Positions 1 to 57,640 of a stretch of DNA of 57,640 bases are shown piece after piece. The DNA lies in the IMG/VR virus record IMGVR_UViG_3300032268_000454, positions 1-57,640 of that record; one strand, written 5' to 3'. Origin of the DNA: a virus. The notes beneath the pieces are model-generated. The model saw only the letters and a list, made by a program, of their open reading frames with translations. It had not been told where the DNA came from and searched no databases. Position 1 is the stretch's first letter, and each line of letters opens with the position of its first letter. The position numbers and the translations under genes are program-made.

Positions 1-1
1 A

Positions 2-355
2 TCAAGCGGCGGTGATGGTGAAGTCATTATTAGACCAACCGCTTGTTGGGATGTATCCCGCAATTCCAGAAGTGGTTGAGTATCTTTCGCCTAGTACATT
101 GCCATCGAATGTATATCGCTCTCTAACCGTCCATACCCCAGAAAAAAATGCTATTTGAACTTCATAGTAATAATCGTTCTGAGGTGAAACATCTCCATTA
201 TATTCAGTTTCAAAGGACTTATATACATAGCCGTAATAACCATTAATACCCCCTTCAAAGTATACTTGATTCGTACTCGCCACAGGAATCCCGCTAGGCG
301 CAGCAGCACCAACCCTAGGAACCGACAAGTTTAAGCCTAAGCCGAGTTTCGGCAT
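2..355 (-). CDS. fibre/decoration-type module protein, 117 aa
   Basis: A single-module protein that I cannot name by family. After a short N-terminus it enters a segment beginning APSGIPVAST and ends with a Thr-Ser-Gly-Trp stretch and a terminal Thr-Ala-Ala. The same order (A-P-x-G-[IL]-P-V-[AS]-S, an aromatic-rich beta-type middle, S-T-G-W near the end, I-T-A-[AS] at the C-terminus) appears in the protein at 23632-24501, which has two such modules. The two genes therefore look like relatives by module duplication. Composition (Gly, Tyr, Ser and Thr rich, no Cys) fits an exposed virion protein. It lies 6 bases after the stop of the gene at 362-679 and probably shares its promoter. Virion role is inferred from the paralogue's position in the structural region. 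Confidence 0.65.
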   Translation of the reverse strand: MPKLGLGLNLSVPRVGAAAPSGIPVASTNQVYFEGGINGYYGYVYKSFETEYNGDVSPQNDYYYEVQIAFFSGVWTVRERYTFDGNVLGERYSTTSGIAGYIPTSGWSNNDFTITAA

Positions 356-361
356 GGCAGT

Positions 362-679
362 TTAGGCGCTTTTGTAAGCGATGATTTTGCCGCTGGTGAG
401 CGTGATTGCGGTAAAGTTACCAAAGATCGTTGCCCCCGCTGCGATATCAACAGCCGTCGTTGCATCCCCAGTCCAGTTGCCTGAGGTTACATTGACCACG
501 GCAGCAGCCGTCGCTTGGATTGCACCCCAAGGTCCACCAGTGAGCGCAGCAGCGGCAGTCTTGTAAACAGCTCCATGCTGACCCAGGGAAAGGCTTGAAT
601 CCTTTTCAGCCTCAAAAGCCAACTGATTGATTTTGCGTAAAGAATAATTCTCGTTGTCGCTGCTAGAGGGTTGTGACAT
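362..679 (-). CDS. small Ala/Thr-rich hypothetical, probably virion protein, 105 aa
   Basis: Not recognised by family. The N-terminus is polar and carries the S-L-R-K-I-N-Q-L-type segment that I associate with small phage structural proteins. The rest is a low-charge, Ala/Thr/Gly-rich beta-type sequence. There is no Shine-Dalgarno; the start ATG lies 35 bases from the first base of a TTGACT hexamer and belongs to the late-type promoter at 686-716. That is the same geometry as the terminase, portal and glucosaminidase genes. I therefore infer that it is a late virion gene although it points left. The protein at 2-355 follows directly and is probably co-transcribed. Confidence 0.6.
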   Translation of the reverse strand: MSQPSSSDNENYSLRKINQLAFEAEKDSSLSLGQHGAVYKTAAAALTGGPWGAIQATAAAVVNVTSGNWTGDATTAVDIAAGATIFGNFTAITLTSGKIIAYKSA

Positions 680-685
680 AGGGTT

Positions 686-716
686 TATATTAAATACTGT
701 CAGAGATTAGTCAATA
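686..716 (-). promoter_or_regulatory. late-type promoter, leftward (TATTGACT-N10-AGTA)
   Basis: On the minus strand the sequence reads TATTGACT, ten bases, AGTA, three bases, AATATA. The TTGACT hexamer is at 709-714, AGTA at 695-698 and the -10-like AATATA at 686-691, giving a 17-base spacer. The expected start of transcription falls on the start codon at 679. This is the only copy of the late motif family found in leftward orientation. Confidence 0.65.
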
Positions 717-947
717 CTACTTCCTACCGCGATTCACGCTCTTTGACTCAAGATTCAGGTTCGACGCTGCATTATTCATGGTATTGCCGTCCTTGTGGTT
801 GACGTCTTTCCCACGCATGGCAGCTAAACCACGACGTTTAGTCATCGATCGACGAGCAGCGTTACGACCAGCACGACGTTTGAGTTGATCAGGCTTACCG
901 TGATACTCCCGGTATTCCTTGGCGTAATCTCTTTTACCTAGGGGCAT
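717..947 (-). CDS. small HNH-like protein, 76 aa
   Basis: Strongly basic protein with a C-terminal D-V-N-H-K-D-G-N-x-x-N-N-x-x-S-N-L segment, which matches the core of small HNH-type phage proteins (Asn-His followed by Asp-Gly-Asn and Asn-Asn). It may nick DNA or only bind DNA; a complete second metal-binding half is not visible. I chose the ATG at 947 rather than the in-frame ATG at 965. AAAGG lies upstream of 947, and that start sits two bases after the stop of the preceding gene, whereas the 965 start overlaps it and has no ribosome site. It is in the tail of the leftward replication operon. Confidence 0.6.
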   Translation of the reverse strand: MPLGKRDYAKEYREYHGKPDQLKRRAGRNAARRSMTKRRGLAAMRGKDVNHKDGNTMNNAASNLNLESKSVNRGRK

Positions 948-949
948 GG

Positions 950-1189
950 TTAAACCTTTCCCCATTTATCGATGGGACATTTCTCGTGGGGAAACACCGT
1001 TTTGGTACGCATATTGCACCCACAAATCTTGCAAACTCCATGACCACAGAACACTCGTTGATCGAAGTTTGGACACGCCTGACAGATGGCATATCTCGCA
1101 GCACGCTGTTCATCCGTAGCCGTCTTCATTCCGTTAATGATCCAAGTGGATACGGAATTGGAGAAACCTTTGATCTGATCCAGCGTCAT
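950..1189 (-). CDS. small cysteine-rich zinc-ribbon-like protein, 79 aa
   Basis: The C-terminal half has Cys residues spaced C-x2-C-x8-C-x4-C-x2-C-x-C, followed by a conserved-looking K-C-P-I-D-K-W end. This pattern is widespread in small phage proteins assumed to bind zinc. The N-terminal 30 residues are helical and polar. No enzymatic motif is visible, so function is unknown; a DNA- or protein-binding role is an inference. It is in the leftward operon, with short gaps of 2-4 bases to its neighbours. Confidence 0.6.
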   Translation of the reverse strand: MTLDQIKGFSNSVSTWIINGMKTATDEQRAARYAICQACPNFDQRVFCGHGVCKICGCNMRTKTVFPHEKCPIDKWGKV

Positions 1190-1193
1190 CGAG

Positions 1194-1364
1194 TTAGTTT
1201 AACCACTCCAAAAACCACCTCAATAGGCGGGCGAAAAAGCCAGGACGTTGCCGCCGGACTCTCTCACAAACCCCCATTGGGGCAGTCTTCCACATGCCAA
1301 ACTTGTTTTCGACGTACCACGGTTTTCGAACCGTGATGTTTCGGATTCGTTTTTTCTTTCTCAT
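1194..1364 (-). CDS. small basic hypothetical protein, 56 aa
   Basis: Unrecognised. The first eight residues are almost all Lys/Arg and the C-terminal 15 residues form an amphipathic segment rich in Phe, Leu and Trp (F-F-A-R-L-L-R-W-F-L-E-W-L). It may bind membrane or nucleic acid. I chose the ATG at 1364, which overlaps the stop of the upstream 42-residue gene as ATGA. An upstream TTG at 1376 would extend it by four residues. Confidence 0.5.
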   Translation of the reverse strand: MRKKKRIRNITVRKPWYVENKFGMWKTAPMGVCERVRRQRPGFFARLLRWFLEWLN

Positions 1365-1489
1365 TCTGGGTCCCAATACCCTTTCCGCTCTTCGTCTTTG
1401 CGGTCCTTAAACCACAATCCAAAAGCGACGAACACCGGTACGATCACCAGGAAAACGACGACAGTGGCGCAAATAAGCAGACCCTTCAT
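1361..1489 (-). CDS. single-span membrane micropeptide, 42 aa
   Basis: A short gene found at the junction between two others. The protein begins MKGLLICATVVVFLVIVPVF, giving one hydrophobic helix of about 20-24 residues, followed by a charged tail (K-D-R-K-D-E-E-R-K). Its ATG overlaps the stop of the oxygenase gene as ATGA (1486-1489), and its own stop overlaps the next ATG as ATGA (1361-1364). Such double coupling supports translation. Function is unknown; an inner-membrane protein made with the replication proteins is the most that can be said. Confidence 0.55.
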   Translation of the reverse strand: MKGLLICATVVVFLVIVPVFVAFGLWFKDRKDEERKGYWDPE

Positions 1490-2142
1490 AGAATCTCCAA
1501 AGCACTGAAGGTTTCTTCTGAGCCGAACTTACCTTTCACAAACACGTTGAAGGCGATGCAGTAGCGGTCGGCGTCTGCCTGGCTTGGCTCCACGTGATGC
1601 GACAGGTGAGAAGGGAACAGAACCAACATTCCGTTCTTGGGCAGCACAGGCCACACGTCTGCATTCAAGATGTCTCTCTTCTCAAACTCCCAGCCGAAGA
1701 AGGCAGGGAATAGGTTGAAGTCTTTGTAGGACTTGGAGAACAGGATCGGGCCGCTGTTCTCGTACGTCTCTACATAGTAGACACCCGAGATCAGTGAGTT
1801 CTCGTGTGCATGGCCGTGGGCAAAGTCACCCTTCTGATGCTTCATGACCCAAGAGTTGGTAATTTGGAACTGGTACTTTCTCTTTAGGCCGAGAGCTTCG
1901 AACGCATACGCGCTGATCTCCCGGAGGATGGACGCCTTCAGATACTGCATGTCCGGGACGTCCAGGATCCTGGTGTCGACGGAAGCCCATCCGTTGTTGG
2001 CTTTGACCCGACGCATGTCGGCTTGTTTCACAACCGCGATAGATTGGCTATCGGGTTGTCCCAGCTGCGAGATGAACAGCGGGGTGCTGAATAGTGGTGC
2101 CACCGATCTCTGTGGCTCGATTACTCCAGATTGATTTCCCAT
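1486..2142 (-). CDS. putative 2-oxoglutarate/Fe(II) oxygenase, 218 aa
   Basis: Resembles the phage-rich TIGR02466 / 2OG-FeII_Oxy_5 group of dioxygenases. Visible signatures are H-A-H-E-N around residues 111-115 followed by S-G-V-Y-Y-V, and near the end L-F-P-S-H-L-S-H-H-V-E-P (residues 175-186) with Arg193 in R-Y-C-I-A-F-N. By family rule one His of the first block and His182 are iron ligands and the Arg binds 2-oxoglutarate. The substrate is not known for most phage members. The ribosome site is excellent (AGGAGG nine bases before the ATG) and the gene overlaps the primase end by 22 bases. Its place in the replication operon suggests action on nucleic acid or a host factor, but this is inference. 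Confidence 0.75.
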   Translation of the reverse strand: MGNQSGVIEPQRSVAPLFSTPLFISQLGQPDSQSIAVVKQADMRRVKANNGWASVDTRILDVPDMQYLKASILREISAYAFEALGLKRKYQFQITNSWVMKHQKGDFAHGHAHENSLISGVYYVETYENSGPILFSKSYKDFNLFPAFFGWEFEKRDILNADVWPVLPKNGMLVLFPSHLSHHVEPSQADADRYCIAFNVFVKGKFGSEETFSALEIL

Positions 2143-4238
2143 GTTATTTTTCCTCCTGATTTGCGCCGGATAACCTGCTCGGGCCGGATGGCCATAATCT
2201 TGGCCAATCTCTGACCCATGCGGTCCGGACTTGAAACGTAATGACGCGCGAGCTTTTCGAGTTCGGCATCATTAAGCATGTTGTTGAGTAGGTCGGTCGC
2301 AGAACCAACCCACTGTTTTGGGTTTTTCCCGTTCGCCGCGATTTTGTAATTGATGAGGTACTTATCGAGGAGCTCGGAGAAAGCGTGGTTAGGGTGGGTT
2401 GTTCTCGTATCTTCCAAAATGTCGGGGTGGTGATAATTCGTTACGCCGAACCGGTTGGTGCCTTCCAGATGCGACGCCGGCGTCCAGTCCAGGAGCCAGC
2501 GGGCAAAGTTGGGCAACTCCCTGGCCAAGATCCGATCGATCTCCTGGCGGGGAGGGAAGGGGAACTTCCGGTGCCTCGCTTTGAAGAGCATGATCTTGTC
2601 CAGGATTGAGGTGTCGGTGTAGGGGATCGCCCGCATCGATTCGGGGTCATCATTCAGCGTGAAGATGATCCGCCCGATCCAGTTGATCGTCGTTGGATTC
2701 TCGCGCATCGCACGATGACGATGCTGAGTGTTGGCGACGAACTTCTTGATCGAGTTGGTGAAGAGAAGGTGTTTCTCGTAGCTGGTCGAGGCTACGGTAT
2801 CGTCAATGTTGAGCACGCCGACTTCGAAGAGCTCATTATTGAACTGATCCCCACCGCTGATGTGAGAGGAGGCATCGCAACCTCCGCCCATAAGAGCGGC
2901 GACAATCTTGGTACCGATTAGGGTTTTCCCTTGCTCGACCGGACCAGCGATAAACACGGCCTGACCTTGGGCGGGGGCCCCGGCACTGGCTGTGGTATAG
3001 AACCGTTTCAGCCAGGCCAGGAAGTACTGGAGACTGTCAGACGGATCGAAGAACTCGTCCAACAGACTCGCTGTCCAAGGGAAGTGCTCGCCCCACTCTC
3101 CAGGAGTGTTGCTGGGTGGCATCACTTTTACCCTGGATGTGTTGAGAATGCATCGGCTGCCAAATCGCACGAGCTCCTCATGGCTGTAAAGCACGGGGCC
3201 GGTGGCATCGACACGACGGTTTTCCCGAATGCGAAGCATGGCTTCGTCGGTTTCCGACATATCTCCGCGGGCATCGCTGGTGAGACTTAAACCAAACAAG
3301 CCTGCAATATCCTTGCGGGCTGTCTCCGAAGGTGCGTCTCTCCAGCTGCCTTCCATGTCCCTGCGCCAATACTTACTTCCGTCGTACCAGTACGAACCCA
3401 GAGGCCCGCCCAGACGAGTGTTGTTAAATTCATCGACCCAATCCGCACCCAAGATATCTGCCCAAGGATAAAACGCCCGATCCTGCGAGAATGAGACCAT
3501 CCCGGTTGCCGTAACGATACAAGCCGACGGATTGGTAGAATCCGGAGACCAAAAAGCGTTACAACGCCCGTTAATATCTAGCGTTCCACGGAGTCGACCA
3601 GGAAACAGGCTTTCAACCCGTTCCTTGATCTTCTCAATGGGAATCTCAGTATCTCCCTCACCACGATAGCGGTGAGAAGCATCGAAGGCTGAGGCTAGAA
3701 GGGCACAGAGAGTATCAAACTTAACTCTGTTATCGCTGACCTCGGTGGCTGGAGGATTCCAGGCGTAGTACTGTTCTGGCTTACGGATGTTGTCATCCAG
3801 TCCAGGGAACAGCTTACGGACATTAAGTTCCTTCATCAGACGAGTGATGAAGGGATCAAATATCCCAGGTGCGATGGCTACGGGTTTCTCAAACAGCCAG
3901 ATAACTCTTACCCCACCACTAATTGTTCGGTGGGCGTAGGCGGGTTTCATCCCGGCTTTTGAGCGACGAGTAAGACCTTCGAGCATTTCCTCGGCCGTAA
4001 TCTGGGCGTCGTAGTCGGCTACAAGGGCGTGCATCTTGACCGCCTGGTTCTCACGGGAGACTCGGAGGTTGGGCGCACGACCCTCAAAGCCGGAGACAAA
4101 CAGCCAGTCCGTCGAGGGGTTGGTAGACCAGGAGGAAAACTCCTCCTTGGTCATGTTGGGTAGTGGGGTTGTATGAAGCCAGGCGTCGACTGGAGTGACC
4201 TCCAGGGAAGCCAGGTTCTTCAGGGCGTAAAGACTCAT
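2121..4238 (-). CDS. primase / superfamily 3 helicase, 705 aa
   Basis: Bifunctional replication protein. The C-terminal half has a helicase domain of the DUF5906/SF3 type: Walker A G-P-V-E-Q-G-K-T at residues 432-439, Walker B-like V-L-N-I-D-D about 40 residues on, and a later I-F-T-L-N-D-D block. The N-terminal third looks like an archaeo-eukaryotic-type primase domain, with an Asp pair in V-A-D-Y-D and an S-G-G-V-R-V-I-W-L-F strand. The usual His of that strand is Arg or absent, so whether it still makes primers is unclear. It would unwind DNA and start synthesis for the adjacent polymerase. It starts four bases after the 57-residue gene, within the leftward operon. Confidence 0.85.
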   Translation of the reverse strand: MSLYALKNLASLEVTPVDAWLHTTPLPNMTKEEFSSWSTNPSTDWLFVSGFEGRAPNLRVSRENQAVKMHALVADYDAQITAEEMLEGLTRRSKAGMKPAYAHRTISGGVRVIWLFEKPVAIAPGIFDPFITRLMKELNVRKLFPGLDDNIRKPEQYYAWNPPATEVSDNRVKFDTLCALLASAFDASHRYRGEGDTEIPIEKIKERVESLFPGRLRGTLDINGRCNAFWSPDSTNPSACIVTATGMVSFSQDRAFYPWADILGADWVDEFNNTRLGGPLGSYWYDGSKYWRRDMEGSWRDAPSETARKDIAGLFGLSLTSDARGDMSETDEAMLRIRENRRVDATGPVLYSHEELVRFGSRCILNTSRVKVMPPSNTPGEWGEHFPWTASLLDEFFDPSDSLQYFLAWLKRFYTTASAGAPAQGQAVFIAGPVEQGKTLIGTKIVAALMGGGCDASSHISGGDQFNNELFEVGVLNIDDTVASTSYEKHLLFTNSIKKFVANTQHRHRAMRENPTTINWIGRIIFTLNDDPESMRAIPYTDTSILDKIMLFKARHRKFPFPPRQEIDRILARELPNFARWLLDWTPASHLEGTNRFGVTNYHHPDILEDTRTTHPNHAFSELLDKYLINYKIAANGKNPKQWVGSATDLLNNMLNDAELEKLARHYVSSPDRMGQRLAKIMAIRPEQVIRRKSGGKITWEINLE

Positions 4239-4242
4239 GGCC

Positions 4243-4416
4243 TTAATCCCGGCTTTTAAAGAATATGGTTTCGATTCGGATTACAGACCCGTCCGGCCAC
4301 CTCCTGACAATATCGTGCCAGTAATCAGCCTCGACTTGTGCATCTAATTTGCTCCGGTGCGTCCTATCGGACACTCTTGAACCGTCTCTCAACACTATGT
4401 ACCTCGCGTTATCCAT
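4243..4416 (-). CDS. small hypothetical protein, 57 aa
   Basis: A gene too short for usual cut-offs but well supported. TAGGAG lies eight bases before the ATG; it starts 11 bases after the polymerase stop and stops four bases before the primase start, filling an otherwise unexplained gap. The protein is charged, beginning MDNARYIVLRDG and holding an R-W-P-D-G-S-V-I-R-I-E strand near the end. No family is recognised. Position between polymerase and primase suggests a replication accessory role, which is inference. Confidence 0.65.
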   Translation of the reverse strand: MDNARYIVLRDGSRVSDRTHRSKLDAQVEADYWHDIVRRWPDGSVIRIETIFFKSRD

Positions 4417-4427
4417 TTTATTTACTC

Positions 4428-6188
4428 CTATTTAACGTATCTGTCGGTTTCCACGGCCTCGGCTGCGACCGGGCAGCCTTGTAACCAGTCCGGGGTTACC
4501 GACATCAACATTTCCACATCTTTTGGTTTCACATCCTTGTCGACCTCCACAACGGCTTCGTCGTGAACGTGAAGGACAAGGGGTAGGCCAGCCTTTTCGA
4601 GTCGTAGGATGCATTCGGCCATGACATCCCGGGCTGTAGCCTGAACGGTGTTATTACATAAGTTCCCACCGTAGAAATTGACGTGAGGACCACCCATGAT
4701 GGTCTGAGCTGTGTATCCCGCGTATCCGCTTGCGAGGTTTTGTGTGCGGATGTTGCGGTATCTGAGGCTTCTCCAGGAGGGAAGCTCGATCTCGTATTGT
4801 CCGTCTGCTTTGGATTGTTTGTAAGCCGTCTCTAACTTCTTCCAGAAATTGACGACGTGATGATTTTTAGACCGATATGTTCTAACAATGTTTGCCGCTT
4901 GAGCTTCATCGATCTCCAGGCCGTATGCTGTGTTGGCCATGTAGGCGAATTTCTTGGCTCCTGCGCCGTACCCAAGACCCAGCACCATTGCCTTGGCAAG
5001 CTGGTACATGGCTGTATTGGTTTTCTTAAGTGTTCCTTTTTCTCCGTTCCAGAGATTGGCTGAGATGGCAAAGGCTTCGTAGATACCATATCCGTTACGG
5101 ACGGCCTCTAGGAGGGTTGTATTCCCGGACAACCAAGCCAGAACCCTGGGCTCAATCTGGGAAAGATCGCAAACGATGAACTTCTTGCCTGGGCGAGGAA
5201 TGATACAGCCTCGCATATCGACTCCGAAATGTGGCTCCCTAGGCAGATTCTGGACGTTAAAGCGGCTATCTCCACTAAACCGACCCGTATGTGCCCCGAA
5301 GAACTTCATGCCGTAAGACGCCGTCATATCTGGACGCACACGAGAATCGAGCACCTTCATCTTGACCAAGTAGGAATTGGATTTTCTCCAATCCCGCATG
5401 GCGGCAACAAAGGGAACCTTATCGCCGTATTTCTTTTCCCAAACCGCACACTCTTCGGAATCTTCTGAGAGGGAATCAGGCCAAGGGATGCCTTGGTTGA
5501 TACACTCGGCCCTAAAATTCTTGATGGAGAGAACAACGCCATCTCCTTTGTCCATCCAGGGGAGTTTCTGTTCTGCTTCCCACTTGATTTTATCTAGCTT
5601 CTTGATGCCCTCCTTAACCAAGGGTTGATCAATCGCAAAACCCTTCCACGCCATCTCAATCGTATGCTTGGATAACTTGCGCTCGATCTCTGGCATCTCC
5701 GATCCGTACTTCTTATAGAGCTCTAAACAACTCACAGAATCCGCTAAAGCGTATTGTGTCATCTCCTCTGCAAACTCAGTATTGACCACATCAGACCACT
5801 TCTTGCCCTTCATCTTTTTACGAGGATCCTTCGAAATCTCCTTACCAAGGAGGTTCGTGCAGGCGCCCTCCAGATCTCTAGGAGACCCAAGGTAAGCCGC
5901 AAGATTGGCCGTGCAGAAGAAATCCGCGGGCTTCGACTTGATTCGGTCACCAAGAGCCTCAACACAGGCTCCGTCGAAGCTGTAGTTGTGCGCAATCCAC
6001 CGGCAGCCGTCGATCTTATCCCAAGGAGCTTTGTCCACGGGACCGCAATACGGCTCAATACCGTCACCAACCATCGACACCATGTAGATCTCCCCACGCG
6101 GATCGCGTAGGTAGTGCCACTGGCCGAGCGTCTTAATGCTCAGCTCGTTGTCGTAGTAGGATTCGAAATCGATGGCAATGTTTCGCAT
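4428..6188 (-). CDS. DNA polymerase I (family A) with 3'-5' exonuclease, 586 aa
   Basis: Replicative polymerase of the phage. The exonuclease domain starts at once with D-F-E (Asp7, Glu9), then H-N-x-x-F-D and a Y-A-L-A-D-S exo III-type motif. Polymerase motif A is D-L-S-Q-I-E-P-R (Asp341), motif B K-A-M-V-L-G-L-G-Y-G (Lys399 to Gly408), and motif C H-V-H-D-E (Asp543). There is no 5' nuclease domain, as usual in phages. The residue matching Phe762 of E. coli Pol I is Leu403, a variant reported mainly in temperate phages. The position of E. coli Arg754 appears to be Tyr395. The start overlaps the gene at 6140-6376 by 49 bases. Confidence 0.93.
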   Translation of the reverse strand: MRNIAIDFESYYDNELSIKTLGQWHYLRDPRGEIYMVSMVGDGIEPYCGPVDKAPWDKIDGCRWIAHNYSFDGACVEALGDRIKSKPADFFCTANLAAYLGSPRDLEGACTNLLGKEISKDPRKKMKGKKWSDVVNTEFAEEMTQYALADSVSCLELYKKYGSEMPEIERKLSKHTIEMAWKGFAIDQPLVKEGIKKLDKIKWEAEQKLPWMDKGDGVVLSIKNFRAECINQGIPWPDSLSEDSEECAVWEKKYGDKVPFVAAMRDWRKSNSYLVKMKVLDSRVRPDMTASYGMKFFGAHTGRFSGDSRFNVQNLPREPHFGVDMRGCIIPRPGKKFIVCDLSQIEPRVLAWLSGNTTLLEAVRNGYGIYEAFAISANLWNGEKGTLKKTNTAMYQLAKAMVLGLGYGAGAKKFAYMANTAYGLEIDEAQAANIVRTYRSKNHHVVNFWKKLETAYKQSKADGQYEIELPSWRSLRYRNIRTQNLASGYAGYTAQTIMGGPHVNFYGGNLCNNTVQATARDVMAECILRLEKAGLPLVLHVHDEAVVEVDKDVKPKDVEMLMSVTPDWLQGCPVAAEAVETDRYVK

Positions 6189-6376
6189 TCGGCTTGGATT
6201 TCTTCTTTGGGTTCCTTGAGGGTTTCGAGATATAGGTCAAGCATCCGGCAGGTGAGGCCCTTGAGCTCCTCAGCCACCGTCTTTTCGACCGGTTGTGCAT
6301 CCATGTGATCAGTGTGAACTTCAAACTTGAGTTCACCCTCGACCGCTGAGATGCGTACTCTTACGTCTACGCTCAT
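6140..6376 (-). CDS. small hypothetical protein, 78 aa
   Basis: Unrecognised acidic protein, with a beta-type N-terminus (V-D-V-R-V-R-I-S) and a helical Glu/Leu-rich middle, ending in T-T-T-T-S. AAAGGA lies nine bases before the ATG, and the ATG overlaps the upstream stop as ATGA. It runs 49 bases into the polymerase gene in another frame, a long but tolerable overlap in a compact operon. Confidence 0.55.
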   Translation of the reverse strand: MSVDVRVRISAVEGELKFEVHTDHMDAQPVEKTVAEELKGLTCRMLDLYLETLKEPKEEIQAECETLPSISNPTTTTS

Positions 6377-6501
6377 TCTGAGTTTCCTTTCGTTGTGTGA
6401 GTTGTGGTGCTTACGCTTTCAATCGCAGCACCGAAGGTGTAATTCACGGTTGTGGTTGTACCCTGGGTAGTTGCTTCGGTAGTTGGGTAAAGGTCTTTCA
6501 T
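6373..6501 (-). CDS. Thr-rich micropeptide, 42 aa
   Basis: Possible short gene beginning MKDLYPTTEATTQGTTTT and ending with a stop that overlaps the next ATG as ATGA. Ribosome site is weak (GGAA about 11 bases upstream). It fills the gap between its neighbours in the same direction. The Thr-rich, low-complexity sequence gives no hint of function, and it could be a chance reading frame. Confidence 0.4.
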   Translation of the reverse strand: MKDLYPTTEATTQGTTTTVNYTFGAAIESVSTTTHTTKGNSE

Positions 6502-6521
6502 AAATGGGAATTCCAGTTGGA

Positions 6522-6776
6522 TCACGGATGCTTATCTTTGGTAGCACCTACAAACCCGGCACGGCGGGCTTGCTCGATGAGAGTCCGTATCTCGTCTTTA
6601 AGACGACGGTTCTCTGTTGATAGGGATTCGTTCTCCTCGCGCATTTGCCGGAGACCGAGCTCGAGTATTTGTTCTGATGTTCTCATAAAGATTGGGTTAA
6701 AGACGTCGGCTACTTCCTCTCCAACTTCGATTTCTCGATTTGGAGTCTCATTCTCTGTATTTCCAGTTTCGTCCAT
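6522..6776 (-). CDS. coiled-coil hypothetical protein, 84 aa
   Basis: Acidic N-terminus followed by a long helix from about residue 30 to 72 with heptad-like Leu/Ile spacing (I-L-E-L-G-L-R-Q-M-R-E-E-N-E-S-L, then R-R-L-K-D-E-I-R-T-L-I), typical of a coiled coil. Likely a small oligomeric adaptor; no family recognised. The Shine-Dalgarno is weak. It is co-directional with the polymerase operon. Confidence 0.5.
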   Translation of the reverse strand: MDETGNTENETPNREIEVGEEVADVFNPIFMRTSEQILELGLRQMREENESLSTENRRLKDEIRTLIEQARRAGFVGATKDKHP

Positions 6777-6824
6777 ATGGGGTATCCGTGATTATTCCGT
6801 TTAGATAATTCAGGTACTTCGACG

Positions 6825-7022
6825 TCAAACGCCGAAGCCTGTTCTTTCTTCTTTGATTTCATATATGAATTTGACGGCAGACCTTATGGCGTCCCGATGT
6901 TGCTTTTTGTCTACCGCAAAGATGATCGCTTCTACCTGATCATTTGGGCAGTAGATGTCGGTGTAACCAAACCAGCGTTCAGCCAGCTTGATAAAAAGAC
7001 TCATCAGTAGCGTGTTAATCAT
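6825..7022 (-). CDS. small hypothetical protein, 65 aa
   Basis: Unrecognised protein with a hydrophobic-helical N-terminus (I-N-T-L-L-M-S-L-F-I-K-L-A-E-R-W-F) and a charged C-terminal helix. It overlaps the upstream gene's end by eight bases, in keeping with the rest of this operon. Confidence 0.5.
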   Translation of the reverse strand: MINTLLMSLFIKLAERWFGYTDIYCPNDQVEAIIFAVDKKQHRDAIRSAVKFIYEIKEERTGFGV

Positions 7023-7272
7023 TGCGCCTCCGCTTTTTGTTTTTATTCAGATCCTGAATTGTTTCTGCCAGCATCTTTTTGAATGCGATGCTGAAGAAAT
7101 CATCTCTCGTAGCATCTTTCCTCCCGAAATAGACGAATTCGTTATATACATTGTCTTCCATCTGAAGATCGATCTCAACGGTGTCAGCTTCCCTCACATC
7201 CAACACCTTGATCTGACCGATATCTTTGCCTGTTCTCTTGTTGTAAATCTGCGCTTTCCCTTTGGCTTTCAT
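7015..7272 (-). CDS. small basic hypothetical protein, 85 aa
   Basis: Unrecognised. Lys-rich at both ends (MKAKGKAQ and N-K-N-K-K-R-R-R-N-D), with an acidic beta-type centre (V-D-V-R-E-A-D-T-V-E-I-D-L). AAAGGG lies nine bases upstream of the ATG, which overlaps the previous stop as ATGA. Possibly a DNA-associated accessory factor, by charge and position only. Confidence 0.55.
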   Translation of the reverse strand: MKAKGKAQIYNKRTGKDIGQIKVLDVREADTVEIDLQMEDNVYNEFVYFGRKDATRDDFFSIAFKKMLAETIQDLNKNKKRRRND

Positions 7273-7622
7273 TTTTTCTGACCCTTTCTTATTTTATAAA
7301 GAACCATCGCTGCCCTGCATAAAGCTCTTTGCAGGTGTCCAACGACGCCCTCTTTGTCCTCTTTTTTATTCCCGTCCAACATCATCATTGCGGTGGCCAT
7401 ATGGCTCACTGCGCGATCCGCAGAATATCGAATCGAATCTCGGGTAAACCATTGCCCGGGACCTGATTTTGTTGAACCTGTTTTTGATTTCCCGCCCCGT
7501 GTCATCACATGAACGATCTCTTTGGACGCATTCATGGCAATTTCATCGGGAAGGGGATAGGAACTTGGCTGTTTCAAAAGCACAGAGGTGACGCGCTGTT
7601 TACAGATCTCCTGTAACACCAT
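7269..7622 (-). CDS. hypothetical protein, possibly DUF5664-like, 117 aa
   Basis: The C-terminal half has a two-helix pattern with R-x4-S-x2-R-A-x2-H-M, an acidic linker (K-K-E-D-K-E-G) and H-L-Q-R-A-L-C-R-A-A-M-V-L. This resembles the end of the DUF5664 nucleotide-phosphohydrolase-like family seen in phages. The match is by eye and weak, so function should be treated as unknown. I use the ATG at 7622; a TTG two codons upstream is possible. It starts 17 bases after the upstream stop and couples by ATGA to the downstream gene. Confidence 0.5.
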   Translation of the reverse strand: MVLQEICKQRVTSVLLKQPSSYPLPDEIAMNASKEIVHVMTRGGKSKTGSTKSGPGQWFTRDSIRYSADRAVSHMATAMMMLDGNKKEDKEGVVGHLQRALCRAAMVLYKIRKGQKK

Positions 7623-7639
7623 GGCCAAATCCCAATTCT

Positions 7640-8365
7640 TTAGATCAACCCGTCAAACCACGCGGTGGTTTCGGGGGTGTTCTTGCCTACCAAACGGAAC
7701 ACTGGTGTGAACCAGCTGCCCATCGTGTTAGAGCGAAGTTGAGTAACCAACTCGTACTTGCCGCCAGAGAGTTTCTCGCGGAGAGCCGTGGTGGCTTCCG
7801 TGATCAACTGCTTGCCCGCATTGTTGTACGCGCTCTTGGCTAGGATCATCTGCGCCAGAGCGTAGTGGGCTCCGTCTTTCTCAAAGGCGAACAGGGGATG
7901 TGCGCCTTCGGGGCTTTGGACCGCCATCGTGAGGATTAGGATAGGATCGTAAATATCCATATCACCCTCAGTGATGTCGGTGGTGCCGCCTGCAGTACGC
8001 ACGTCGGCTGCCGTGTTAAAGATTTTCGGACGTTCTTCCGTGCCGTAGGGAATCCTCTGCATGTACTTTTTTGCCATGCGGATGATCGTCAATTTGGCAG
8101 GAGACTTCTGGTTTCCGACGGCCACCTCTTTCCGGAAGACGATGCTGCCGGGAGGGAAGTCGTTGGAGAGTTCGCCAGTCTTGTTGGCGATGTTAAGCCG
8201 GGGAATCTGGAAGTCGGAGACGTTAAATTCTCCCTCCATGCCGGCATTGGTGGTCAAGGTGAGGGGCTGTTCGACAACCTCCGTCAGTGCCTTGCTCGAT
8301 TCGGTTACTGTTTCTGGCTTTGCTTCTACTTTTGCTTTTTGTTCTTTAGGGAACGTAGTTTTCAT
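7640..8365 (-). CDS. replication-operon protein, possible ssDNA-binding protein, 241 aa
   Basis: No firm family. After a Lys/Glu-rich linker, residues 50-120 read as a beta-rich domain (F-Q-I-P-R-L-N-I-A-N-K-T-G, then P-P-G-S-I-V-F and L-T-I-I-R-M-A-K-K-Y). The position between a recombination-type nuclease and the polymerase genes is where phages often place a single-strand-binding protein. The usual acidic C-terminal tip is missing (it ends W-F-D-G-L-I), which argues against a classical SSB. Start overlaps the nuclease stop as ATGA, so the two are probably made together. Confidence 0.6.
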   Translation of the reverse strand: MKTTFPKEQKAKVEAKPETVTESSKALTEVVEQPLTLTTNAGMEGEFNVSDFQIPRLNIANKTGELSNDFPPGSIVFRKEVAVGNQKSPAKLTIIRMAKKYMQRIPYGTEERPKIFNTAADVRTAGGTTDITEGDMDIYDPILILTMAVQSPEGAHPLFAFEKDGAHYALAQMILAKSAYNNAGKQLITEATTALREKLSGGKYELVTQLRSNTMGSWFTPVFRLVGKNTPETTAWFDGLI

Positions 8366-9462
8366 TGTTTATCCTTTATTTTTCTTAGTTGATAGGACTC
8401 GCTTCCTCGCGTCAGGGCGTTCGCTTCGGTGAGTTTGTCCTCAAGGTTGTCGCGTTCTTCTTGTTTTGTGCCCCGAGGAGCCTTGCTGGCGACTTGATCA
8501 GCTAGCTCCTTGAAGTTGACTGTGACGGCTTCCATAAATTCAGCCGTCGAGATCTTGTCTTTGACCAAATCGTACGCCTTGTTGGCGTCCGTGATCTTTC
8601 TTGCCCCCTGGACGGCCGTAAGACCATATCCAGGGATCTCGTTTCCTTCCTTTGCGTACTCAACGTTGTGTTTGCGTACGGAACCGCACCAAGCTTCCAG
8701 CACCGGCACGAGACGTTGTGCCTGTGATCGTTTTTCCGGTGTGGCTAGCTGGCTTGGGTGGAAGAGATCGGGAAGTTGAGCGTCGTGAGCCAGGTCGTAG
8801 GACTTGGCTAGGGAAAGGGACATAGCCTGGACTGCGTCACAGGTCGCGATACGGGAGCAGTAGATGCACTGGTCACCTGGGCGGGCCATATCTGGGGTAT
8901 TATTCCGAGCCCTTTCGATGATGCCTTTGATTCTGGCGTTCATCTTGGGGAGATCTCCGTCCCTGGTGAATGAAGCGGAATCCACGTAATCCAAGCGGGG
9001 CTGGAGAATGTGGAGTTTGAGATTCTTTACGTACGGATATTTCTTAAAGACGCCGATTGCGTACGCCCACATCTGCGGGTTGGTCTCCGCTGGGTCAACG
9101 GGGTTAAAACCAAATTTAAAATCGAACATCGCAGCCTCATCTGCACAAATGAAAAAGCGATCGACGTAACCCCATTGGTCAAACACGTCGAGCTTCTGCT
9201 CAGACAAGTCCATGAACTTGGAATTCTTTTCCGTGTACTCAGCTTTGGCTGCTTCGACGAATGAAAGGCATTTATGAACGAGCGCTTTTTCAGTGGAGTC
9301 GAGACCTTCCATTTCGCCGGTCTCGCACGCCTTGTGCATCGCAGTTCCGCGGAGAGTTACTGGATGAACTTCGCCAGAATTGTCTTTTTGATAGCAGGGG
9401 CAGAGCTCAAAGTACTTGAGGCTGCTCGGTGAGTAGCTAGCGTGATTGTCAGTAGTACTCAT
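8362..9462 (-). CDS. PD-(D/E)XK nuclease of DUF2800/Cas4-like type, 366 aa
   Basis: Recombination nuclease of the phage DUF2800 type. Near the N-terminus S-P-S-S-L-K-Y-F-E-L-C-P-C is followed by G-T-A-M-H (motif I His), then G-Y-V-D-R-F-F-I, the catalytic strand M-F-D-F-K-F-G with D-x-K, and Q-M-W-A-Y-A-I-G. A C-terminal C-I-Y-C-S-R-I-A-T-C together with the N-terminal Cys pair could hold an iron-sulphur cluster, as in Cas4/AddB relatives. Expected role is degrading DNA ends to give single strands for annealing or packaging. It couples by ATGA to the helicase upstream and the next gene downstream. Confidence 0.83.
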   Translation of the reverse strand: MSTTDNHASYSPSSLKYFELCPCYQKDNSGEVHPVTLRGTAMHKACETGEMEGLDSTEKALVHKCLSFVEAAKAEYTEKNSKFMDLSEQKLDVFDQWGYVDRFFICADEAAMFDFKFGFNPVDPAETNPQMWAYAIGVFKKYPYVKNLKLHILQPRLDYVDSASFTRDGDLPKMNARIKGIIERARNNTPDMARPGDQCIYCSRIATCDAVQAMSLSLAKSYDLAHDAQLPDLFHPSQLATPEKRSQAQRLVPVLEAWCGSVRKHNVEYAKEGNEIPGYGLTAVQGARKITDANKAYDLVKDKISTAEFMEAVTVNFKELADQVASKAPRGTKQEERDNLEDKLTEANALTRGSESYQLRKIKDKQ

Positions 9463-10733
9463 GAGGGCAAAGTTACTACCAGATCGCCGTCATTAAGCAA
9501 GTCAATTTCACGAATTTTGGATTTTGTTTTTCGTGCGACTTGTTCTTCAACTGAATTTGCGGCGTAAACTAAATATTGTCTGCAATGACTCTTCGATCCG
9601 GTGCGTGCAATGCGGCCGAGAGCTTGTTTTAAATCAATCGCCGAGTATGTCGGACACACCAAACTCACTCGAGGACGACCGTGCAAATCGTGAAGCGAGA
9701 GCCCAACACCGCCGGCTTGAATTTGCACGATGATGACGTGCTCCTTGTTCGCTTGAAACTTGTCGATTGCTTCCTGACGCTCTTCTGCACTTTGCTCTCC
9801 GTGAATTGCAGGGGCATTTAAACGCTCCATAAGCGTCCGGCAGGTCTGCATGAAATTGGTAAAGATCACGACACTGCATCCAGCCTCAACATGCTCCTTC
9901 GCCATCTCGGTAAGTACGGGCACTCGCAGTAGTTCAACCTCCTGGCGGAGTCTTAATAGCCTTGTACGGGGCTCAGATGGGTCGAAATCGTTGGACTTAG
10001 CCTCTGCCAAGGCCGCCAGCTCGGCCTCCATTTGGCCGTAGAGCTTGCCAATGCGGTCATCAATATCAAAGACCTCGGACATGACGTTGTTTTGAGGGAA
10101 GGCATCACCCAGCTCTTCCACGCGAGTACGTACGCCACGCTTGGGAAAGATATGTGCGTGAATCTGGAGAAGACCTTCTTTGCCTCCGTAGTATTGGAAG
10201 CCGCCCCAGGGGGCTTGAGCTACCTTCATGGTCTTAAGCCAACCCCAGTAGTTTACCCCGGTGTGAATACCTAGAAGGTCGCCCGTCCAGCGCATATCCA
10301 GGGGGTTCTGAGCAGCCGTAGCTGAGAGCATAAGGACGGTATGGTCGGCCTTGGATGCGCCCAGGATCTTGCCGTTCTGACTGCTATATCCTTTGCACTT
10401 ATGAACCTCGTCAAAAATCAGAAGGGTAGAGGAGGGGAGATCCCACTGCCATTTCTTGGCAACCCACTTGCCGTGCTTTTTTCCGGTTCGGAGTTTTTCG
10501 TAGTTGATGACGAACAAGGGTTCGACGCCAGCTTCTTTGAGCCAATGCTTCCAGGAAGGTATGACCGCTTTGGGACATATCACTCCCACGGGCATATTCA
10601 TTTGCTTTGCGACAAAGGCTGCCGTGACCGTTTTTCCTGTTCCGCAATCGCTAGCGTCCAACGCCACACGGTTGTTGATCAGGGCGTCCATTAACTGGGA
10701 CGCGTTTTCCTTCTGCCAAGGAAAGAGGTTCAA
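9459..10733 (-). CDS. superfamily 2 (SNF2/DEAD-like) helicase, 424 aa
   Basis: ATP-dependent DNA translocase. Motif I is D-C-G-T-G-K-T near residue 30, motif II I-F-D-E-V-H, motif III L-S-A-T-A-A-Q-N-P, and the second RecA fold ends with Q-A-L-G-R-I-A-R-T-G-S-K (motif VI). At 424 residues it is compact, with no extra domains, as in phage helicases that pair with DUF2800 nucleases. The start codon is TTG, overlapping the upstream stop as TTGA. The upstream ribosome therefore probably supplies initiation. Likely works in replication restart or recombination. Confidence 0.85.
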   Translation of the reverse strand: MNLFPWQKENASQLMDALINNRVALDASDCGTGKTVTAAFVAKQMNMPVGVICPKAVIPSWKHWLKEAGVEPLFVINYEKLRTGKKHGKWVAKKWQWDLPSSTLLIFDEVHKCKGYSSQNGKILGASKADHTVLMLSATAAQNPLDMRWTGDLLGIHTGVNYWGWLKTMKVAQAPWGGFQYYGGKEGLLQIHAHIFPKRGVRTRVEELGDAFPQNNVMSEVFDIDDRIGKLYGQMEAELAALAEAKSNDFDPSEPRTRLLRLRQEVELLRVPVLTEMAKEHVEAGCSVVIFTNFMQTCRTLMERLNAPAIHGEQSAEERQEAIDKFQANKEHVIIVQIQAGGVGLSLHDLHGRPRVSLVCPTYSAIDLKQALGRIARTGSKSHCRQYLVYAANSVEEQVARKTKSKIREIDLLNDGDLVVTLPS

Positions 10734-10894
10734 GTTTCGATGATCAACGATACAAACGAACCTTCAGGATCATCACTTCCACTTCGCCAGACCTGAACTT
10801 CCTGGATATCGAAGCAGTCCGAATCCACGTCGACGCAAATGTCGAGGTGGGGGCTTACCTTTTGCAGCTTTTCCAACAGTTCTCCAACTGTCAT
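10730..10894 (-). CDS. small acidic hypothetical protein, 54 aa
   Basis: Short gene linking two clear ones: its ATG overlaps the resolvase stop as ATGA (10891-10894), and its stop overlaps the helicase TTG start as TTGA. The protein is acidic (I-C-V-D-V-D-S-D-C-F-D-I) with a helical N-terminus MTVGELLEKLQKV. No family is recognised. Coupling on both sides is good evidence that it is translated, since the helicase start depends on it. Confidence 0.65.
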   Translation of the reverse strand: MTVGELLEKLQKVSPHLDICVDVDSDCFDIQEVQVWRSGSDDPEGSFVSLIIET

Positions 10895-11223
10895 TTTATT
10901 TCTTCTCCACGGGGCGGATGCACTTTAGTTACCAGCTCGAACCATGAATCCGCGGTCATGGTCACGAGCCAGGGTGAATTGTTTTTACGGTGCGCCACTG
11001 CGATTGGTTTCCCTCCGCAGTCCCGTACCGCTTGTTCAACAGCTTTTCCGACGTTGAGGGCCTGAACCCTTTTGACTTCGAAATGGAAGGGGAGCTCTGA
11101 AATGACGTCGGGTGCATCCGGATTCCCAGAGAACTGCTGGCCACGCCTTGCGGTGTAGCCACGTTTTTTGACTTCGTCTCTCCACTCACGCTCACCGACA
11201 CAACCCTTGGCACGACTATTCAC
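10891..11223 (-). CDS. Holliday junction resolvase-like PD-(D/E)XK nuclease, 110 aa
   Basis: Matches the small phage nuclease family often called Hjc-like or VRR-type. Motifs are S-R-A-K-G near the start, G-E-R-E-W (Glu), R-R-G-Q-Q-F-S-G-N-P-D-A-P-D-V (Asp) and H-F-E-V-K-R-V (E-x-K), followed by A-V-E-Q-A. It should cut branched DNA made in replication or recombination. I chose the GTG at 11223: GGAG lies six bases upstream and the protein then begins just before S-R-A-K-G as expected. An ATG at 11244 (and GTG at 11292) would add residues that overlap the excisionase-like gene. Confidence 0.8.
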   Translation of the reverse strand: MNSRAKGCVGEREWRDEVKKRGYTARRGQQFSGNPDAPDVISELPFHFEVKRVQALNVGKAVEQAVRDCGGKPIAVAHRKNNSPWLVTMTADSWFELVTKVHPPRGEEIK

Positions 11224-11512
11224 GTGCGACTCCGAATTTATCATTCGCGAGCCACGCCTGGATATCCGACTCACAAATGCGGATAATTCCACCAGCTTTC
11301 GAGTGAGGGAGGGGATGACGTTTGTTGTTTAAGTAACGGCGAATTGTGCGGTCGCCAACATGAAGCCGAGAGGCTGCTTCTTTTACGGAATAAATCTTTT
11401 CTGGGATTTGTTTGCTTACTTCAGATGGATTTACATTCTCAACGACAATGTGAAGTTTGTTGGAAGGAGTGACTGCGACTTTAAAAGACTGAGCTTCCAA
11501 TATTAGATTCAT
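11216..11512 (-). CDS. excisionase-like helix-turn-helix protein, 98 aa
   Basis: The C-terminal 60 residues form a MerR/AlpA-type winged helix domain: Y-S-V-K-E-A-A-S-R-L-H-V-G-D-R-T-I-R-R-Y, then I-R-I-C-E-S-D-I-Q-A-W-L. This is the usual architecture of phage excisionases and small DNA-binding regulators. The N-terminal 35 residues are beta-type and unassigned. It is the first gene of the leftward replication operon, just downstream of a promoter with a palindrome inside its spacer. A role in directing excision and/or regulating that promoter is inferred. Confidence 0.75.
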   Translation of the reverse strand: MNLILEAQSFKVAVTPSNKLHIVVENVNPSEVSKQIPEKIYSVKEAASRLHVGDRTIRRYLNNKRHPLPHSKAGGIIRICESDIQAWLANDKFGVARE

Positions 11513-11524
11513 ACGGTGTGTTAC

Positions 11525-11553
11525 ATCTAAACACGCCGTCTTACGGCAGTCAA
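11525..11553 (-). promoter_or_regulatory. leftward promoter of the replication operon
   Basis: Minus-strand TTGACT (11548-11553), a 17-base spacer and TTAGAT (11525-11530). The start ATG of the excisionase-like gene follows 13 bases later, so the leader would be about six bases, and no Shine-Dalgarno is present. The AGTA element of the late promoters is absent, which fits an early class. Confidence 0.55.
11535..11547. promoter_or_regulatory. palindromic operator candidate GCCGT-N3-ACGGC
   Basis: Perfect 5-base inverted repeat with a 3-base centre lying wholly inside the spacer between the -35 and -10 of the leftward promoter. A protein bound here would block polymerase. Candidates in the window are the excisionase-like HTH protein or the ribbon-helix-helix protein. 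A second, looser inverted pair ACATCTA (11523-11529) and TAGATGT (11568-11574) brackets the promoter. Confidence 0.5.
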
Positions 11554-11663
11554 TCCAAATTAAAAACTAGATGTGTTTTTTGCGGGAACCTTCTTTTTGA
11601 TAAGACTTCATTTATGACTCGTTAATGTTAATCCTTACTCCGTCTTATCCTTTTGTTGCAAAA

Positions 11664-11858
11664 TTACCTCTTAAGCGTTTTTCTACCCTGCGCGTCGATG
11701 TACTGCGCCAAAACCATTCTGACCAATCCTGAAACGTTGTTTACCCCTATTCGCCGGCTTTCCTCTTCGAGGAATTTTGCCATGTGCTTGGGTAAGCTTA
11801 TTGTTTTTACTGTTTGGTTACTCGATCTTTCGTGACTCCTCTCCTGCTGTTCTTTCAT
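11664..11858 (-). CDS. ribbon-helix-helix (Arc/CopG-like) regulator, 64 aa
   Basis: After a polar N-terminus, residues 16-55 fit a ribbon-helix-helix fold: a beta strand T-V-K-T-I-S-L, a helix H-M-A-K-F-L-E-E-E-S-R-R-I-G, the turn V-N-N-V-S and a second helix G-L-V-R-M-V-L-A-Q-Y-I. Such dimers bind operators through the strand. It follows the integrase with a 41-base overlap (or 195-base shared region start) and has a very strong ribosome site (AAGGAGGG five bases before the ATG), so it can be made in larger amount than the integrase. It is the best candidate in the window for a lysogeny regulator. Confidence 0.7.
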   Translation of the reverse strand: MKEQQERSHERSSNQTVKTISLPKHMAKFLEEESRRIGVNNVSGLVRMVLAQYIDAQGRKTLKR

Positions 11859-13080
11859 TTGTCCCTCCTTGACCCGGTAGAATTGCGAAGTACCTCTCCG
11901 CCATAGTCCGGGTCACTGTTTTCCCATCCACCTGGATGGTCTTGTACCTACGCAGCACCATTGTCGGGCTATTGCCCATCGCCAGTGCAGTTGTTGAAGC
12001 ATCTCCTGTCATAGCTAAGTAGTAGGTAGCAAAGCTGTGACGATTTGCGTTTTGTTTCCAAGTAAAAAGCGGTTTTTCCTTTTGTATTTTGTGAATTAAA
12101 TCTTCAAGCCAAGCATACAGGTCTTTATTAATTTCACCTGATCCAAGACTTTTAAGTATATTTCCTTTATATAGCCTAAAAGGGCTAAGCCAAGCTTTTA
12201 GGTTGTCGGTCATTGCAATAGTTCTATCGTTGTTAGCTCTTGATTTAGAACCACCTACAAGCTTTCCTTTAATTAAAATCAAATTGCTAGACCAGTCGAG
12301 GTCTTCCCAGTTCATTCTCTCTATTTCGGACGATCTCACCCCCGCAAAAGCACCCAAAACAACCCATGGAATAATCCTTTTTGGGGCGTGTTTTAAAATT
12401 AGACGCATGTCCTCGACGGACCAACTTTCCAATTTAGCGTCATTAACCCGGATACTTTCAGTCTTTTCAGCTTGGTGATCCTTATCTGGTTCCAAGTAGT
12501 CCTTCCTCTTGGCGTAATCAAAAATCATGCTGATGGCTCCGCGGTAGTGCTGTCGAGTTCTTGGCTGCCATTCCGGGTTGGCCAAGAATGAATCCAATTC
12601 CTTGGCCTTGATTGTTGAGATAACTCGGCCACCAAAAACCCTCTCAAACTTACCCCAACGAACCTGGAGAGTTTGTTTCTGCCGCTTTTCAATAAAGGTA
12701 TCGTTCAGCTTGATGTTGAGCATTTCCTTCAAAATTTCACTAACCGTGATCTTTGGTAGTTTGTTATCACTGGTTCTCAACCACAGGTTGACTGCCTCAC
12801 TCAGGGGAGTACCACCCATCTTTTTTTCTAGGTCCCTAAAATAAATCAGCTCTTTATTTGACACGGCGACCATCGAAGCTCTTCCGTCAGCCAAGTCTCT
12901 GGCAATTCTACGGGCCTCGCGCTTTGCTTCGGTAAGTTCTGCAATTGCTCGACGTTGTCTTTTCCCCTCGGCCCACCACGTAACCATGTACGTCAAATAA
13001 TTCTTATTGTTGACGCACTGATATATTTTAACATTGGCGAATCCATCTTGGATCTCGATCGGCTTAAATTCTTTTTTCAT
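11818..13080 (-). CDS. int: tyrosine integrase, 420 aa
   Basis: Site-specific recombinase for the adjacent tRNA-derived attP. An N-terminal arm-binding and SAM-like core domain leads to the catalytic domain: Arg249 in G-V-R-S-S-E, Arg347 in N-A-N-R-H-S-F-A-T-Y, and nucleophile Tyr379 in R-R-Y-K. The usual His of H-x-x-R is Asn344 and the later His/Trp is Asn370 (M-G-N-S-P). These are the forms I associate with integrases of Verrucomicrobiota/Planctomycetota, as is the ending A-E-R-Y-F-A-I-L-P. I start at ATG 13080; ATG 13095 and TTG 13104 are also in frame, but both lie inside the 21-bp repeat where the promoter should be. No Shine-Dalgarno is visible for any of them. Confidence 0.88.
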   Translation of the reverse strand: MKKEFKPIEIQDGFANVKIYQCVNNKNYLTYMVTWWAEGKRQRRAIAELTEAKREARRIARDLADGRASMVAVSNKELIYFRDLEKKMGGTPLSEAVNLWLRTSDNKLPKITVSEILKEMLNIKLNDTFIEKRQKQTLQVRWGKFERVFGGRVISTIKAKELDSFLANPEWQPRTRQHYRGAISMIFDYAKRKDYLEPDKDHQAEKTESIRVNDAKLESWSVEDMRLILKHAPKRIIPWVVLGAFAGVRSSEIERMNWEDLDWSSNLILIKGKLVGGSKSRANNDRTIAMTDNLKAWLSPFRLYKGNILKSLGSGEINKDLYAWLEDLIHKIQKEKPLFTWKQNANRHSFATYYLAMTGDASTTALAMGNSPTMVLRRYKTIQVDGKTVTRTMAERYFAILPGQGGTNERTAGEESRKIE

Positions 13081-13092
13081 GCTGAATCGAAA

Positions 13093-13121
13093 CATTACTG
13101 ACAATTAATGTCTGTCGTCAA
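13093..13121 (-). promoter_or_regulatory. possible integrase promoter
   Basis: Minus-strand TTGACG at 13116-13121 with a 17-base spacer to a poor -10 (GTAATG, 13093-13098). The spacer and -10 are made almost entirely of the 21-bp repeat found again at the terminase start. The integrase ATG at 13080 would have a leader of only a few bases. Confidence 0.35.
13094..13114. repeat. 21-bp repeat, copy at integrase start
   Basis: ATTACTGACAATTAATGTCTG, identical to 13347-13367. It contains a short inverted repeat GACA-ATTAA-TGTC. It may be an operator or an integrase arm-type site. Confidence 0.6.
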
Positions 13122-13214
13122 GGAAAAGTTGTACATTTTATGACCGCTCGCTCGTCATTAGTGTCAACTGTAAGTCGTTTTTACTCAACAAAAGCCTAGA
13201 CAAATCGTGTACAA

Positions 13215-13232
13215 GTTACTGACAGTCAATGG
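13215..13232. repeat. degenerate third copy of the repeat beside the tRNA core
   Basis: GTTACTGACAGTCAATGG shares TTACTGACA-x-T-x-AATG with the two perfect copies, in the same orientation and about midway between them (121 and 132 bases away). It touches the left edge of the tRNA-like core. Confidence 0.45.
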
Positions 13233-13278
13233 TTTTGTAAACCGCTGGTCGTCGGTTCAAATCCGACAGCCGGCTCCA
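13231..13278 (+). other. attP: attP core: 3' half of a tRNA-Thr(UGU)
   Basis: The sequence reads as the 3' part of a tRNA: end of the anticodon stem, loop TTTGTAA (anticodon TGT, threonine), stem ACCGC, variable loop, a complete T arm GTCGG-TTCAAAT-CCGAC, acceptor strand AGCCGGC, discriminator T and CCA. The 5' half (GCCGGCT acceptor, D arm) is missing upstream, so this is not a functional tRNA gene. A tRNA 3' end next to an integrase is the standard form of a phage attachment site; integration would restore the host tRNA. Confidence 0.85.
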
Positions 13279-13330
13279 CTTTAAGTAGTTGAAATACAGT
13301 AGCTTGAGTGAATGACCCCTTAAAAATTTG

Positions 13331-13361
13331 TATTGACAAATTCTCGATTACTGACAATTAA
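13331..13361 (+). promoter_or_regulatory. promoter at terminase start (TATTGACA-N10-TACT)
   Basis: TTGACA at 13333-13338, ten bases, TACT at 13349-13352, three bases, then AATTAA. TACT is the reverse complement of the AGTA found at the same place in the late promoters. The start codon at 13368 lies 35 bases after the first T of the hexamer, so transcription should begin at it. The right half of the promoter is the 21-bp repeat. Confidence 0.5.
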
Positions 13362-13367
13362 TGTCTG
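13347..13367. repeat. 21-bp repeat, copy at terminase start
   Basis: Identical to 13094-13114 and directly adjoining the terminase ATG. Because the two genes diverge, the element stands in opposite orientation relative to each one's transcription. Confidence 0.6.
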
Positions 13368-15083
13368 ATGCCAACGACTTTGTATGGAAAGGTATGGCCA
13401 GATGGGGCCGGAAAACTCGAAATTGAGCTTATGGCTTTCAAGCTTGGGCTGACCCCCGAAACGGGGGGTTTGGGCAAGTTTCAGCATTTCAAAAACGTTG
13501 TGGAGATTCTGTGGCCTTACCACAAAACGAGGAACAAAGCCGGGTTCTGCTGGCACCCTTGGGCGGAACGGATGATCCAGGCAGCTTGCGAGCAGGACTA
13601 CCTTGCTATCTCCGGCCCCAAGTCCAGCGGCAAGACGGCGACCTTTGCCATGTGGGGGTTGGTGAACTGGCTTTGTGCTCCCCACGAGACTCTTGTCCTG
13701 GTTACCAGCACATCTATCCGGGAAGCCCGTAAACGCCTTTGGGGAGGCATCCGTGAGCGATTTTTGCAGGTTCCAGGCTTTCCTGGGAAATTGATAGATT
13801 CCATGGGTAAGATCATTTTGACTGAAGGGGAGTCCAGCGACCGATCGTCCATAACCCTGGTGCCGTCCAGTCCTGACAAAGAGAAGGAGGCTACGGCCAA
13901 ACTTATCGGTCTTAAGAACCAGCGGGTTTTCCTTATCATCGACGAGGCCACCGACGTGACCAACTCGGTCTTTGAAGCTATCTCCAATCTAAACGCTAAC
14001 CCTACGTTCCAGTGCATCGCCCTGGGTAACTTTTCCAGTCAGTACGACCCCTTCGGTATGTTCGCCACCCCTGTCGGCGGGTGGAACTCGGTCACGGTAG
14101 ATCAGGAGGAGTGGAAGACGAAGCTGGGTTTATGCCTTCACTTGGACGGAGCCAAGACACCTAACCTTGATCATGACGACGCTTGGCCGTTCTTGCTCAC
14201 AACAAAACAGCTACGGCACGCCGAAGACCACGACGGCGAGCACAGTATCTCTTTCTGGCGATTTATCCGTTCCTTCCCAGCTCCAGGCGGAGCGGAGGAG
14301 TCTATTTATTCAGAAGCCGACTTCCGTAAGTTCGAGGTTGATAAAGCTCCTAAGTGGATTGAACCACCCAAAGTAGTCGCTGGACTCGATCCTTCGTTTA
14401 CCAACGGCGGAGACAGAACGGTGCTGTATTTCTTGGAGTACGGACGGACTGAGGAAGCTGGGCCTACTGTGAACTTTAAAGATTTCACTATCATCAGAGA
14501 AAACGTAAACGACCCACAACCCAGAAACTTTCAAGTGGCTCGGCAGGTTATGGCCGAATGTCAAAAGCAAGGGGTTCCACCGGAATATCTGGCGGTCGAC
14601 GCCACCGGTGCGGGAGATCCGCTTTGCGATATTATCTCCGAGACGTGGTCTCCACGAATCTTGCGGGTGAAGTTCGGAGAAAAGCCCAGCACTCTGCCGA
14701 TCAGCTCAAGCTCCATGGTGGAGGCCAAGGACAAATACGGGAACAAAGTCACAGAGCTTTGGTTCGGTGGAGTTGAGTTTATGCGGTCAGGCCAGTTGAA
14801 AGGTGTGATTCCTGAGCTGGCCAGAGAACTAACCAGCAGGAAATACACGACTATGGCCGGGGGTAAGCTGGTCGTAGAGTCCAAGCGAGATTACAAGTCG
14901 CGGGTGGGGAAGAGTCCCGATTTGGCAGACGCAGCCTTTGTAGGGTTGGAGTGTATTCGTGTTCGAGTCGGAGCAATGGCCGGTGGGACCGTCATGGCTA
15001 GGAAGAGTGGGGGCTGGCAGGAGCAGGCTCGCCGGCTGGATCGCGTGATCGACACCAACAAAGACCCTGTGTTAAATTATTGA
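13368..15083 (+). CDS. terL: terminase large subunit, 571 aa
   Basis: ATP-driven DNA packaging motor and nuclease. Walker A is G-P-K-S-S-G-K-T at residues 83-90, Walker B L-I-I-D-E-A-T about residue 188, and a coupling-type S/T segment follows. The RNase H-like nuclease shows A-G-L-D-P-S-F-T near residue 340, D-A-T-G-A-G-D, and a last acidic motif K-S-P-D-L-A-D-A-A near the C-terminus. Length is normal. No small terminase gene is recognisable beside it. The ATG at 13368 has no ribosome site but sits at the predicted transcription start; an internal ATG at 13431 (protein from M-A-F-K-L-G-L-T-P) is a real alternative. Confidence 0.92.
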   Translation: MPTTLYGKVWPDGAGKLEIELMAFKLGLTPETGGLGKFQHFKNVVEILWPYHKTRNKAGFCWHPWAERMIQAACEQDYLAISGPKSSGKTATFAMWGLVNWLCAPHETLVLVTSTSIREARKRLWGGIRERFLQVPGFPGKLIDSMGKIILTEGESSDRSSITLVPSSPDKEKEATAKLIGLKNQRVFLIIDEATDVTNSVFEAISNLNANPTFQCIALGNFSSQYDPFGMFATPVGGWNSVTVDQEEWKTKLGLCLHLDGAKTPNLDHDDAWPFLLTTKQLRHAEDHDGEHSISFWRFIRSFPAPGGAEESIYSEADFRKFEVDKAPKWIEPPKVVAGLDPSFTNGGDRTVLYFLEYGRTEEAGPTVNFKDFTIIRENVNDPQPRNFQVARQVMAECQKQGVPPEYLAVDATGAGDPLCDIISETWSPRILRVKFGEKPSTLPISSSSMVEAKDKYGNKVTELWFGGVEFMRSGQLKGVIPELARELTSRKYTTMAGGKLVVESKRDYKSRVGKSPDLADAAFVGLECIRVRVGAMAGGTVMARKSGGWQEQARRLDRVIDTNKDPVLNY

Positions 15084-15108
15084 CTTTTAACTGACAGTAG
15101 ACAGAATA
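15080..15108 (+). promoter_or_regulatory. late-type promoter before portal
   Basis: TTGACT (15080-15085), N10, AGTA (15096-15099), N3, AGAATA (15103-15108). It overlaps the terminase stop codon. The portal GTG at 15118 is 38 bases from the first T, with no Shine-Dalgarno, so the mRNA would be nearly leaderless. Confidence 0.6.
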
Positions 15109-15117
15109 GTCGTTCAC

Positions 15118-17328
15118 GTGGACATCTTACTCGAGAATATCAGCGAAACAGGAGCCCCGCCAAAGGCACGTCTTAAAGACGCCAAGTCGGCTCACAGTAT
15201 TTATACTACGCTGAGAGAGTCGGATGCGCACGCTGACCAGGACCGTAGTAAGGTCCAAGCGATGTTCGATGGAGATCCACCCTACAATCCGAACACGCTT
15301 CGCAGTATGGGGCAGGCATATCGAGCCAACCTAAACTTTGGTGAAGCTGCGGCCGATCTTGAGAACGCACTTGCCGCTTACACTGATTTGGTGAACGGCG
15401 TAGAGAAGCTAGTCGAAGTTAAGACTACGTTCGGCGACGAGAGCGAACGGCAGAACTGGGCAGGAGCAATCTCTGAGGAGTTTCACAAGACCTTGGTTGA
15501 GTGGGATCAATTTCATTTTAATTTCCAACTGCTGGCTCATCACTTCATTTCCCAGGGGCTCGGCGTTACCTTTTTTGAGAACGATAAAGACTGGCGCTGG
15601 CGTGTTTGCGGGATTGGCGATTTTCTTATTCCCCGAGGCACACAGGCCACCGAAGACCGTATTGAGTTTGCCGTAGCTCGCCGGGTCTACCTGGCTCACG
15701 AACTTTATAATTTCATCAAGAACCCCAAGGCCGCCAAAGAAGCTGGTTGGAATGTTGAAGAGGTTCGCAAGGCTCTAGCTGCACTTCACAAAAATAACCG
15801 CCCCGGAGACCAGAGCTGGGAAGAACTGGAGCGGGAGTTTAAAAACAACGACCTATATCACTCCTACGCTCGCGCCGGCGAGATTCGGGTGAATCACTAT
15901 TACGTACGTGAATACGATGGCACAGTCAGTCACTACATTGGGCTGCGTGACGGATCTAATACTGACTTCTTGTACAAGAAGGAGAGTCGATTCAAAAAAG
16001 CCTCAGAAGCTTTCAACATATTTACCTTTGGCGTTGGGAACGGCACCTACCATTCAATCCGTGGGTTGGGTTACAAAATCTTCCCTCACATCCAGGTAAG
16101 CAATCGTCTCCGTTGCGCGATGGTCGACGGCTCGATGATGTCGACCAGCTTGGTTCTCCAGCCCAAAACTGCCGAGGACGTGAGTCGCCTGTCTCTTGCT
16201 TTTGCAGGACCTATTTCATTCCTTCCTCCAAATCTTGAGGTCGTATCGACTCAGTTCCCCAACTACAACAACAGCGTAATGCCGGTTGTTCAGGAACTCT
16301 CCATGACCCGCCAAGCAAACACGGGAAGCTACCGATCTCACCAGCAGGTGCAGGGGAGCAAGGAAAGAACAGCAACCGAGGTTCAGGCTCAGCTGGCGAA
16401 CGAATCTGTTCTTACTACCGCTAGCATCAATTTGTTTTATGTAACTTGGGGCAAGCTCCTTAAAGAAAGCTTCAAGCGTTTACAAAAAGATACCTGGCAG
16501 CCTGGCGACGCTGGCTACGAAGGTTATGCCAAGTTCCGCTCTAGGCTCGAACAGCGTGGCGTGCCCTGGAAAGCAGTTCTTGATGTTCACGATGTCATCC
16601 CAGTCCGTGCCGTAGGTTACGGATCTAGCGGTGCCCGTATTTTGGCCTTCAACGAATTTATCCAACTCCTTCCTCGGTTCGACGAAGTGGGTCAGCAGAA
16701 TCTTATCCGTGATCGTGTTGCCGCTCGTGTCGGCTACGACCAGGTCGATCGGTATCTCCCAGCCGGGAAACTCAAAGAACGCCTACCGACCGACGCCAAG
16801 ATTGCCGAGCTCGAAAACGCCCAGTTTCAAGACGGACGTCCTATTTCTGTTATGCCTACCGAGAATCACTCGGTTCATATTCGTGTTCACTTGGCCGACG
16901 CCCGCGGAATGCTCGACGCTACCGCTCAAGGCATCGCCAAGCCCGACATGGCTTTGGCTTATCTTTCACTGAACTACCAGCACTCAATACAGCACCTCCA
17001 GCAGATCGCCGGAGATCCGACCCGCAAGATTGAGATTGGGCAGTACAACGAAATGCTGAACTTGATGCGTGAAGCTATTGTGGCTTTGGAAAACAATATG
17101 CGGGCCGAGCAAGAGAACATGCGCAAACAACAAGAAGCAATGGCCAGGCGTGGTGGAGGGCAGGGCGGTATCGACCCCAACACGGCCGCGAAACTTCAAG
17201 ACCACCAAATTAACATGCAGATGCGAGTCGAAGAAGCGAAGGTGGATCAGCAAATCAAGCTGGCGGATCACCAACAGAAGATGGCTTTGCGTGATGCTGA
17301 AATCGCCAGCAAGATCAGAAACTCGTAA
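15118..17328 (+). CDS. portal protein, 736 aa
   Basis: Head-tail connector ring of podovirus type, through which DNA is packaged and ejected. It follows the terminase, has the length usual for this group, and shows portal-like features: a long helical body, Q-x-Q-G-S-K-E-R-T-A-T-E-V-Q near residue 420 (the conserved R-T-A-T/S-E-V helix of these portals), and a Gln/Glu-rich coiled C-terminus. The start is GTG. An upstream promoter of the late class fits separate expression from terminase. Confidence 0.87.
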   Translation: MDILLENISETGAPPKARLKDAKSAHSIYTTLRESDAHADQDRSKVQAMFDGDPPYNPNTLRSMGQAYRANLNFGEAAADLENALAAYTDLVNGVEKLVEVKTTFGDESERQNWAGAISEEFHKTLVEWDQFHFNFQLLAHHFISQGLGVTFFENDKDWRWRVCGIGDFLIPRGTQATEDRIEFAVARRVYLAHELYNFIKNPKAAKEAGWNVEEVRKALAALHKNNRPGDQSWEELEREFKNNDLYHSYARAGEIRVNHYYVREYDGTVSHYIGLRDGSNTDFLYKKESRFKKASEAFNIFTFGVGNGTYHSIRGLGYKIFPHIQVSNRLRCAMVDGSMMSTSLVLQPKTAEDVSRLSLAFAGPISFLPPNLEVVSTQFPNYNNSVMPVVQELSMTRQANTGSYRSHQQVQGSKERTATEVQAQLANESVLTTASINLFYVTWGKLLKESFKRLQKDTWQPGDAGYEGYAKFRSRLEQRGVPWKAVLDVHDVIPVRAVGYGSSGARILAFNEFIQLLPRFDEVGQQNLIRDRVAARVGYDQVDRYLPAGKLKERLPTDAKIAELENAQFQDGRPISVMPTENHSVHIRVHLADARGMLDATAQGIAKPDMALAYLSLNYQHSIQHLQQIAGDPTRKIEIGQYNEMLNLMREAIVALENNMRAEQENMRKQQEAMARRGGGQGGIDPNTAAKLQDHQINMQMRVEEAKVDQQIKLADHQQKMALRDAEIASKIRNS

Positions 17329-17339
17329 TATTTTGTGCT

Positions 17340-17352
17340 TGCCATAATGGCA
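17340..17352. promoter_or_regulatory. palindrome TGCCAT-A-ATGGCA after portal
   Basis: Perfect 6-base inverted repeat with one central base in the 46-base gap between portal and the next gene. There is no following T run, so it is not a classical terminator. It may be a protein site or an mRNA processing hairpin. Confidence 0.35.
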
Positions 17353-17374
17353 CAAGTCTGTCAATAAGATATAT

Positions 17375-17665
17375 ATGATGACTATCGACGAATGGCGTAA
17401 AAGGGAAGACCTTCAACTAGAATTAAGAGAACTGCTCAAGCACCCAGCTTTATCGAAAGCTTTTGAAGTGCTTGTGGATTTTGCGTTGCCTAAAGCTATG
17501 CCGGTTCCGCAGGGCGCGGACATTGCCTTGTGGGGCGCTCTTCAAAACGCACGGCGCGAAGGATTTTATGACTGTCTCAGAAACTTTGGGGCTTTGACCA
17601 ATTTGGCGGAGCAGCCGGCAGTGTTGCCGGAACCCTGGACTGAAAACAAAGGAAAAAATAACTAA
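17375..17665 (+). CDS. small hypothetical protein between portal and scaffold, 96 aa
   Basis: Unrecognised mostly helical protein, with W-R-K-R-E-D-L near the start and a conserved-looking A-R-R-E-G-F-Y-D-C-L-R-N-F segment in the second half. The position between portal and scaffold is typical of small head-assembly or terminase-partner proteins. Its stop overlaps the scaffold start as TAATG, so the two are coupled. Confidence 0.6.
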   Translation: MMTIDEWRKREDLQLELRELLKHPALSKAFEVLVDFALPKAMPVPQGADIALWGALQNARREGFYDCLRNFGALTNLAEQPAVLPEPWTENKGKNN

Positions 17666-18897
17666 TGAGCACACCCGCTCCTGAGCTTGGATTATTGGAT
17701 GCATTAAACGTCGCGTTGGATACTCCCGCGGCTCCTCAAGCAGAGGCTCCAACAACTCCCGAACCTAAAACTGTCGCAGCTCCTGAAGCTGTTAAAGCTG
17801 AGCCAGCAAAAACAGAGGCGAAGGCTGAGGCAACTCCTTCCAAGGTTTTAGAGAACAAGCTCGATATTCCGGATGACGTGCTCGAGGCGATTGGAAAAGA
17901 GCCCGAGGCTGCAAAGGAAGAAGCTACTCCTGAACTTCCAAAAGAGGCCACCAAGTCTGCTCAAACAGCTTTTGCAAAAGTTACGACCGAACTCCGTGAC
18001 ACCAAAGCCAAGTTGGCCGCGCTTGAAGCTAAAATTAACAAGGAGACGACCAAGGTTGAGGACTCAGGAGAGGAGACTTCTCCTCAGCTTGATATTCTTC
18101 GTAAAGAACTTGAGACCCTCAAAGCCGAGCGCGATGAGTACGAGAGTGAGCTTTCCGTAGCCCGTGTACAAGCCACCAAGCAGTACAAGGTTGCGATTGA
18201 TGCTCCTATTCGTGAGGCCACCAACACCATTCAAGAGATGGCCAAGATGTACGAGATGGATGCCGATGCCGTTGTCCGGGCCGCAGCAATTAATGATCCT
18301 GCTCAACGCAGAGCCGCGGTCAAAGAGATGCTTACAGGTCTCGACCCAATCGATGCAGTTGATGTGCGTCGTCGGGTGGATGAACTCAATTCATTGTATA
18401 ACAAGCGCGACACCATTCTCACCAACGCTGAGAAGGCTATGGAAGAGATCAGCAAACGTGAGCTCGCTCAACAGGCTGAACAAACTCGTCAGCAGGAGCT
18501 TGCTCAAAAGAAAGCTCAAGAAGAGACCACAACGACTTATAGCGAGATGTGGAACCGCTTCACACAGGAAGTGCCGATTCTTAAAAAGACTGGCAACGCC
18601 GAGTGGGACGCTCGAGTCGATGGGCTTCGTGAACAGGCTATGCTTGTTGAGCAGTCTGATTTGGACACTGAAACCCGGGCAGCCTTGACTTACCAAGCGG
18701 TAGCAATGCCTCTTATGGTTCAGTTGTTCCAGGGTTACGTTAAAAAGAGCCAGGGCGAGATTGCTGGCCTGAAGAAGGCTTTAGGTGAGTATCGTGCCGC
18801 CACTCCTGGAGCTGGCGGTGGCGACGCCAAGACTGGTTCTCCTGAACTCGCTTCCGACGTAAGCTTTTTGGATGCACTCGAAAAAGGTCTGAGGTAA
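17665..18897 (+). CDS. capsid scaffolding protein, 410 aa
   Basis: Assembly chaperone for the head, recognised from architecture and position. It has an acidic, Ala/Pro/Glu-rich N-terminal tail of about 90 residues, a long charged coiled-coil body, a helical C-terminal region and no Cys. It lies between portal and capsid genes. The last residues S-F-L-D-A-L-E-K-G-L-R resemble the C-termini of the two small proteins after the capsid gene (F-V-D-S-[VI]-E-x-G), and the N-terminus has a similar G-L-L-D-A-L. In other phages the scaffold C-terminus binds the capsid protein, so a shared docking peptide is plausible. Confidence 0.85.
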   Translation: MSTPAPELGLLDALNVALDTPAAPQAEAPTTPEPKTVAAPEAVKAEPAKTEAKAEATPSKVLENKLDIPDDVLEAIGKEPEAAKEEATPELPKEATKSAQTAFAKVTTELRDTKAKLAALEAKINKETTKVEDSGEETSPQLDILRKELETLKAERDEYESELSVARVQATKQYKVAIDAPIREATNTIQEMAKMYEMDADAVVRAAAINDPAQRRAAVKEMLTGLDPIDAVDVRRRVDELNSLYNKRDTILTNAEKAMEEISKRELAQQAEQTRQQELAQKKAQEETTTTYSEMWNRFTQEVPILKKTGNAEWDARVDGLREQAMLVEQSDLDTETRAALTYQAVAMPLMVQLFQGYVKKSQGEIAGLKKALGEYRAATPGAGGGDAKTGSPELASDVSFLDALEKGLR

Positions 18898-18904
18898 GTA
18901 ACTC

Positions 18905-20980
18905 ATGCCCGCTTTCTACCCGGAAGGCGACGAGCCGAAACTAGCCGACCCTTCGGGGAGGTCTCTTCATAAGATTAATAATCTTTTAAAGAGTATCGAT
19001 GCTAAAACTGGCTCTACCACCATTACTGGTCCGGTTACGGTCAGCAATGAGGTTGAAGTCACCAACAGCACAGGGAACCCGATTCCGGTAAGCGGAACCG
19101 TTGCTTTAGATTCCAACAGTCTGGCGGCGCTAGAGAACATCAGCGTCACCTTCCCAGCGACTCAGAATGTAAATGTCACCAATGCTGGGTTGAATGTTTC
19201 GGTAACGAATCTACCAGCGACTCAGCCCGTCTCGCTAGCAACGGTTCCTTCTCACGCCGTTACTGGGCCTTTAACAGACACCGAGTTACGAGCAACCGCA
19301 GTTCCCGTCAGTGTCAAAAATGGGGTACCAGCGATTACGACGACAGGAGTTAACCACCCTGTAACCAGCTTCACGGCAAGTACCAAGACAATCACCATCA
19401 CCAACTTCTCAAGCAATCCAGTCATTGGCAACTTTCTGCTTATCGCCAATACAAAGAGAGGAGTAATTGTCCACAACTCGGTTGATCCCGAAAAAATATG
19501 CACATTTGGGTCGCCAAGCTATAACGGCCAGTTCTGGTCAATTACAGCAACTTTCCCCGCCTCTTTGGATACGACTGGGATGCAAAACTCAGACACGTTC
19601 CATGTCGTATATGCACCAGAAGCCGTTGGCTATCCAATCGCCAGTCAAGTTGAGCTTGTTGGGCGTACACAAACGGGCAGTCGAGGTTCCGCCCTGCTCA
19701 GTACAGGTATCACGGGCGCACTTCTTGTCGATGCAGGAGTGGCGGGAGGAGTGGGTACAGCAAGTGAGTCTCCCGCAAGCACCGACACTTCAATTTCGGG
19801 AATTAACGGGCTACTCAAACGCCTTCTTCAGAGAATTACTACACTTATCTACCCGCCTTTTGCTAGTGGGTCTTTTGTTTCTGCTGGCGCAGTCAGTACT
19901 GGTATTGATTGTGGCGGGTATGACTATCTTGTTCTGCACATTTCTGGCGGAGGAGGTGGGTATAATAGGCCGATACAGTGGTCTTATGATAATGCAAATT
20001 GGACGCAGGGAGGCGTGGTATTTAGGCATTCGACTCCCGGTAGCTCATCTACGGGAAATGAAGCTCATTGGACAGTAATGGGCGATATTCTAGGCACAAG
20101 TAGCGGGATATTTGTTATCCCGGTTGTAGGTAGGTATTTTAGGATTGGTGCTAGTACTAATGGTGGTGGGTCGTGGACTCATAACTGGTATTTGCACAAA
20201 GGGCCGTTCCCCGGAATCGTCGAGGAAGGGATCGGAGCTAGAAATTCTTCTCCGGCCTCAACTGATACTTCAGACGTAGGGTTAAATGGCCTCTTTAAGC
20301 GACTTCTCCAAAGATTAACAACCTTACTACCCGCTAACCTTACAGTAAGTTCAACCCGCCTACTTGTGGATGGATCGGGAGTTACCCAACCCGTATCGCT
20401 GGCCTCAGTGCCCTCGCACCCAGTTACTGGGACATTCTGGCAGGCGACCCAGCCAGTCTCTATAGCCTCCGCCCCCGTTACCCCTGTCACAGATAACGGA
20501 GGTTCACTGACTGTCGACGGATCGATTACCGCAACCCAAGCCACCGCCGCCTCGTTAAAAGCTCAAGCTCAACTTCTAAACGCTGCTGGTTCTGTCGTTG
20601 ATTACGCAATGACGGGCACCGCTGGTACGCCAGCAACCGACGTGGTGACTGTGCAGGGTATTAGCGGAGGTACGTCGATTCCAATTAGCGGAACCGTAAA
20701 TACATATCCCCAACAAGGAACAACCGCCACTAACACAAACTTTTCAAGTATAACATCTGCTGAAATCGCCCCAGCAGTTGCCAATAGGGAATCTCTAACA
20801 GTGTACAATGAGGGCCCAGGCACACTCTTCATAAATGCGGGTGGTAGTTGCAGCACAACATCGTATCAGGTTCGTTTATTTGCGGGAGATTATTGGGAGG
20901 CACCGGCGGGGCAACTATCGCTTCAGCACAGCGGAATATTTGGAACTGCCGGTACCGCCCGGGCGGTGCAAGTTAGCTAG
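18905..20980 (+). CDS. repeat-containing virion surface protein, 691 aa
   Basis: Probably a decoration or fibre protein; no enzyme motif. A short helical head (S-G-R-S-L-H-K-I-N-N-L-L-K-S-I-D) leads into beta-rich Thr/Val/Ser repeats of the type A-T-Q-P-V-S-[LI]-A (three or more copies) with V-P-S-H-[AP]-V-T-G. Two copies of S-P-A-S-T-D-T-S-x-x-G-x-N-G-L-[LF]-K-R-L-L-Q-R-[IL]-T-T-L are spaced about 160 residues apart and enclose a domain of about 130 residues. It lies between scaffold and capsid genes, an uncommon place for such a large surface protein. Start is eight bases after the scaffold stop. Confidence 0.65.
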   Translation: MPAFYPEGDEPKLADPSGRSLHKINNLLKSIDAKTGSTTITGPVTVSNEVEVTNSTGNPIPVSGTVALDSNSLAALENISVTFPATQNVNVTNAGLNVSVTNLPATQPVSLATVPSHAVTGPLTDTELRATAVPVSVKNGVPAITTTGVNHPVTSFTASTKTITITNFSSNPVIGNFLLIANTKRGVIVHNSVDPEKICTFGSPSYNGQFWSITATFPASLDTTGMQNSDTFHVVYAPEAVGYPIASQVELVGRTQTGSRGSALLSTGITGALLVDAGVAGGVGTASESPASTDTSISGINGLLKRLLQRITTLIYPPFASGSFVSAGAVSTGIDCGGYDYLVLHISGGGGGYNRPIQWSYDNANWTQGGVVFRHSTPGSSSTGNEAHWTVMGDILGTSSGIFVIPVVGRYFRIGASTNGGGSWTHNWYLHKGPFPGIVEEGIGARNSSPASTDTSDVGLNGLFKRLLQRLTTLLPANLTVSSTRLLVDGSGVTQPVSLASVPSHPVTGTFWQATQPVSIASAPVTPVTDNGGSLTVDGSITATQATAASLKAQAQLLNAAGSVVDYAMTGTAGTPATDVVTVQGISGGTSIPISGTVNTYPQQGTTATNTNFSSITSAEIAPAVANRESLTVYNEGPGTLFINAGGSCSTTSYQVRLFAGDYWEAPAGQLSLQHSGIFGTAGTARAVQVS

Positions 20981-20989
20981 AGAAACGTA

Positions 20990-23626
20990 ATGCCTTTATT
21001 TAAAGCAAGGCAAGCGTTCGATGCGGATGCGCTTATTTATTTCAACAAAGTAGGCACACCGCTTACAGACGCAGCCAAAACACAAGTCAACGCCCTCATT
21101 TTGAACATGAAGGAGCTGGGGATTTGGTCTACCTGCGCTCACGGCTGGCTTTATTTGCCTGAACATAGTGGAGTGCCTGTTGGAGCTACTACCGGAGTAT
21201 TCTATGATTTAAAAGGAGTGTCTGATTTAACAATGACTGGTTTTGCTGCAGCTGGGCAAACTCAAACAGTCAACGGTCCGCACATCTGGGAGAACGGGCT
21301 TCGGACTTTGCGATCCGAACTTCTGGGTACTGTTCCCGTGGCTGGGCAATTTGGTAACACAAGTTATGTAAACGGGGAAGACCCCGGCTTTGTTTGGGGT
21401 GGACTGTGGGACGAACCGATTGATTTTTCAACAGGAACTTCCTCTGGAAGCGGTCCGTCAACTGGTTCCGCCCCCTTTATGTTTTGTTTTGGTGATCGAG
21501 CCCCCGACGTATTTGAAGCCTCTACAGCAGGCTCAGGCTCTTTACATAGCCCTACCAATCAGTACTACACACAGAGATTCAGGTTTATTGCCCCGACAAC
21601 TAGAGGGATGCGATTTGGAATCATCTCAAGCGGGCCCGCTTACTTTGATTACCCGCTATTTATTGTTTACGACCCAACAGCGTCCTACACGTTTTCAGTA
21701 TTAGATGCTAACAATCTCACCAATAACACGGTAGGTGGCAACACTGTTGGTAATTATAATTACAATTCCCACTATAGACTTGGTCAACCCGGCACAGCTA
21801 CGGTCCCAAGCATTCGTCAATTCGACGCACAACTACAACCATTAACCAACGAGTCTGGCACCGTCGGCTTTTCCAGACCTCCGTATGCAACCGCCTCACA
21901 ATCGGGCGCCGGATTCTTAATTGATGTAGGGCTTTCTGTTCCCTCAACAACGCAAATACGTTGTCGAGCCGTTAAGATAAACACAACCAACCCGAACGAG
22001 GGGTTTGGTTCAACACCATTTTTCTTCTTTGTTTTTCAGAAAGATACAAACTTTGGTTATAGACGAGTCGAAAAACTAATTAGTTTCCATCAGACACTAG
22101 ATAAACAGATAGCGGGCCCTCAAAGAGCCTTAAATAAGTTCGCCCCGTTTCCTGATCGCTGCCGCATACGAACAGCTAAGAACAGAACATCTACCGAGAC
22201 ACTTCCACCGAGAGTTTATTTCGGGGTAAACGGATCTTTGTCCACCCATTGTAACGACCCCGCTAATGCTTACGGATCATTTACCCTCGATATGTGGTGC
22301 GAGGAGGAAGAGTACAGCCTTTTCCCGTCTTCCATAACCTCCAGCTTAACCTCGGCTCAGTTTCAGAGCTTTCTTCTTTCCCTCCAGTACCGCATCCATA
22401 ACGGGTTTAGTAAAAACAACATTACTTTCCCAACTTCTCCAAATTCTTTTACGTTGGGTGGTGAGACAATCACTCGAAACCTAGGGACGGGGTACAAGAC
22501 TTATCGTAAGCTTTGTTCTGCTACTTACCCCACCACTAGCCTGCATTTCACTCCGATCCAGAATGTAACTTCTCAAGCGATCACCAACGTAGCTACTGCG
22601 GTCGTACTTACAGTAACATTCACCCCATCCCCACTCTACAACGTGGGTAGTATAATTCGAATCGACAACGAACAGATGTTAATTACCGCAATAGGAGTTG
22701 GTCCCACCCTCACAGTTACAAGGGGGCATAACGGCACTACAGCTGCCGCACACAACGCTAGCTCGATCGTGTTTATCTTCGACCCAAGAATCAGGATGTA
22801 TATTCCATACCCAAGTTTCATTAATAACTTTGAGGTTATGGTTTCAGACTTTAACTTAAATCATATCCCGAGCTACGATGCGGATGCCTTAACTTATTTT
22901 ACAAACACGGGGATTACAGATCTTACGGCACGTCGCCAAATAAATGACTTTGTTGTCGGGGTTAAAGCTCTAGGTGCCTGGTCTACTATGGTCTGTTGGC
23001 CGATGCGAAGCTCACAAAACGCTGGCACAGGTTCAACCGTGTATAGCCTTGGGGGAGGTGGGACATTTAACGGTACTATGTCCGCAGGGGCTACTTGGGG
23101 TGCCGAAGGCATAACCTTTAACGGATCTACGGGTCGAGTCTCAACAGCTCTTACTTCAATTACGAGTGACCACACCTCAATGAGCATTTTTAAACAAACC
23201 TCAATTACAGGCAACCAAGTTACCCTAGCTAAAGACGATCAAGGTTCAAATCGACAGTTTAACCACGTTTCGGACGGGATCTCATATCTGGGTCAGGTCT
23301 GGAATACTACCGCTCGAAGTATATTTGTTGGAACACCCGTTGCTGGAGCCTTTAGGTCAATCGTTCTTCGCAATAGTGCGGGTCTTACAAACGCCCAGCC
23401 AGGGCAGTGGTATAGCAATCCAACTCAGACAACAACAACCTCTGGGACAATGTCTGCTGGTACAGCAGGTGTTTCAATTGGGTCTGCAAGTAACTCCAAT
23501 TTTTTCTTTAACGGGGTTATACCTTTTGCTGCCGTTTGGAACTCATATTTAAGCGATACAAACCGGGCAACCGTGTACCGAATCTATCGTGACACCCTAG
23601 GCGAGGGGATAACGCTACCTAACTAA
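20990..23626 (+). CDS. lectin-like virion protein with duplicated module, 878 aa
   Basis: Two related modules are visible. F-D-A-D-A-L-I-Y-F-N-K-V-G near residue 8 and Y-D-A-D-A-L-T-Y-F-T-N-T-G near residue 630 each lead to a K-x-L-G-[IA]-W-S-T segment about 35 residues later. The C-terminal copy continues into a sandwich of the LamG/concanavalin type (G-I-T-F-N-G-S-T-G-R-V, then P-F-A-A-V-W-N-S-Y-L-S-D). The middle is a large unassigned beta-rich region with an R-I-D-N-E-Q-M-L-I block. It may bind glycans on the host surface. It sits just downstream of the repeat protein and upstream of the capsid gene. Confidence 0.65.
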   Translation: MPLFKARQAFDADALIYFNKVGTPLTDAAKTQVNALILNMKELGIWSTCAHGWLYLPEHSGVPVGATTGVFYDLKGVSDLTMTGFAAAGQTQTVNGPHIWENGLRTLRSELLGTVPVAGQFGNTSYVNGEDPGFVWGGLWDEPIDFSTGTSSGSGPSTGSAPFMFCFGDRAPDVFEASTAGSGSLHSPTNQYYTQRFRFIAPTTRGMRFGIISSGPAYFDYPLFIVYDPTASYTFSVLDANNLTNNTVGGNTVGNYNYNSHYRLGQPGTATVPSIRQFDAQLQPLTNESGTVGFSRPPYATASQSGAGFLIDVGLSVPSTTQIRCRAVKINTTNPNEGFGSTPFFFFVFQKDTNFGYRRVEKLISFHQTLDKQIAGPQRALNKFAPFPDRCRIRTAKNRTSTETLPPRVYFGVNGSLSTHCNDPANAYGSFTLDMWCEEEEYSLFPSSITSSLTSAQFQSFLLSLQYRIHNGFSKNNITFPTSPNSFTLGGETITRNLGTGYKTYRKLCSATYPTTSLHFTPIQNVTSQAITNVATAVVLTVTFTPSPLYNVGSIIRIDNEQMLITAIGVGPTLTVTRGHNGTTAAAHNASSIVFIFDPRIRMYIPYPSFINNFEVMVSDFNLNHIPSYDADALTYFTNTGITDLTARRQINDFVVGVKALGAWSTMVCWPMRSSQNAGTGSTVYSLGGGGTFNGTMSAGATWGAEGITFNGSTGRVSTALTSITSDHTSMSIFKQTSITGNQVTLAKDDQGSNRQFNHVSDGISYLGQVWNTTARSIFVGTPVAGAFRSIVLRNSAGLTNAQPGQWYSNPTQTTTTSGTMSAGTAGVSIGSASNSNFFFNGVIPFAAVWNSYLSDTNRATVYRIYRDTLGEGITLPN

Positions 23627-23631
23627 AACAT

Positions 23632-24501
23632 ATGGCCGTCCTATTATTCGTTAAACCCCCCGCACCCGCTGGGCTTCCTGTGGCGAGTACGGCCTCAATC
23701 ATTGTTTCTGGATTACCTGCTGAGTACGGCCTCAACGGAACTTATAGCAAATCAGCTTGGACAGGATATGGGGGCGGAGTTATTTATGATGCCAGCAATG
23801 TATACTACAACCCAAACTACACAGGCGGAGACAAAGATGGAGCCGCAATTGGGTGGAGTAATAACGAGTCTCGTTGGAAATTTACTTACTACAATGATAA
23901 CGCCCAGATTCTTACTTCGACAATTTTGGGCTTATCAGCGAGCCACCTCCCATCAACATCAACGGACTGGCTTGCAGGGACGAATGAAAATTACTATGCA
24001 GGGTTAACCACTTTTTGGACGGGTTCTATCAACATCACCGAAGCACCCGCTGGGATTCCTGTGTCTAGTGCTAGTGTTGTTTTGAATTTAACAAGACCCG
24101 GTTATGGTTACCCCCCTACAACGACACTTGTTAAAAAATCAACAATAGGTGAATACTTGGGGAACGTTACTGGGGATGTACTATATTTAACGTCTGGTTT
24201 TGTTTATAAAAGCGTAAATATAATTTCTGGAACTGATTACGGAAGTACATATCTTGTTCCTCCAAGCGCAGGAGTTGGAGACGCACCTACCCCTAACAAC
24301 TATAATTGGGCTCAGCCAAGCTCATTTTGGAGAATTCTGGATTTTTATAGCGATGACGGAACAAGATATACGGACTTTGGACACAACTCGTCAACGAGCA
24401 CAACTACTATTCCTTCTACTGGATGGATACCAGACCCCAACTACCCAGCTATTTCGGATAATCCTAACGGCGTAACAGCGGTCTCCATCACCGCCTCCTA
24501 A
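23632..24501 (+). CDS. two-module fibre/decoration protein, 289 aa
   Basis: Two tandem modules of about 130-145 residues, each opening A-P-A-G-[LI]-P-V-[AS]-S and ending with a Trp-containing turn and an I-T-[EA]-A-type strand. The short gene at the left end of the window (2-355, opposite strand) is a one-module relative. Rich in Tyr, Ser, Thr and Gly, with no charged core, as in exposed virion proteins. The start reads AAACATATG without a Shine-Dalgarno, six bases after the preceding stop, so it may rely on re-initiation. Confidence 0.6.
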   Translation: MAVLLFVKPPAPAGLPVASTASIIVSGLPAEYGLNGTYSKSAWTGYGGGVIYDASNVYYNPNYTGGDKDGAAIGWSNNESRWKFTYYNDNAQILTSTILGLSASHLPSTSTDWLAGTNENYYAGLTTFWTGSINITEAPAGIPVSSASVVLNLTRPGYGYPPTTTLVKKSTIGEYLGNVTGDVLYLTSGFVYKSVNIISGTDYGSTYLVPPSAGVGDAPTPNNYNWAQPSSFWRILDFYSDDGTRYTDFGHNSSTSTTTIPSTGWIPDPNYPAISDNPNGVTAVSITAS

Positions 24502-24512
24502 ACCTTTAGGTA

Positions 24513-24541
24513 TTGACATACCGTAGTCAGTAGCGCATACT
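24513..24541 (+). promoter_or_regulatory. late-type promoter of the major capsid gene
   Basis: TTGACA (24513-24518), N10, AGTA (24529-24532), N3, CATACT (24536-24541). This is the best sigma-70-like member of the family by hexamer match. Unlike the others it drives a long leader before the start codon. Confidence 0.7.
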
Positions 24542-24547
24542 CTCATC

Positions 24548-24739
24548 TGCCTTAGAGATCCTATAAAAACGGAAGCGGGTTTTGAGGGCACGACCTATAA
24601 AAATGGAAGAGGTCACACGGGCAATAAAAGTCTCGGGATGCCGCCGGGAGATCCAATTTTGAAAACTACGGGAAACCGTGTTGGTTTCTCCTCTTGTTTT
24701 TAAACTCTTACTTTTTTTCTCTGAAAGGAGAATACTAAT
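24548..24739 (+). ncRNA. structured 5' leader of the major capsid mRNA (candidate cis-acting RNA)
   Basis: About 190 bases without a plausible gene. It holds a direct repeat CCTATAAAAA-x-GGAAG-x-GG (24560-24578 and 24594-24612). The second copy is closed into a hairpin GACCT/AGGTC (24592-24614). A second hairpin at 24664-24682 has arms AAC-x-ACGG and CCGTGTT around a GAAA tetraloop. A pyrimidine-rich single-stranded stretch follows and then AAAGGAG ten bases before the ATG. It could stabilise the most abundant late mRNA or regulate its translation. The structures are drawn by eye. Confidence 0.5.
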
Positions 24740-26251
24740 ATGGCTACTGAATATACAAATATCGAGCAGCTCCTTGTTAAGGAAGCTGGGCGAATTGGGC
24801 CTGAGATCTACCGCAAAACGGTCGACAATAACGTCTGGCTCAAACTAATTAAACAAGACACTTTCCCCGACGAGATGGGCGATCGGGTCAGCGTGCTGAC
24901 CTACGAGCGTTCTATCCCCCAGGCGGCCCGTAACGGACGGCAGAATGATTTTGATCTTCAGTCGGTCTGGCAGGGTTCCTCGGCGATCCTCGGGTCCAAT
25001 CCTACCGATCAGACCTACACCAGCTTCAATGCATATACTCAAGCCACCTCAGGTGCAGCTAGTGCGTTGACCGCTTCGACGGATTCTGCTAACAACGCCA
25101 GCCTGCCTAAGTTTGCTAACGTTGAGTTTGCTCAAACCCTCCGCACTTACGACCTCCGTCGTGTTGCGCTCGAATCTCCGAACATCTCGCTCGAAGATTT
25201 GCGCTTCCCCGTGCGCCGGAAAGAGCAGCTGACCCAGATCATGAACATCCTGACCGAGCAAACCGCTTTGGTCTGGACGACTCGCTACCAGGACGAATAC
25301 GTCCGGTTGGCTCAGAACAAGATCACCCCGACCGGTGCCGATGCGTCTTCTGCTGCGTTGAACTATGCGACTGTGTCGAGCGATCTCTCTTCCTTTAGCC
25401 CCGTGGTTAATGCGACCAGCAAACTGACTCAGGGAATCCTGCGTCGGGTTTACATGCGGTTGCTGCGTGACGGCGCCGGTTCAGCCGCTCAAGGCAAGGA
25501 AAACGGAGCCCCTGTGTTCAACTTGATCACCAGCGCTGAGACCAGCGACGACATCATCAAGCTCAACAGCGACATCCGTAGCGACTTCCGTTACTCCACC
25601 AAGCCGAATGAGCTTCTCGCTCCTCTCGGTGTGGAACGGTCCTACGGTGGCTTCTACCACATCATTGATCCGTATCCTCCCCGGTACAACCGCGTTGCCC
25701 TCACGGCAACTGCGCATGCGTCCGGAGTTTACACGGTTGCTGATTCCACTGGCTTGGAAATTGGCGATGTGGTGACTGTCACAGGTAACGACGGCACGAC
25801 GGTTAAGTCTACTACTAGCGTAGTTTCAGCTCTGACGGCTACTTCGGTAACGATCAGCGCGGCTGTTACTAGCCCGTCTGCTACGGACAAGCTCTTCGCC
25901 TGGAAGCGCGTGTTTCCGTTCACTCGTACCTCGGCTACCAAGGGCAACAAATACGACATCAACGCAAGCTACCTCTCGGCTGCTTACGAAGATTCCATCA
26001 TCCTGGTCAACGAAGTGTATCACTCCGTTGTTCCGAAGCCTCTCGGCTCGATGGGACAGATGGGCTTTGATGCTCAAGGCTACCGTGGTGACTTCAAATG
26101 GAAGAACATCCCTGATCGGGGCACTAACCCCGACGGTTCAGTTGGCTTCTTCCGCGCGACGTTCGCTAACGGTTCCAAGCCGGTTCGCCCTGAATGGGGT
26201 TACGTCATTCGTCACAAACGTGGCGAAGCTGACCTCCTCTGGGTTGCTTAA
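24740..26251 (+). CDS. major capsid protein, 503 aa
   Basis: Main shell protein, assigned from position after the scaffold, strongest promoter and ribosome site in the window, length, and HK97-like organisation. There is a helical N-terminal arm, a long spine-type helix region (L-E-D-L-R-F-P-V-R-R-K-E-Q-L-T-Q-I), a P-domain and a C-terminal A-domain-like end. Residues about 325-385 form a separate Thr/Val/Ser-rich beta insert (Y-T-V-A-D-S-T-G-L-E-I-G-D-V-V-T-V-T-G), which could be an added Ig-like or I-domain. A strong hairpin follows 14 bases after the stop. Confidence 0.88.
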   Translation: MATEYTNIEQLLVKEAGRIGPEIYRKTVDNNVWLKLIKQDTFPDEMGDRVSVLTYERSIPQAARNGRQNDFDLQSVWQGSSAILGSNPTDQTYTSFNAYTQATSGAASALTASTDSANNASLPKFANVEFAQTLRTYDLRRVALESPNISLEDLRFPVRRKEQLTQIMNILTEQTALVWTTRYQDEYVRLAQNKITPTGADASSAALNYATVSSDLSSFSPVVNATSKLTQGILRRVYMRLLRDGAGSAAQGKENGAPVFNLITSAETSDDIIKLNSDIRSDFRYSTKPNELLAPLGVERSYGGFYHIIDPYPPRYNRVALTATAHASGVYTVADSTGLEIGDVVTVTGNDGTTVKSTTSVVSALTATSVTISAAVTSPSATDKLFAWKRVFPFTRTSATKGNKYDINASYLSAAYEDSIILVNEVYHSVVPKPLGSMGQMGFDAQGYRGDFKWKNIPDRGTNPDGSVGFFRATFANGSKPVRPEWGYVIRHKRGEADLLWVA

Positions 26252-26265
26252 TTGACTTGAACGAT

Positions 26266-26294
26266 TGCCCCAGGGGTTCAATCCCCCTGGGGCA
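26266..26294 (+). terminator. strong hairpin after the capsid gene
   Basis: Perfect 11-bp stem TGCCCCAGGGG/CCCCTGGGGCA with a 7-base loop, followed only by a weak T stretch (CACATTTTAC). It may partly terminate transcription or protect the 3' end of the capsid mRNA while letting some read-through reach the next genes. Confidence 0.75.
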
Positions 26295-26309
26295 GTCACA
26301 TTTTACAAA

Positions 26310-26651
26310 ATGGAATCTATCCTCCTGGTTCTCCCTTCTGGCAAGGGCAAGGTTGAGGCTAAAGCAAAGGCTGAAGACTCAAAGACTGCCAAAGCTGCTG
26401 GTGAACCTAAGAGCACAGATAAGGTTTCCGGAATACGTATTCCACTTCCTGTTGGGTTTTCAGCACCTACTCCAGTCAAACCTAGAGCTGAGTTTGATTT
26501 CGTAGCTTCAGGCATCATCGACGGGGAAGAGCTTGTTGTAACCAAATTGGAAGGTCTCCCAGTTCCTAATCCAGGTGTTGAGAGTGAAGAAGACAAGGAA
26601 AGGGAACGCATGGCGTTCGTAGATTCCGTTGAGAAAGGTTTTGAACTATGA
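26310..26651 (+). CDS. small post-capsid protein A (tandem paralogue), 113 aa
   Basis: After a Lys/Ala-rich linker it has I-P-L-P-V-G-F, a short acidic beta region F-D-F-V-A-S-G-I-I-D-G-E-E-L and a C-terminal F-V-D-S-V-E-K-G-F. The next gene repeats the same order with about one-third visible identity, so they arose by duplication. The C-terminal peptide resembles the scaffold's end. Candidate head decoration or completion protein. The reading frame extends upstream through the hairpin to a TTG, but the ATG at 26310 is the sensible start, though it lacks a Shine-Dalgarno. Confidence 0.6.
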   Translation: MESILLVLPSGKGKVEAKAKAEDSKTAKAAGEPKSTDKVSGIRIPLPVGFSAPTPVKPRAEFDFVASGIIDGEELVVTKLEGLPVPNPGVESEEDKERERMAFVDSVEKGFEL

Positions 26652-26890
26652 AAGTAGAATTTCCGATCCCGCAAGGTTTTACACTCCCCGATGGAGTTAA
26701 AGAAGGTGAGACGTTTGAGTTCATGGCAGAGGGCTATATCAAAGGCGATATGTTTTGCCTTTCCTCAGTCGAGGGTAATCCCGTCGGCGAGAAAAAAGAA
26801 GAAGCTCCTATGGACGAAATGGCCTCGAATGAAACCCCGCAAGCCCAAGAAGGCAACTTCGTCGACTCAATCGAGACCGGGATGTCCTGA
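26648..26890 (+). CDS. small post-capsid protein B (tandem paralogue), 80 aa
   Basis: Begins MKVEFPIPQGF and continues with G-E-T-F-E-F-M-A-E-G-Y-I-K-G-D-M-F, matching the core of the preceding protein, then an acidic linker and the C-terminal F-V-D-S-I-E-T-G-M-S. Its ATG overlaps the previous stop as ATGA, with AAAGG nine bases upstream. Function unknown; likely the same target as its neighbour. Confidence 0.65.
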   Translation: MKVEFPIPQGFTLPDGVKEGETFEFMAEGYIKGDMFCLSSVEGNPVGEKKEEAPMDEMASNETPQAQEGNFVDSIETGMS

Positions 26891-27113
26891 GCATTTAATC
26901 AAAGACCTCGGCCTGGCTATCGTTGAGCAGGCTGTTTGGGATTTGAAATATGCTCAGAAATACGGCACCCGATCTGCGTACCCAGAGGACTTGATGACCA
27001 AGCAACACTTTGCCTGGTTCTTCAACAAGAAGAATGAGCTCTGGCATTTGCTCGGGCTAAACGGAGACGCAATTTGCGACCGGCTACGGCCAGTTATTGC
27101 GAAGCTCAAATGA
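26829..27113 (+). CDS. small helical hypothetical protein, about 94 aa
   Basis: The convincing coding part lies after 26890: D-L-G-L-A-I-V-E-Q-A-V-W-D-L, a H-F-A-W-F-F motif and L-L-G-L-N-G-D-A-I-C. This resembles small DNA-binding-like phage proteins seen after capsid genes. The start is uncertain. The ATG at 26829 overlaps the previous gene by 62 bases and gives a Lys/Pro-rich head with no ribosome site; no ATG, GTG or TTG occurs nearer in frame. The stop overlaps the next ATG as ATGA. Confidence 0.5.
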   Translation: MKPRKPKKATSSTQSRPGCPEHLIKDLGLAIVEQAVWDLKYAQKYGTRSAYPEDLMTKQHFAWFFNKKNELWHLLGLNGDAICDRLRPVIAKLK

Positions 27114-27316
27114 GCGAAGACCAATCCGAGATCAGGGAACGTTTGGCTCGAATCGAGACTAAAGTCGATTCCACGCTTGATCTGCTTACCGGCCACGACG
27201 GCCGCCTTCACAAGGTAGAAGGTCACATAAACAGGGGATACGGGATTGTCGCTACGCTTACCCTGGGGCTCACGATGTTTGGGCAATGGTTCTGGGAAAA
27301 GCTCAACGGCCGTTAA
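27110..27316 (+). CDS. XhlA-like membrane-anchored small protein, 68 aa
   Basis: A charged coiled-coil N-terminal half (I-R-E-R-L-A-R-I-E-T-K-V-D-S-T-L-D-L-L) is followed by one membrane helix (Y-G-I-V-A-T-L-T-L-G-L-T-M-F-G). This is the plan of haemolysin XhlA-type proteins, which help holins or sit in lysis cassettes. It directly precedes the spanin-like gene, in line with a lysis role. Start chosen at the ATGA overlap with the previous stop. Confidence 0.6.
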   Translation: MSEDQSEIRERLARIETKVDSTLDLLTGHDGRLHKVEGHINRGYGIVATLTLGLTMFGQWFWEKLNGR

Positions 27317-27319
27317 TTA

Positions 27320-27348
27320 TTGACAGAAGCAAGGAAGTAATTGATACT
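27320..27348 (+). promoter_or_regulatory. late-type promoter of the lysis cassette
   Basis: TTGACA (27320-27325), N10, AGTA (27336-27339), N3, GATACT (27343-27348). The ATG at 27356 is 36 bases from the first T and has no Shine-Dalgarno, predicting a leaderless mRNA. Confidence 0.6.
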
Positions 27349-27355
27349 ATCACAT

Positions 27356-27739
27356 ATGCCGACCCTACTAGTGGTTGCGTTGCTTTTTACGGGTTGTTCT
27401 ACCGTATCCCCCAAGCGTTTGCCTAACTTTGCTACCACAGAAGCCCGATTAGACGCGGCCTCTGCTGTTGCCAATCCTGAGGCTAAAGTCCATATCGAAG
27501 AAGCTAAAAAGCAATTAGAGTCAGCCAAGCAAGCTTGTTTCGTCAATACCGAGGCTCTTGAGGAAGCAGTCAAAGAACGTAACGAGGCGGTTAAGGACGC
27601 CGAGATCTGGAAATCTAAACAGCGAAAAGCTCTTGGTGAGCTATGGATGTGGAGAGGGGCTTTGATTGCCGCAATCCTATTTGCCGCCCGTGGCCCCATC
27701 CTTTGGGTAGTTCGCAAGTTTATTGGAATCCCCTGGTGA
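27356..27739 (+). CDS. candidate unimolecular spanin (lipoprotein with C-terminal membrane helix), 127 aa
   Basis: The N-terminus MPTLLVVALLFTGCS is a lipoprotein signal with a lipobox ending in Cys. A charged helical middle of about 70 residues (E-A-R-L-D-A-A to K-S-K-Q-R-K) could span the periplasm. Residues about 100-120 (G-A-L-I-A-A-I-L-F-A-A-R-G-P-I-L-W-V-V) form a membrane helix. A lipid anchor at one end and a membrane helix at the other is the definition of a u-spanin such as T1 gp11, which joins inner and outer membranes in the last step of lysis. Neighbours are holin- and endolysin-like genes. The start is the ATG at the predicted transcription start. Confidence 0.65.
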   Translation: MPTLLVVALLFTGCSTVSPKRLPNFATTEARLDAASAVANPEAKVHIEEAKKQLESAKQACFVNTEALEEAVKERNEAVKDAEIWKSKQRKALGELWMWRGALIAAILFAARGPILWVVRKFIGIPW

Positions 27740-28077
27740 AACATTGGCTTTTTTCAAACTTCCAGGGGCTCTTGGCGATTGCCACAGCCACTATCATCTT
27801 TTTCTTTTTAGGCCCAATCCTTCAGGGCTTTGACACGACAGCCGGTACAGTGGATCTAGGCTCTCTGCACGTCCTAGCTTTTGGGGCCGTTCGTTTTCTA
27901 TTTTGCACGTTCATGGCTTGGACGGTGCTTCAATTAGACTGGAAGATACTGGATCAATACGTCGACCGAGGTGCGCTCAGCGATGACTGGAAGGAATCGG
28001 GACCACGGACAAGGCTGTTTGTTTTTGCAGCCGTGTTCTCAGTTCTGCTACTGGCAGCCATCCTGTCATGCCGATAA
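27736..28077 (+). CDS. holin candidate, three membrane helices, 113 aa
   Basis: Hydrophobic segments at about residues 8-30, 45-68 and 92-112 with a short charged loop (W-K-E-S-G-P-R-T-R) before the last, giving a class I-like holin plan. It starts with GTG overlapping the previous stop (GTGA) and overlaps the endolysin start by ten bases. No sequence family recognised; the assignment rests on membrane topology and the cassette. Confidence 0.6.
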   Translation: MKHWLFSNFQGLLAIATATIIFFFLGPILQGFDTTAGTVDLGSLHVLAFGAVRFLFCTFMAWTVLQLDWKILDQYVDRGALSDDWKESGPRTRLFVFAAVFSVLLLAAILSCR

Positions 28078-28595
28078 AGTATGTTTTTGCGATTACTCTT
28101 GCTCTTGCCCACTCCAATATTTCTTTGGGTGATACGGATGCGAGGCATCGCGTCATCGAGACCGCAAGAAAAGCCATCGGGACAAAAGAAGCCACAGGCC
28201 GAAACGACGGGGCCGTGGTGGACGAGATCCTAGACTCCGTAGGCTTAAAAGGTACACGAGCGCCTTGGTGCGCGGCTTTTGTTGTTTGGGTAGGGGATAA
28301 GACTTTTACTCGCCCCCTCAACCCATACCCCCGAACAGCCTGGTCGCCCACAATGCTGTACCGTCCTATTTGGGATAGATCCAGAAAAGGGACACCCCTT
28401 AAGCCAGCCGACGTTTTTGGTATTTGGTTTAACAGCATGGGTCGGGTAGCACATACCGGGCTTGTAGAGAAAAATGACGGGGAATGGCTTTTAACGATTG
28501 AAGGCAACACCAATGGGGGCGGTTCCCGTGACGGAGACGGGGTTTATAGACGTCGTAGGCTGGCAACCAATGTCCTGGGGAGGTCTTGGCTATGA
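28068..28595 (+). CDS. endolysin, CHAP/NlpC-type peptidoglycan hydrolase with signal, 175 aa
   Basis: Cell-wall hydrolase. A hydrophobic N-terminus (Y-V-F-A-I-T-L-A-L-A-H) looks like a cleavable or signal-arrest-release sequence. The catalytic domain has Cys68 in A-P-W-C-A-A-F-V-V-W, His129 in G-R-V-A-H-T-G-L-V and an acidic/Asn residue in T-I-E-G-N-T-N-G, the order of papain-like CHAP/NlpC amidohydrolases. With its own export signal it may not need a large-hole holin. The gene couples to its neighbours by overlaps of 10 and 4 bases. Confidence 0.78.
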   Translation: MPIKYVFAITLALAHSNISLGDTDARHRVIETARKAIGTKEATGRNDGAVVDEILDSVGLKGTRAPWCAAFVVWVGDKTFTRPLNPYPRTAWSPTMLYRPIWDRSRKGTPLKPADVFGIWFNSMGRVAHTGLVEKNDGEWLLTIEGNTNGGGSRDGDGVYRRRRLATNVLGRSWL

Positions 28596-29011
28596 GCCTT
28601 CGCATAGGGGCTATTGGCGTTCAAAGAGTGGCCGCAAAGCTCTTGGAGCAGGGGTTTTTGGTTTGCACACCTGTAATTGACGAGGGGTATGATTTGATAA
28701 CTGACTGGAGAGGCAAACTTAAAAGAGTCCAGGTTAAGACCACGGCAGGCGCCTCGGACACCAAGACTCGAAACAAACTTAAATTCCTGGCTGTAAAAGG
28801 TCCTGGGTACGGATACGGAGCTCTTCTTAAAACCAATAAAGTAAAGACAATCTACAACAAAACCGACTGCGATATCTTTATTTTCTACCACATTCCGCAG
28901 GATGCCGTGTTTGTAATCCCACGGGCAAAGCTACCCAAGACAAAATCTATCTATTTCGCTGCTAACTCAGCCTGGCGAGATAACTGGGAAGTATTACGGT
29001 CCAAAGGTTGA
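28592..29011 (+). CDS. PD-(D/E)XK endonuclease-like protein, 139 aa
   Basis: Small nuclease-like protein. G-A-I-G-V-Q-R-V-A-A-K-L-L-E-Q-G-F leads to Y-D-L-I-T-D (catalytic Asp) and R-V-Q-V-K-T-T (Q-x-K form of E-x-K), the arrangement of the PDDEXK endonuclease family PF11645. Its place between endolysin and nozzle genes, coupled by ATGA to the endolysin, is unusual. A late function such as host DNA cutting, superinfection control or packaging help is possible. Ribosome site GGGAGG is good. Confidence 0.65.
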   Translation: MSLRIGAIGVQRVAAKLLEQGFLVCTPVIDEGYDLITDWRGKLKRVQVKTTAGASDTKTRNKLKFLAVKGPGYGYGALLKTNKVKTIYNKTDCDIFIFYHIPQDAVFVIPRAKLPKTKSIYFAANSAWRDNWEVLRSKG

Positions 29012-29036
29012 AACGGCTTTTATTTCTGAGAAAATA
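29008..29036 (+). promoter_or_regulatory. possible promoter of the nozzle gene
   Basis: TTGAAA, 17 bases, AAAATA, with the ATG 34 bases from the first T. The geometry equals that of the late promoters, but AGTA/TACT is absent and both hexamers are weaker. Confidence 0.3.
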
Positions 29037-29041
29037 ACCAT

Positions 29042-32000
29042 ATGGCCATAGAAGATTCAGGACGCGAGAGAGCAGGGTTCAACGGGTTGGAAAGTGGCAT
29101 GGATTCCTCTAGGGAGCCAAACCTGATCAGTCCAAAAAGCTACGCCCTTGGCGTTAACGTCACGGCTCGTGGGGGTACAGTAAAGACACGGCCCGGGTTT
29201 GTTCAGCTTGATTTGAAGCCAGATCCCGAAGATCCCGACGCACTTGAAGCGTTTCAAGTAGGGTACTTTCAAGGAGCTACGCTATTTACCCAGCCCGCCA
29301 ATCGAGACGAAGCCTCTGATTTAGCCGATGCCGGCAAGGGTAAGACCTACATTATTGCGGCCGCTGGTGGGTGGCTTTACCGAATTGACCCGCAAACTAA
29401 AAAGATAATTCGAATTAACGGAACTCCTGGAACTGCAATTTCAGCTAAGGCTATATCCAGTATTACTTGTTCCGGCACAACCGCCACTCTTACAACAAGT
29501 GCTCCGCATCAATTAAACCCAGGAGACAAGATTACCGTTACCGACACACTTCAAGCACACTTGAACGTCTCTGAAGCTACAATTTTAACGACGCCTACTT
29601 TAACTTCATTTACCTATACAGCTAATTCATCTTCTTCGGTCGGGTCATCTGTTGGCTCTTATACTATATATAACCCGTCCGTCGGTTACGTGAACTTGCC
29701 AAAGTTCATGGACACGACGTATTACACGCTACGCATCGCCGGGGCAGGGAAGGCGACCGCGGGAGCAGGACTCACTAATAGCTCAAAGGTTATTGTTGAA
29801 GACCCGCTGCCGACTGGCGTTCTGCTTGGTAAAACAGGGACAGACTTTGCTGCCTCCGCAACAACTGTCTCGGGCGGGCTCGACTACGTCACCGTTTCCG
29901 ACGGTGGAACCGGCTTCAGCAAGAACGCGAAAGCTTACGTTGTTGGAACTACGAACGCTTCGCTCGCGTTAAGATTTTCAAGAGACTCCTCCGCATCCGA
30001 AAGACCTTGGCCAGATAGAAACCACCAGACTAACCGTCATTACTTCTGCCAGGCCGAAAAATACCTCATCATTCAAGACGGGGTAAACGCACCTTTTATC
30101 TTTGACGGAGAGAACATTCGTCGTGCCCACATAACTTCTAACCCAGCTATTTCAATGGGTATCGGAAGCGGGACAGTCGTTTCTATCTTAGTTACAGACC
30201 GAGGCTCTGGGTACTCCTCAGCCCCTACAGTTACTATATCTGCCCCTGGTTCAGGCGGCGCGACAACCGCGACGGCCACCGCAATGATTGGGGCCTCAAG
30301 TGGGCAGGTTGAGCGTATTACGGTTACGAACGCCGGCACAAACTACACATCAGCTCCAACGGTCACTTTCTCCGGAGGCGGCGGATCTGGAGCTAAAGCT
30401 TATGCCATTCTTGAAAACCCAGTTGAAGTTCCAACTGGCTCAATTATGGCCTACGGGCAAGGACGACTTTTTATAGCTAACCCCAATCGCTTTGAGATTC
30501 AGGCGCTCGATCTTGTAGGTTCTCATGTAAACGTAAAAGCGGGGACAACAAGCTCCGGAGCTGTCAATTATCCGTTATCGGATCCAAGAGCCTCGGTTCT
30601 TTTTAATACAGAAAACACCTACCTCAATGAGGGTGGGAGTCTGCTCATGCCGTCGTTCATGGGAAGAATAACGGGCATGCAGTTCGTCCCTACTCAGAAC
30701 ACTACGGCAGGGCAGGGGCAGTTGTTTGTGTTTTGCGAATTTGGTGCCGCCACTTTTGCTGTGACCGCCCCCAGATCGCAATGGGGTACCACCTCTGGCT
30801 TTCAGACAGTTCTCTACACCAACATTGGAGCTGTCGGTCCGGATGCTTTTGCTCAGGTAAACGGTGATCTATTCTTCCGGTCCAACGACGGGCTTCGTAC
30901 GTACAAGAACGCAACCGCCGAGATGGCCTCGTATGGGAACACGGCGATGAGTGCCGAGATGAATTCTATTCTCGAGCAAGAACCTATTCATCTTTTGCAG
31001 GACGTGAGTCTTGCTTACACAGATCGCGGTCGAGTTCTTATGACTGCTTTACCCCAGGAGTACCAACCGGAAACCATCAACAGTAAGTCCAAGAAAGTAT
31101 ACAAAGCTTTGATTAGTTTGGACTTTAACACTTTGACCGGGAGTCTAGGAAAAACAGCTGCCGCTTATGACGGGATATGGACGGGCATAGATATGCTTCA
31201 GGTTATTGCGGGTGATTTTGGACGGAGAAACAAAGCCTTTATTCTTGGGATCAGCTGTAACCTTAACAGCATTTGGGAGATCGACTCAACAGCGCACGAG
31301 GATCGCCCAATCGCCGGCAGCGAACTGACTTTTTCAAACAGCCTCCTGTCTGGGACTTATCAGTTTACAAGTCTTGCCGGGACTCGTAAGGCAAAGTTTG
31401 ACCTTAGCAGGATAGCCGCACTTGGACCGCAGAGTGTGAAGCTTACACTCAACACTGAAAACGAGTCTGCTGCCACTACATGGACTTCTTCTGCGATGGG
31501 ACTTCAAGCTGTGTCTCTTACTTACGTCGTAAGTAATTACGATGTCTCAGAAGAAGCATTTCTTTCCGATGCAAGAATCCTTCCATTCGCAAAGAACCTT
31601 TATGTCAAACTTTCTACCCAGGCTTCCGGAAAGACTTCTGGCGAAGTAGACCTGGGCCCAATTAATACTACTGGCTTCTTATATGTGTCCGCGGTTGCCT
31701 CTGGAGCCTTACCCGCAGAAAACTCTTCTACCTTCTCGGTTGCTTTTACCGGAGCATCTTCTGGGGCAGTACCTATTCGTGCTGAGCTAGAAACATCGGC
31801 TTATTCATTCCGCTCAATGTTTGAGTTGAAAAAACTCATACGCGCAGATTTCTGGTTTTCAAATCTTCGAGACCAGACAGATGTCGAGGTGTATTACAAA
31901 CCAGACCAATACCCCAGCTGGATTTTCTGGGACAACTTTTACATGTTGCCCGAAACATCAGTATCTATCCGGGCGTTAAGTGGTGACGCAATCGCAGAAA

Positions 32001-32668
32001 CAGGATTGTCGTCGACTATGAGCGATAATATCTTAGCGAGTAAATCGGCCGTATTACACAAAATAGATCTGACAAAATACTCTTCTCGCCTTACTCGTGG
32101 CTTGGGGCTTCGTCTCGACTTTGCAACGGGCGAAACTCCTCCAGGCACCGGGTCTGCACCTTACCACATCGGCGTGTCTTATCTTGTATCCACACTAACA
32201 CCGACTGAAGTGGCAGCTCTTGTGAATGGCACGTCTGACTATACAGCTTTTTATAATTCTTTCAGGACAGTAAACGTTAATCTCCCCACCGACAGAGAAG
32301 CCTCAAGGTTCATTAACCTATACCGACCTACCGGAAACTACCTCTATGTTAAATTATCCTACCCGAGAACTTTGCCGAATTCATTTTATGATGTGACTGT
32401 AACGCCATACGGCTTTAATCAAAGTGGTGCTACTCCTGACGCTGTCGACACAACGGGCTTCTTGTCGACTATACCGAATCTTAAACCTCAATTCGCTCCT
32501 CAGATCCGACTCATGAATCCTCGCGAACAGGCCGATCCTTTGACCAACAGAATGTTTTCACATGGGTATGATTTTCAAGGTCGTATCGTGTGGACCGGTG
32601 CAGCCACTCTTCAGAAGATGTTTTTACATTGCCAGACCCTGGTTGAGCAAGTTGGAGGGAATATCTAA
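29042..32668 (+). CDS. large tail (nozzle-like) protein, 1208 aa
   Basis: The opening ([15 protein letters not shown] then [15 protein letters not shown]) is the pattern of podovirus nozzle/tail tubular B-like proteins, in which a conserved N-R-x-x-G-x-x-x-x-R-P-G segment begins the beta-propeller. It is larger than T7 gp12 (794 aa). The extra length includes two copies of a S-A-P-T-V-T-[IF]-S repeat near residues 395-455 (a known add-on in surface proteins) and a region of fibronectin-like composition after residue 760. It should form the distal tube of the tail. Another tail gene lies immediately downstream. Confidence 0.7.
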
Positions 32669-32868
32669 TGAGTAACGAACTGAACAAAACACAGTGGCAA
32701 CAGCTTGACGCCGTTGAGCCGTCTTTGTTTCTCCACTACTCCGAGGTATGCGGCTCTGTGTTTTCTGAAGAACTACTTACTGAGCCAGGCACTTTAACTT
32801 TGTCGGGAGGTTCTACACTCTTTGGCGAACCCCTTACAGATCAGAGTGATACTCCATTATTGACATAA
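32668..32868 (+). CDS. small hypothetical protein, 66 aa
   Basis: Unrecognised acidic protein starting [19 protein letters not shown] and ending in a Gly/Ser/Thr-rich tail. The ATG shares one base with the preceding stop (TAATG). The C-terminal T-L-S-G-G-S-T-L-F-G looks like a beta turn repeat. Probably a virion accessory, from context only. Confidence 0.5.
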   Translation: MSNELNKTQWQQLDAVEPSLFLHYSEVCGSVFSEELLTEPGTLTLSGGSTLFGEPLTDQSDTPLLT

Positions 32869-32888
32869 GCCAGACAGTACGCCAGAAT
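32860..32888 (+). promoter_or_regulatory. late-type promoter of the fibre cluster
   Basis: TTGACA (32860-32865), N10, AGTA (32876-32879), N3, CAGAAT (32883-32888). It overlaps the stop of the preceding gene. The start codon is 42 bases away and an AGGAG lies at 32889-32893, so this gene may use a conventional ribosome site when transcribed from upstream. Confidence 0.6.
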
Positions 32889-32901
32889 AGGAGATTCCGC
32901 T

Positions 32902-33504
32902 ATGCCTAAGATCACAGACCTACAATCATTCTCAGGGACTTTAAGCAGCACGGACGTGCTTCCGGTCGTAAACTCTTCGGTAACCAAGCAAATAGCTATC
33001 TCCGAACTTCGAGGGAACATCCTTTCAAGCGGTTCAGTATCTTCTCAGCAGTTAGCTACCTCTTCGGTTATTACCGATAAAATTGCAGGGCGTGCAATCA
33101 ATGGCGGCAAAATAGCTCTAGGCACAATTCTCCCAGAAAACCTTGAACCCCGACCAGGACTTACAGCCGGTTCATACGGATCGAACAGTGCCGTTCCGAC
33201 ATTTACCGTAAACAGCCAAGGGCTTGTTACTGCCGCAGGCTCTACAAGTCTACGTCAACAGGTCAGTGCTAACGTCTTTCAACCCTTCAATACCCAAGTA
33301 GTTGTTCTTTTTAAGACAACCCACGCAATGACGATCAACACGCCCGTAACAACTACCTTTGGCTCAGGTTCTGCCACTGTTACACTTTCTCCAGCGCTTG
33401 CAGACGGAACGGTCATAGCGGCAGGTACAAGTGTTACAGCAACCTTTTCAAATCTTTCAGGCGTTGTCGCTAACGCAACAATATCATTTGGGTACGTGAG
33501 CTAA
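32902..33504 (+). CDS. tail fibre protein, 200 aa
   Basis: The N-terminus (D-V-L-P-V-V-N-S-S-V-T-K-Q-I-A-I-S-E-L-R) resembles phage fibre attachment domains that begin with L-P-V-V-N. It is followed by S-S-Q-Q-L-A-T-S-S-V-I-T-D-K-I-A, a trimeric-stalk-like repeat. A module G-L-T-A-G-S-Y-G-S-N-S-A-V-P-T-F-T-V recurs in the fibre gene at 36753-38105, showing exchange of parts. The C-terminal half is Thr/Val beta sequence. First of a run of fibre genes. Confidence 0.65.
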   Translation: MPKITDLQSFSGTLSSTDVLPVVNSSVTKQIAISELRGNILSSGSVSSQQLATSSVITDKIAGRAINGGKIALGTILPENLEPRPGLTAGSYGSNSAVPTFTVNSQGLVTAAGSTSLRQQVSANVFQPFNTQVVVLFKTTHAMTINTPVTTTFGSGSATVTLSPALADGTVIAAGTSVTATFSNLSGVVANATISFGYVS

Positions 33505-33508
33505 CGCC

Positions 33509-34204
33509 ATGATGGTTAGCATCGTCGACAGCGCGACATTTAAGCTGAATATAGGCACCGCCAACACCAACTCATACAATCTAAACCTTCGGAACCATTT
33601 TGTGGCTTCCTATCCCTATGTTGGGCCTGGCGCGACAGTGGAGATTACCGTACTAGGAAATATCGGAAGCACTTCCACGAGTGAATATGCATTGCAAACC
33701 GGCAGTTGGCCTGCCGGGACAAATTTAAAACTCATTCTCCCAGCTACAAGCGGGGGAAGTGGAAATAATCCTGCGAACGGGGTTATTGCTGGAAAAGGTG
33801 GAAATGCAATCACTACTGGTTGTTGCGATATTTATGCCGCGGCCAGCTCTTTTAATCCGGGAGGTCCGGCTATTCTATTAAGTTATCCGCTTACTATTCA
33901 AAACAATGGCGTTATTGGTTCTGGGGGTACTGGCGGACAAGGAATTACCCAAAACCGAGATAACAACGCTCTTGGTGGTCACGGAGGTGGTGCGGGCATT
34001 GACCCAGGAAGCGGCGGTCAGGGTCGATACAATTACACCAATGGAGGATGGGTGAGTTCTTATCTTGTTGGCGGAACAAGTATCGGCGTAAACGCAGGCA
34101 ACCTAGGTCAGGGAGCCGGTGGCAGAGCGACTTCATCTGCTGTCGTAACGCAAGGCAACACACTAACAGTAATAGGAAACGCACTCCTAGGAGGCACAAG
34201 TTAA
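33509..34204 (+). CDS. glycine-rich adhesin-like protein, 231 aa
   Basis: The C-terminal half has G-S-G-G-T-G-G-Q-G, G-G-H-G-G-G-A-G and G-S-G-G-Q-G blocks after Y-P-L-T-I-Q-N-N-G-V-I-G. This is the polyglycine-loop style of distal fibre adhesins such as the gp38-type receptor-binding proteins. Two adjacent Cys and little charge suggest a compact exposed domain. Likely a receptor-binding tip. It lies four bases after the preceding fibre gene. Confidence 0.6.
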   Translation: MMVSIVDSATFKLNIGTANTNSYNLNLRNHFVASYPYVGPGATVEITVLGNIGSTSTSEYALQTGSWPAGTNLKLILPATSGGSGNNPANGVIAGKGGNAITTGCCDIYAAASSFNPGGPAILLSYPLTIQNNGVIGSGGTGGQGITQNRDNNALGGHGGGAGIDPGSGGQGRYNYTNGGWVSSYLVGGTSIGVNAGNLGQGAGGRATSSAVVTQGNTLTVIGNALLGGTS

Positions 34205-34207
34205 ATT

Positions 34208-35032
34208 ATGGCTCTACTCGCATCTACACTCCCAGCCGGTACAAAGTACGCAACCCCGCAAGAGTTGCTGTCTTTGTTCGCCGAAAACCTTTCCGTTCCA
34301 GCTTCGGACGCCAGCGTATTTGTTCTCAGCACAACGGCCCCGAACGATCAGTCCAAGATCTGGTTGGATTCTTCCACAGCCAATCCGACTCTTAAGATTT
34401 ATAACGGCGGGTGGATTTCGATCAGCGCTCAGAACACGTTTACCAGCGGGTTTACTGTGTCGGGCGGAAACGTTCGGTTGATCAACCCCGCGCTCTCGAT
34501 TGACAACACAGGCACGTATGCGGGACGAGTGGGTGTCGGAACCGAGACACCTACGACAAAGTTGGATGTGGTTGGGGCGATTAAAACCGACACTTCTATT
34601 ACCACTCCCGCTTTGATTCACCCCACAAGTGGAACTTTAGCAATAACTGGCGGTCTTTCTACGACCGGCGGTATTACCATGTCGAGCGGAAGCCTTAGCA
34701 TTACGGCCGGAGCTATTACCGCGTCGGGCAACATCACCTCTTCTGGGGGCACTCTTTCCGCTACTGCGATCAGTGTAGGCACAGGAGCCATCACGGGAGG
34801 ATCGCTCGCCCTTACGGCAGCCTCGATTACCTCGGCCGGATTGTTGACTGCGGCTAACATCACAACGGCAGGAGTTTTAACCGCAGGGAGCATCGTTCTA
34901 CCTTCGGCAACAACGGCTACAACAAGTGTTTCTGCTGGTGGTGCGGCAGCCCTTCCGGCAACTCCTGTTGGCTATCTTCAAGTAACAATTAACGGAACGA
35001 TTAGAAAGATTCCTTTCTACCCGAACACCTAA
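34208..35032 (+). CDS. tail fibre protein with beta-repeat shaft, 274 aa
   Basis: The N-terminal 90 residues include a D-Q-S-K-I-W-L-D-S-S-T segment common at the start of phage fibre modules. A G-V-G-T-E-T-P-T-T-K-L-D-V-V-G-A-I segment follows, then a long Thr/Ser/Gly/Ile shaft of alternating I-T-x-G, S-I-T and G-T-L repeats. The end G-Y-L-Q-V-T-I-N-G-T-I-R-K-I-P-F-Y is a conserved-looking cap in environmental phage fibres. Stop and the next start overlap by one base (TAATG). Confidence 0.65.
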   Translation: MALLASTLPAGTKYATPQELLSLFAENLSVPASDASVFVLSTTAPNDQSKIWLDSSTANPTLKIYNGGWISISAQNTFTSGFTVSGGNVRLINPALSIDNTGTYAGRVGVGTETPTTKLDVVGAIKTDTSITTPALIHPTSGTLAITGGLSTTGGITMSSGSLSITAGAITASGNITSSGGTLSATAISVGTGAITGGSLALTAASITSAGLLTAANITTAGVLTAGSIVLPSATTATTSVSAGGAAALPATPVGYLQVTINGTIRKIPFYPNT

Positions 35033-36756
35033 TGACATTTGGCGAAATCAAATCTGAAATCGCACGCGTCGTTGATAATGGAGTTCCGTCAACGGATGCT
35101 CGCGTTGTTCAGCGTGTAAACCAGGCCCAGCGTCGGCTCCATGCTATTCGCGCATGGTTGGGTACGATCGCTAAGTATAAAGTGGACGTCACAACCGGTG
35201 TCTTTACTTTGCCTCCGCAGTTGGAGTCCATTGTTCGAGTAGCCAAGAATAACAACGCAAACCTAGGTTCCGGTAACGTACTTCTTTGCGACAACGCTTA
35301 TGTCTTTATTCACGATGACGGGGATCTCGTACCTTTAAACTTCGAACCTATCGGGTCTACGGCCAACGTTATTCAATTCAGAATCGACGCTTCCGTAAGC
35401 CCCGCGCCTACAAGCGTTGTGGTTACGGGCAAAAAGAAAATGGTCGAGGTAGAGAATGATGGAGACGAACTCATCATTGCCGATCTTGAAGCTCTCAAGC
35501 TGATGGTTCTTGCGTTGTGGCGTGAAGAAAACAACCAAATCGACATGGCTACAAGTCTCCAGGCAAAAGCCGTGGAGCATCTGGCCTACAAAACGGACAT
35601 GTCGGTTGAAGAAGCTCGCCGGCTTGTTTATCAATCCAAACTTTCAACGCACCCTGTTGGTAGCATGGGTTATGTCCGAGCCAAGCTCGGCTTGGATCTT
35701 GAGTTTGGTATCAAGCTTGAGGACGCAAAGCTGTTTGACCTGGTCAACAAAGCTCAAGATCTCTTGATCACTAAGAAGCGGCTTTTGCTTTCCTCTTTGC
35801 GTTACGGAGTAAAAGATGGCCTGGCCCTCCCGACTTACAGCTACATCGTTTCCGACACAGCTATGCTTCCCGTGTCCAATTACCAGATCGTAAAGCTTGT
35901 CGTTCTCGCAATTACAGCCATTTCACTATCATCCAAAAACGCCCAGCTTAGCCTGGACCAAGCGGCCAAGTTTGAGGCTGAAGCCATCAAGATGTTGGAA
36001 GAAGAGCTCAATGTGGAGCTGGAATCCAAACGGCACGGAACTTATACAACGGCTTTATCTACGGCCATCCCGGGGACGCTAGGGTATATGAAAGCTCGTT
36101 TCGCCCTGGAAGCGCCATTGGGTTTGCGTCTGTCTGACTCAGAGTTGACCCGATTTATCAACCAAAGCGAAGAGCAGTGCATGCGGATGGGTACTTTTGT
36201 AGGTACGATCAAAACTTACACCCTGACAATCGACCAGAAGGATGGGCTTGTTTACGTTCCTAATGATGTGGAAGCCATTCTCGGAGCAACCTTTAACGGA
36301 TCTCCGATCCCTGTGTACGACGAGTTTTATGATTTCAAGGAAAACGGACCTGGCTACCAACAGACCGAGATCGATACCTACAACACCCAGAACCTAACAG
36401 CTTCTCCTTGCCTGATCGCAAGAGGAGAGACCCGGATCGATAACGTCCAGTACCGCGCATACTTCATTCGAGGAAACTGGGCCAACAGTTCTTATGTCCG
36501 TCTTCTGGTCAAGAAGCGTCCAGTCTACAAGACCTTGGATAGCGATGTGATGAGCATCAAAAACTACCCAGCTATTTTCAATATGGCCTTGGCTGCTTTG
36601 ACCATGACAAGCAATGCCGAGCAGTCAGTTATGCACGAGCAAAAGGCGCTACTACTTCTCCGTGATGAGTTGCGGGAATCCAAGTCAGGAGAGCACCACT
36701 CGATCCGCGTTCAGGCTGAGAACTTCGCCCTCGGCGGCGTTATCCCGATCATATGA
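35032..36756 (+). CDS. head-tail adaptor-like protein with three tandem repeats, 574 aa
   Basis: Three copies of an adaptor-type unit can be traced. Start helices: R-V-V-Q-R-V-N-Q-A-Q-R-R-L at about residue 23, K-L-F-D-L-V-N-K-A-Q-D-L-L at about 235, and E-L-T-R-F-I-N-Q-S-E-E-Q-C at about 370. Two of them follow a G-[YS]-M-[GK]-x-R-[AF]-x-L-x-L-E linker. Late helices with L-x-A-I-T/L-A-A-L and E-A-x-x-M-L-x-E-E recur too. Single units are what podoviruses use as a connector ring between portal and nozzle. A triple unit in one chain is not familiar to me. Assignment as tail tubular A/adaptor relative is inferred. Confidence 0.6.
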   Translation: MTFGEIKSEIARVVDNGVPSTDARVVQRVNQAQRRLHAIRAWLGTIAKYKVDVTTGVFTLPPQLESIVRVAKNNNANLGSGNVLLCDNAYVFIHDDGDLVPLNFEPIGSTANVIQFRIDASVSPAPTSVVVTGKKKMVEVENDGDELIIADLEALKLMVLALWREENNQIDMATSLQAKAVEHLAYKTDMSVEEARRLVYQSKLSTHPVGSMGYVRAKLGLDLEFGIKLEDAKLFDLVNKAQDLLITKKRLLLSSLRYGVKDGLALPTYSYIVSDTAMLPVSNYQIVKLVVLAITAISLSSKNAQLSLDQAAKFEAEAIKMLEEELNVELESKRHGTYTTALSTAIPGTLGYMKARFALEAPLGLRLSDSELTRFINQSEEQCMRMGTFVGTIKTYTLTIDQKDGLVYVPNDVEAILGATFNGSPIPVYDEFYDFKENGPGYQQTEIDTYNTQNLTASPCLIARGETRIDNVQYRAYFIRGNWANSSYVRLLVKKRPVYKTLDSDVMSIKNYPAIFNMALAALTMTSNAEQSVMHEQKALLLLRDELRESKSGEHHSIRVQAENFALGGVIPII

Positions 36757-38105
36757 GCGAGATTATCGCCCCGGTAAACGTTATCGGGGACTCCGCGATT
36801 GGCGTTGCGTCAACCGTCACAAGCGGGGAGACAGTCACTCCGGTCACAGTAATTGGAAGTTCTGCAATAGGTGGCAGTGCTTCGGTTGATAGCGGCGATA
36901 TCGCGGTTGTGGCTGGCAATCTTTCAGCCATTGATATTGTTTCCAACAACATCAACAGCGTTGTAACGGATGCGAACAACATAACTTCAATCAACACTGT
37001 CGCGGCGAGCAACACGCAGGTCGTAAACGTTTCGAACAATATGACTAAGGTTCAAACCGTTTATGACAAGCTCGGCGAGCTAAATCGGTACTACACAACT
37101 TTCTTGGGGACTAGCGCGACAGACCCAACACTTCGCCTGGACGGGTCGGCAGTTCAAACAGGGGACTTGTACTACTCGACCTCAATGCCAGGGATGAAGG
37201 TAAAGACAGCTACGGGGTGGGAGGCGTCTGGCTCTGGCATCTCAGGATCTTTTAAGTTTTCAGCTGGGTCAGCTGCAGCTCCATCCATTACAACTTTTGG
37301 GGACGAAGATACAGGAGTGTTTTTCCCAGCAGCCAATACAACGGCGCTTACAACGAACGGAGTCGAGCGTCTTCGAATTGGACCTACTGGAACAGTCACA
37401 ATAGGGGGAGAGATTTCAGCTACGGGTGGACTAACTGGAAATGTTACTGGAAATGCTTCAACTGCTACAGCGCTAGCCACGGGAAGAACAATCGGAATGA
37501 CGGGAGATGTTTCATACACATCAGCTGCGTTTAATGGTTCAGCTAATGTCACTGGAACTGCGACTTTAGCCACTACCGGGGTTACAGCTGGGAGTTACGG
37601 GAGCGTTGATTCCGCGACTTCTACTAACCGTATTCCGACTATTACAGTCGATACTAAGGGCAGAATAACCAATATTGGTACTGGCGTGATTTATAAAGTC
37701 CCAGCAGCTGGGATCGCTGATGGACTAGGCGCAGGTAGAACAATTGGGATGACTGGCGATGTTACTTACACATCGGCCGCGTTTGATGGCTCGGCTAATG
37801 TGACCGGGACAGCAACACTCGCTTCCACCGGGGTTACAGCGGGTAGCTACGGAAGCACCTCAGCTATTCCTTCCATTACGGTCGATGCTAAGGGAAGGGT
37901 TACTTCGATTTCAAATAACTCAATCACGGTAGCTGCTGGGGCCGTCGGGGGTGGAACTGATAGAATTTTCTGGGAGAATGATCAGGTTGTGACGACGAGC
38001 TACACACTAACTTCAAACAAGAACGCTGTGACTGCTGGTCCGATCACCGTAAACACAGGAGTCACAGTAACAATTCCGACAGGCGGGGTTTGGACGGTGG
38101 TTTAA
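36753..38105 (+). CDS. long tail fibre protein with internal duplication, 450 aa
   Basis: An N-terminal beta head is followed by a helical stalk with N-N-I/L heptads (A-I-D-I-V-S-N-N-I-N-S-V-V-T-D-A-N-N-I), like the stalk of T7-type fibres, and then modules. A segment G-R-T-I-G-M-T-G-D-V-[ST]-Y-T-S-A-A-F occurs twice, 84 residues apart. Each copy is followed by G-V-T-A-G-S-Y-G-S and a P-[TS]-I-T-V-D-[TA]-K-G-R strand. Likely receptor contact. Starts by ATGA overlap with the adaptor gene. Confidence 0.75.
   Translation: MSEIIAPVNVIGDSAIGVASTVTSGETVTPVTVIGSSAIGGSASVDSGDIAVVAGNLSAIDIVSNNINSVVTDANNITSINTVAASNTQVVNVSNNMTKVQTVYDKLGELNRYYTTFLGTSATDPTLRLDGSAVQTGDLYYSTSMPGMKVKTATGWEASGSGISGSFKFSAGSAAAPSITTFGDEDTGVFFPAANTTALTTNGVERLRIGPTGTVTIGGEISATGGLTGNVTGNASTATALATGRTIGMTGDVSYTSAAFNGSANVTGTATLATTGVTAGSYGSVDSATSTNRIPTITVDTKGRITNIGTGVIYKVPAAGIADGLGAGRTIGMTGDVTYTSAAFDGSANVTGTATLASTGVTAGSYGSTSAIPSITVDAKGRVTSISNNSITVAAGAVGGGTDRIFWENDQVVTTSYTLTSNKNAVTAGPITVNTGVTVTIPTGGVWTVV
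37476..37860 (+). repeat. two-copy coding repeat in fibre gene
   Basis: About 130 bases at 37476-37608 recur at 37728-37860 (252-base period) with many silent differences. The protein repeat is therefore old or under selection, not a recent DNA duplication. Confidence 0.65.
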
Positions 38106-38106
38106 T

Positions 38107-38730
38107 ATGCCTATCTCAATTGATGGAGCTGGGGTGATAACTGGTCTATCCGGCGGAGGCTTGCCCGATGGCAGTATTCATACAGCTGACATTGCGGACA
38201 GCGCAATCACAACTGCAAAGATTGCTGCCGGTGCAGTTATCCCAGCCGATCTCGCGCAACCAATGACACTTATGACTGGTGTTGCGGCAAGCACTACCTC
38301 TGTTGTTTATACCGGCATTCCTAGTTGGGCTAAAAGAATAACAATCATGTTTTACGAAATATCCATCACAGGAGCCAACCATATTCTTGTTCGCTTGGGG
38401 ACTTCGAGCGGTTTCGAACAAACAGGATATAAATCGCAAATGTCAGTCACTAACGTAGGCAGCGCGACCGCAAATAGTACGATAGGCTTTATAATGCACT
38501 GGCCAGAAGCTACTTCTCTTTCTAACGGCACAATGACAATTAGTCATATGGGGAGCAACGTGTGGACATCCTCAGGTACTTACGCGTGGACCGGCAGTAC
38601 GAACTCTACAATTATGTCTGGTGGGTCAAAAGTTCTTACGACGGGTGTTTTAGATCGAGTTCAAATTCTATCTGCGAATGGATCGGATACATTCGACTCC
38701 GGCTCCGTCAACGTAATGTACGAAGGATAA
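38107..38730 (+). CDS. fibre-tip type protein, 207 aa
   Basis: The short head P-I-S-I-D-G-A-G-V-I-T-G-L and stalk segment A-D-I-A-D-S-A-I-T-T-A-K-I-A-A-G-A-V are standard in modular phage fibres. The C-terminal domain holds S-W-A-K-R-I-T-I-M-F and V-L-D-R-V-Q-I-L-S-A-N-G-S-D-T-F-D-S-G-S-V-N, a widely shared phage beta-sandwich. It probably forms a trimeric tip. Adjacent genes have the same head design, suggesting interchangeable tips. Confidence 0.7.
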   Translation: MPISIDGAGVITGLSGGGLPDGSIHTADIADSAITTAKIAAGAVIPADLAQPMTLMTGVAASTTSVVYTGIPSWAKRITIMFYEISITGANHILVRLGTSSGFEQTGYKSQMSVTNVGSATANSTIGFIMHWPEATSLSNGTMTISHMGSNVWTSSGTYAWTGSTNSTIMSGGSKVLTTGVLDRVQILSANGSDTFDSGSVNVMYEG

Positions 38731-38732
38731 TT

Positions 38733-39386
38733 ATGAGCCTACTAAAAGCCAACTCAGTTCAAATCGGCCAGTCAGCAACTGCTGCCGAAAACTTCACCCT
38801 CTCCGTCCCAGCATCACCCGATGGAACGATTAAGCTGGCGAGGGGTAATAGCGGTGCGACTACGCAGGATGTTCTCACTATAAACTCAAGCGGAGTTGTT
38901 TCATTCCCAAACAACTCAGCTGCTTATTCTCCGAATCCATTCTTTTTTCATAAAAGCGCAAATCAAACTGTTACATCTAATACAACGACTAAATGCACCT
39001 TTGACTCTACTTTATTTAATGTTAACTCAAGAATTACACTAGCTTCAAGTACCTTCACGCCAACTCTTGCTGGTTACTATAATATATCCGCTCAAATTCA
39101 CGCTGTGAATGGTGGATCTGGGGCTGGAGCAGCTATTGCTATCTATAAAAACGGTTCTGCTACAAATGGGATTCACGGGATAGTCGCAGTAAATGGTGCT
39201 GCAAGTTCTTCAACAACTATGGTTAGGGTGAACGGTATTATGAATTTTAATGGTAGTACAGATACTTTTGAAATCTACGGAACTACATACGCTACTTCTT
39301 GGCAAACTGGTTCTGGAACTGCGAATCAGGCTATAGCAAATTTAACCTATGCAACATTTGTCCAAGGGTTTTATTTAGGAACCTAA
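38733..39386 (+). CDS. fibre-tip protein with C1q-like domain, 217 aa
   Basis: The head S-L-L-K-A-N-S-V-Q-I-G-Q-S leads to a stalk strand and then a C-terminal jelly-roll of C1q/TNF type (T-P-T-L-A-G-Y-Y-N-I-S-A-Q-I, A-I-A-I-Y-K-N-G-S). Such trimeric domains occur at phage receptor-binding tips. I start at the ATG at 38733, two bases after the preceding stop. The open frame extends further upstream in the shadow of the previous gene. Confidence 0.7.
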   Translation: MSLLKANSVQIGQSATAAENFTLSVPASPDGTIKLARGNSGATTQDVLTINSSGVVSFPNNSAAYSPNPFFFHKSANQTVTSNTTTKCTFDSTLFNVNSRITLASSTFTPTLAGYYNISAQIHAVNGGSGAGAAIAIYKNGSATNGIHGIVAVNGAASSSTTMVRVNGIMNFNGSTDTFEIYGTTYATSWQTGSGTANQAIANLTYATFVQGFYLGT

Positions 39387-39387
39387 T

Positions 39388-40455
39388 ATGCCAACCTCAA
39401 TCCACGGAACTAACGGAATCACCTTCAACGACGGGTCAACGCAGAACACTCGTCCTGCGGTTGGTTTTCGAAACCGAATTATCAATGGTACAATGGTAGT
39501 TGATCAAAGAAGTTCTGGGAGCGCGGGCTCTGCTACGAATACTTCTAGATATACTAGTTCCGATAGATGGGCCTCTTTAACTGCTGCTGTCGGTGCAACA
39601 ATATGGACGCACCAAAGAGTCTTAACTGGGGATACGGATTTTCCATTTGCTTCAAGACTACAAAGAAACGCCGGAGCTTCAAACGTGGGGGAGGCGCTCA
39701 TCACTCAAGTTATTGAGTCTACAAATTGTAGAGATCTAGCAGGCCAATCAGCGACCTTGTCATTTTACGCTCTCAGGGGCGCTGACTTTTCTCCAACCTC
39801 ATCACTATTAACCGCTCAAGTTAGTTTTGGATCTGGAAATGATCAGGGTTTAGTCAGCGGAACTTTTGGGAGTTGGACATCGCAAACATTCGTCACTCTT
39901 CCCGTAAACCTAACAACTACTAGAACGAGGTATTCAACTACTGTAACCGTTCCGGTTGGTACAAATGAGATACTTGTTAGGTTCCTTGTAACCCCGACTG
40001 GGACAGCCGGAACAAATGACTGGTTTCAAGTTACCGGTGTTCAGTTTGAAGCTGGACCAAGTCCTACTGATTTCGAGCGTAGGCCGTTCGGTCTTGAGCT
40101 TGGGTTGTGTCAAAGGTACTATCAAAAAAGAGTTGGGGATTCATACTCTACTGGGGTTGTGGGTCAGGCATATGGCACAGCAACCGTTTATGGATCTGTC
40201 TCATTCACTCAAGAAATGAGAAGAGCTCCAGATGTCACGCTAAACCCAGTTGGATCAGCTGCGGGTACAATGTCATTTATGAACAATTTATTAGCTCATC
40301 CAGCAACAATGGGTACTATTTCAGCAAATACAATTCACGTAAATGGGTTCCAAATGTTGGGAACTGGATACACATCTGGGTTTACTGCTGGTAATGCAAG
40401 CCTTTTGTATAGAAATGGTCTTGGGGAAATATGGAATGCGAGCGCAGAATTATGA
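39388..40455 (+). CDS. fibre protein with carbohydrate-binding-like domain, 355 aa
   Basis: The head P-T-S-I-H-G-T-N-G-I-T-F-N-D-G-S-T-Q precedes G-F-R-N-R-I-I-N-G-T-M-V-V-D-Q-R-S-S-G, a start shared by many environmental phage proteins with a galactose-binding-like (CBM-type) jelly-roll. The core (Y-T-S-S-D-R-W to V-Q-F-E-A-G-P-S-P-T-D-F-E-R-R-P) fits that fold, and R-Y-Y-Q-K-R follows. It is the last large fibre gene of the cluster and probably recognises surface sugar. Confidence 0.72.
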   Translation: MPTSIHGTNGITFNDGSTQNTRPAVGFRNRIINGTMVVDQRSSGSAGSATNTSRYTSSDRWASLTAAVGATIWTHQRVLTGDTDFPFASRLQRNAGASNVGEALITQVIESTNCRDLAGQSATLSFYALRGADFSPTSSLLTAQVSFGSGNDQGLVSGTFGSWTSQTFVTLPVNLTTTRTRYSTTVTVPVGTNEILVRFLVTPTGTAGTNDWFQVTGVQFEAGPSPTDFERRPFGLELGLCQRYYQKRVGDSYSTGVVGQAYGTATVYGSVSFTQEMRRAPDVTLNPVGSAAGTMSFMNNLLAHPATMGTISANTIHVNGFQMLGTGYTSGFTAGNASLLYRNGLGEIWNASAEL

Positions 40456-40781
40456 GCGAGTATAAGTTAATTAAGAATTATCCAGACGGATCAATAAACA
40501 CTGTCTATAAAGTAGACAGTAATATATTTATTCCCTTTGACGAAGGGAATTTTAGCTACCAAGCCTATCTTAGGTGGCTGGACGAGGGTAACGTGCCGCT
40601 TCCCGCTGAAGAGCCTGAACCACCCGTAGCTCCCCAGGAGCCAGCCCCAGAACCTGAAGTAGAGCCAGTTTCCGAGGTAGCCCCGGCCCCAGAACCCGAG
40701 GTAGTACCGGCCCCAGAACCCGAAGCAGTGCCGGCCCCAGAGCAGGAAACCTCTGCATCTGAAAATGTTGTTGATCTGTAA
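40452..40781 (+). CDS. small protein with Pro-Glu repeat tail, 109 aa
   Basis: Residues 1-50 resemble the fibre-assembly-chaperone-like proteins found after phage fibre genes (Y-Q-A-Y-L-R-W-L-D-E-G-N). Residues 50-95 are a low-complexity acidic tail of P-A-P-E-P-E units with Val. The ATG overlaps the fibre stop as ATGA. A chaperone or stiff linker role is inferred. Confidence 0.55.
   Translation: MSEYKLIKNYPDGSINTVYKVDSNIFIPFDEGNFSYQAYLRWLDEGNVPLPAEEPEPPVAPQEPAPEPEVEPVSEVAPAPEPEVVPAPEPEAVPAPEQETSASENVVDL
40683..40746 (+). repeat. 24-bp tandem repeat coding the Pro-Glu tail
   Basis: Units starting CCGGCCCCAGA at 40683, 40707 and 40731 (period 24). Being in frame, copy number change would alter tail length by eight residues. 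Confidence 0.7.
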
Positions 40782-40799
40782 ACTATTACTGGCAGAATA
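40771..40799 (+). promoter_or_regulatory. promoter before the internal virion genes (TTGATC-N10-TACT)
   Basis: TTGATC (40771-40776), N10, TACT (40787-40790), N3, AGAATA (40794-40799), the same -10 as at 15103 and 55227. The TACT stands where the other late promoters have AGTA. It overlaps the preceding stop codon; the ATG at 40812 is 41 bases from the first T. Confidence 0.5.
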
Positions 40800-40811
40800 G
40801 TGACAATACAC

Positions 40812-41222
40812 ATGACCCCGGCCAATCCTCCCTTTATACAGGAAACCATTGATTTTGTGAAAGTCATGCTTCCTCACTGCCCGGAGCCGGAAAAGACCGT
40901 CCAGTGGCATATGCAGAATATGGCCATCGTTTTGGATCGGGACGTGAATAAACACAAAGCAGTGCAGGGGGTTGGTTTGTACCGTCGGGTTGATGACCCC
41001 GAGCAAGCGCGGGATCGCTGGAAGCACAATCCTAATGGCAAACTTCTATGGGTAGATTGGACAGTCAGTCTCCTACACGGCGGGCTTGGTCGCATGATCA
41101 AGCCTGTGTTTGAAACCCTTGGTCGCCCGACACACATTGGCTTTTCCAGACATAAACATTTTGATCGCATGTCGATCTACCCGGCGTCTTTCTTCGACCG
41201 GCTAGCCAGGATGGGGCTGTAA
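40812..41222 (+). CDS. hypothetical virion-region protein, 136 aa
   Basis: Unrecognised. Features are a helical start, V-Q-W-H-M-Q-N-M, G-V-G-L-Y-R-R-V-D-D-P and a C-terminal H-I-G-F-S-R-H-K-H-F-D-R-M-S-I-Y-P. It directly precedes the internal virion proteins, as small T7 gp13-type genes do, but sequence similarity is not visible. Start ATG at 40812 has no Shine-Dalgarno; a GTG at 40800 is also possible. Confidence 0.55.
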   Translation: MTPANPPFIQETIDFVKVMLPHCPEPEKTVQWHMQNMAIVLDRDVNKHKAVQGVGLYRRVDDPEQARDRWKHNPNGKLLWVDWTVSLLHGGLGRMIKPVFETLGRPTHIGFSRHKHFDRMSIYPASFFDRLARMGL

Positions 41223-41223
41223 T

Positions 41224-42408
41224 ATGGGCGGCAAGAAAAGTCCTCCTAAACCACCAGAACTTCAGGCTCCGAAGTTTTCTCAGATTGATCTGGAGAAACT
41301 TGGTCAGTTACTAAACCTGGATCTAAACGATCTTGGCTCTTACCTCAATGCGTACCCTGATTTCATGCAGCAACAGAGCGTCCTTGGCGACCTCGAAGGC
41401 TTCTCAGACGCAGCAAATCAATCGGCCCAGCGCACGCTTGAAGGCGTTGCCCCTGGGGTCATGGATAATCTTAAAACTGCGGCTGACACAGCTTCAGCCC
41501 AGATGCGGGGCGACATTCCTCAGGATGTGGAAGATCAATTGTTTGGGAGCGCAGCTTTTAGGGACTTTTCTTCAGGGGCAGGATCTTCCAGTCAAAGGGC
41601 TAGAAACCTTACGGCTCGTGACTTTGGAACCACCACGATGAATATGCAGAATGCGGGGCTCCAGAACTATCAAAACGTACTCGGTCTTGCCAACGCTTTG
41701 ACCCCCGTCAAATCGACGGATCTTTTGTTCAGCCCCGCAGATGTCCTAGCCCGTCAGGATGCGAATACGGCTATTGGGAATCAAGAGGTCGCGTTTAATA
41801 CGAACCTGACCAACTACACGACTACGTACAATAACGACATCGAGAATCAACAGCGGTACTACAACACCGGCATCAAGAACGAGCAGGCTATTGCGGATAC
41901 GAATACGGCGAATACCAACGCCATGAACAAGTACAACTACGACCTGATGAAGTTCCAACAGCAGGGCAGTAGTGGGCTCGGCAGTCTTATCGGTGGCGGT
42001 CTCGGGGCTATTGCCGGTTCTTTCATCGCTCCTGGAATCGGTACGATGGCCGGGGCAAAGATTGGTTCCGGTTTGGGTGGCGGTATCGAAGGCGCGGTCA
42101 GTGGCCAGGGCTTTGGTGGTTTGGCCAGTGGGTTGCTTTCCGGTGTATCCGCTTTGGGCGGTATCGGTGGTGGGGCGGCTGGTTCTTCTGGTGGATTGGG
42201 CGGGATGGGAAATCTTTTCGGTGGCTTGGGTGGAATTTTTGGTGGGGGCAGTGGAGGTGGTGGTATGGGCGGATCTTCTTCGTTCGGCACAACCCCGATC
42301 CCAAGGGCTGGTGGCCTTGGCGGTGGCGGAGCTGGAAGCTTCAACCCGTTTTCACCAAGTGCGCCTTGGTCTAGAGGTTCAGGGCAACCCTCGATATTTG
42401 GGAGATAA
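41224..42408 (+). CDS. internal virion protein with glycine-zipper region, 394 aa
   Basis: The first 250 residues are helical, with Gln/Asn-rich repeats (N-T-N-T-Y-N-N-D type). From about residue 250 onward it is Gly/Ala/Ser dominated (L-I-G-G-G-L-G-A-I-A-G-S-F-I-A-P-G-I-G-T-M-A-G-A-K-I-G-S-G-L-G-G-G style glycine zippers), a feature of ejected proteins that insert in the membrane. It begins two bases after the preceding stop. Role in DNA ejection is inferred from family behaviour and place. Confidence 0.68.
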   Translation: MGGKKSPPKPPELQAPKFSQIDLEKLGQLLNLDLNDLGSYLNAYPDFMQQQSVLGDLEGFSDAANQSAQRTLEGVAPGVMDNLKTAADTASAQMRGDIPQDVEDQLFGSAAFRDFSSGAGSSSQRARNLTARDFGTTTMNMQNAGLQNYQNVLGLANALTPVKSTDLLFSPADVLARQDANTAIGNQEVAFNTNLTNYTTTYNNDIENQQRYYNTGIKNEQAIADTNTANTNAMNKYNYDLMKFQQQGSSGLGSLIGGGLGAIAGSFIAPGIGTMAGAKIGSGLGGGIEGAVSGQGFGGLASGLLSGVSALGGIGGGAAGSSGGLGGMGNLFGGLGGIFGGGSGGGGMGGSSSFGTTPIPRAGGLGGGGAGSFNPFSPSAPWSRGSGQPSIFGR

Positions 42409-42411
42409 TTT

Positions 42412-43455
42412 ATGGCCTTAGGAGCAGCAAACAAACAGCAGATGCAGCCCGCGCAGTATGTTAATGCTGTAAACGCGGAGGGCTTGTTCCGTCCTGGAAA
42501 CTTTAGCTCTCCTAACGTAAATACCGGGCTTTTTCGACCCCAAGAAACCATGCCGTTGGTTCAGTCGCAAATGCAGCAGACCACGAGGGATAATGTAGCT
42601 CGTCAAGCTCTCCAAGACGGCGAGTCCTGGGGCGTCTTGGAGCGGATGCAGAGTGTTCTTGAAAAATCCCAACCCAATCTCGAGCGGATCAAATACAACC
42701 GAGCGATGGACATGCAGTCGCTTTTGAATAACGAAGTTAAGACCATCGGCGAACTCCATGCCCGCGCTTACAAAGGCGACATGAATGCCCAAGCGCAACT
42801 GGCGAACTTCACATTTAGACCAGAGATTCTTGAGGGTTCTTCAATCGAGCAGTTTTCGGCGCTCCGAGACCAATTAAACAAAGCACAGCTATCGGTTGCA
42901 AATAGCAGCGTAATCGCTTCCTCGCAGGCGGTTAAGAAAGATCTTGCTGAGCGTGTTCAAAAACTTACGGGCGAAGGCAATGAAGACGCTATGGCTTTGG
43001 CTTCCTTGATTGGCTCGACCTTAGTGCAAAGCGGAACCTCGGCCATCCCTCAACCGCAAATTGAAAACATCAAAGATAGAATTTCTTTTTACCGCGCCAA
43101 ATATCCGAAATCTACAGCTATTGATTCCAATATTGTTGATCAATATAAGATGGAACTTCAAGGGGCGGACAAGAGCCGGTTGGAAGATATGGAATATGGT
43201 TCGAACAAAATGTCCGTCCGGGATGCTTCAAGTCTTATGGGCAACATTGGGCGTATTATTGCTTCTGATCCCACAATGTCCGATGACCAAAAAGCAATGT
43301 TCCAAGCTATGATGATTAACGTGGCTGGTAAGTCTGGTATTTTGAACGGGGTAGCGATGCCGGGTATGACTTCACCAGCCGCTAAGCCAGGCGAACCCTC
43401 TACGATGGATAGGCTTAACAACGCCATAAATGCTTTGAAGACACCTTCGAAATAA
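42412..43455 (+). CDS. internal virion protein, 347 aa
   Basis: Helical protein with Gln/Met-rich segments (P-L-V-Q-S-Q-M-Q-Q-T-T-R-D-N-V-A) and no enzyme motif. It lies between the glycine-zipper protein and the giant protein, as the second component of ejected-protein complexes does in podoviruses. Four bases from the previous stop. Function is inferred. Confidence 0.6.
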   Translation: MALGAANKQQMQPAQYVNAVNAEGLFRPGNFSSPNVNTGLFRPQETMPLVQSQMQQTTRDNVARQALQDGESWGVLERMQSVLEKSQPNLERIKYNRAMDMQSLLNNEVKTIGELHARAYKGDMNAQAQLANFTFRPEILEGSSIEQFSALRDQLNKAQLSVANSSVIASSQAVKKDLAERVQKLTGEGNEDAMALASLIGSTLVQSGTSAIPQPQIENIKDRISFYRAKYPKSTAIDSNIVDQYKMELQGADKSRLEDMEYGSNKMSVRDASSLMGNIGRIIASDPTMSDDQKAMFQAMMINVAGKSGILNGVAMPGMTSPAAKPGEPSTMDRLNNAINALKTPSK

Positions 43456-43471
43456 AAAATTTCTAAGAGTA

Positions 43472-46400
43472 ATGCAAATCTCCGATATTCTTCAGAACGA
43501 AAAGTTCAAGGGGGCCGATCCTGATCAACAGGAAGAGATCCTTAACTTGTATGAGCAGGCCATGCATGACGAGGCTTTCAAGCCCGGCAATTTCAACATG
43601 CGTCAATACGCGCAAGCTAAGCAAGAGGTTGATTCAGCTAAGACAGCTTTAAATCTTCAGCCCGACCCGAGGTCTACATTCCAGAGAATGAAGGACGAGT
43701 TCGTGAGTGGTATGTCTTCATCGATGCAAGCGGCCAAGGCTCTTCGTGCGGTCAACGGTCTCGATACTCCTGAAGAAGCTGCTGCCGAGCTTGCAGAACA
43801 GGAAAGAGAACTTCAGGCCAGACCGATGGCTCGCTCCATGCTCAAGTACCAAAAAGCAGGGGGTCAGGGTTGGGTAGCCCCTATTCTTAACATTTTTAGC
43901 AACCCAGAGGCAGCAGCTCTTATTGCGGCTCAAGGTTTGGGGTCAAGCGTCCCCGGTCTTGCCCTGGGCGCAGCTGGAAGTATTGGGACTAAAGCTGCGG
44001 GTGGTGGAAAAGAAGCCGTCCTTTTGTCCACTATGGCTGGTGTTGGCGCGGGTTCAGCTTTTGTTGAAGGCGGATCAAAGATTTTAGAAGACCTACGTGA
44101 GCAAGCTGGCGATCTCCAGGATACCGAAGCGGTAGCCGCTATTCTTCGAGATCCATCAAAGCTTCAAGAAATGAAGAATCGGGCTCTTGCCCGAGGTGTT
44201 ACGGTCGGGGCATTTGATGCGGCCTCTGTGGCGCTTCCTTCTTCGATGCTTTTCAAAACAGCTAAAGGACTGAAAGGTCTGGCGGCTCGAGGTGTTGGTG
44301 ATGCGGCGCTACAAGGTATGTTGGGTGCGGCCGGTGAAGTTGCGGGAAGTGCGGCGATTGGTGAAGAGTCCAATCCGGCTGATGCCTGGGCAGAGTTCAT
44401 CGGTGAAATGGTCCCTGGTATGGTTGAGCTTGGCCTTGGCGGAGCTCGTACTCTTATCCCGCAGACCGAGCAAGCAGCTCAAGAGAAGTCGAAGACCAAC
44501 GCCCTATTCCCCAGTCAGACCAGCGCTCCTACAATCCAAGCCGATAAACAAAAAGGTCAATTTGATCCAGCCAGGGTAGCGCCTGCCGCGGTAACAAAAT
44601 TGGCTAACGCTTCAACTCCTGGTCAGTCTAGTACTCCTGGGGTTGATGATGCTTTAAACGGACCTGAAGTGGTTGATGTCGAGACTCTGGAAGGAGTCGG
44701 AGCTCCTGCTGGAGGCACATCCCCAGAAGATAACATGACGAAGCCCAAGAACGATGGGGCTTTTACTTACCACGGGAGCGGTTTTGGCTCTTTTTCTTCT
44801 GTTGTAGAAACTTTTGCAGAATCTCAGGGGCTTAGGCGTTCCGGGTATAAAGTGGCGACCAACCAGCAGGAAGAGGAAGCTTATTCTGATTTCGATACAA
44901 CAGCCAACCCGGATGAAGCGGATCAAAAGAATATTGATAGTTCCGACTTTGTTATTGTTGTCGGCAACGACGACACTCTTAAGAACGATGTGGGTCAAGC
45001 TAGGTCAAGAAACTATGCTTTGGATCAGGGTAAAACTCTTATCGAAGGTCGTAGTGCTGATGTTCTGATCCCAAGAGTGCTTGATTTCATTAAAGCTAAT
45101 CCAGACCTAGCCAACTTCACTATCATAGGCCCACAGGATACGGCGGTTCGAACCACGGGTAAAAACAGGGAAGCACTCAACCGCGAAGCTTTAGATACTG
45201 CTCGGGAAATAATGCAGACGCTTGGCTCGATCCCTAAGGATCAAGCTTCGAGGGATCTGAACACCGAAGCAAACGCCAGACGCAAGGCTTCTGGGATGGA
45301 TTATGCTAGAGCTTCTTCACCTGCAAGCATTGTTGCTGGACTAATATCTCCAGATAGATACACATCGCGTCAAGAAAGCGCTCAAGAGCTTTTGTCTGAG
45401 TTTGATCCTGCCACCGAGCCAACAGCTAACGACCGTGTTCTTGTTTTTGGTACCGATGTTGCCGGGAGACATGATAAAGTTTACGGCCCCATCGCTCAAA
45501 GGTTAGGGGCTGAAAAGGGAAAGACGGGCGCAGTAGGAAGAACCTACGCCCTCCCAATATTTGACCCGAGTTATAAAGGTCCCGAAGGAAAAGACAACCG
45601 GCAGGGTAGAGGGGAGTCTTTTAATCCGAGATCCGCAAAGCTCGAAATGCAAAAGTTCTTTGATTTTGCGAAACAAAACCCCGGAAAAGAGTTTTGGCTC
45701 ATGTTTGGTGCGTATCCGCATACTTTCTCCGAAAGCCAAGAGCGAGCTATTTTTGCCGGCACTCAAGCTCCTGCCAACGTAAGGTTTCTAGGCAGCACGG
45801 CCGCTAATATATTTCAAGGTTCTATTGCTCCAAAGAGCCGAGTCAGCGTAAGTCGGGGTAAAAAGTCTACAAGGAGCGCTTCTATTCCTAATGTGGATCG
45901 CGTTCTGGGTGAGAGCCAGGCTCTAGACCCAAATGATATAGATAAAGATGTATCAATCGGTGATCGTATTCGTAATAAAGGAAAGAAATCGCTTAGAGGA
46001 ATTATCCTAAGCGAGCGTCAAGCCCGCGAGTTGTTGTCCGCAGCAAATGCAGAAAGAGTTGAGCGTCGCAGGGAAATCGTAGGCACCCCCAAAGAAGGAA
46101 AGATCTATAATCCAGCCATTGCCCCAGGCGGGATTACCAAGCTTTCCTCTTTCCCGTTCACAGCGTTTGCAAATTCTAAGAAAGGTACATTCCTTGTCCG
46201 CATTAAAGGTGTATCCGAAATTGGTACAGAGGTTGATACTCAAACAGCCGCGGAGCTTTCTCAAACCAATCCGCAGACTATTGAAGCTAAGAGGGGTATT
46301 GGAAAACAATATCTTGTCGATCTTGATTATGTGTCGCCTGTCGCTTCGGACTACAGAAGAACTATCTCAAAAATCTACGAACGTGAAACTGAAGTAGTAA

Positions 46401-49400
46401 CTCAAGCTAAAGCTAGCGGGCAGGTAACTCAGATTGATGCGGACACATTGCTTGCTTCTCCACAAGAAGCGGCGAGACCGATCGGGGCACAAGCAAACCT
46501 TCCTGGTCAAGTGGTAGTGACCGTTGAACCCGAGCCAAACACATCCGAGCTAGAGAACAATAGAGCCAGGCTCGATAACGAGTTAAAGCAACTGCAAGCC
46601 AGAGAGGCTGAAGAGTTTGGTTCGCTATCCAAGGATGGTGGTCGTAATGCTCCGAAGAAAAAAGGTTCAATTAATACTGATGAAAGAAAGAGGGTATCTG
46701 ACCGCATTCGAGAACTTACTCTGGCAGTCGGCTATCTAGATAACCAGATACGGGCCGAGCGCCTTAATTGGTTGGACTCAGGTATCGCAAAAATTACAGA
46801 GGCTCTTATCAGGAATGGCGGAGTAGTAGTTATACGGAATTCTCCTGAGTGGGTGAAGGCGTCTGTTCGCGAGTTAAACGCCGTGTTCAATTCTCTGGTG
46901 AGCCCCGTAGATGGGTCGTTGTCGGTCTACGGTGTGCGTGAAGATTATGATACTGACCCCGCAATCTCGGGGCTTTCTACGACTGAAAATAAGGGTTCTC
47001 GTAAGATTAACGACCCCAAGACTTCAAATAAGAATACCGGAAAGTGGTATGGCGCCGCACCTACCTCCGAAATGATTGAGGCCAAAAAAGATCAGGCCGA
47101 ATCCAGCTACATGAGCCAAGTATTTAAGGGTGGGCCGCAAACCTCACTACCCCCTGAAGATCTGGCCAAGCATATTGAGTCGGTCCTGTTCGATAATAAT
47201 CCAGAGCGCATGCGTACAAAGTCGATGCCCGCGTTGAAGAACTTGACGCCCCAGCAAGTGACAACGCTTAAGGATGCGGTGAACGCGGTAAATTCAGTCA
47301 AACCTGGAACTAAACCCACACAGGCCAGTCAAAAACTTCTTAGGGAAGCCCTTAATATTGTTAAGGAGTACGCAGAAAACGAGAAGATTGCCTCGGAGAT
47401 GTATTTGGCCGTCCGAGATGAAAATACATATGCGCTAAATCAGCCAGGCACCTACATGAAGATGCTTGCCAAAGCGATTGCAAGAGACCCTCGTGCTGGG
47501 TCCTTGGCCAACCTCAACCTTTTCTTGCCGGGTGTTGGCTCCGTTTCTTTTACTCCCGACCAAGTTCAAACCTTTGCTAAGGGTGAGCTTACGGGCTCAG
47601 TCAGCCCCGTTGCAGCCAAGTTTACCCCCGCGGATACCACAGGGCTTACGGAAGAAAACAGCCTAGAAAAACAGTTTAAACCCAACTCCCTTTATTTGTA
47701 CGACAACAAGGGGCAAGTGTTACGAGTATTGCCTTTCTCGTTTAGGAACCGGTTTATACCGAACGCGGGCGGTGTGAACATTGTTCCTGATACCGACGTT
47801 CTCCATCCGACAACTTCGCTTAAAGCTTTTGATACCCGTGAAATGTCAGCTCAGAAAAGTCTGACCGCGGAAGAGTTGCGGGATCTGAGTTGGGCACAAT
47901 CTAAAGGATTGCTTGGTGAAATACCGAGCACCGACTGGAGAGGTAGGTTCGCATTGGATGTGTCCGAGAAATTAAGCCGTGGCGAACCCGTAGTTATCGC
48001 AGATCAGGACACTATTCAGTTTGTGCGGGCATACCCCGGCATCTTCACCGGTGTCGTCAGGCACGGCGACAGCATCATGGTTACCGAGATGAAAACCGCC
48101 TTTGGTATTGTAACATCCGAAGCTCCTGTGGCCGGGTTGTCCCAAGACTTTACGAACGTATTCTACAGACTCCTTCAACCTTTCTTTGCCCTCCAAGAGA
48201 ATGAGTTTAATAAGGATATTGAGTTAGGGAGCAAAGAAGAAAACAACTTCGGGTTAAAGAAGACTTTTGCTCAATCGCCGGATGATATCGTGGGCGGTGG
48301 AGTTGGTTCGGTTGGAGATACGGTGCCGGCCTTTAATGCGGCTGGGGAGGCTATTCCTTCCGTCAATAAGCAACTGAGCGAGGGCGAGCGTAGGTTTGAA
48401 GAAGGGCTTGCGGACGAATCTATCCCAGAGACCGAGACTCAAAAGGGTGCTGGAGAAGTTAGTCGTGGGATGGGCGGAGTTGAGTATGGAAAACTCCTTG
48501 AACCAACCGAAGGCGCTAAAGAAGTTAAGTCGGCCAGATTGAATATGCTGATCTCGCCAGAAAAAGCCGAGTTGATCCGCAAAGCAGACCCCGAAGGCAA
48601 GTACGTTCGGATGGTTGTTCTTCCAAGAATTTCCTATATCGCCAGAACGACGGGCAAAGAGATGCCTGTCACGACCAAGGATGGTTACGCAATTGTTACA
48701 GGGATTACAGATCCTCGCACGGGTGAGTACATGGGAGATAAAGCTCCGCTTCCACAGCGTCCGACAGATGAAGTGGCTTCCGAAGAAGAGAGTCTCCAAG
48801 CCGCTACCGCGGTAGCCGCAGAGCAGGATAAGCTGGGCCAATATATTTTCCTACCAAAGGATATTAGTATTCAGGATCTGGTAAGCACGTATCAGAATAT
48901 ATTAAGTACGATTAAAGGCTCTAGCGGTCCTGTTCTTGTTTCAAGGGATGTTCTGGAGTTTAACCAACAGCTTCAGGCGCTTCAAAATGTCGTTTCCTTT
49001 GATGCTACCGACGACGGATTTTACCTGACCGGGGTTTACGATAACTCTAAAGGTGAGTGGATTGGTCAGTTGCCTTATGGGGCAAGAAGAATGACTACTG
49101 GAGAGGTTGCAGCTCTATCGCGTGAACAAGCTGTCGATCTTGGCAACAACATTAACGAATGGTTGCGGGAAAAGAGAGCAGCCAGCGTGGATACTCTTTC
49201 GTTGGATGACGTAACTTTCTCGGACGACGAAATTAAGAACCGAGTTCTCTTGCTTCAAGCCGTTGCTCAGTCCTACCTAGACGGATTCGGAAAGACGCGT
49301 GAGTCGTTGGAGAAGGGGCTCGCGAACATAATGAGCCTAAAGACAAGGGAGAAGCAGAACTATCTATTCCTGGAGAATGTCGAGTCTCGCTTCCAGCAGG

Positions 49401-52400
49401 CTATTAACGAGGGAGCTTTCGACGCCGATGAACTTCGTCTATTGCCGAGGCTCATTGAAGATGCGGTTAACGTATTTAATAGTGGTGTGGTGTACAGCCC
49501 GGTGGACGCCAACGATACGACCAAAGGCTGGAACGCGGGTGTCTCAAGGAAGTTCCCGAACACGTCGGGGCGGCCAAGAGAGCACTTCCTGAGTCGCGTA
49601 AAGAAAAGCGGTATCCCGGAGCAAGAGGCAAACAACCTGGTCGACAATCTTAATATCAATCAGACCGAGACTTTTAAGGATAGTGAGTTGATGCGCAGAG
49701 TGTTTATTGAAACCCTCTTAATGAGTAAGACTGCTGATGGCGCGAAACTCAACGCCGTGCTCAATAAGATTCTTTCTGAGTACGAAGACATGCGCGAACA
49801 GTTTGGCGATGAGTACTTAAACGAGTCTCGTCCTACAAATACGCTTTACGGTTTTGTGACTGCCTTGTCAGTTGAGGGCTATGGTGGCGTTGACGGTTTG
49901 GCAAAACGGGTAGTGGGTATTGCCGCTAACATGAAAATAAACGAGGTTTCCTTCGTCTCATTGGAAGGGACAACGGAAAAGGTCGAATCAAATGAAACAG
50001 AATCAAAGGCTATCGACGTTGCCTTCTTGCCGGACCAAAGCGGCAACGACTATGACGCCCAAAAAGATTTAGCAGGTGACTCATACGACACGGAGCTAGA
50101 CAAATATGAAACACTACCAACCAAAGACAAACGCAGGAAAAAGTACGAAGCCTTTATCAATCAGATGGCTGAGTATAGGGAAGGACTTCCTTTCATTAGG
50201 CGGGCGGTTCATGACATTGTTATGCGCGAAGGGTTTGGATTTACTGCGGGATATGTCCCTACTGTGTATCAAGGTGATGAAAAAGCCCAGCAGGGGTTGG
50301 TGTTCGGCAAAAGCAACGCCCAGTTGGATATTCTGTTTCCCACCGTCAAACTTAAAGAAGAATCGCAAATTGGTGATGCTGGAAAGGGTAAGGGCTTTCT
50401 CAGTGGCAAGCTCCTTAACTCGATATTCGGGGCACTGCCTGGCATTCCGTCCTCTTTCATTGAGCCGGCTGTTCTCGGTCAAATCGCCAAAGAACAATAC
50501 GAAGGGATTCTTCAAGAGCTTGTACGCAACGATATGCAGGAATTCTCGGATGCTGAAAAGGTCCGCGAAACGCTTCGTCAATATGAACAAGAAGTCGTCA
50601 ACGAGCAGAGCCGGGCGTCTCAGCTACGGAAGGATATAAAACAGGCCGGTATACCCGTTAGCAACAAAGCCACTCCGGAAGTAGTAGCCATGAACTTGGC
50701 GGCTAACCCCAGAAGGGTTGGGTCCTTGCCAAAAGCATTGCTAAATATTCTTGGGAATAGCCCGCTGGCCTCGTTGAGAGATGCCTCAGAGCTTTTAATC
50801 AACCGGTTAAGACAACAGTACAAATTTGCTGGGACTACTTTAGAGCAGTTGATGGAGCAACTTATCGATCCGGTAGGTAAGTTCGACGGAACACTGTCTC
50901 CGGAAGAGCTCATCAGTCCTGAAAACGATCGGGCGCGTATGCGAGATATGTTGTTCAACGTTCTCTTGCCTGCCTTCGAGAACAAAGAATCTTTCGATGC
51001 GGCCTCTGTGCTCGGCCAGATGCGGGCGATCAACGATCCGTACCGCAGACAAGCCAACCTATCTAGGGTGCGAAAGATCCGGGCTGATGTATCAGGAGCT
51101 TCGAAGTATGCTACTGAAGCGGGCTTTTCCGATGCCGGGGTGAGCTTCGACCAAAATCTTCTTAACCTCCAAGACCCAAGACAAGAGAAGGCGATGGAGT
51201 ATCTACGCGCTTCCGCCCGCCGTAAGGGTCTGAAAAACGTCAACTTTCAGTCGAACACGACGGAAAACTATCCAGTATTCACGGTTCGCGGTTCCGAAAA
51301 TGCGATGGACCCCGTTAACTCAACTATCTTCGTTAACCCAGAACTATTGGCAGAGAAACTTTTCCAACAAAACGATATTGAGTTTATCAATGAAAGAGCA
51401 AGAAATACGTATGACAAGCTGACAGAGCAACTGATGGAGCAACTTATTGCTCATGAGGTCGCGCACCTTTCCTACTTCGAACAGCTCCGACGGGAGTATA
51501 GGGCTCGCTTTCCTAACGGTGGAGTATCTTGGGAGTCTTACTACAACGAGCGTGTCCGTGATGTGTCAAACTTCCTGCGATCTGATAATAACGGGCTCAA
51601 GGTCAAGCTCCCTGGGCAAAGGGCCGTTTCCGTTACGGAAGCTCTTGGTGAACTCTACCCAGAGACGAAGCAGAGCGATGAAGTCTTGGTAGCTGAGTTC
51701 TTGCGACTACTTCTAGAGTTGGATAAGAGCAGGGGAGCTAAAGTATTTACAGAAGGCTTGGAACTTCAGAGAAGTCTCCAGGTTGAAGATCGAGTATCTA
51801 GCCTGATACGAGGGCAATCTCGCCGGCAAGTTATGGCTATGGACGAGTTCGCTAGATCACAACGGAAGTCGTTCTTGGGTTGGCTCCGCACGGTTCTGGA
51901 TTCCGTATTCAATCTTTTCAGCACGCTCAAAGCCTCCTCCGATCCTCGGGCGAGGGAGCTTTATACAACTTATAATAAACTCAGCGCTATTTACGATCGT
52001 TTCTATTCTGACTATGTGGCGCCTCCGACGGTTAATACCCCGACCGTCGAGACGGAAGGGTTGCTGCCGATGGGCGACGCGTTCAACCGAGCCAAGCCTA
52101 TCGGCGCCCAAAGGGAGTCTGCTGCGGCAGCCAGACGCGCAGATCTATTTGAAGGTCGGGGTGGCGTTCCAAACTACGTCGAAAAAACCTCACCCGAAGA
52201 GATTGCGTATCTAAAGAACGTTGGGGCAATTGATGCGGTTGAGAGTATTCTTAGTGGTTTGGATGCTGAAAAAGTAGCTGTGTGGCTTAGCTATAACCCG
52301 TTACCCGACACAACAGCTGCCGTTGAAATTGGCGATCAGACTTTCAACCTAGATAACACTCAGATCTTTACCTTGGCCAGCTATGCAATCAGTAGATTTA

Positions 52401-55198
52401 ATGAGACGGGACAGAATCACAAAGCTTCGAAGTTGTTGGGGCATGTAAGTAAAATTGGGACTAGTATGGGACAAACCATCTCTATTGCTTACAGACTCTT
52501 AAAGCAGTTCCTTATGCAGTCTCCAGCCGGGATGGTTACTGAGTACGTGTCTCGACTTGCAGAGACAAGAGGCGCATTGAAGAACAAGGTGGGCGAGCAG
52601 CTAGGGTCGCTTGGGGAAGAGGTTAGGCAGGCTCAAGGTGAAGCTTTGGGTCTTACCCTGAACGACGCAGGGGTTCAGGCTTTGATTAAGCAGATCAACG
52701 ATCTGTATGGGCAGGCTTTAAGACAGGTTAACCAGGATGATCTAGCTACTATCATCAGGAATCATTACGCCGAGTTCAGCGGGGAAGAGCTTGTGAGCGT
52801 GCTGGCCAAACTTTTGCCGGAATATGAGAACAAGCCTCTGCTGTTTGAGTTGGCCGACATGGTTCAAAAGAACATGCAGACCCAGCTCGGCAAGGCTTTG
52901 AGCCTGCGTGGCCGTACGCTCCGTAGGAATATTGTAAACCGCAAAGGTATGAACAATGCCGAGCTTCGAGCCGAGCGTATCGAGCAGTTGATTGGGGAGA
53001 TGCATGAGGTTGTAAAGCCACCGATCTCCAAGTCCGGTAACACCATCGAGGATGCTATCTCAGGCGACGCCAGAAAGATCCTTGAGCTGGCCGCGCTAGG
53101 CGCAATCAATGATGACGTTGTTCTCTCAACCATTGAAAGCCTGGGCAAGTTCCCTTCGTTCGATGTAAACACAGCTGAGACTCTTCGAAGGATGATGGTC
53201 GATGCTTCGAGAACGCCTTATGGGTTTCAGCGGGATAGAAAGTTTAACGAAGCCCTTAAGATTTTACACAACGCCACCAAGTCCGATGCTCTACCTCAGG
53301 TTTCCGCATATTGGTACATGTCTATGCTATCTGGTCCAGCGACATTCTGGATGAACTTTATTTCGACGGCTATTAAGGCGGTTGCCGATATCGCAACCTA
53401 TTCTGTGGCGGCAGCCACGGCCCGTGGAAACCCAGCCCTGGCAATTAAATACATGACGCTAGGGTATAAAACATTCTTAGCGTCTTTGAACACCATCGCT
53501 TTAGCTGAGGCAAAGGGAATTCTGCTTCATGGTGACATCAACCCAAGGACAAACGGTAAGTACGTAGATGAGGCCAGCATCAATGCCTTGGAATCTATGG
53601 GAACCGATACCTTGATGAAGAAGGTGCTGTCCAAGGGTAAATATATTTTCAGGATTATGTCTGCTTCAGACGCATTGTTCGGCCGTTCCGCGATGGAAGG
53701 ATTCGCCGCTATTCAAGCTCAGATCCAAGCAATCGAGAATGTGGAAGGCGGGATAAGTAATCTTTCGATTGAAGAGGAGACCGCAAGACTGCTCAATCAA
53801 ACAGATGCCTTCGTGGAGCAGGCCACAAAGCAGGCTATCGGCGAAAAGTTGACTCCTGGTACGGCAGATTTCACGAAGCGGGTGTACGAACTTCGCGACT
53901 TGGCGATCCAGGCTGACCCGGAAAGAGCTTCGATCATGCGTCGGGCTGAAGACCTGTCGCTTTACTCGACATACAACAACAAACCTTACGGGCTGTTGGG
54001 GCATATCGCCGAAGGCATTGGCGCCTTGTCCAGGGAACACCCAATTCTTGTCCCGCTGTTTGTTCCTTTCACCAAGATCGTATCGAACGTAACCAACGAG
54101 AGTATTAACTACACTCCCATCGGCGCATACCGAGCCTTTAAAGCTTGGAAAGAAGCCGGTACGAAAACTACAAGCGGGTTAGCTAAAACCGTAGATCAAA
54201 TGGAACAGATCAAGAAGATTGAGCAGGGCAGTCTCTATGCCATCCAGGCTGTTATCGGAACAAGCGCCATGGTTGTGTTGGCCGGCCTAGCAGGAATGCT
54301 GAAGGACGATGACGATGACGGCCAAGACGACGGCTTTACTATCACCGGTGGCGGACCTTCGGATCCTGCGGCCAGGAAGCAGGCAAGGGAGGGTGGTTAT
54401 TCTCCTTACTCATTCTCCTTTGGCGGCAACAGCGTCAAGCTCAGCTACCTATCAACACCTTTAGCAATTCCTTTGTCGATTGTCGGAACGTGGTTCGATC
54501 AATCCAACTACCCAAGAGGCCGCGAGAAAGACATGACCGAGAAGCTAACCTCGGCCGCGCTCGCCGTCGCCCAGGTGCCCTTCAACCAATCATTCCTTCA
54601 AGGGTTGTCTAACTTGTTTAAGATGCTGGACGGAACTTCTGAAGGTCAGGACGTGTCAGCACTACAGAACTTCTTCTCCGGTGCGGTTGGTAACGTGGTC
54701 CCGAACGTCCTCAAGCAAGCCGACCAGATCTTTGAACCCATCCCACAACAGCAAACAAGCTTTGTCGGCAAGTGGTTGTTTAACAAAGTGCCAATCTTGA
54801 AGAGCATGACTGGAACGCCTCAACTCAATGTGTTGGGTGAGGTGGTCAACGCCCCGGCCGGAGCAGAGAGAATGTTCTTCCTTCAAAGGTTTATCAACAC
54901 CTCGGAAGCTGACCCGTTGTTCAAACTTTTGATGGCTAAAAACGCCTTTATCCCGGACGCAAGAAGGGGAACTAAGATTGGAAACTATCAGTTGAACGAT
55001 GAGCAGTTCTATAAGTTTAGAGAACTTCGCGGCAAGGTGATTGCTCAGGTTGTTCGTAGGCCGTCCTTCTTTGCTATGGCAAAACGAATGGATGCAGACC
55101 AGTTGGATAGCTATCTACAAAAGTTAGGTCAGCAGGCGTCCGACTCAGCTAAGAGACAGCTGACTCCCGAGCTAATCAAACAAGGCGTAAAGTTGTAG
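43472..55198 (+). CDS. giant polyvalent internal virion protein with HExxH metalloprotease motif, 3908 aa
   Basis: One open frame of 11.7 kb, almost certainly ejected with the DNA. Traceable parts: helical head (1-130); Gly/Ala membrane-active segment (about 133-300); a possible Rossmann/SLOG-like domain (about 430-580, with S-D-F-V-I-V-V-G-N-D-D-T); a domain like the A1S_2505 phage family (about 650-800, V-F-G-T-D-V-A-G-R-H, then G-R-T-Y-A-L-P); long unassigned helical regions; a zinc metallopeptidase motif H-E-V-A-H at 2661-2665; helical repeats; a hydrophobic patch after 3285 and a membrane helix near 3587-3605 followed by an Asp run. This is the make-up of large polyvalent proteins. I see no N4-type RNA polymerase motifs. 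Confidence 0.8.
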   Translation: MQISDILQNEKFKGADPDQQEEILNLYEQAMHDEAFKPGNFNMRQYAQAKQEVDSAKTALNLQPDPRSTFQRMKDEFVSGMSSSMQAAKALRAVNGLDTPEEAAAELAEQERELQARPMARSMLKYQKAGGQGWVAPILNIFSNPEAAALIAAQGLGSSVPGLALGAAGSIGTKAAGGGKEAVLLSTMAGVGAGSAFVEGGSKILEDLREQAGDLQDTEAVAAILRDPSKLQEMKNRALARGVTVGAFDAASVALPSSMLFKTAKGLKGLAARGVGDAALQGMLGAAGEVAGSAAIGEESNPADAWAEFIGEMVPGMVELGLGGARTLIPQTEQAAQEKSKTNALFPSQTSAPTIQADKQKGQFDPARVAPAAVTKLANASTPGQSSTPGVDDALNGPEVVDVETLEGVGAPAGGTSPEDNMTKPKNDGAFTYHGSGFGSFSSVVETFAESQGLRRSGYKVATNQQEEEAYSDFDTTANPDEADQKNIDSSDFVIVVGNDDTLKNDVGQARSRNYALDQGKTLIEGRSADVLIPRVLDFIKANPDLANFTIIGPQDTAVRTTGKNREALNREALDTAREIMQTLGSIPKDQASRDLNTEANARRKASGMDYARASSPASIVAGLISPDRYTSRQESAQELLSEFDPATEPTANDRVLVFGTDVAGRHDKVYGPIAQRLGAEKGKTGAVGRTYALPIFDPSYKGPEGKDNRQGRGESFNPRSAKLEMQKFFDFAKQNPGKEFWLMFGAYPHTFSESQERAIFAGTQAPANVRFLGSTAANIFQGSIAPKSRVSVSRGKKSTRSASIPNVDRVLGESQALDPNDIDKDVSIGDRIRNKGKKSLRGIILSERQARELLSAANAERVERRREIVGTPKEGKIYNPAIAPGGITKLSSFPFTAFANSKKGTFLVRIKGVSEIGTEVDTQTAAELSQTNPQTIEAKRGIGKQYLVDLDYVSPVASDYRRTISKIYERETEVVTQAKASGQVTQIDADTLLASPQEAARPIGAQANLPGQVVVTVEPEPNTSELENNRARLDNELKQLQAREAEEFGSLSKDGGRNAPKKKGSINTDERKRVSDRIRELTLAVGYLDNQIRAERLNWLDSGIAKITEALIRNGGVVVIRNSPEWVKASVRELNAVFNSLVSPVDGSLSVYGVREDYDTDPAISGLSTTENKGSRKINDPKTSNKNTGKWYGAAPTSEMIEAKKDQAESSYMSQVFKGGPQTSLPPEDLAKHIESVLFDNNPERMRTKSMPALKNLTPQQVTTLKDAVNAVNSVKPGTKPTQASQKLLREALNIVKEYAENEKIASEMYLAVRDENTYALNQPGTYMKMLAKAIARDPRAGSLANLNLFLPGVGSVSFTPDQVQTFAKGELTGSVSPVAAKFTPADTTGLTEENSLEKQFKPNSLYLYDNKGQVLRVLPFSFRNRFIPNAGGVNIVPDTDVLHPTTSLKAFDTREMSAQKSLTAEELRDLSWAQSKGLLGEIPSTDWRGRFALDVSEKLSRGEPVVIADQDTIQFVRAYPGIFTGVVRHGDSIMVTEMKTAFGIVTSEAPVAGLSQDFTNVFYRLLQPFFALQENEFNKDIELGSKEENNFGLKKTFAQSPDDIVGGGVGSVGDTVPAFNAAGEAIPSVNKQLSEGERRFEEGLADESIPETETQKGAGEVSRGMGGVEYGKLLEPTEGAKEVKSARLNMLISPEKAELIRKADPEGKYVRMVVLPRISYIARTTGKEMPVTTKDGYAIVTGITDPRTGEYMGDKAPLPQRPTDEVASEEESLQAATAVAAEQDKLGQYIFLPKDISIQDLVSTYQNILSTIKGSSGPVLVSRDVLEFNQQLQALQNVVSFDATDDGFYLTGVYDNSKGEWIGQLPYGARRMTTGEVAALSREQAVDLGNNINEWLREKRAASVDTLSLDDVTFSDDEIKNRVLLLQAVAQSYLDGFGKTRESLEKGLANIMSLKTREKQNYLFLENVESRFQQAINEGAFDADELRLLPRLIEDAVNVFNSGVVYSPVDANDTTKGWNAGVSRKFPNTSGRPREHFLSRVKKSGIPEQEANNLVDNLNINQTETFKDSELMRRVFIETLLMSKTADGAKLNAVLNKILSEYEDMREQFGDEYLNESRPTNTLYGFVTALSVEGYGGVDGLAKRVVGIAANMKINEVSFVSLEGTTEKVESNETESKAIDVAFLPDQSGNDYDAQKDLAGDSYDTELDKYETLPTKDKRRKKYEAFINQMAEYREGLPFIRRAVHDIVMREGFGFTAGYVPTVYQGDEKAQQGLVFGKSNAQLDILFPTVKLKEESQIGDAGKGKGFLSGKLLNSIFGALPGIPSSFIEPAVLGQIAKEQYEGILQELVRNDMQEFSDAEKVRETLRQYEQEVVNEQSRASQLRKDIKQAGIPVSNKATPEVVAMNLAANPRRVGSLPKALLNILGNSPLASLRDASELLINRLRQQYKFAGTTLEQLMEQLIDPVGKFDGTLSPEELISPENDRARMRDMLFNVLLPAFENKESFDAASVLGQMRAINDPYRRQANLSRVRKIRADVSGASKYATEAGFSDAGVSFDQNLLNLQDPRQEKAMEYLRASARRKGLKNVNFQSNTTENYPVFTVRGSENAMDPVNSTIFVNPELLAEKLFQQNDIEFINERARNTYDKLTEQLMEQLIAHEVAHLSYFEQLRREYRARFPNGGVSWESYYNERVRDVSNFLRSDNNGLKVKLPGQRAVSVTEALGELYPETKQSDEVLVAEFLRLLLELDKSRGAKVFTEGLELQRSLQVEDRVSSLIRGQSRRQVMAMDEFARSQRKSFLGWLRTVLDSVFNLFSTLKASSDPRARELYTTYNKLSAIYDRFYSDYVAPPTVNTPTVETEGLLPMGDAFNRAKPIGAQRESAAAARRADLFEGRGGVPNYVEKTSPEEIAYLKNVGAIDAVESILSGLDAEKVAVWLSYNPLPDTTAAVEIGDQTFNLDNTQIFTLASYAISRFNETGQNHKASKLLGHVSKIGTSMGQTISIAYRLLKQFLMQSPAGMVTEYVSRLAETRGALKNKVGEQLGSLGEEVRQAQGEALGLTLNDAGVQALIKQINDLYGQALRQVNQDDLATIIRNHYAEFSGEELVSVLAKLLPEYENKPLLFELADMVQKNMQTQLGKALSLRGRTLRRNIVNRKGMNNAELRAERIEQLIGEMHEVVKPPISKSGNTIEDAISGDARKILELAALGAINDDVVLSTIESLGKFPSFDVNTAETLRRMMVDASRTPYGFQRDRKFNEALKILHNATKSDALPQVSAYWYMSMLSGPATFWMNFISTAIKAVADIATYSVAAATARGNPALAIKYMTLGYKTFLASLNTIALAEAKGILLHGDINPRTNGKYVDEASINALESMGTDTLMKKVLSKGKYIFRIMSASDALFGRSAMEGFAAIQAQIQAIENVEGGISNLSIEEETARLLNQTDAFVEQATKQAIGEKLTPGTADFTKRVYELRDLAIQADPERASIMRRAEDLSLYSTYNNKPYGLLGHIAEGIGALSREHPILVPLFVPFTKIVSNVTNESINYTPIGAYRAFKAWKEAGTKTTSGLAKTVDQMEQIKKIEQGSLYAIQAVIGTSAMVVLAGLAGMLKDDDDDGQDDGFTITGGGPSDPAARKQAREGGYSPYSFSFGGNSVKLSYLSTPLAIPLSIVGTWFDQSNYPRGREKDMTEKLTSAALAVAQVPFNQSFLQGLSNLFKMLDGTSEGQDVSALQNFFSGAVGNVVPNVLKQADQIFEPIPQQQTSFVGKWLFNKVPILKSMTGTPQLNVLGEVVNAPAGAERMFFLQRFINTSEADPLFKLLMAKNAFIPDARRGTKIGNYQLNDEQFYKFRELRGKVIAQVVRRPSFFAMAKRMDADQLDSYLQKLGQQASDSAKRQLTPELIKQGVKL

Positions 55199-55203
55199 GA
55201 TTA

Positions 55204-55232
55204 TTGACCACAAATCGCAAGTAATTAGAATA
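55204..55232 (+). promoter_or_regulatory. late-type promoter of the glucosaminidase gene
   Basis: TTGACC (55204-55209), N10, AGTA (55220-55223), N3, AGAATA (55227-55232). The ATG at 55240 lies 36 bases from the first T without a Shine-Dalgarno, predicting a leaderless mRNA. Confidence 0.6.
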
Positions 55233-55239
55233 TAAACAT

Positions 55240-56199
55240 ATGGCTACAAGACAAGAACAGATCGACTTTATCAAGGCAGCGGTTATCCCTGCCGAACGCG
55301 TAGCCGCAAGATTAGGAGTACCGAGCAACGCAGTCATGGCGCAGTGGGCTATGGAATCTGGATGGGGAACAAGCAAGCTCGCAAAGGCGGCAAATAATTT
55401 CGGGGGTATCAAGGAGTGGAAGGGTGGGCCGTCCGTGCGGATGCCGACCAAAGAGACTGTGAACGGCAAGGTGATTAACACCGAGGCTAACTTCAAAAAG
55501 TTTAATGACTTCAATCAGTACGCAGATGAGTACAGCAAGTTCTTATCCACTGACAGGTACAAGAATGTTCGTGGGCAAGCAGACCCTATGGGCTTTGCCA
55601 ATGCCCTAGCCACTTCTGGCTACGCCACAACCAATCCCCGTGAATATTCAAACTCTATCATGGGTGCGATGAAGAGTGTTGATCGCCTGCTTCCAGAGAT
55701 TAAGTCTTCAATGCCCGCAGCTAATCAGGCCACCAGTCAGCCAGTAGATGCGCAACCTGGGTTCTCCTTTAAAAAAGGGTCGGCCCGAATGGATAAGCCT
55801 ATGGACCCGAACACCTCGGTGGCTGCCGCAAGGATACCGAGTAGCCGAGATACGACTGGCGACGTAATTGATTGGTACAAGAGAAACACCCCGGACGGAA
55901 GTAATGAGGGGAAGTCTCCTTACGGGGAAGATATCATGTCTTCGACTAGCCCGAGTCGAGGTGCCTTGATGGGGAAGGGTATGGGTGAAGGAGCAATGGC
56001 TGGGAGTTCGGCTAGCCCAGGGTTTGATATTATGGGTGGCCTAGCTGGATTGCTTGAGGGATTTGCAGGGGCAGGGGATTCAGCTGGGTCGAACGCGACC
56101 AACACGATGCTCGCTGATTACGCTAATAGCCTGAACAAGCCGACCTTTGATTTTAAACAGCCAACTAAATATAAGTTCCCAGGGTTCTTTAACGGGTAG
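55240..56199 (+). CDS. virion-associated glucosaminidase-domain protein, 319 aa
   Basis: Residues 1-150 are a FlgJ/LytD-type glucosaminidase domain: A-V-M-A-Q-W-A-M-E-S-G-W-G with catalytic Glu39, N-N-F-G-G-I-K, and F-N-D-F-N-Q-Y-A-D-E-Y. It cleaves the glycan strands of peptidoglycan. Residues 165-319 are a Gly/Ser/Met-rich tail with G-L-A-G-L-L-E-G-F-A-G-A-G, unlike free endolysins. With its place among internal virion genes this points to a tail- or core-borne lysozyme that opens the wall at entry, rather than a lysis enzyme. Confidence 0.8.
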   Translation: MATRQEQIDFIKAAVIPAERVAARLGVPSNAVMAQWAMESGWGTSKLAKAANNFGGIKEWKGGPSVRMPTKETVNGKVINTEANFKKFNDFNQYADEYSKFLSTDRYKNVRGQADPMGFANALATSGYATTNPREYSNSIMGAMKSVDRLLPEIKSSMPAANQATSQPVDAQPGFSFKKGSARMDKPMDPNTSVAAARIPSSRDTTGDVIDWYKRNTPDGSNEGKSPYGEDIMSSTSPSRGALMGKGMGEGAMAGSSASPGFDIMGGLAGLLEGFAGAGDSAGSNATNTMLADYANSLNKPTFDFKQPTKYKFPGFFNG

Positions 56200-56201
56200 T
56201 C

Positions 56202-56363
56202 ATGGCCGGTAAGAAAAGAAAGCCACGACAGATTGCCCGTGAGGAATCTCCAGAAACAGACTGGCTTCTTTCCAAGCGTCCGGGCAGTCGCATGCCCTGG
56301 ACCTTCAAAGACAAGGATGATGACGGCGAAGATGATCAATGGGAAAAAGATCAAAAGCGATAA
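56202..56363 (+). CDS. small charged hypothetical protein, 53 aa
   Basis: A short gene two bases after the glucosaminidase stop. Starts MAGKKRKPRQ (very basic) and ends D-D-D-G-E-D-D-Q-W-E-K (acidic), with a W-L-L-S-K-R-P-G-S-R centre. The basic-acidic split suggests an assembly or DNA-contact peptide. No family recognised; position in the virion operon and tight spacing support it. Confidence 0.55.
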   Translation: MAGKKRKPRQIAREESPETDWLLSKRPGSRMPWTFKDKDDDGEDDQWEKDQKR

Positions 56364-56365
56364 TA

Positions 56366-56394
56366 TTGACTAATAATTGACAGTAGCTAAAAAG
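56366..56394 (+). promoter_or_regulatory. late-type promoter before the last gene
   Basis: TTGACT (56366-56371), N10, AGTA (56382-56385), N3, then AAAAAG, a poor -10. A second TTGACA begins at 56377. AAGGAG at 56392-56397 is a normal ribosome site eight bases before the ATG and overlaps the -10 place, so this member is either weak or uses another start. Confidence 0.5.
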
Positions 56395-56405
56395 GAGTAA
56401 TACAT

Positions 56406-57640
56406 ATGGCGACAGCAACAGCAACAGCAACCGATAAAGAAATAGCGAAGATAAGAGAATGGCTCAAGACGCAGCCCGCCGATAAGCAAAGTCGCTTGGG
56501 GGATATGCTTCAAAAAGGTTTGATAAAAGAAGTAAAGGCCGAACTCCCGGCTGGGTGGGCAAGTAAACAAGCCCCCGCACAAAGCGTACCCGCTGAGGCC
56601 AAAGCTCCTAAGGCTAAAAGCGGCAAGTTAAAATCGGTAGCTTCCAATCCTGCAGCCAAAGCTACAAAGGACGCGGTTACCGCTGAAGTCAGCGCGACCG
56701 CTAAAGCGGCAGCAGATACGGCGGGTAAAGCTGCAGCCGACACCGCTGGTAAAGCCAAGGGGTACTTCGGCAACTTGGGTGATGAGGCAAAGGTTATTGG
56801 GAAAGGAATTAAAAAGAATGTAGGTAAGGCAGCGGGTGGTTTATATCTTGGGGCGAATGTTCTCGGTAGAGGTAAAGAGTTTGTTGATGATGTAAGCGCC
56901 GGAAAGTCTTTTGGCGAGGCGCTTGATAAACCCAAATCAAACAGACAGCTGGCTCGGGCAGCTGTAGACACAGGGCTAACGGCAGCTGGTATTAAACTCG
57001 GTGGTCTTGCTGGGGGAGCTTTAAGAGTGCCCACTATCGGAGCGACGGCCGGCGGCATAGCGCTTCCTATGGCGGGTAATTATGTCATGGATAAACTCGG
57101 GATTTTACAAGATGAGCCCGCGACAAAAGGTGACGGGGCAAAGACTGAGCCCGCAAAGAACATGCCCTCTATCGGTTTTAATGAGGCCAGCGACTGGCTT
57201 AAAGCCAACAACATGGATGCTACCGAGGGTAACTTCCAAAAAGCTTTTCAGGAACTAAACAAGAAACAACAGGAGCAGATCAACAAGACTCCTGAACCCA
57301 AGCCTTCAGCCGATACTTTCAAACCTTCCGCCAAAGAATCCGTAGCGATGGCAGAGCAGGCAGTTAAAGCTCCCATCGGGATTCAGGACAAAGCCCCGGA
57401 GCCAGACATCATGTCCTTCCTGAGCAACCCCGACACACAAGGGATGATTGCCGAGCTGGCTGCCAAGCAGGCTAATCGAGTTCAGTCTGCCGGTAATATT
57501 CCCGACTTTAAACCGCGTAAAAAAAATGAAGATGATGAGGACGGCATGAGCCCCTCATCCACCACAACGGCGAACGTCCGACCCCCTCCACGTTTCTTTG
57601 TGAACACGGGAAGATTTGGCACCATGGCAGGTGGGGGATC
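56406..57640 (+). CDS. Ala/Lys-rich virion protein, truncated by the window end (411 codons seen)
   Basis: Open to the end of the window without a stop. Starts with five Ala-Thr alternations, then a short helix (I-A-K-I-R-E-W-L-K), a long Ala/Lys/Pro-rich part with repeated A-A-D-T-A-G-K-A, a Gly-rich hydrophobic stretch (about residues 135-220), and a C-terminal polar region with repeated K-P-S-A/P-E-P. It looks like a further internal or ejected virion protein. Strong ribosome site AAGGAG. The C-terminus is unknown because it lies outside the window. Confidence 0.65.
   Translation, partial: MATATATATDKEIAKIREWLKTQPADKQSRLGDMLQKGLIKEVKAELPAGWASKQAPAQSVPAEAKAPKAKSGKLKSVASNPAAKATKDAVTAEVSATAKAAADTAGKAAADTAGKAKGYFGNLGDEAKVIGKGIKKNVGKAAGGLYLGANVLGRGKEFVDDVSAGKSFGEALDKPKSNRQLARAAVDTGLTAAGIKLGGLAGGALRVPTIGATAGGIALPMAGNYVMDKLGILQDEPATKGDGAKTEPAKNMPSIGFNEASDWLKANNMDATEGNFQKAFQELNKKQQEQINKTPEPKPSADTFKPSAKESVAMAEQAVKAPIGIQDKAPEPDIMSFLSNPDTQGMIAELAAKQANRVQSAGNIPDFKPRKKNEDDEDGMSPSSTTTANVRPPPRFFVNTGRFGTMAGGG

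Follow-up and report, generated by a model that had tools for sequence, protein, structure and literature searches.

The DNA analyzed here, which we refer to as the window, is a linear virus contig of 57,640 bases. A single open reading frame, with an ATG start and 3908 codons uninterrupted by internal stops, accounts for 20.3% of this length, as the initial annotation had stated in describing one gene as a fifth of the window. Six full-length relatives from IMG/VR (3749-4167 aa) have the same start codon and an intact frame throughout, and the IMG/VR relatives of the giant protein comprise eight contigs with its C-terminal half and one N-terminal fragment. Searches of IMG/VR for deeper relatives of the gene returned these same eight contigs and the fragment and nothing beyond them, and none were found in the genome collection that was searched. 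Pfam scans of the protein, whole and piecewise, gave significant matches only in comparator and neighbour proteins. The phages compared here are metagenome-derived. An integrase gene is present in the window phage, and in one relative (L066, G004:C1:24841-26124) an otherwise near-identical copy of the integrase has one TAA stop reported inside the match.

The giant gene lies 3' of the tail genes and 5' of a gene for a glucosaminidase, an order that is the same in those relatives whose contigs reach it. The glucosaminidase may be a virion-associated or a lysis enzyme, and may have a role in the virion rather than as an endolysin alone. Two smaller genes upstream of the giant gene are candidates for partner ejection proteins (Table 1); a likeness of both to P22 gp7 and gp20 was considered and was not supported by hhalign.

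Table 1. Positions of the giant gene, its predicted domains and motifs, and its neighbours in the window
Feature	Residues	Window position	Strand	Basis or remark
Candidate partner ejection protein gene, 394 aa		41224..42408	+	Position and composition; no Cys; no family match
Candidate partner ejection protein gene, 347 aa		42412..43455	+	Position and composition; no Cys
Putative polyvalent ejection protein gene (whole), 3908 aa		43472..55198	+	ORF call, Cys-free
Region common to the giant protein and CP2 ORF24	129-292	43856..44347	+	hhalign, BLASTP
Predicted SLOG (cpYpsA-like) Rossmannoid domain	425-590	44744..45241	+	AlphaFold model, Foldseek
Domain related to A1S_2505 phage family / phrog_2072	656-772	45437..45787	+	Profile matches
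PIGAQ motif, copy 1	1003-1007	46478..46492	+	Edge of gain/loss module
Optional module	1010-1215	46499..47116	+	Absent in L003, L007, L008
Insertion place	1354-1358	47531..47545	+	Extra module of ~133-137 aa in L007, L008, L010
Probable zincin-like metallopeptidase domain	2568-2770	51173..51781	+	HEXXH, order, weak profiles
HEVAH motif	2661-2665	51452..51466	+	Sequence
Glu 2742 and Glu 2749 (both invariant), putative source of the third zinc ligand	2742-2749	51695..51718	+	
PIGAQ motif, copy 2	2876-2880	52097..52111	+	Linker after zincin
C-terminal internal-virion-protein domain	3292-3908	53345..55195	+	phrog_6651, UOF82117
Glucosaminidase gene, 319 aa		55240..56199	+	PF01832 E=1.5e-25; no Cys

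The two ends of the giant protein have separate affiliations. At the C-terminal end, residues 3514-3744 match phrog_6651, a PHROG family of 'internal virion protein' (E=1.5e-11), and the whole C-terminal domain aligns with UOF82117 of podovirus ctQWt234 (BLASTP E=4e-29; hhalign probability 99.7%), which itself matches phrog_6651 at E=2e-24 and whose gene lies directly 5' of an endolysin gene. The likeness between these two proteins concerns the C-terminal ~600 residues and the neighbouring endolysin gene; UOF82117 differs in having 1121 aa and no detected peptidase, SLOG or A1S_2505 cargo. Near the N-terminus, residues 129-292 match ORF24 (2478 aa) of Xanthomonas phage CP2 (hhalign 96.3%, E=1.6e-9; BLASTP 1e-11), a protein that carries the curated polyvalent domain LPD22 of Pfam (E=1e-25) and two HEXXH motifs. 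Since a polyvalent front is joined here to the end of an internal virion protein, the giant protein can be considered a chimera.

Three of the properties by which polyvalent proteins are recognized can be found in the giant protein: several domains with unrelated predicted activities (a SLOG fold, an A1S_2505-related domain, an HEXXH motif and an internal virion protein domain), a position among late virion genes, and a region in common with a recognized polyvalent protein. It resembles the phage-type polyvalent proteins (PMC5512222), such as CP2 ORF24 and gp81 of Serratia phage Parlo (3764 aa), in its very large size, late position, predicted HEXXH peptidase, lack of cysteine and C-terminal hydrophobic stretches. 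The cargo, however, is different, consisting of SLOG and A1S_2505-related domains instead of the ART, methylase-helicase, ParB or RNA polymerase domains of those proteins; the giant protein lacks anything corresponding to the LPD22 region or to the greater part of CP2 ORF24, and no similarity between it and Parlo gp81 is detectable by BLASTP. The initial annotation had also proposed membrane-active ends, for which there are weak indications in four hydrophobic 19-mers with Kyte-Doolittle values above 1.3 (residues 147-165, 243-261, 3203-3221 and 3588-3606); the last alone is strong (1.84) and the other three are not.

Cysteine is completely absent from the 3908 residues of the giant protein, from the two upstream proteins and from the glucosaminidase, and makes up 1.2% of the residues encoded by minus-strand genes and 0.5% of those encoded by the other plus-strand genes of the window. 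The same absence is seen in T7 gp15 and gp16, in N4 gp50, gp51 and gp52 and in P22 gp7, gp20 and gp16, with T7 gp14 having one cysteine. For a comparison of ejection-class proteins (400 aa or longer) with other late proteins, Pectobacterium phage CB1, Serratia phage Parlo and Xanthomonas phage XAJ24 were added, which brought the controls to 11 (T7 gp15 and gp16, N4 gp50 and gp51, P22 gp20 and gp16, the CB1 vRNAP, Parlo 080 and 081, and two internal proteins of XAJ24). All 11 are Cys-free (17,517 residues); among the 28 other late proteins, 3 are (121 Cys in 18,911 residues; Fisher p=2e-7). Membership of the ejection class was set by annotation, homology or gene position and the members are partly related to each other. 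The observation covers window positions 41224-56199 and loci L069, L070, L071, L089, L090 and L091. Among proteins that do contain cysteine are DarB (9 Cys) and DarA (1 Cys) of phage P1, which has a contractile tail, and the polyprotein of relative L010, which has a single one.

Freedom from cysteine is an empirical rule derived from this analysis rather than an established criterion, and the giant protein conforms to it. A review of ejection proteins makes no mention of cysteine (PMC8954989), and a search of the literature for a rule of this kind found no statement of one, which does not by itself prove that none exists. It is possible that proteins which leave through short tails are Cys-free as a general rule, and the loss of cysteine might be explained by a composition that is compatible with unfolding.

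The C-terminal homology, the region in common with CP2 ORF24, the late position and the Cys-free composition bear out the earlier proposal of a large polyvalent and probably ejected protein, and on these sequence grounds it is highly probable that the giant protein is an ejected virion protein. The alternative that it is a late cytoplasmic protein that never enters the virion and serves in anti-defence or superinfection exclusion would draw on the integrase, with which roles in the prophage stage are possible, but it is at odds with the homology to internal virion proteins, the place of the gene in a block of ejection protein genes and a composition like that of proven ejection proteins, and we consider it very unlikely.

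Between the ends of the protein, the segment that had been described as possibly SLOG- or Rossmann-like (residues 430-580) is supported as such at residues 425-590. The AlphaFold model, computed with seven sequences, is weak (mean pLDDT 50, with core blocks at 60-74), and it displays the alternation of strands and helices of a Rossmannoid domain. Its best Foldseek match in the PDB is 3imk, a cpYpsA/SLOG-type putative molybdenum carrier (probability 1.00, E 4.8e-3, TM(target) 0.60), and the proteins ranked after 3imk are unrelated. When the domain alignments were searched against PDB sequences, no useful match resulted. The PF12694 profile did not match the segment at E<=10, and we therefore name it cpYpsA-like without filing it as a member of that family. 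Another difference from the cpYpsA/SLOG family is that its proteins stand alone, whereas this domain is embedded in a giant, putatively ejected protein. Pocket-like positions of the domain (G-S-x-F-G, N-D-x-G-Q-x-x-x-R-N-x-A and P-Q-x-T-A) are invariant among relatives that differ by up to 45% in this region, which is the most divergent of the named domains. That the SLOG domain binds a nucleotide seems likely.

The next domain, at residues 656-772, agrees with the earlier view that residues 650-800 contain a domain like that of the A1S_2505 phage family. It matches NCBIfam NF049995 (A1S_2505) at E=9.1e-9 and phrog_2072 at E=2.6e-5; since the NF049995 score of 35.6 bits does not reach the 45 bits set as the curated cut-off, we regard the domain as related to the family and not as a filed member. 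It has in common with the family, which is represented among the small standalone homologues of Rhodobacter phages by RcLkye gp55, an FG[ST]-x-x-x-G-x-H start and a G-x-x-G-x-x-Y-x-x-P block, and it differs from it in having GAYPxTFS in place of the family motif GCGLAG and in being part of a much larger protein. Seemingly strong PDB matches between the A1S_2505 alignment and armadillo repeats of designed proteins were set aside as an artefact, with ~31 residues of a repetitive target being covered. It is our own reading of the sequence that the A1S_2505 domain may resemble a Macro domain. Phage SLOG and Macro domains, which are described as typically standalone, have been proposed to counter host signals derived from NAD or ADP-ribose (PMC9503650, a 2022 survey), and SLOG is absent from the main text of the 2017 survey of polyvalent proteins (PMC5512222). 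The combination of predicted SLOG, A1S_2505-related and protease domains in one giant protein is new relative to the 2022 survey and to the main text of the 2017 one.

The HEVAH motif was found where it had been reported, as the sole HEXXH of the giant protein, and it is invariant in all relatives; the number of such motifs expected by chance is 0.007, a low value because histidine makes up 0.49% of the residues. Secondary structure predicted around it follows the order helix, three strands, a long helix that carries HEVAH and, farther on, a helix in which Glu 2742 and Glu 2749 lie (H-E-E-E-H-H...H), which is the layout given for polyvalent metallopeptidases (PMC5512222). Against three metallopeptidase profiles, built from CP2-type and N4-type peptidases that match each other at 98.4%, the zincin segment was the best of eight segments of the giant protein and placed HEVAH on HEXXH, with weak scores (P 0.008-0.03); the local match of HEVAHLSYFEQL in the window protein with HELVHASTFEEV in N4 is striking by eye. 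Foldseek searches of the zincin model against the PDB and BFVD produced no significant match, as is to be expected from a model with a pLDDT of 53. The zinc protease proposed in the initial annotation is thus supported in part: the motif, the ligand-like glutamates, the predicted order and the weak profile matches stand in agreement, and the fold searches speak neither for nor against it. We think it likely that the putative zincin is active.

Phage N4 has a giant ejected protein with a peptidase of this type, and the window protein, with a similar order and size, could be imagined to be a diverged N4-type virion RNA polymerase that has its peptidase domain behind it. It is like N4 gp50 (3500 aa) in its size class, in having a predicted HEXXH peptidase after ~2000 residues and in lacking cysteine, and a DWRGR sequence at residue 1488 recalls a motif of T7-type polymerases. 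The DWRGR sequence is not conserved, however (relative L010 has DWRSK), the RxxxKxxxMxxxYG motif is absent from the giant protein, there is no overall homology between the two proteins, and in hhalign comparisons of eight segments with N4 gp50 no probability exceeded 5%, with the top one located at HEXXH. The motif check and hhalign thus reject an identity as an N4 vRNAP, which we consider largely refuted and extremely improbable.

Comparisons among relatives indicate that the parts of the giant protein evolve in different ways. Four relatives have a terminase that is 98-100% identical to that of the window, and in these the identity of the polyprotein is 54-84% in SLOG, 44-81% in residues 2860-3000 and 84-94% in residues 3300-3908; their tail fibre genes are also variable. 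Amino acid comparisons can be normalised because many segments have diverged to a similar degree at silent (fourfold) sites. Against relative L004, with a fourfold identity of ~0.5, the SLOG bins have an amino acid identity of 0.66; the corresponding values are 0.84 for the A1S_2505 bin, 0.91 for the zincin bin and 0.91-0.98 for most of the C-terminus. Whole modules are gained, lost or swapped in the first half of the protein, with the frame kept and the C-terminus conserved. One optional module comprises ~200 residues, and another (L007:6068-6478, L008:6068-6478 and L010:5933-6331) is inserted in three relatives with the pattern TTLQLIQDGxRxSTTRRAF...GDxIxF...EGWS and had no sequence match in Pfam, PHROG or the PDB. 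Patches of ~100% DNA identity among the relatives point to recombination. The pattern of variation fits that of a constant delivery device with exchangeable cargo, as far as sequences can indicate, and relaxed constraint in the cargo may be an alternative cause of the variation.

These same comparisons bear on whether the internal domains have any function beyond bulk. The giant protein might be a structural ejection protein only, a DNA pilot that forms a channel or spans the membrane, in which what is left of decayed SLOG, A1S_2505 and zincin domains serves as spacer or packing mass. The homology to internal virion proteins would agree with this, as would the loss of GCGLAG and the several tests against curated models that failed or scored under the cut-off. 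Yet HEVAH, Glu 2742, Glu 2749 and the pocket-like SLOG positions have stayed invariant in spite of the divergence around them, and entire modules are gained or lost without a break in the frame, and a purely structural role seems unlikely to us. We consider it likely instead that the protein combines two roles, being a polyvalent protein and also the largest of the ejection (internal virion) proteins of a temperate phage with a short tail, so that the main idea of the initial annotation was correct as to kind and, for the most part, as to detail.

Clues to how such a protein might be unpacked come from a motif in its linkers. The sequence [RK]PIGAQ occurs in two copies and nowhere else in the six frames of the window, and each of the seven full-length proteins has it at both of these places, as do the partial relatives. 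The linkers that hold it have 15% and 35% invariant columns, as compared to 57% overall, and PIGAQ is the sole one of 602 invariant pentamers that is present twice. The chance expectation for such a repeat is ~0.2 by our own estimate, which makes the motif a lead and not a proof. We regard [RK]PIGAQ as a candidate cleavage or docking site. If both copies are cleavage sites, the products would be residues 1 to ~1007 (cargo), ~1008 to 2880 (middle part with the zincin) and ~2881 to 3908 (delivery end).

The course of events that we would envisage begins with the C-terminal ~600 residues, which, judging from their homology, would have the protein packaged in the head and help it to exit through the portal into the cell envelope. 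A chain without cysteine would be suited to unfolding, passage through the tail channel and refolding. The first ~1000 residues, with the SLOG and A1S_2505-related domains, would be the cargo, which most likely would bind or process nucleotide-type immune signals derived from NAD or ADP-ribose early in infection; that NAD-type defence or immune signalling is thereby blocked is a tentative suggestion. The zincin near residue 2661 would free this cargo, probably acting in cis, at or near both [RK]PIGAQ linkers, with cis-cleavage at PIGAQ itself being possible and still doubtful.

The zincin might alternatively be an injected effector that cuts host proteins, for example those of defence, with the polyprotein being delivered whole and staying whole. 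The N4 virion RNA polymerase, with the same peptidase domain, is packaged uncut (PMC5512222), and it and plasmid polyvalent proteins with this type of peptidase move uncut, host targets having been proposed for them in the same survey. Within the central part of the giant protein the zincin block belongs to the better conserved stretches, which would agree with such a role. The occurrence of the motif in the linker on either side points to sites in cis, however, and the domain is embedded far from both ends, and an effector of this kind appears rather unlikely. The proposal of a self-unpacking chain, in which a constant ejection end and an embedded protease would release exchangeable immune-signal-binding domains at [RK]PIGAQ, with module swapping within one phage species and the absence of cysteine as a general mark of podovirus-ejected proteins, is likewise a speculation that, taken in its entirety, has less than an even chance of being correct by a good margin.

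Should this view of the giant protein be right, SLOG-type nucleotide-signal domains would be present in a pre-loaded giant ejected protein and able to act ahead of any phage gene expression. The variation within a phage species, with a fixed delivery end and variable cargo, would then amount to a natural experiment from which one could learn what cargo defeats what defence. If the Cys-free rule holds widely, injected podoviral proteins, whose recognition is difficult by other means, could be found by a sequence test of very little cost, and as a general mark the rule could be used to find injected effectors in metagenomes. The Cys-free signature and the swapping of cargo at the species level are the parts of this analysis that are least likely to be known to specialists.

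Two further observations concern repeats and exchange in the window. A triple internal repeat in residues 1090-1890 of the giant protein was not supported by hhalign, and one pair of ~30 residues alone scored, DGYAIVTGITDPRTGEYMGD and DGFYLTGVYDNSKGEWIGQ (residues ~1735-1765 and ~1846-1875; window 48674-49096; P=1.3e-4). Elsewhere, at 18905-24501, three genes (691, 878 and 289 aa) are flanked by the portal side and by the gene that likely encodes the major capsid protein; they are largely missing in three of four relatives with 98-99% identical terminases, and the fourth retains most of them. They form an exchangeable block, perhaps with a function in receptor binding.
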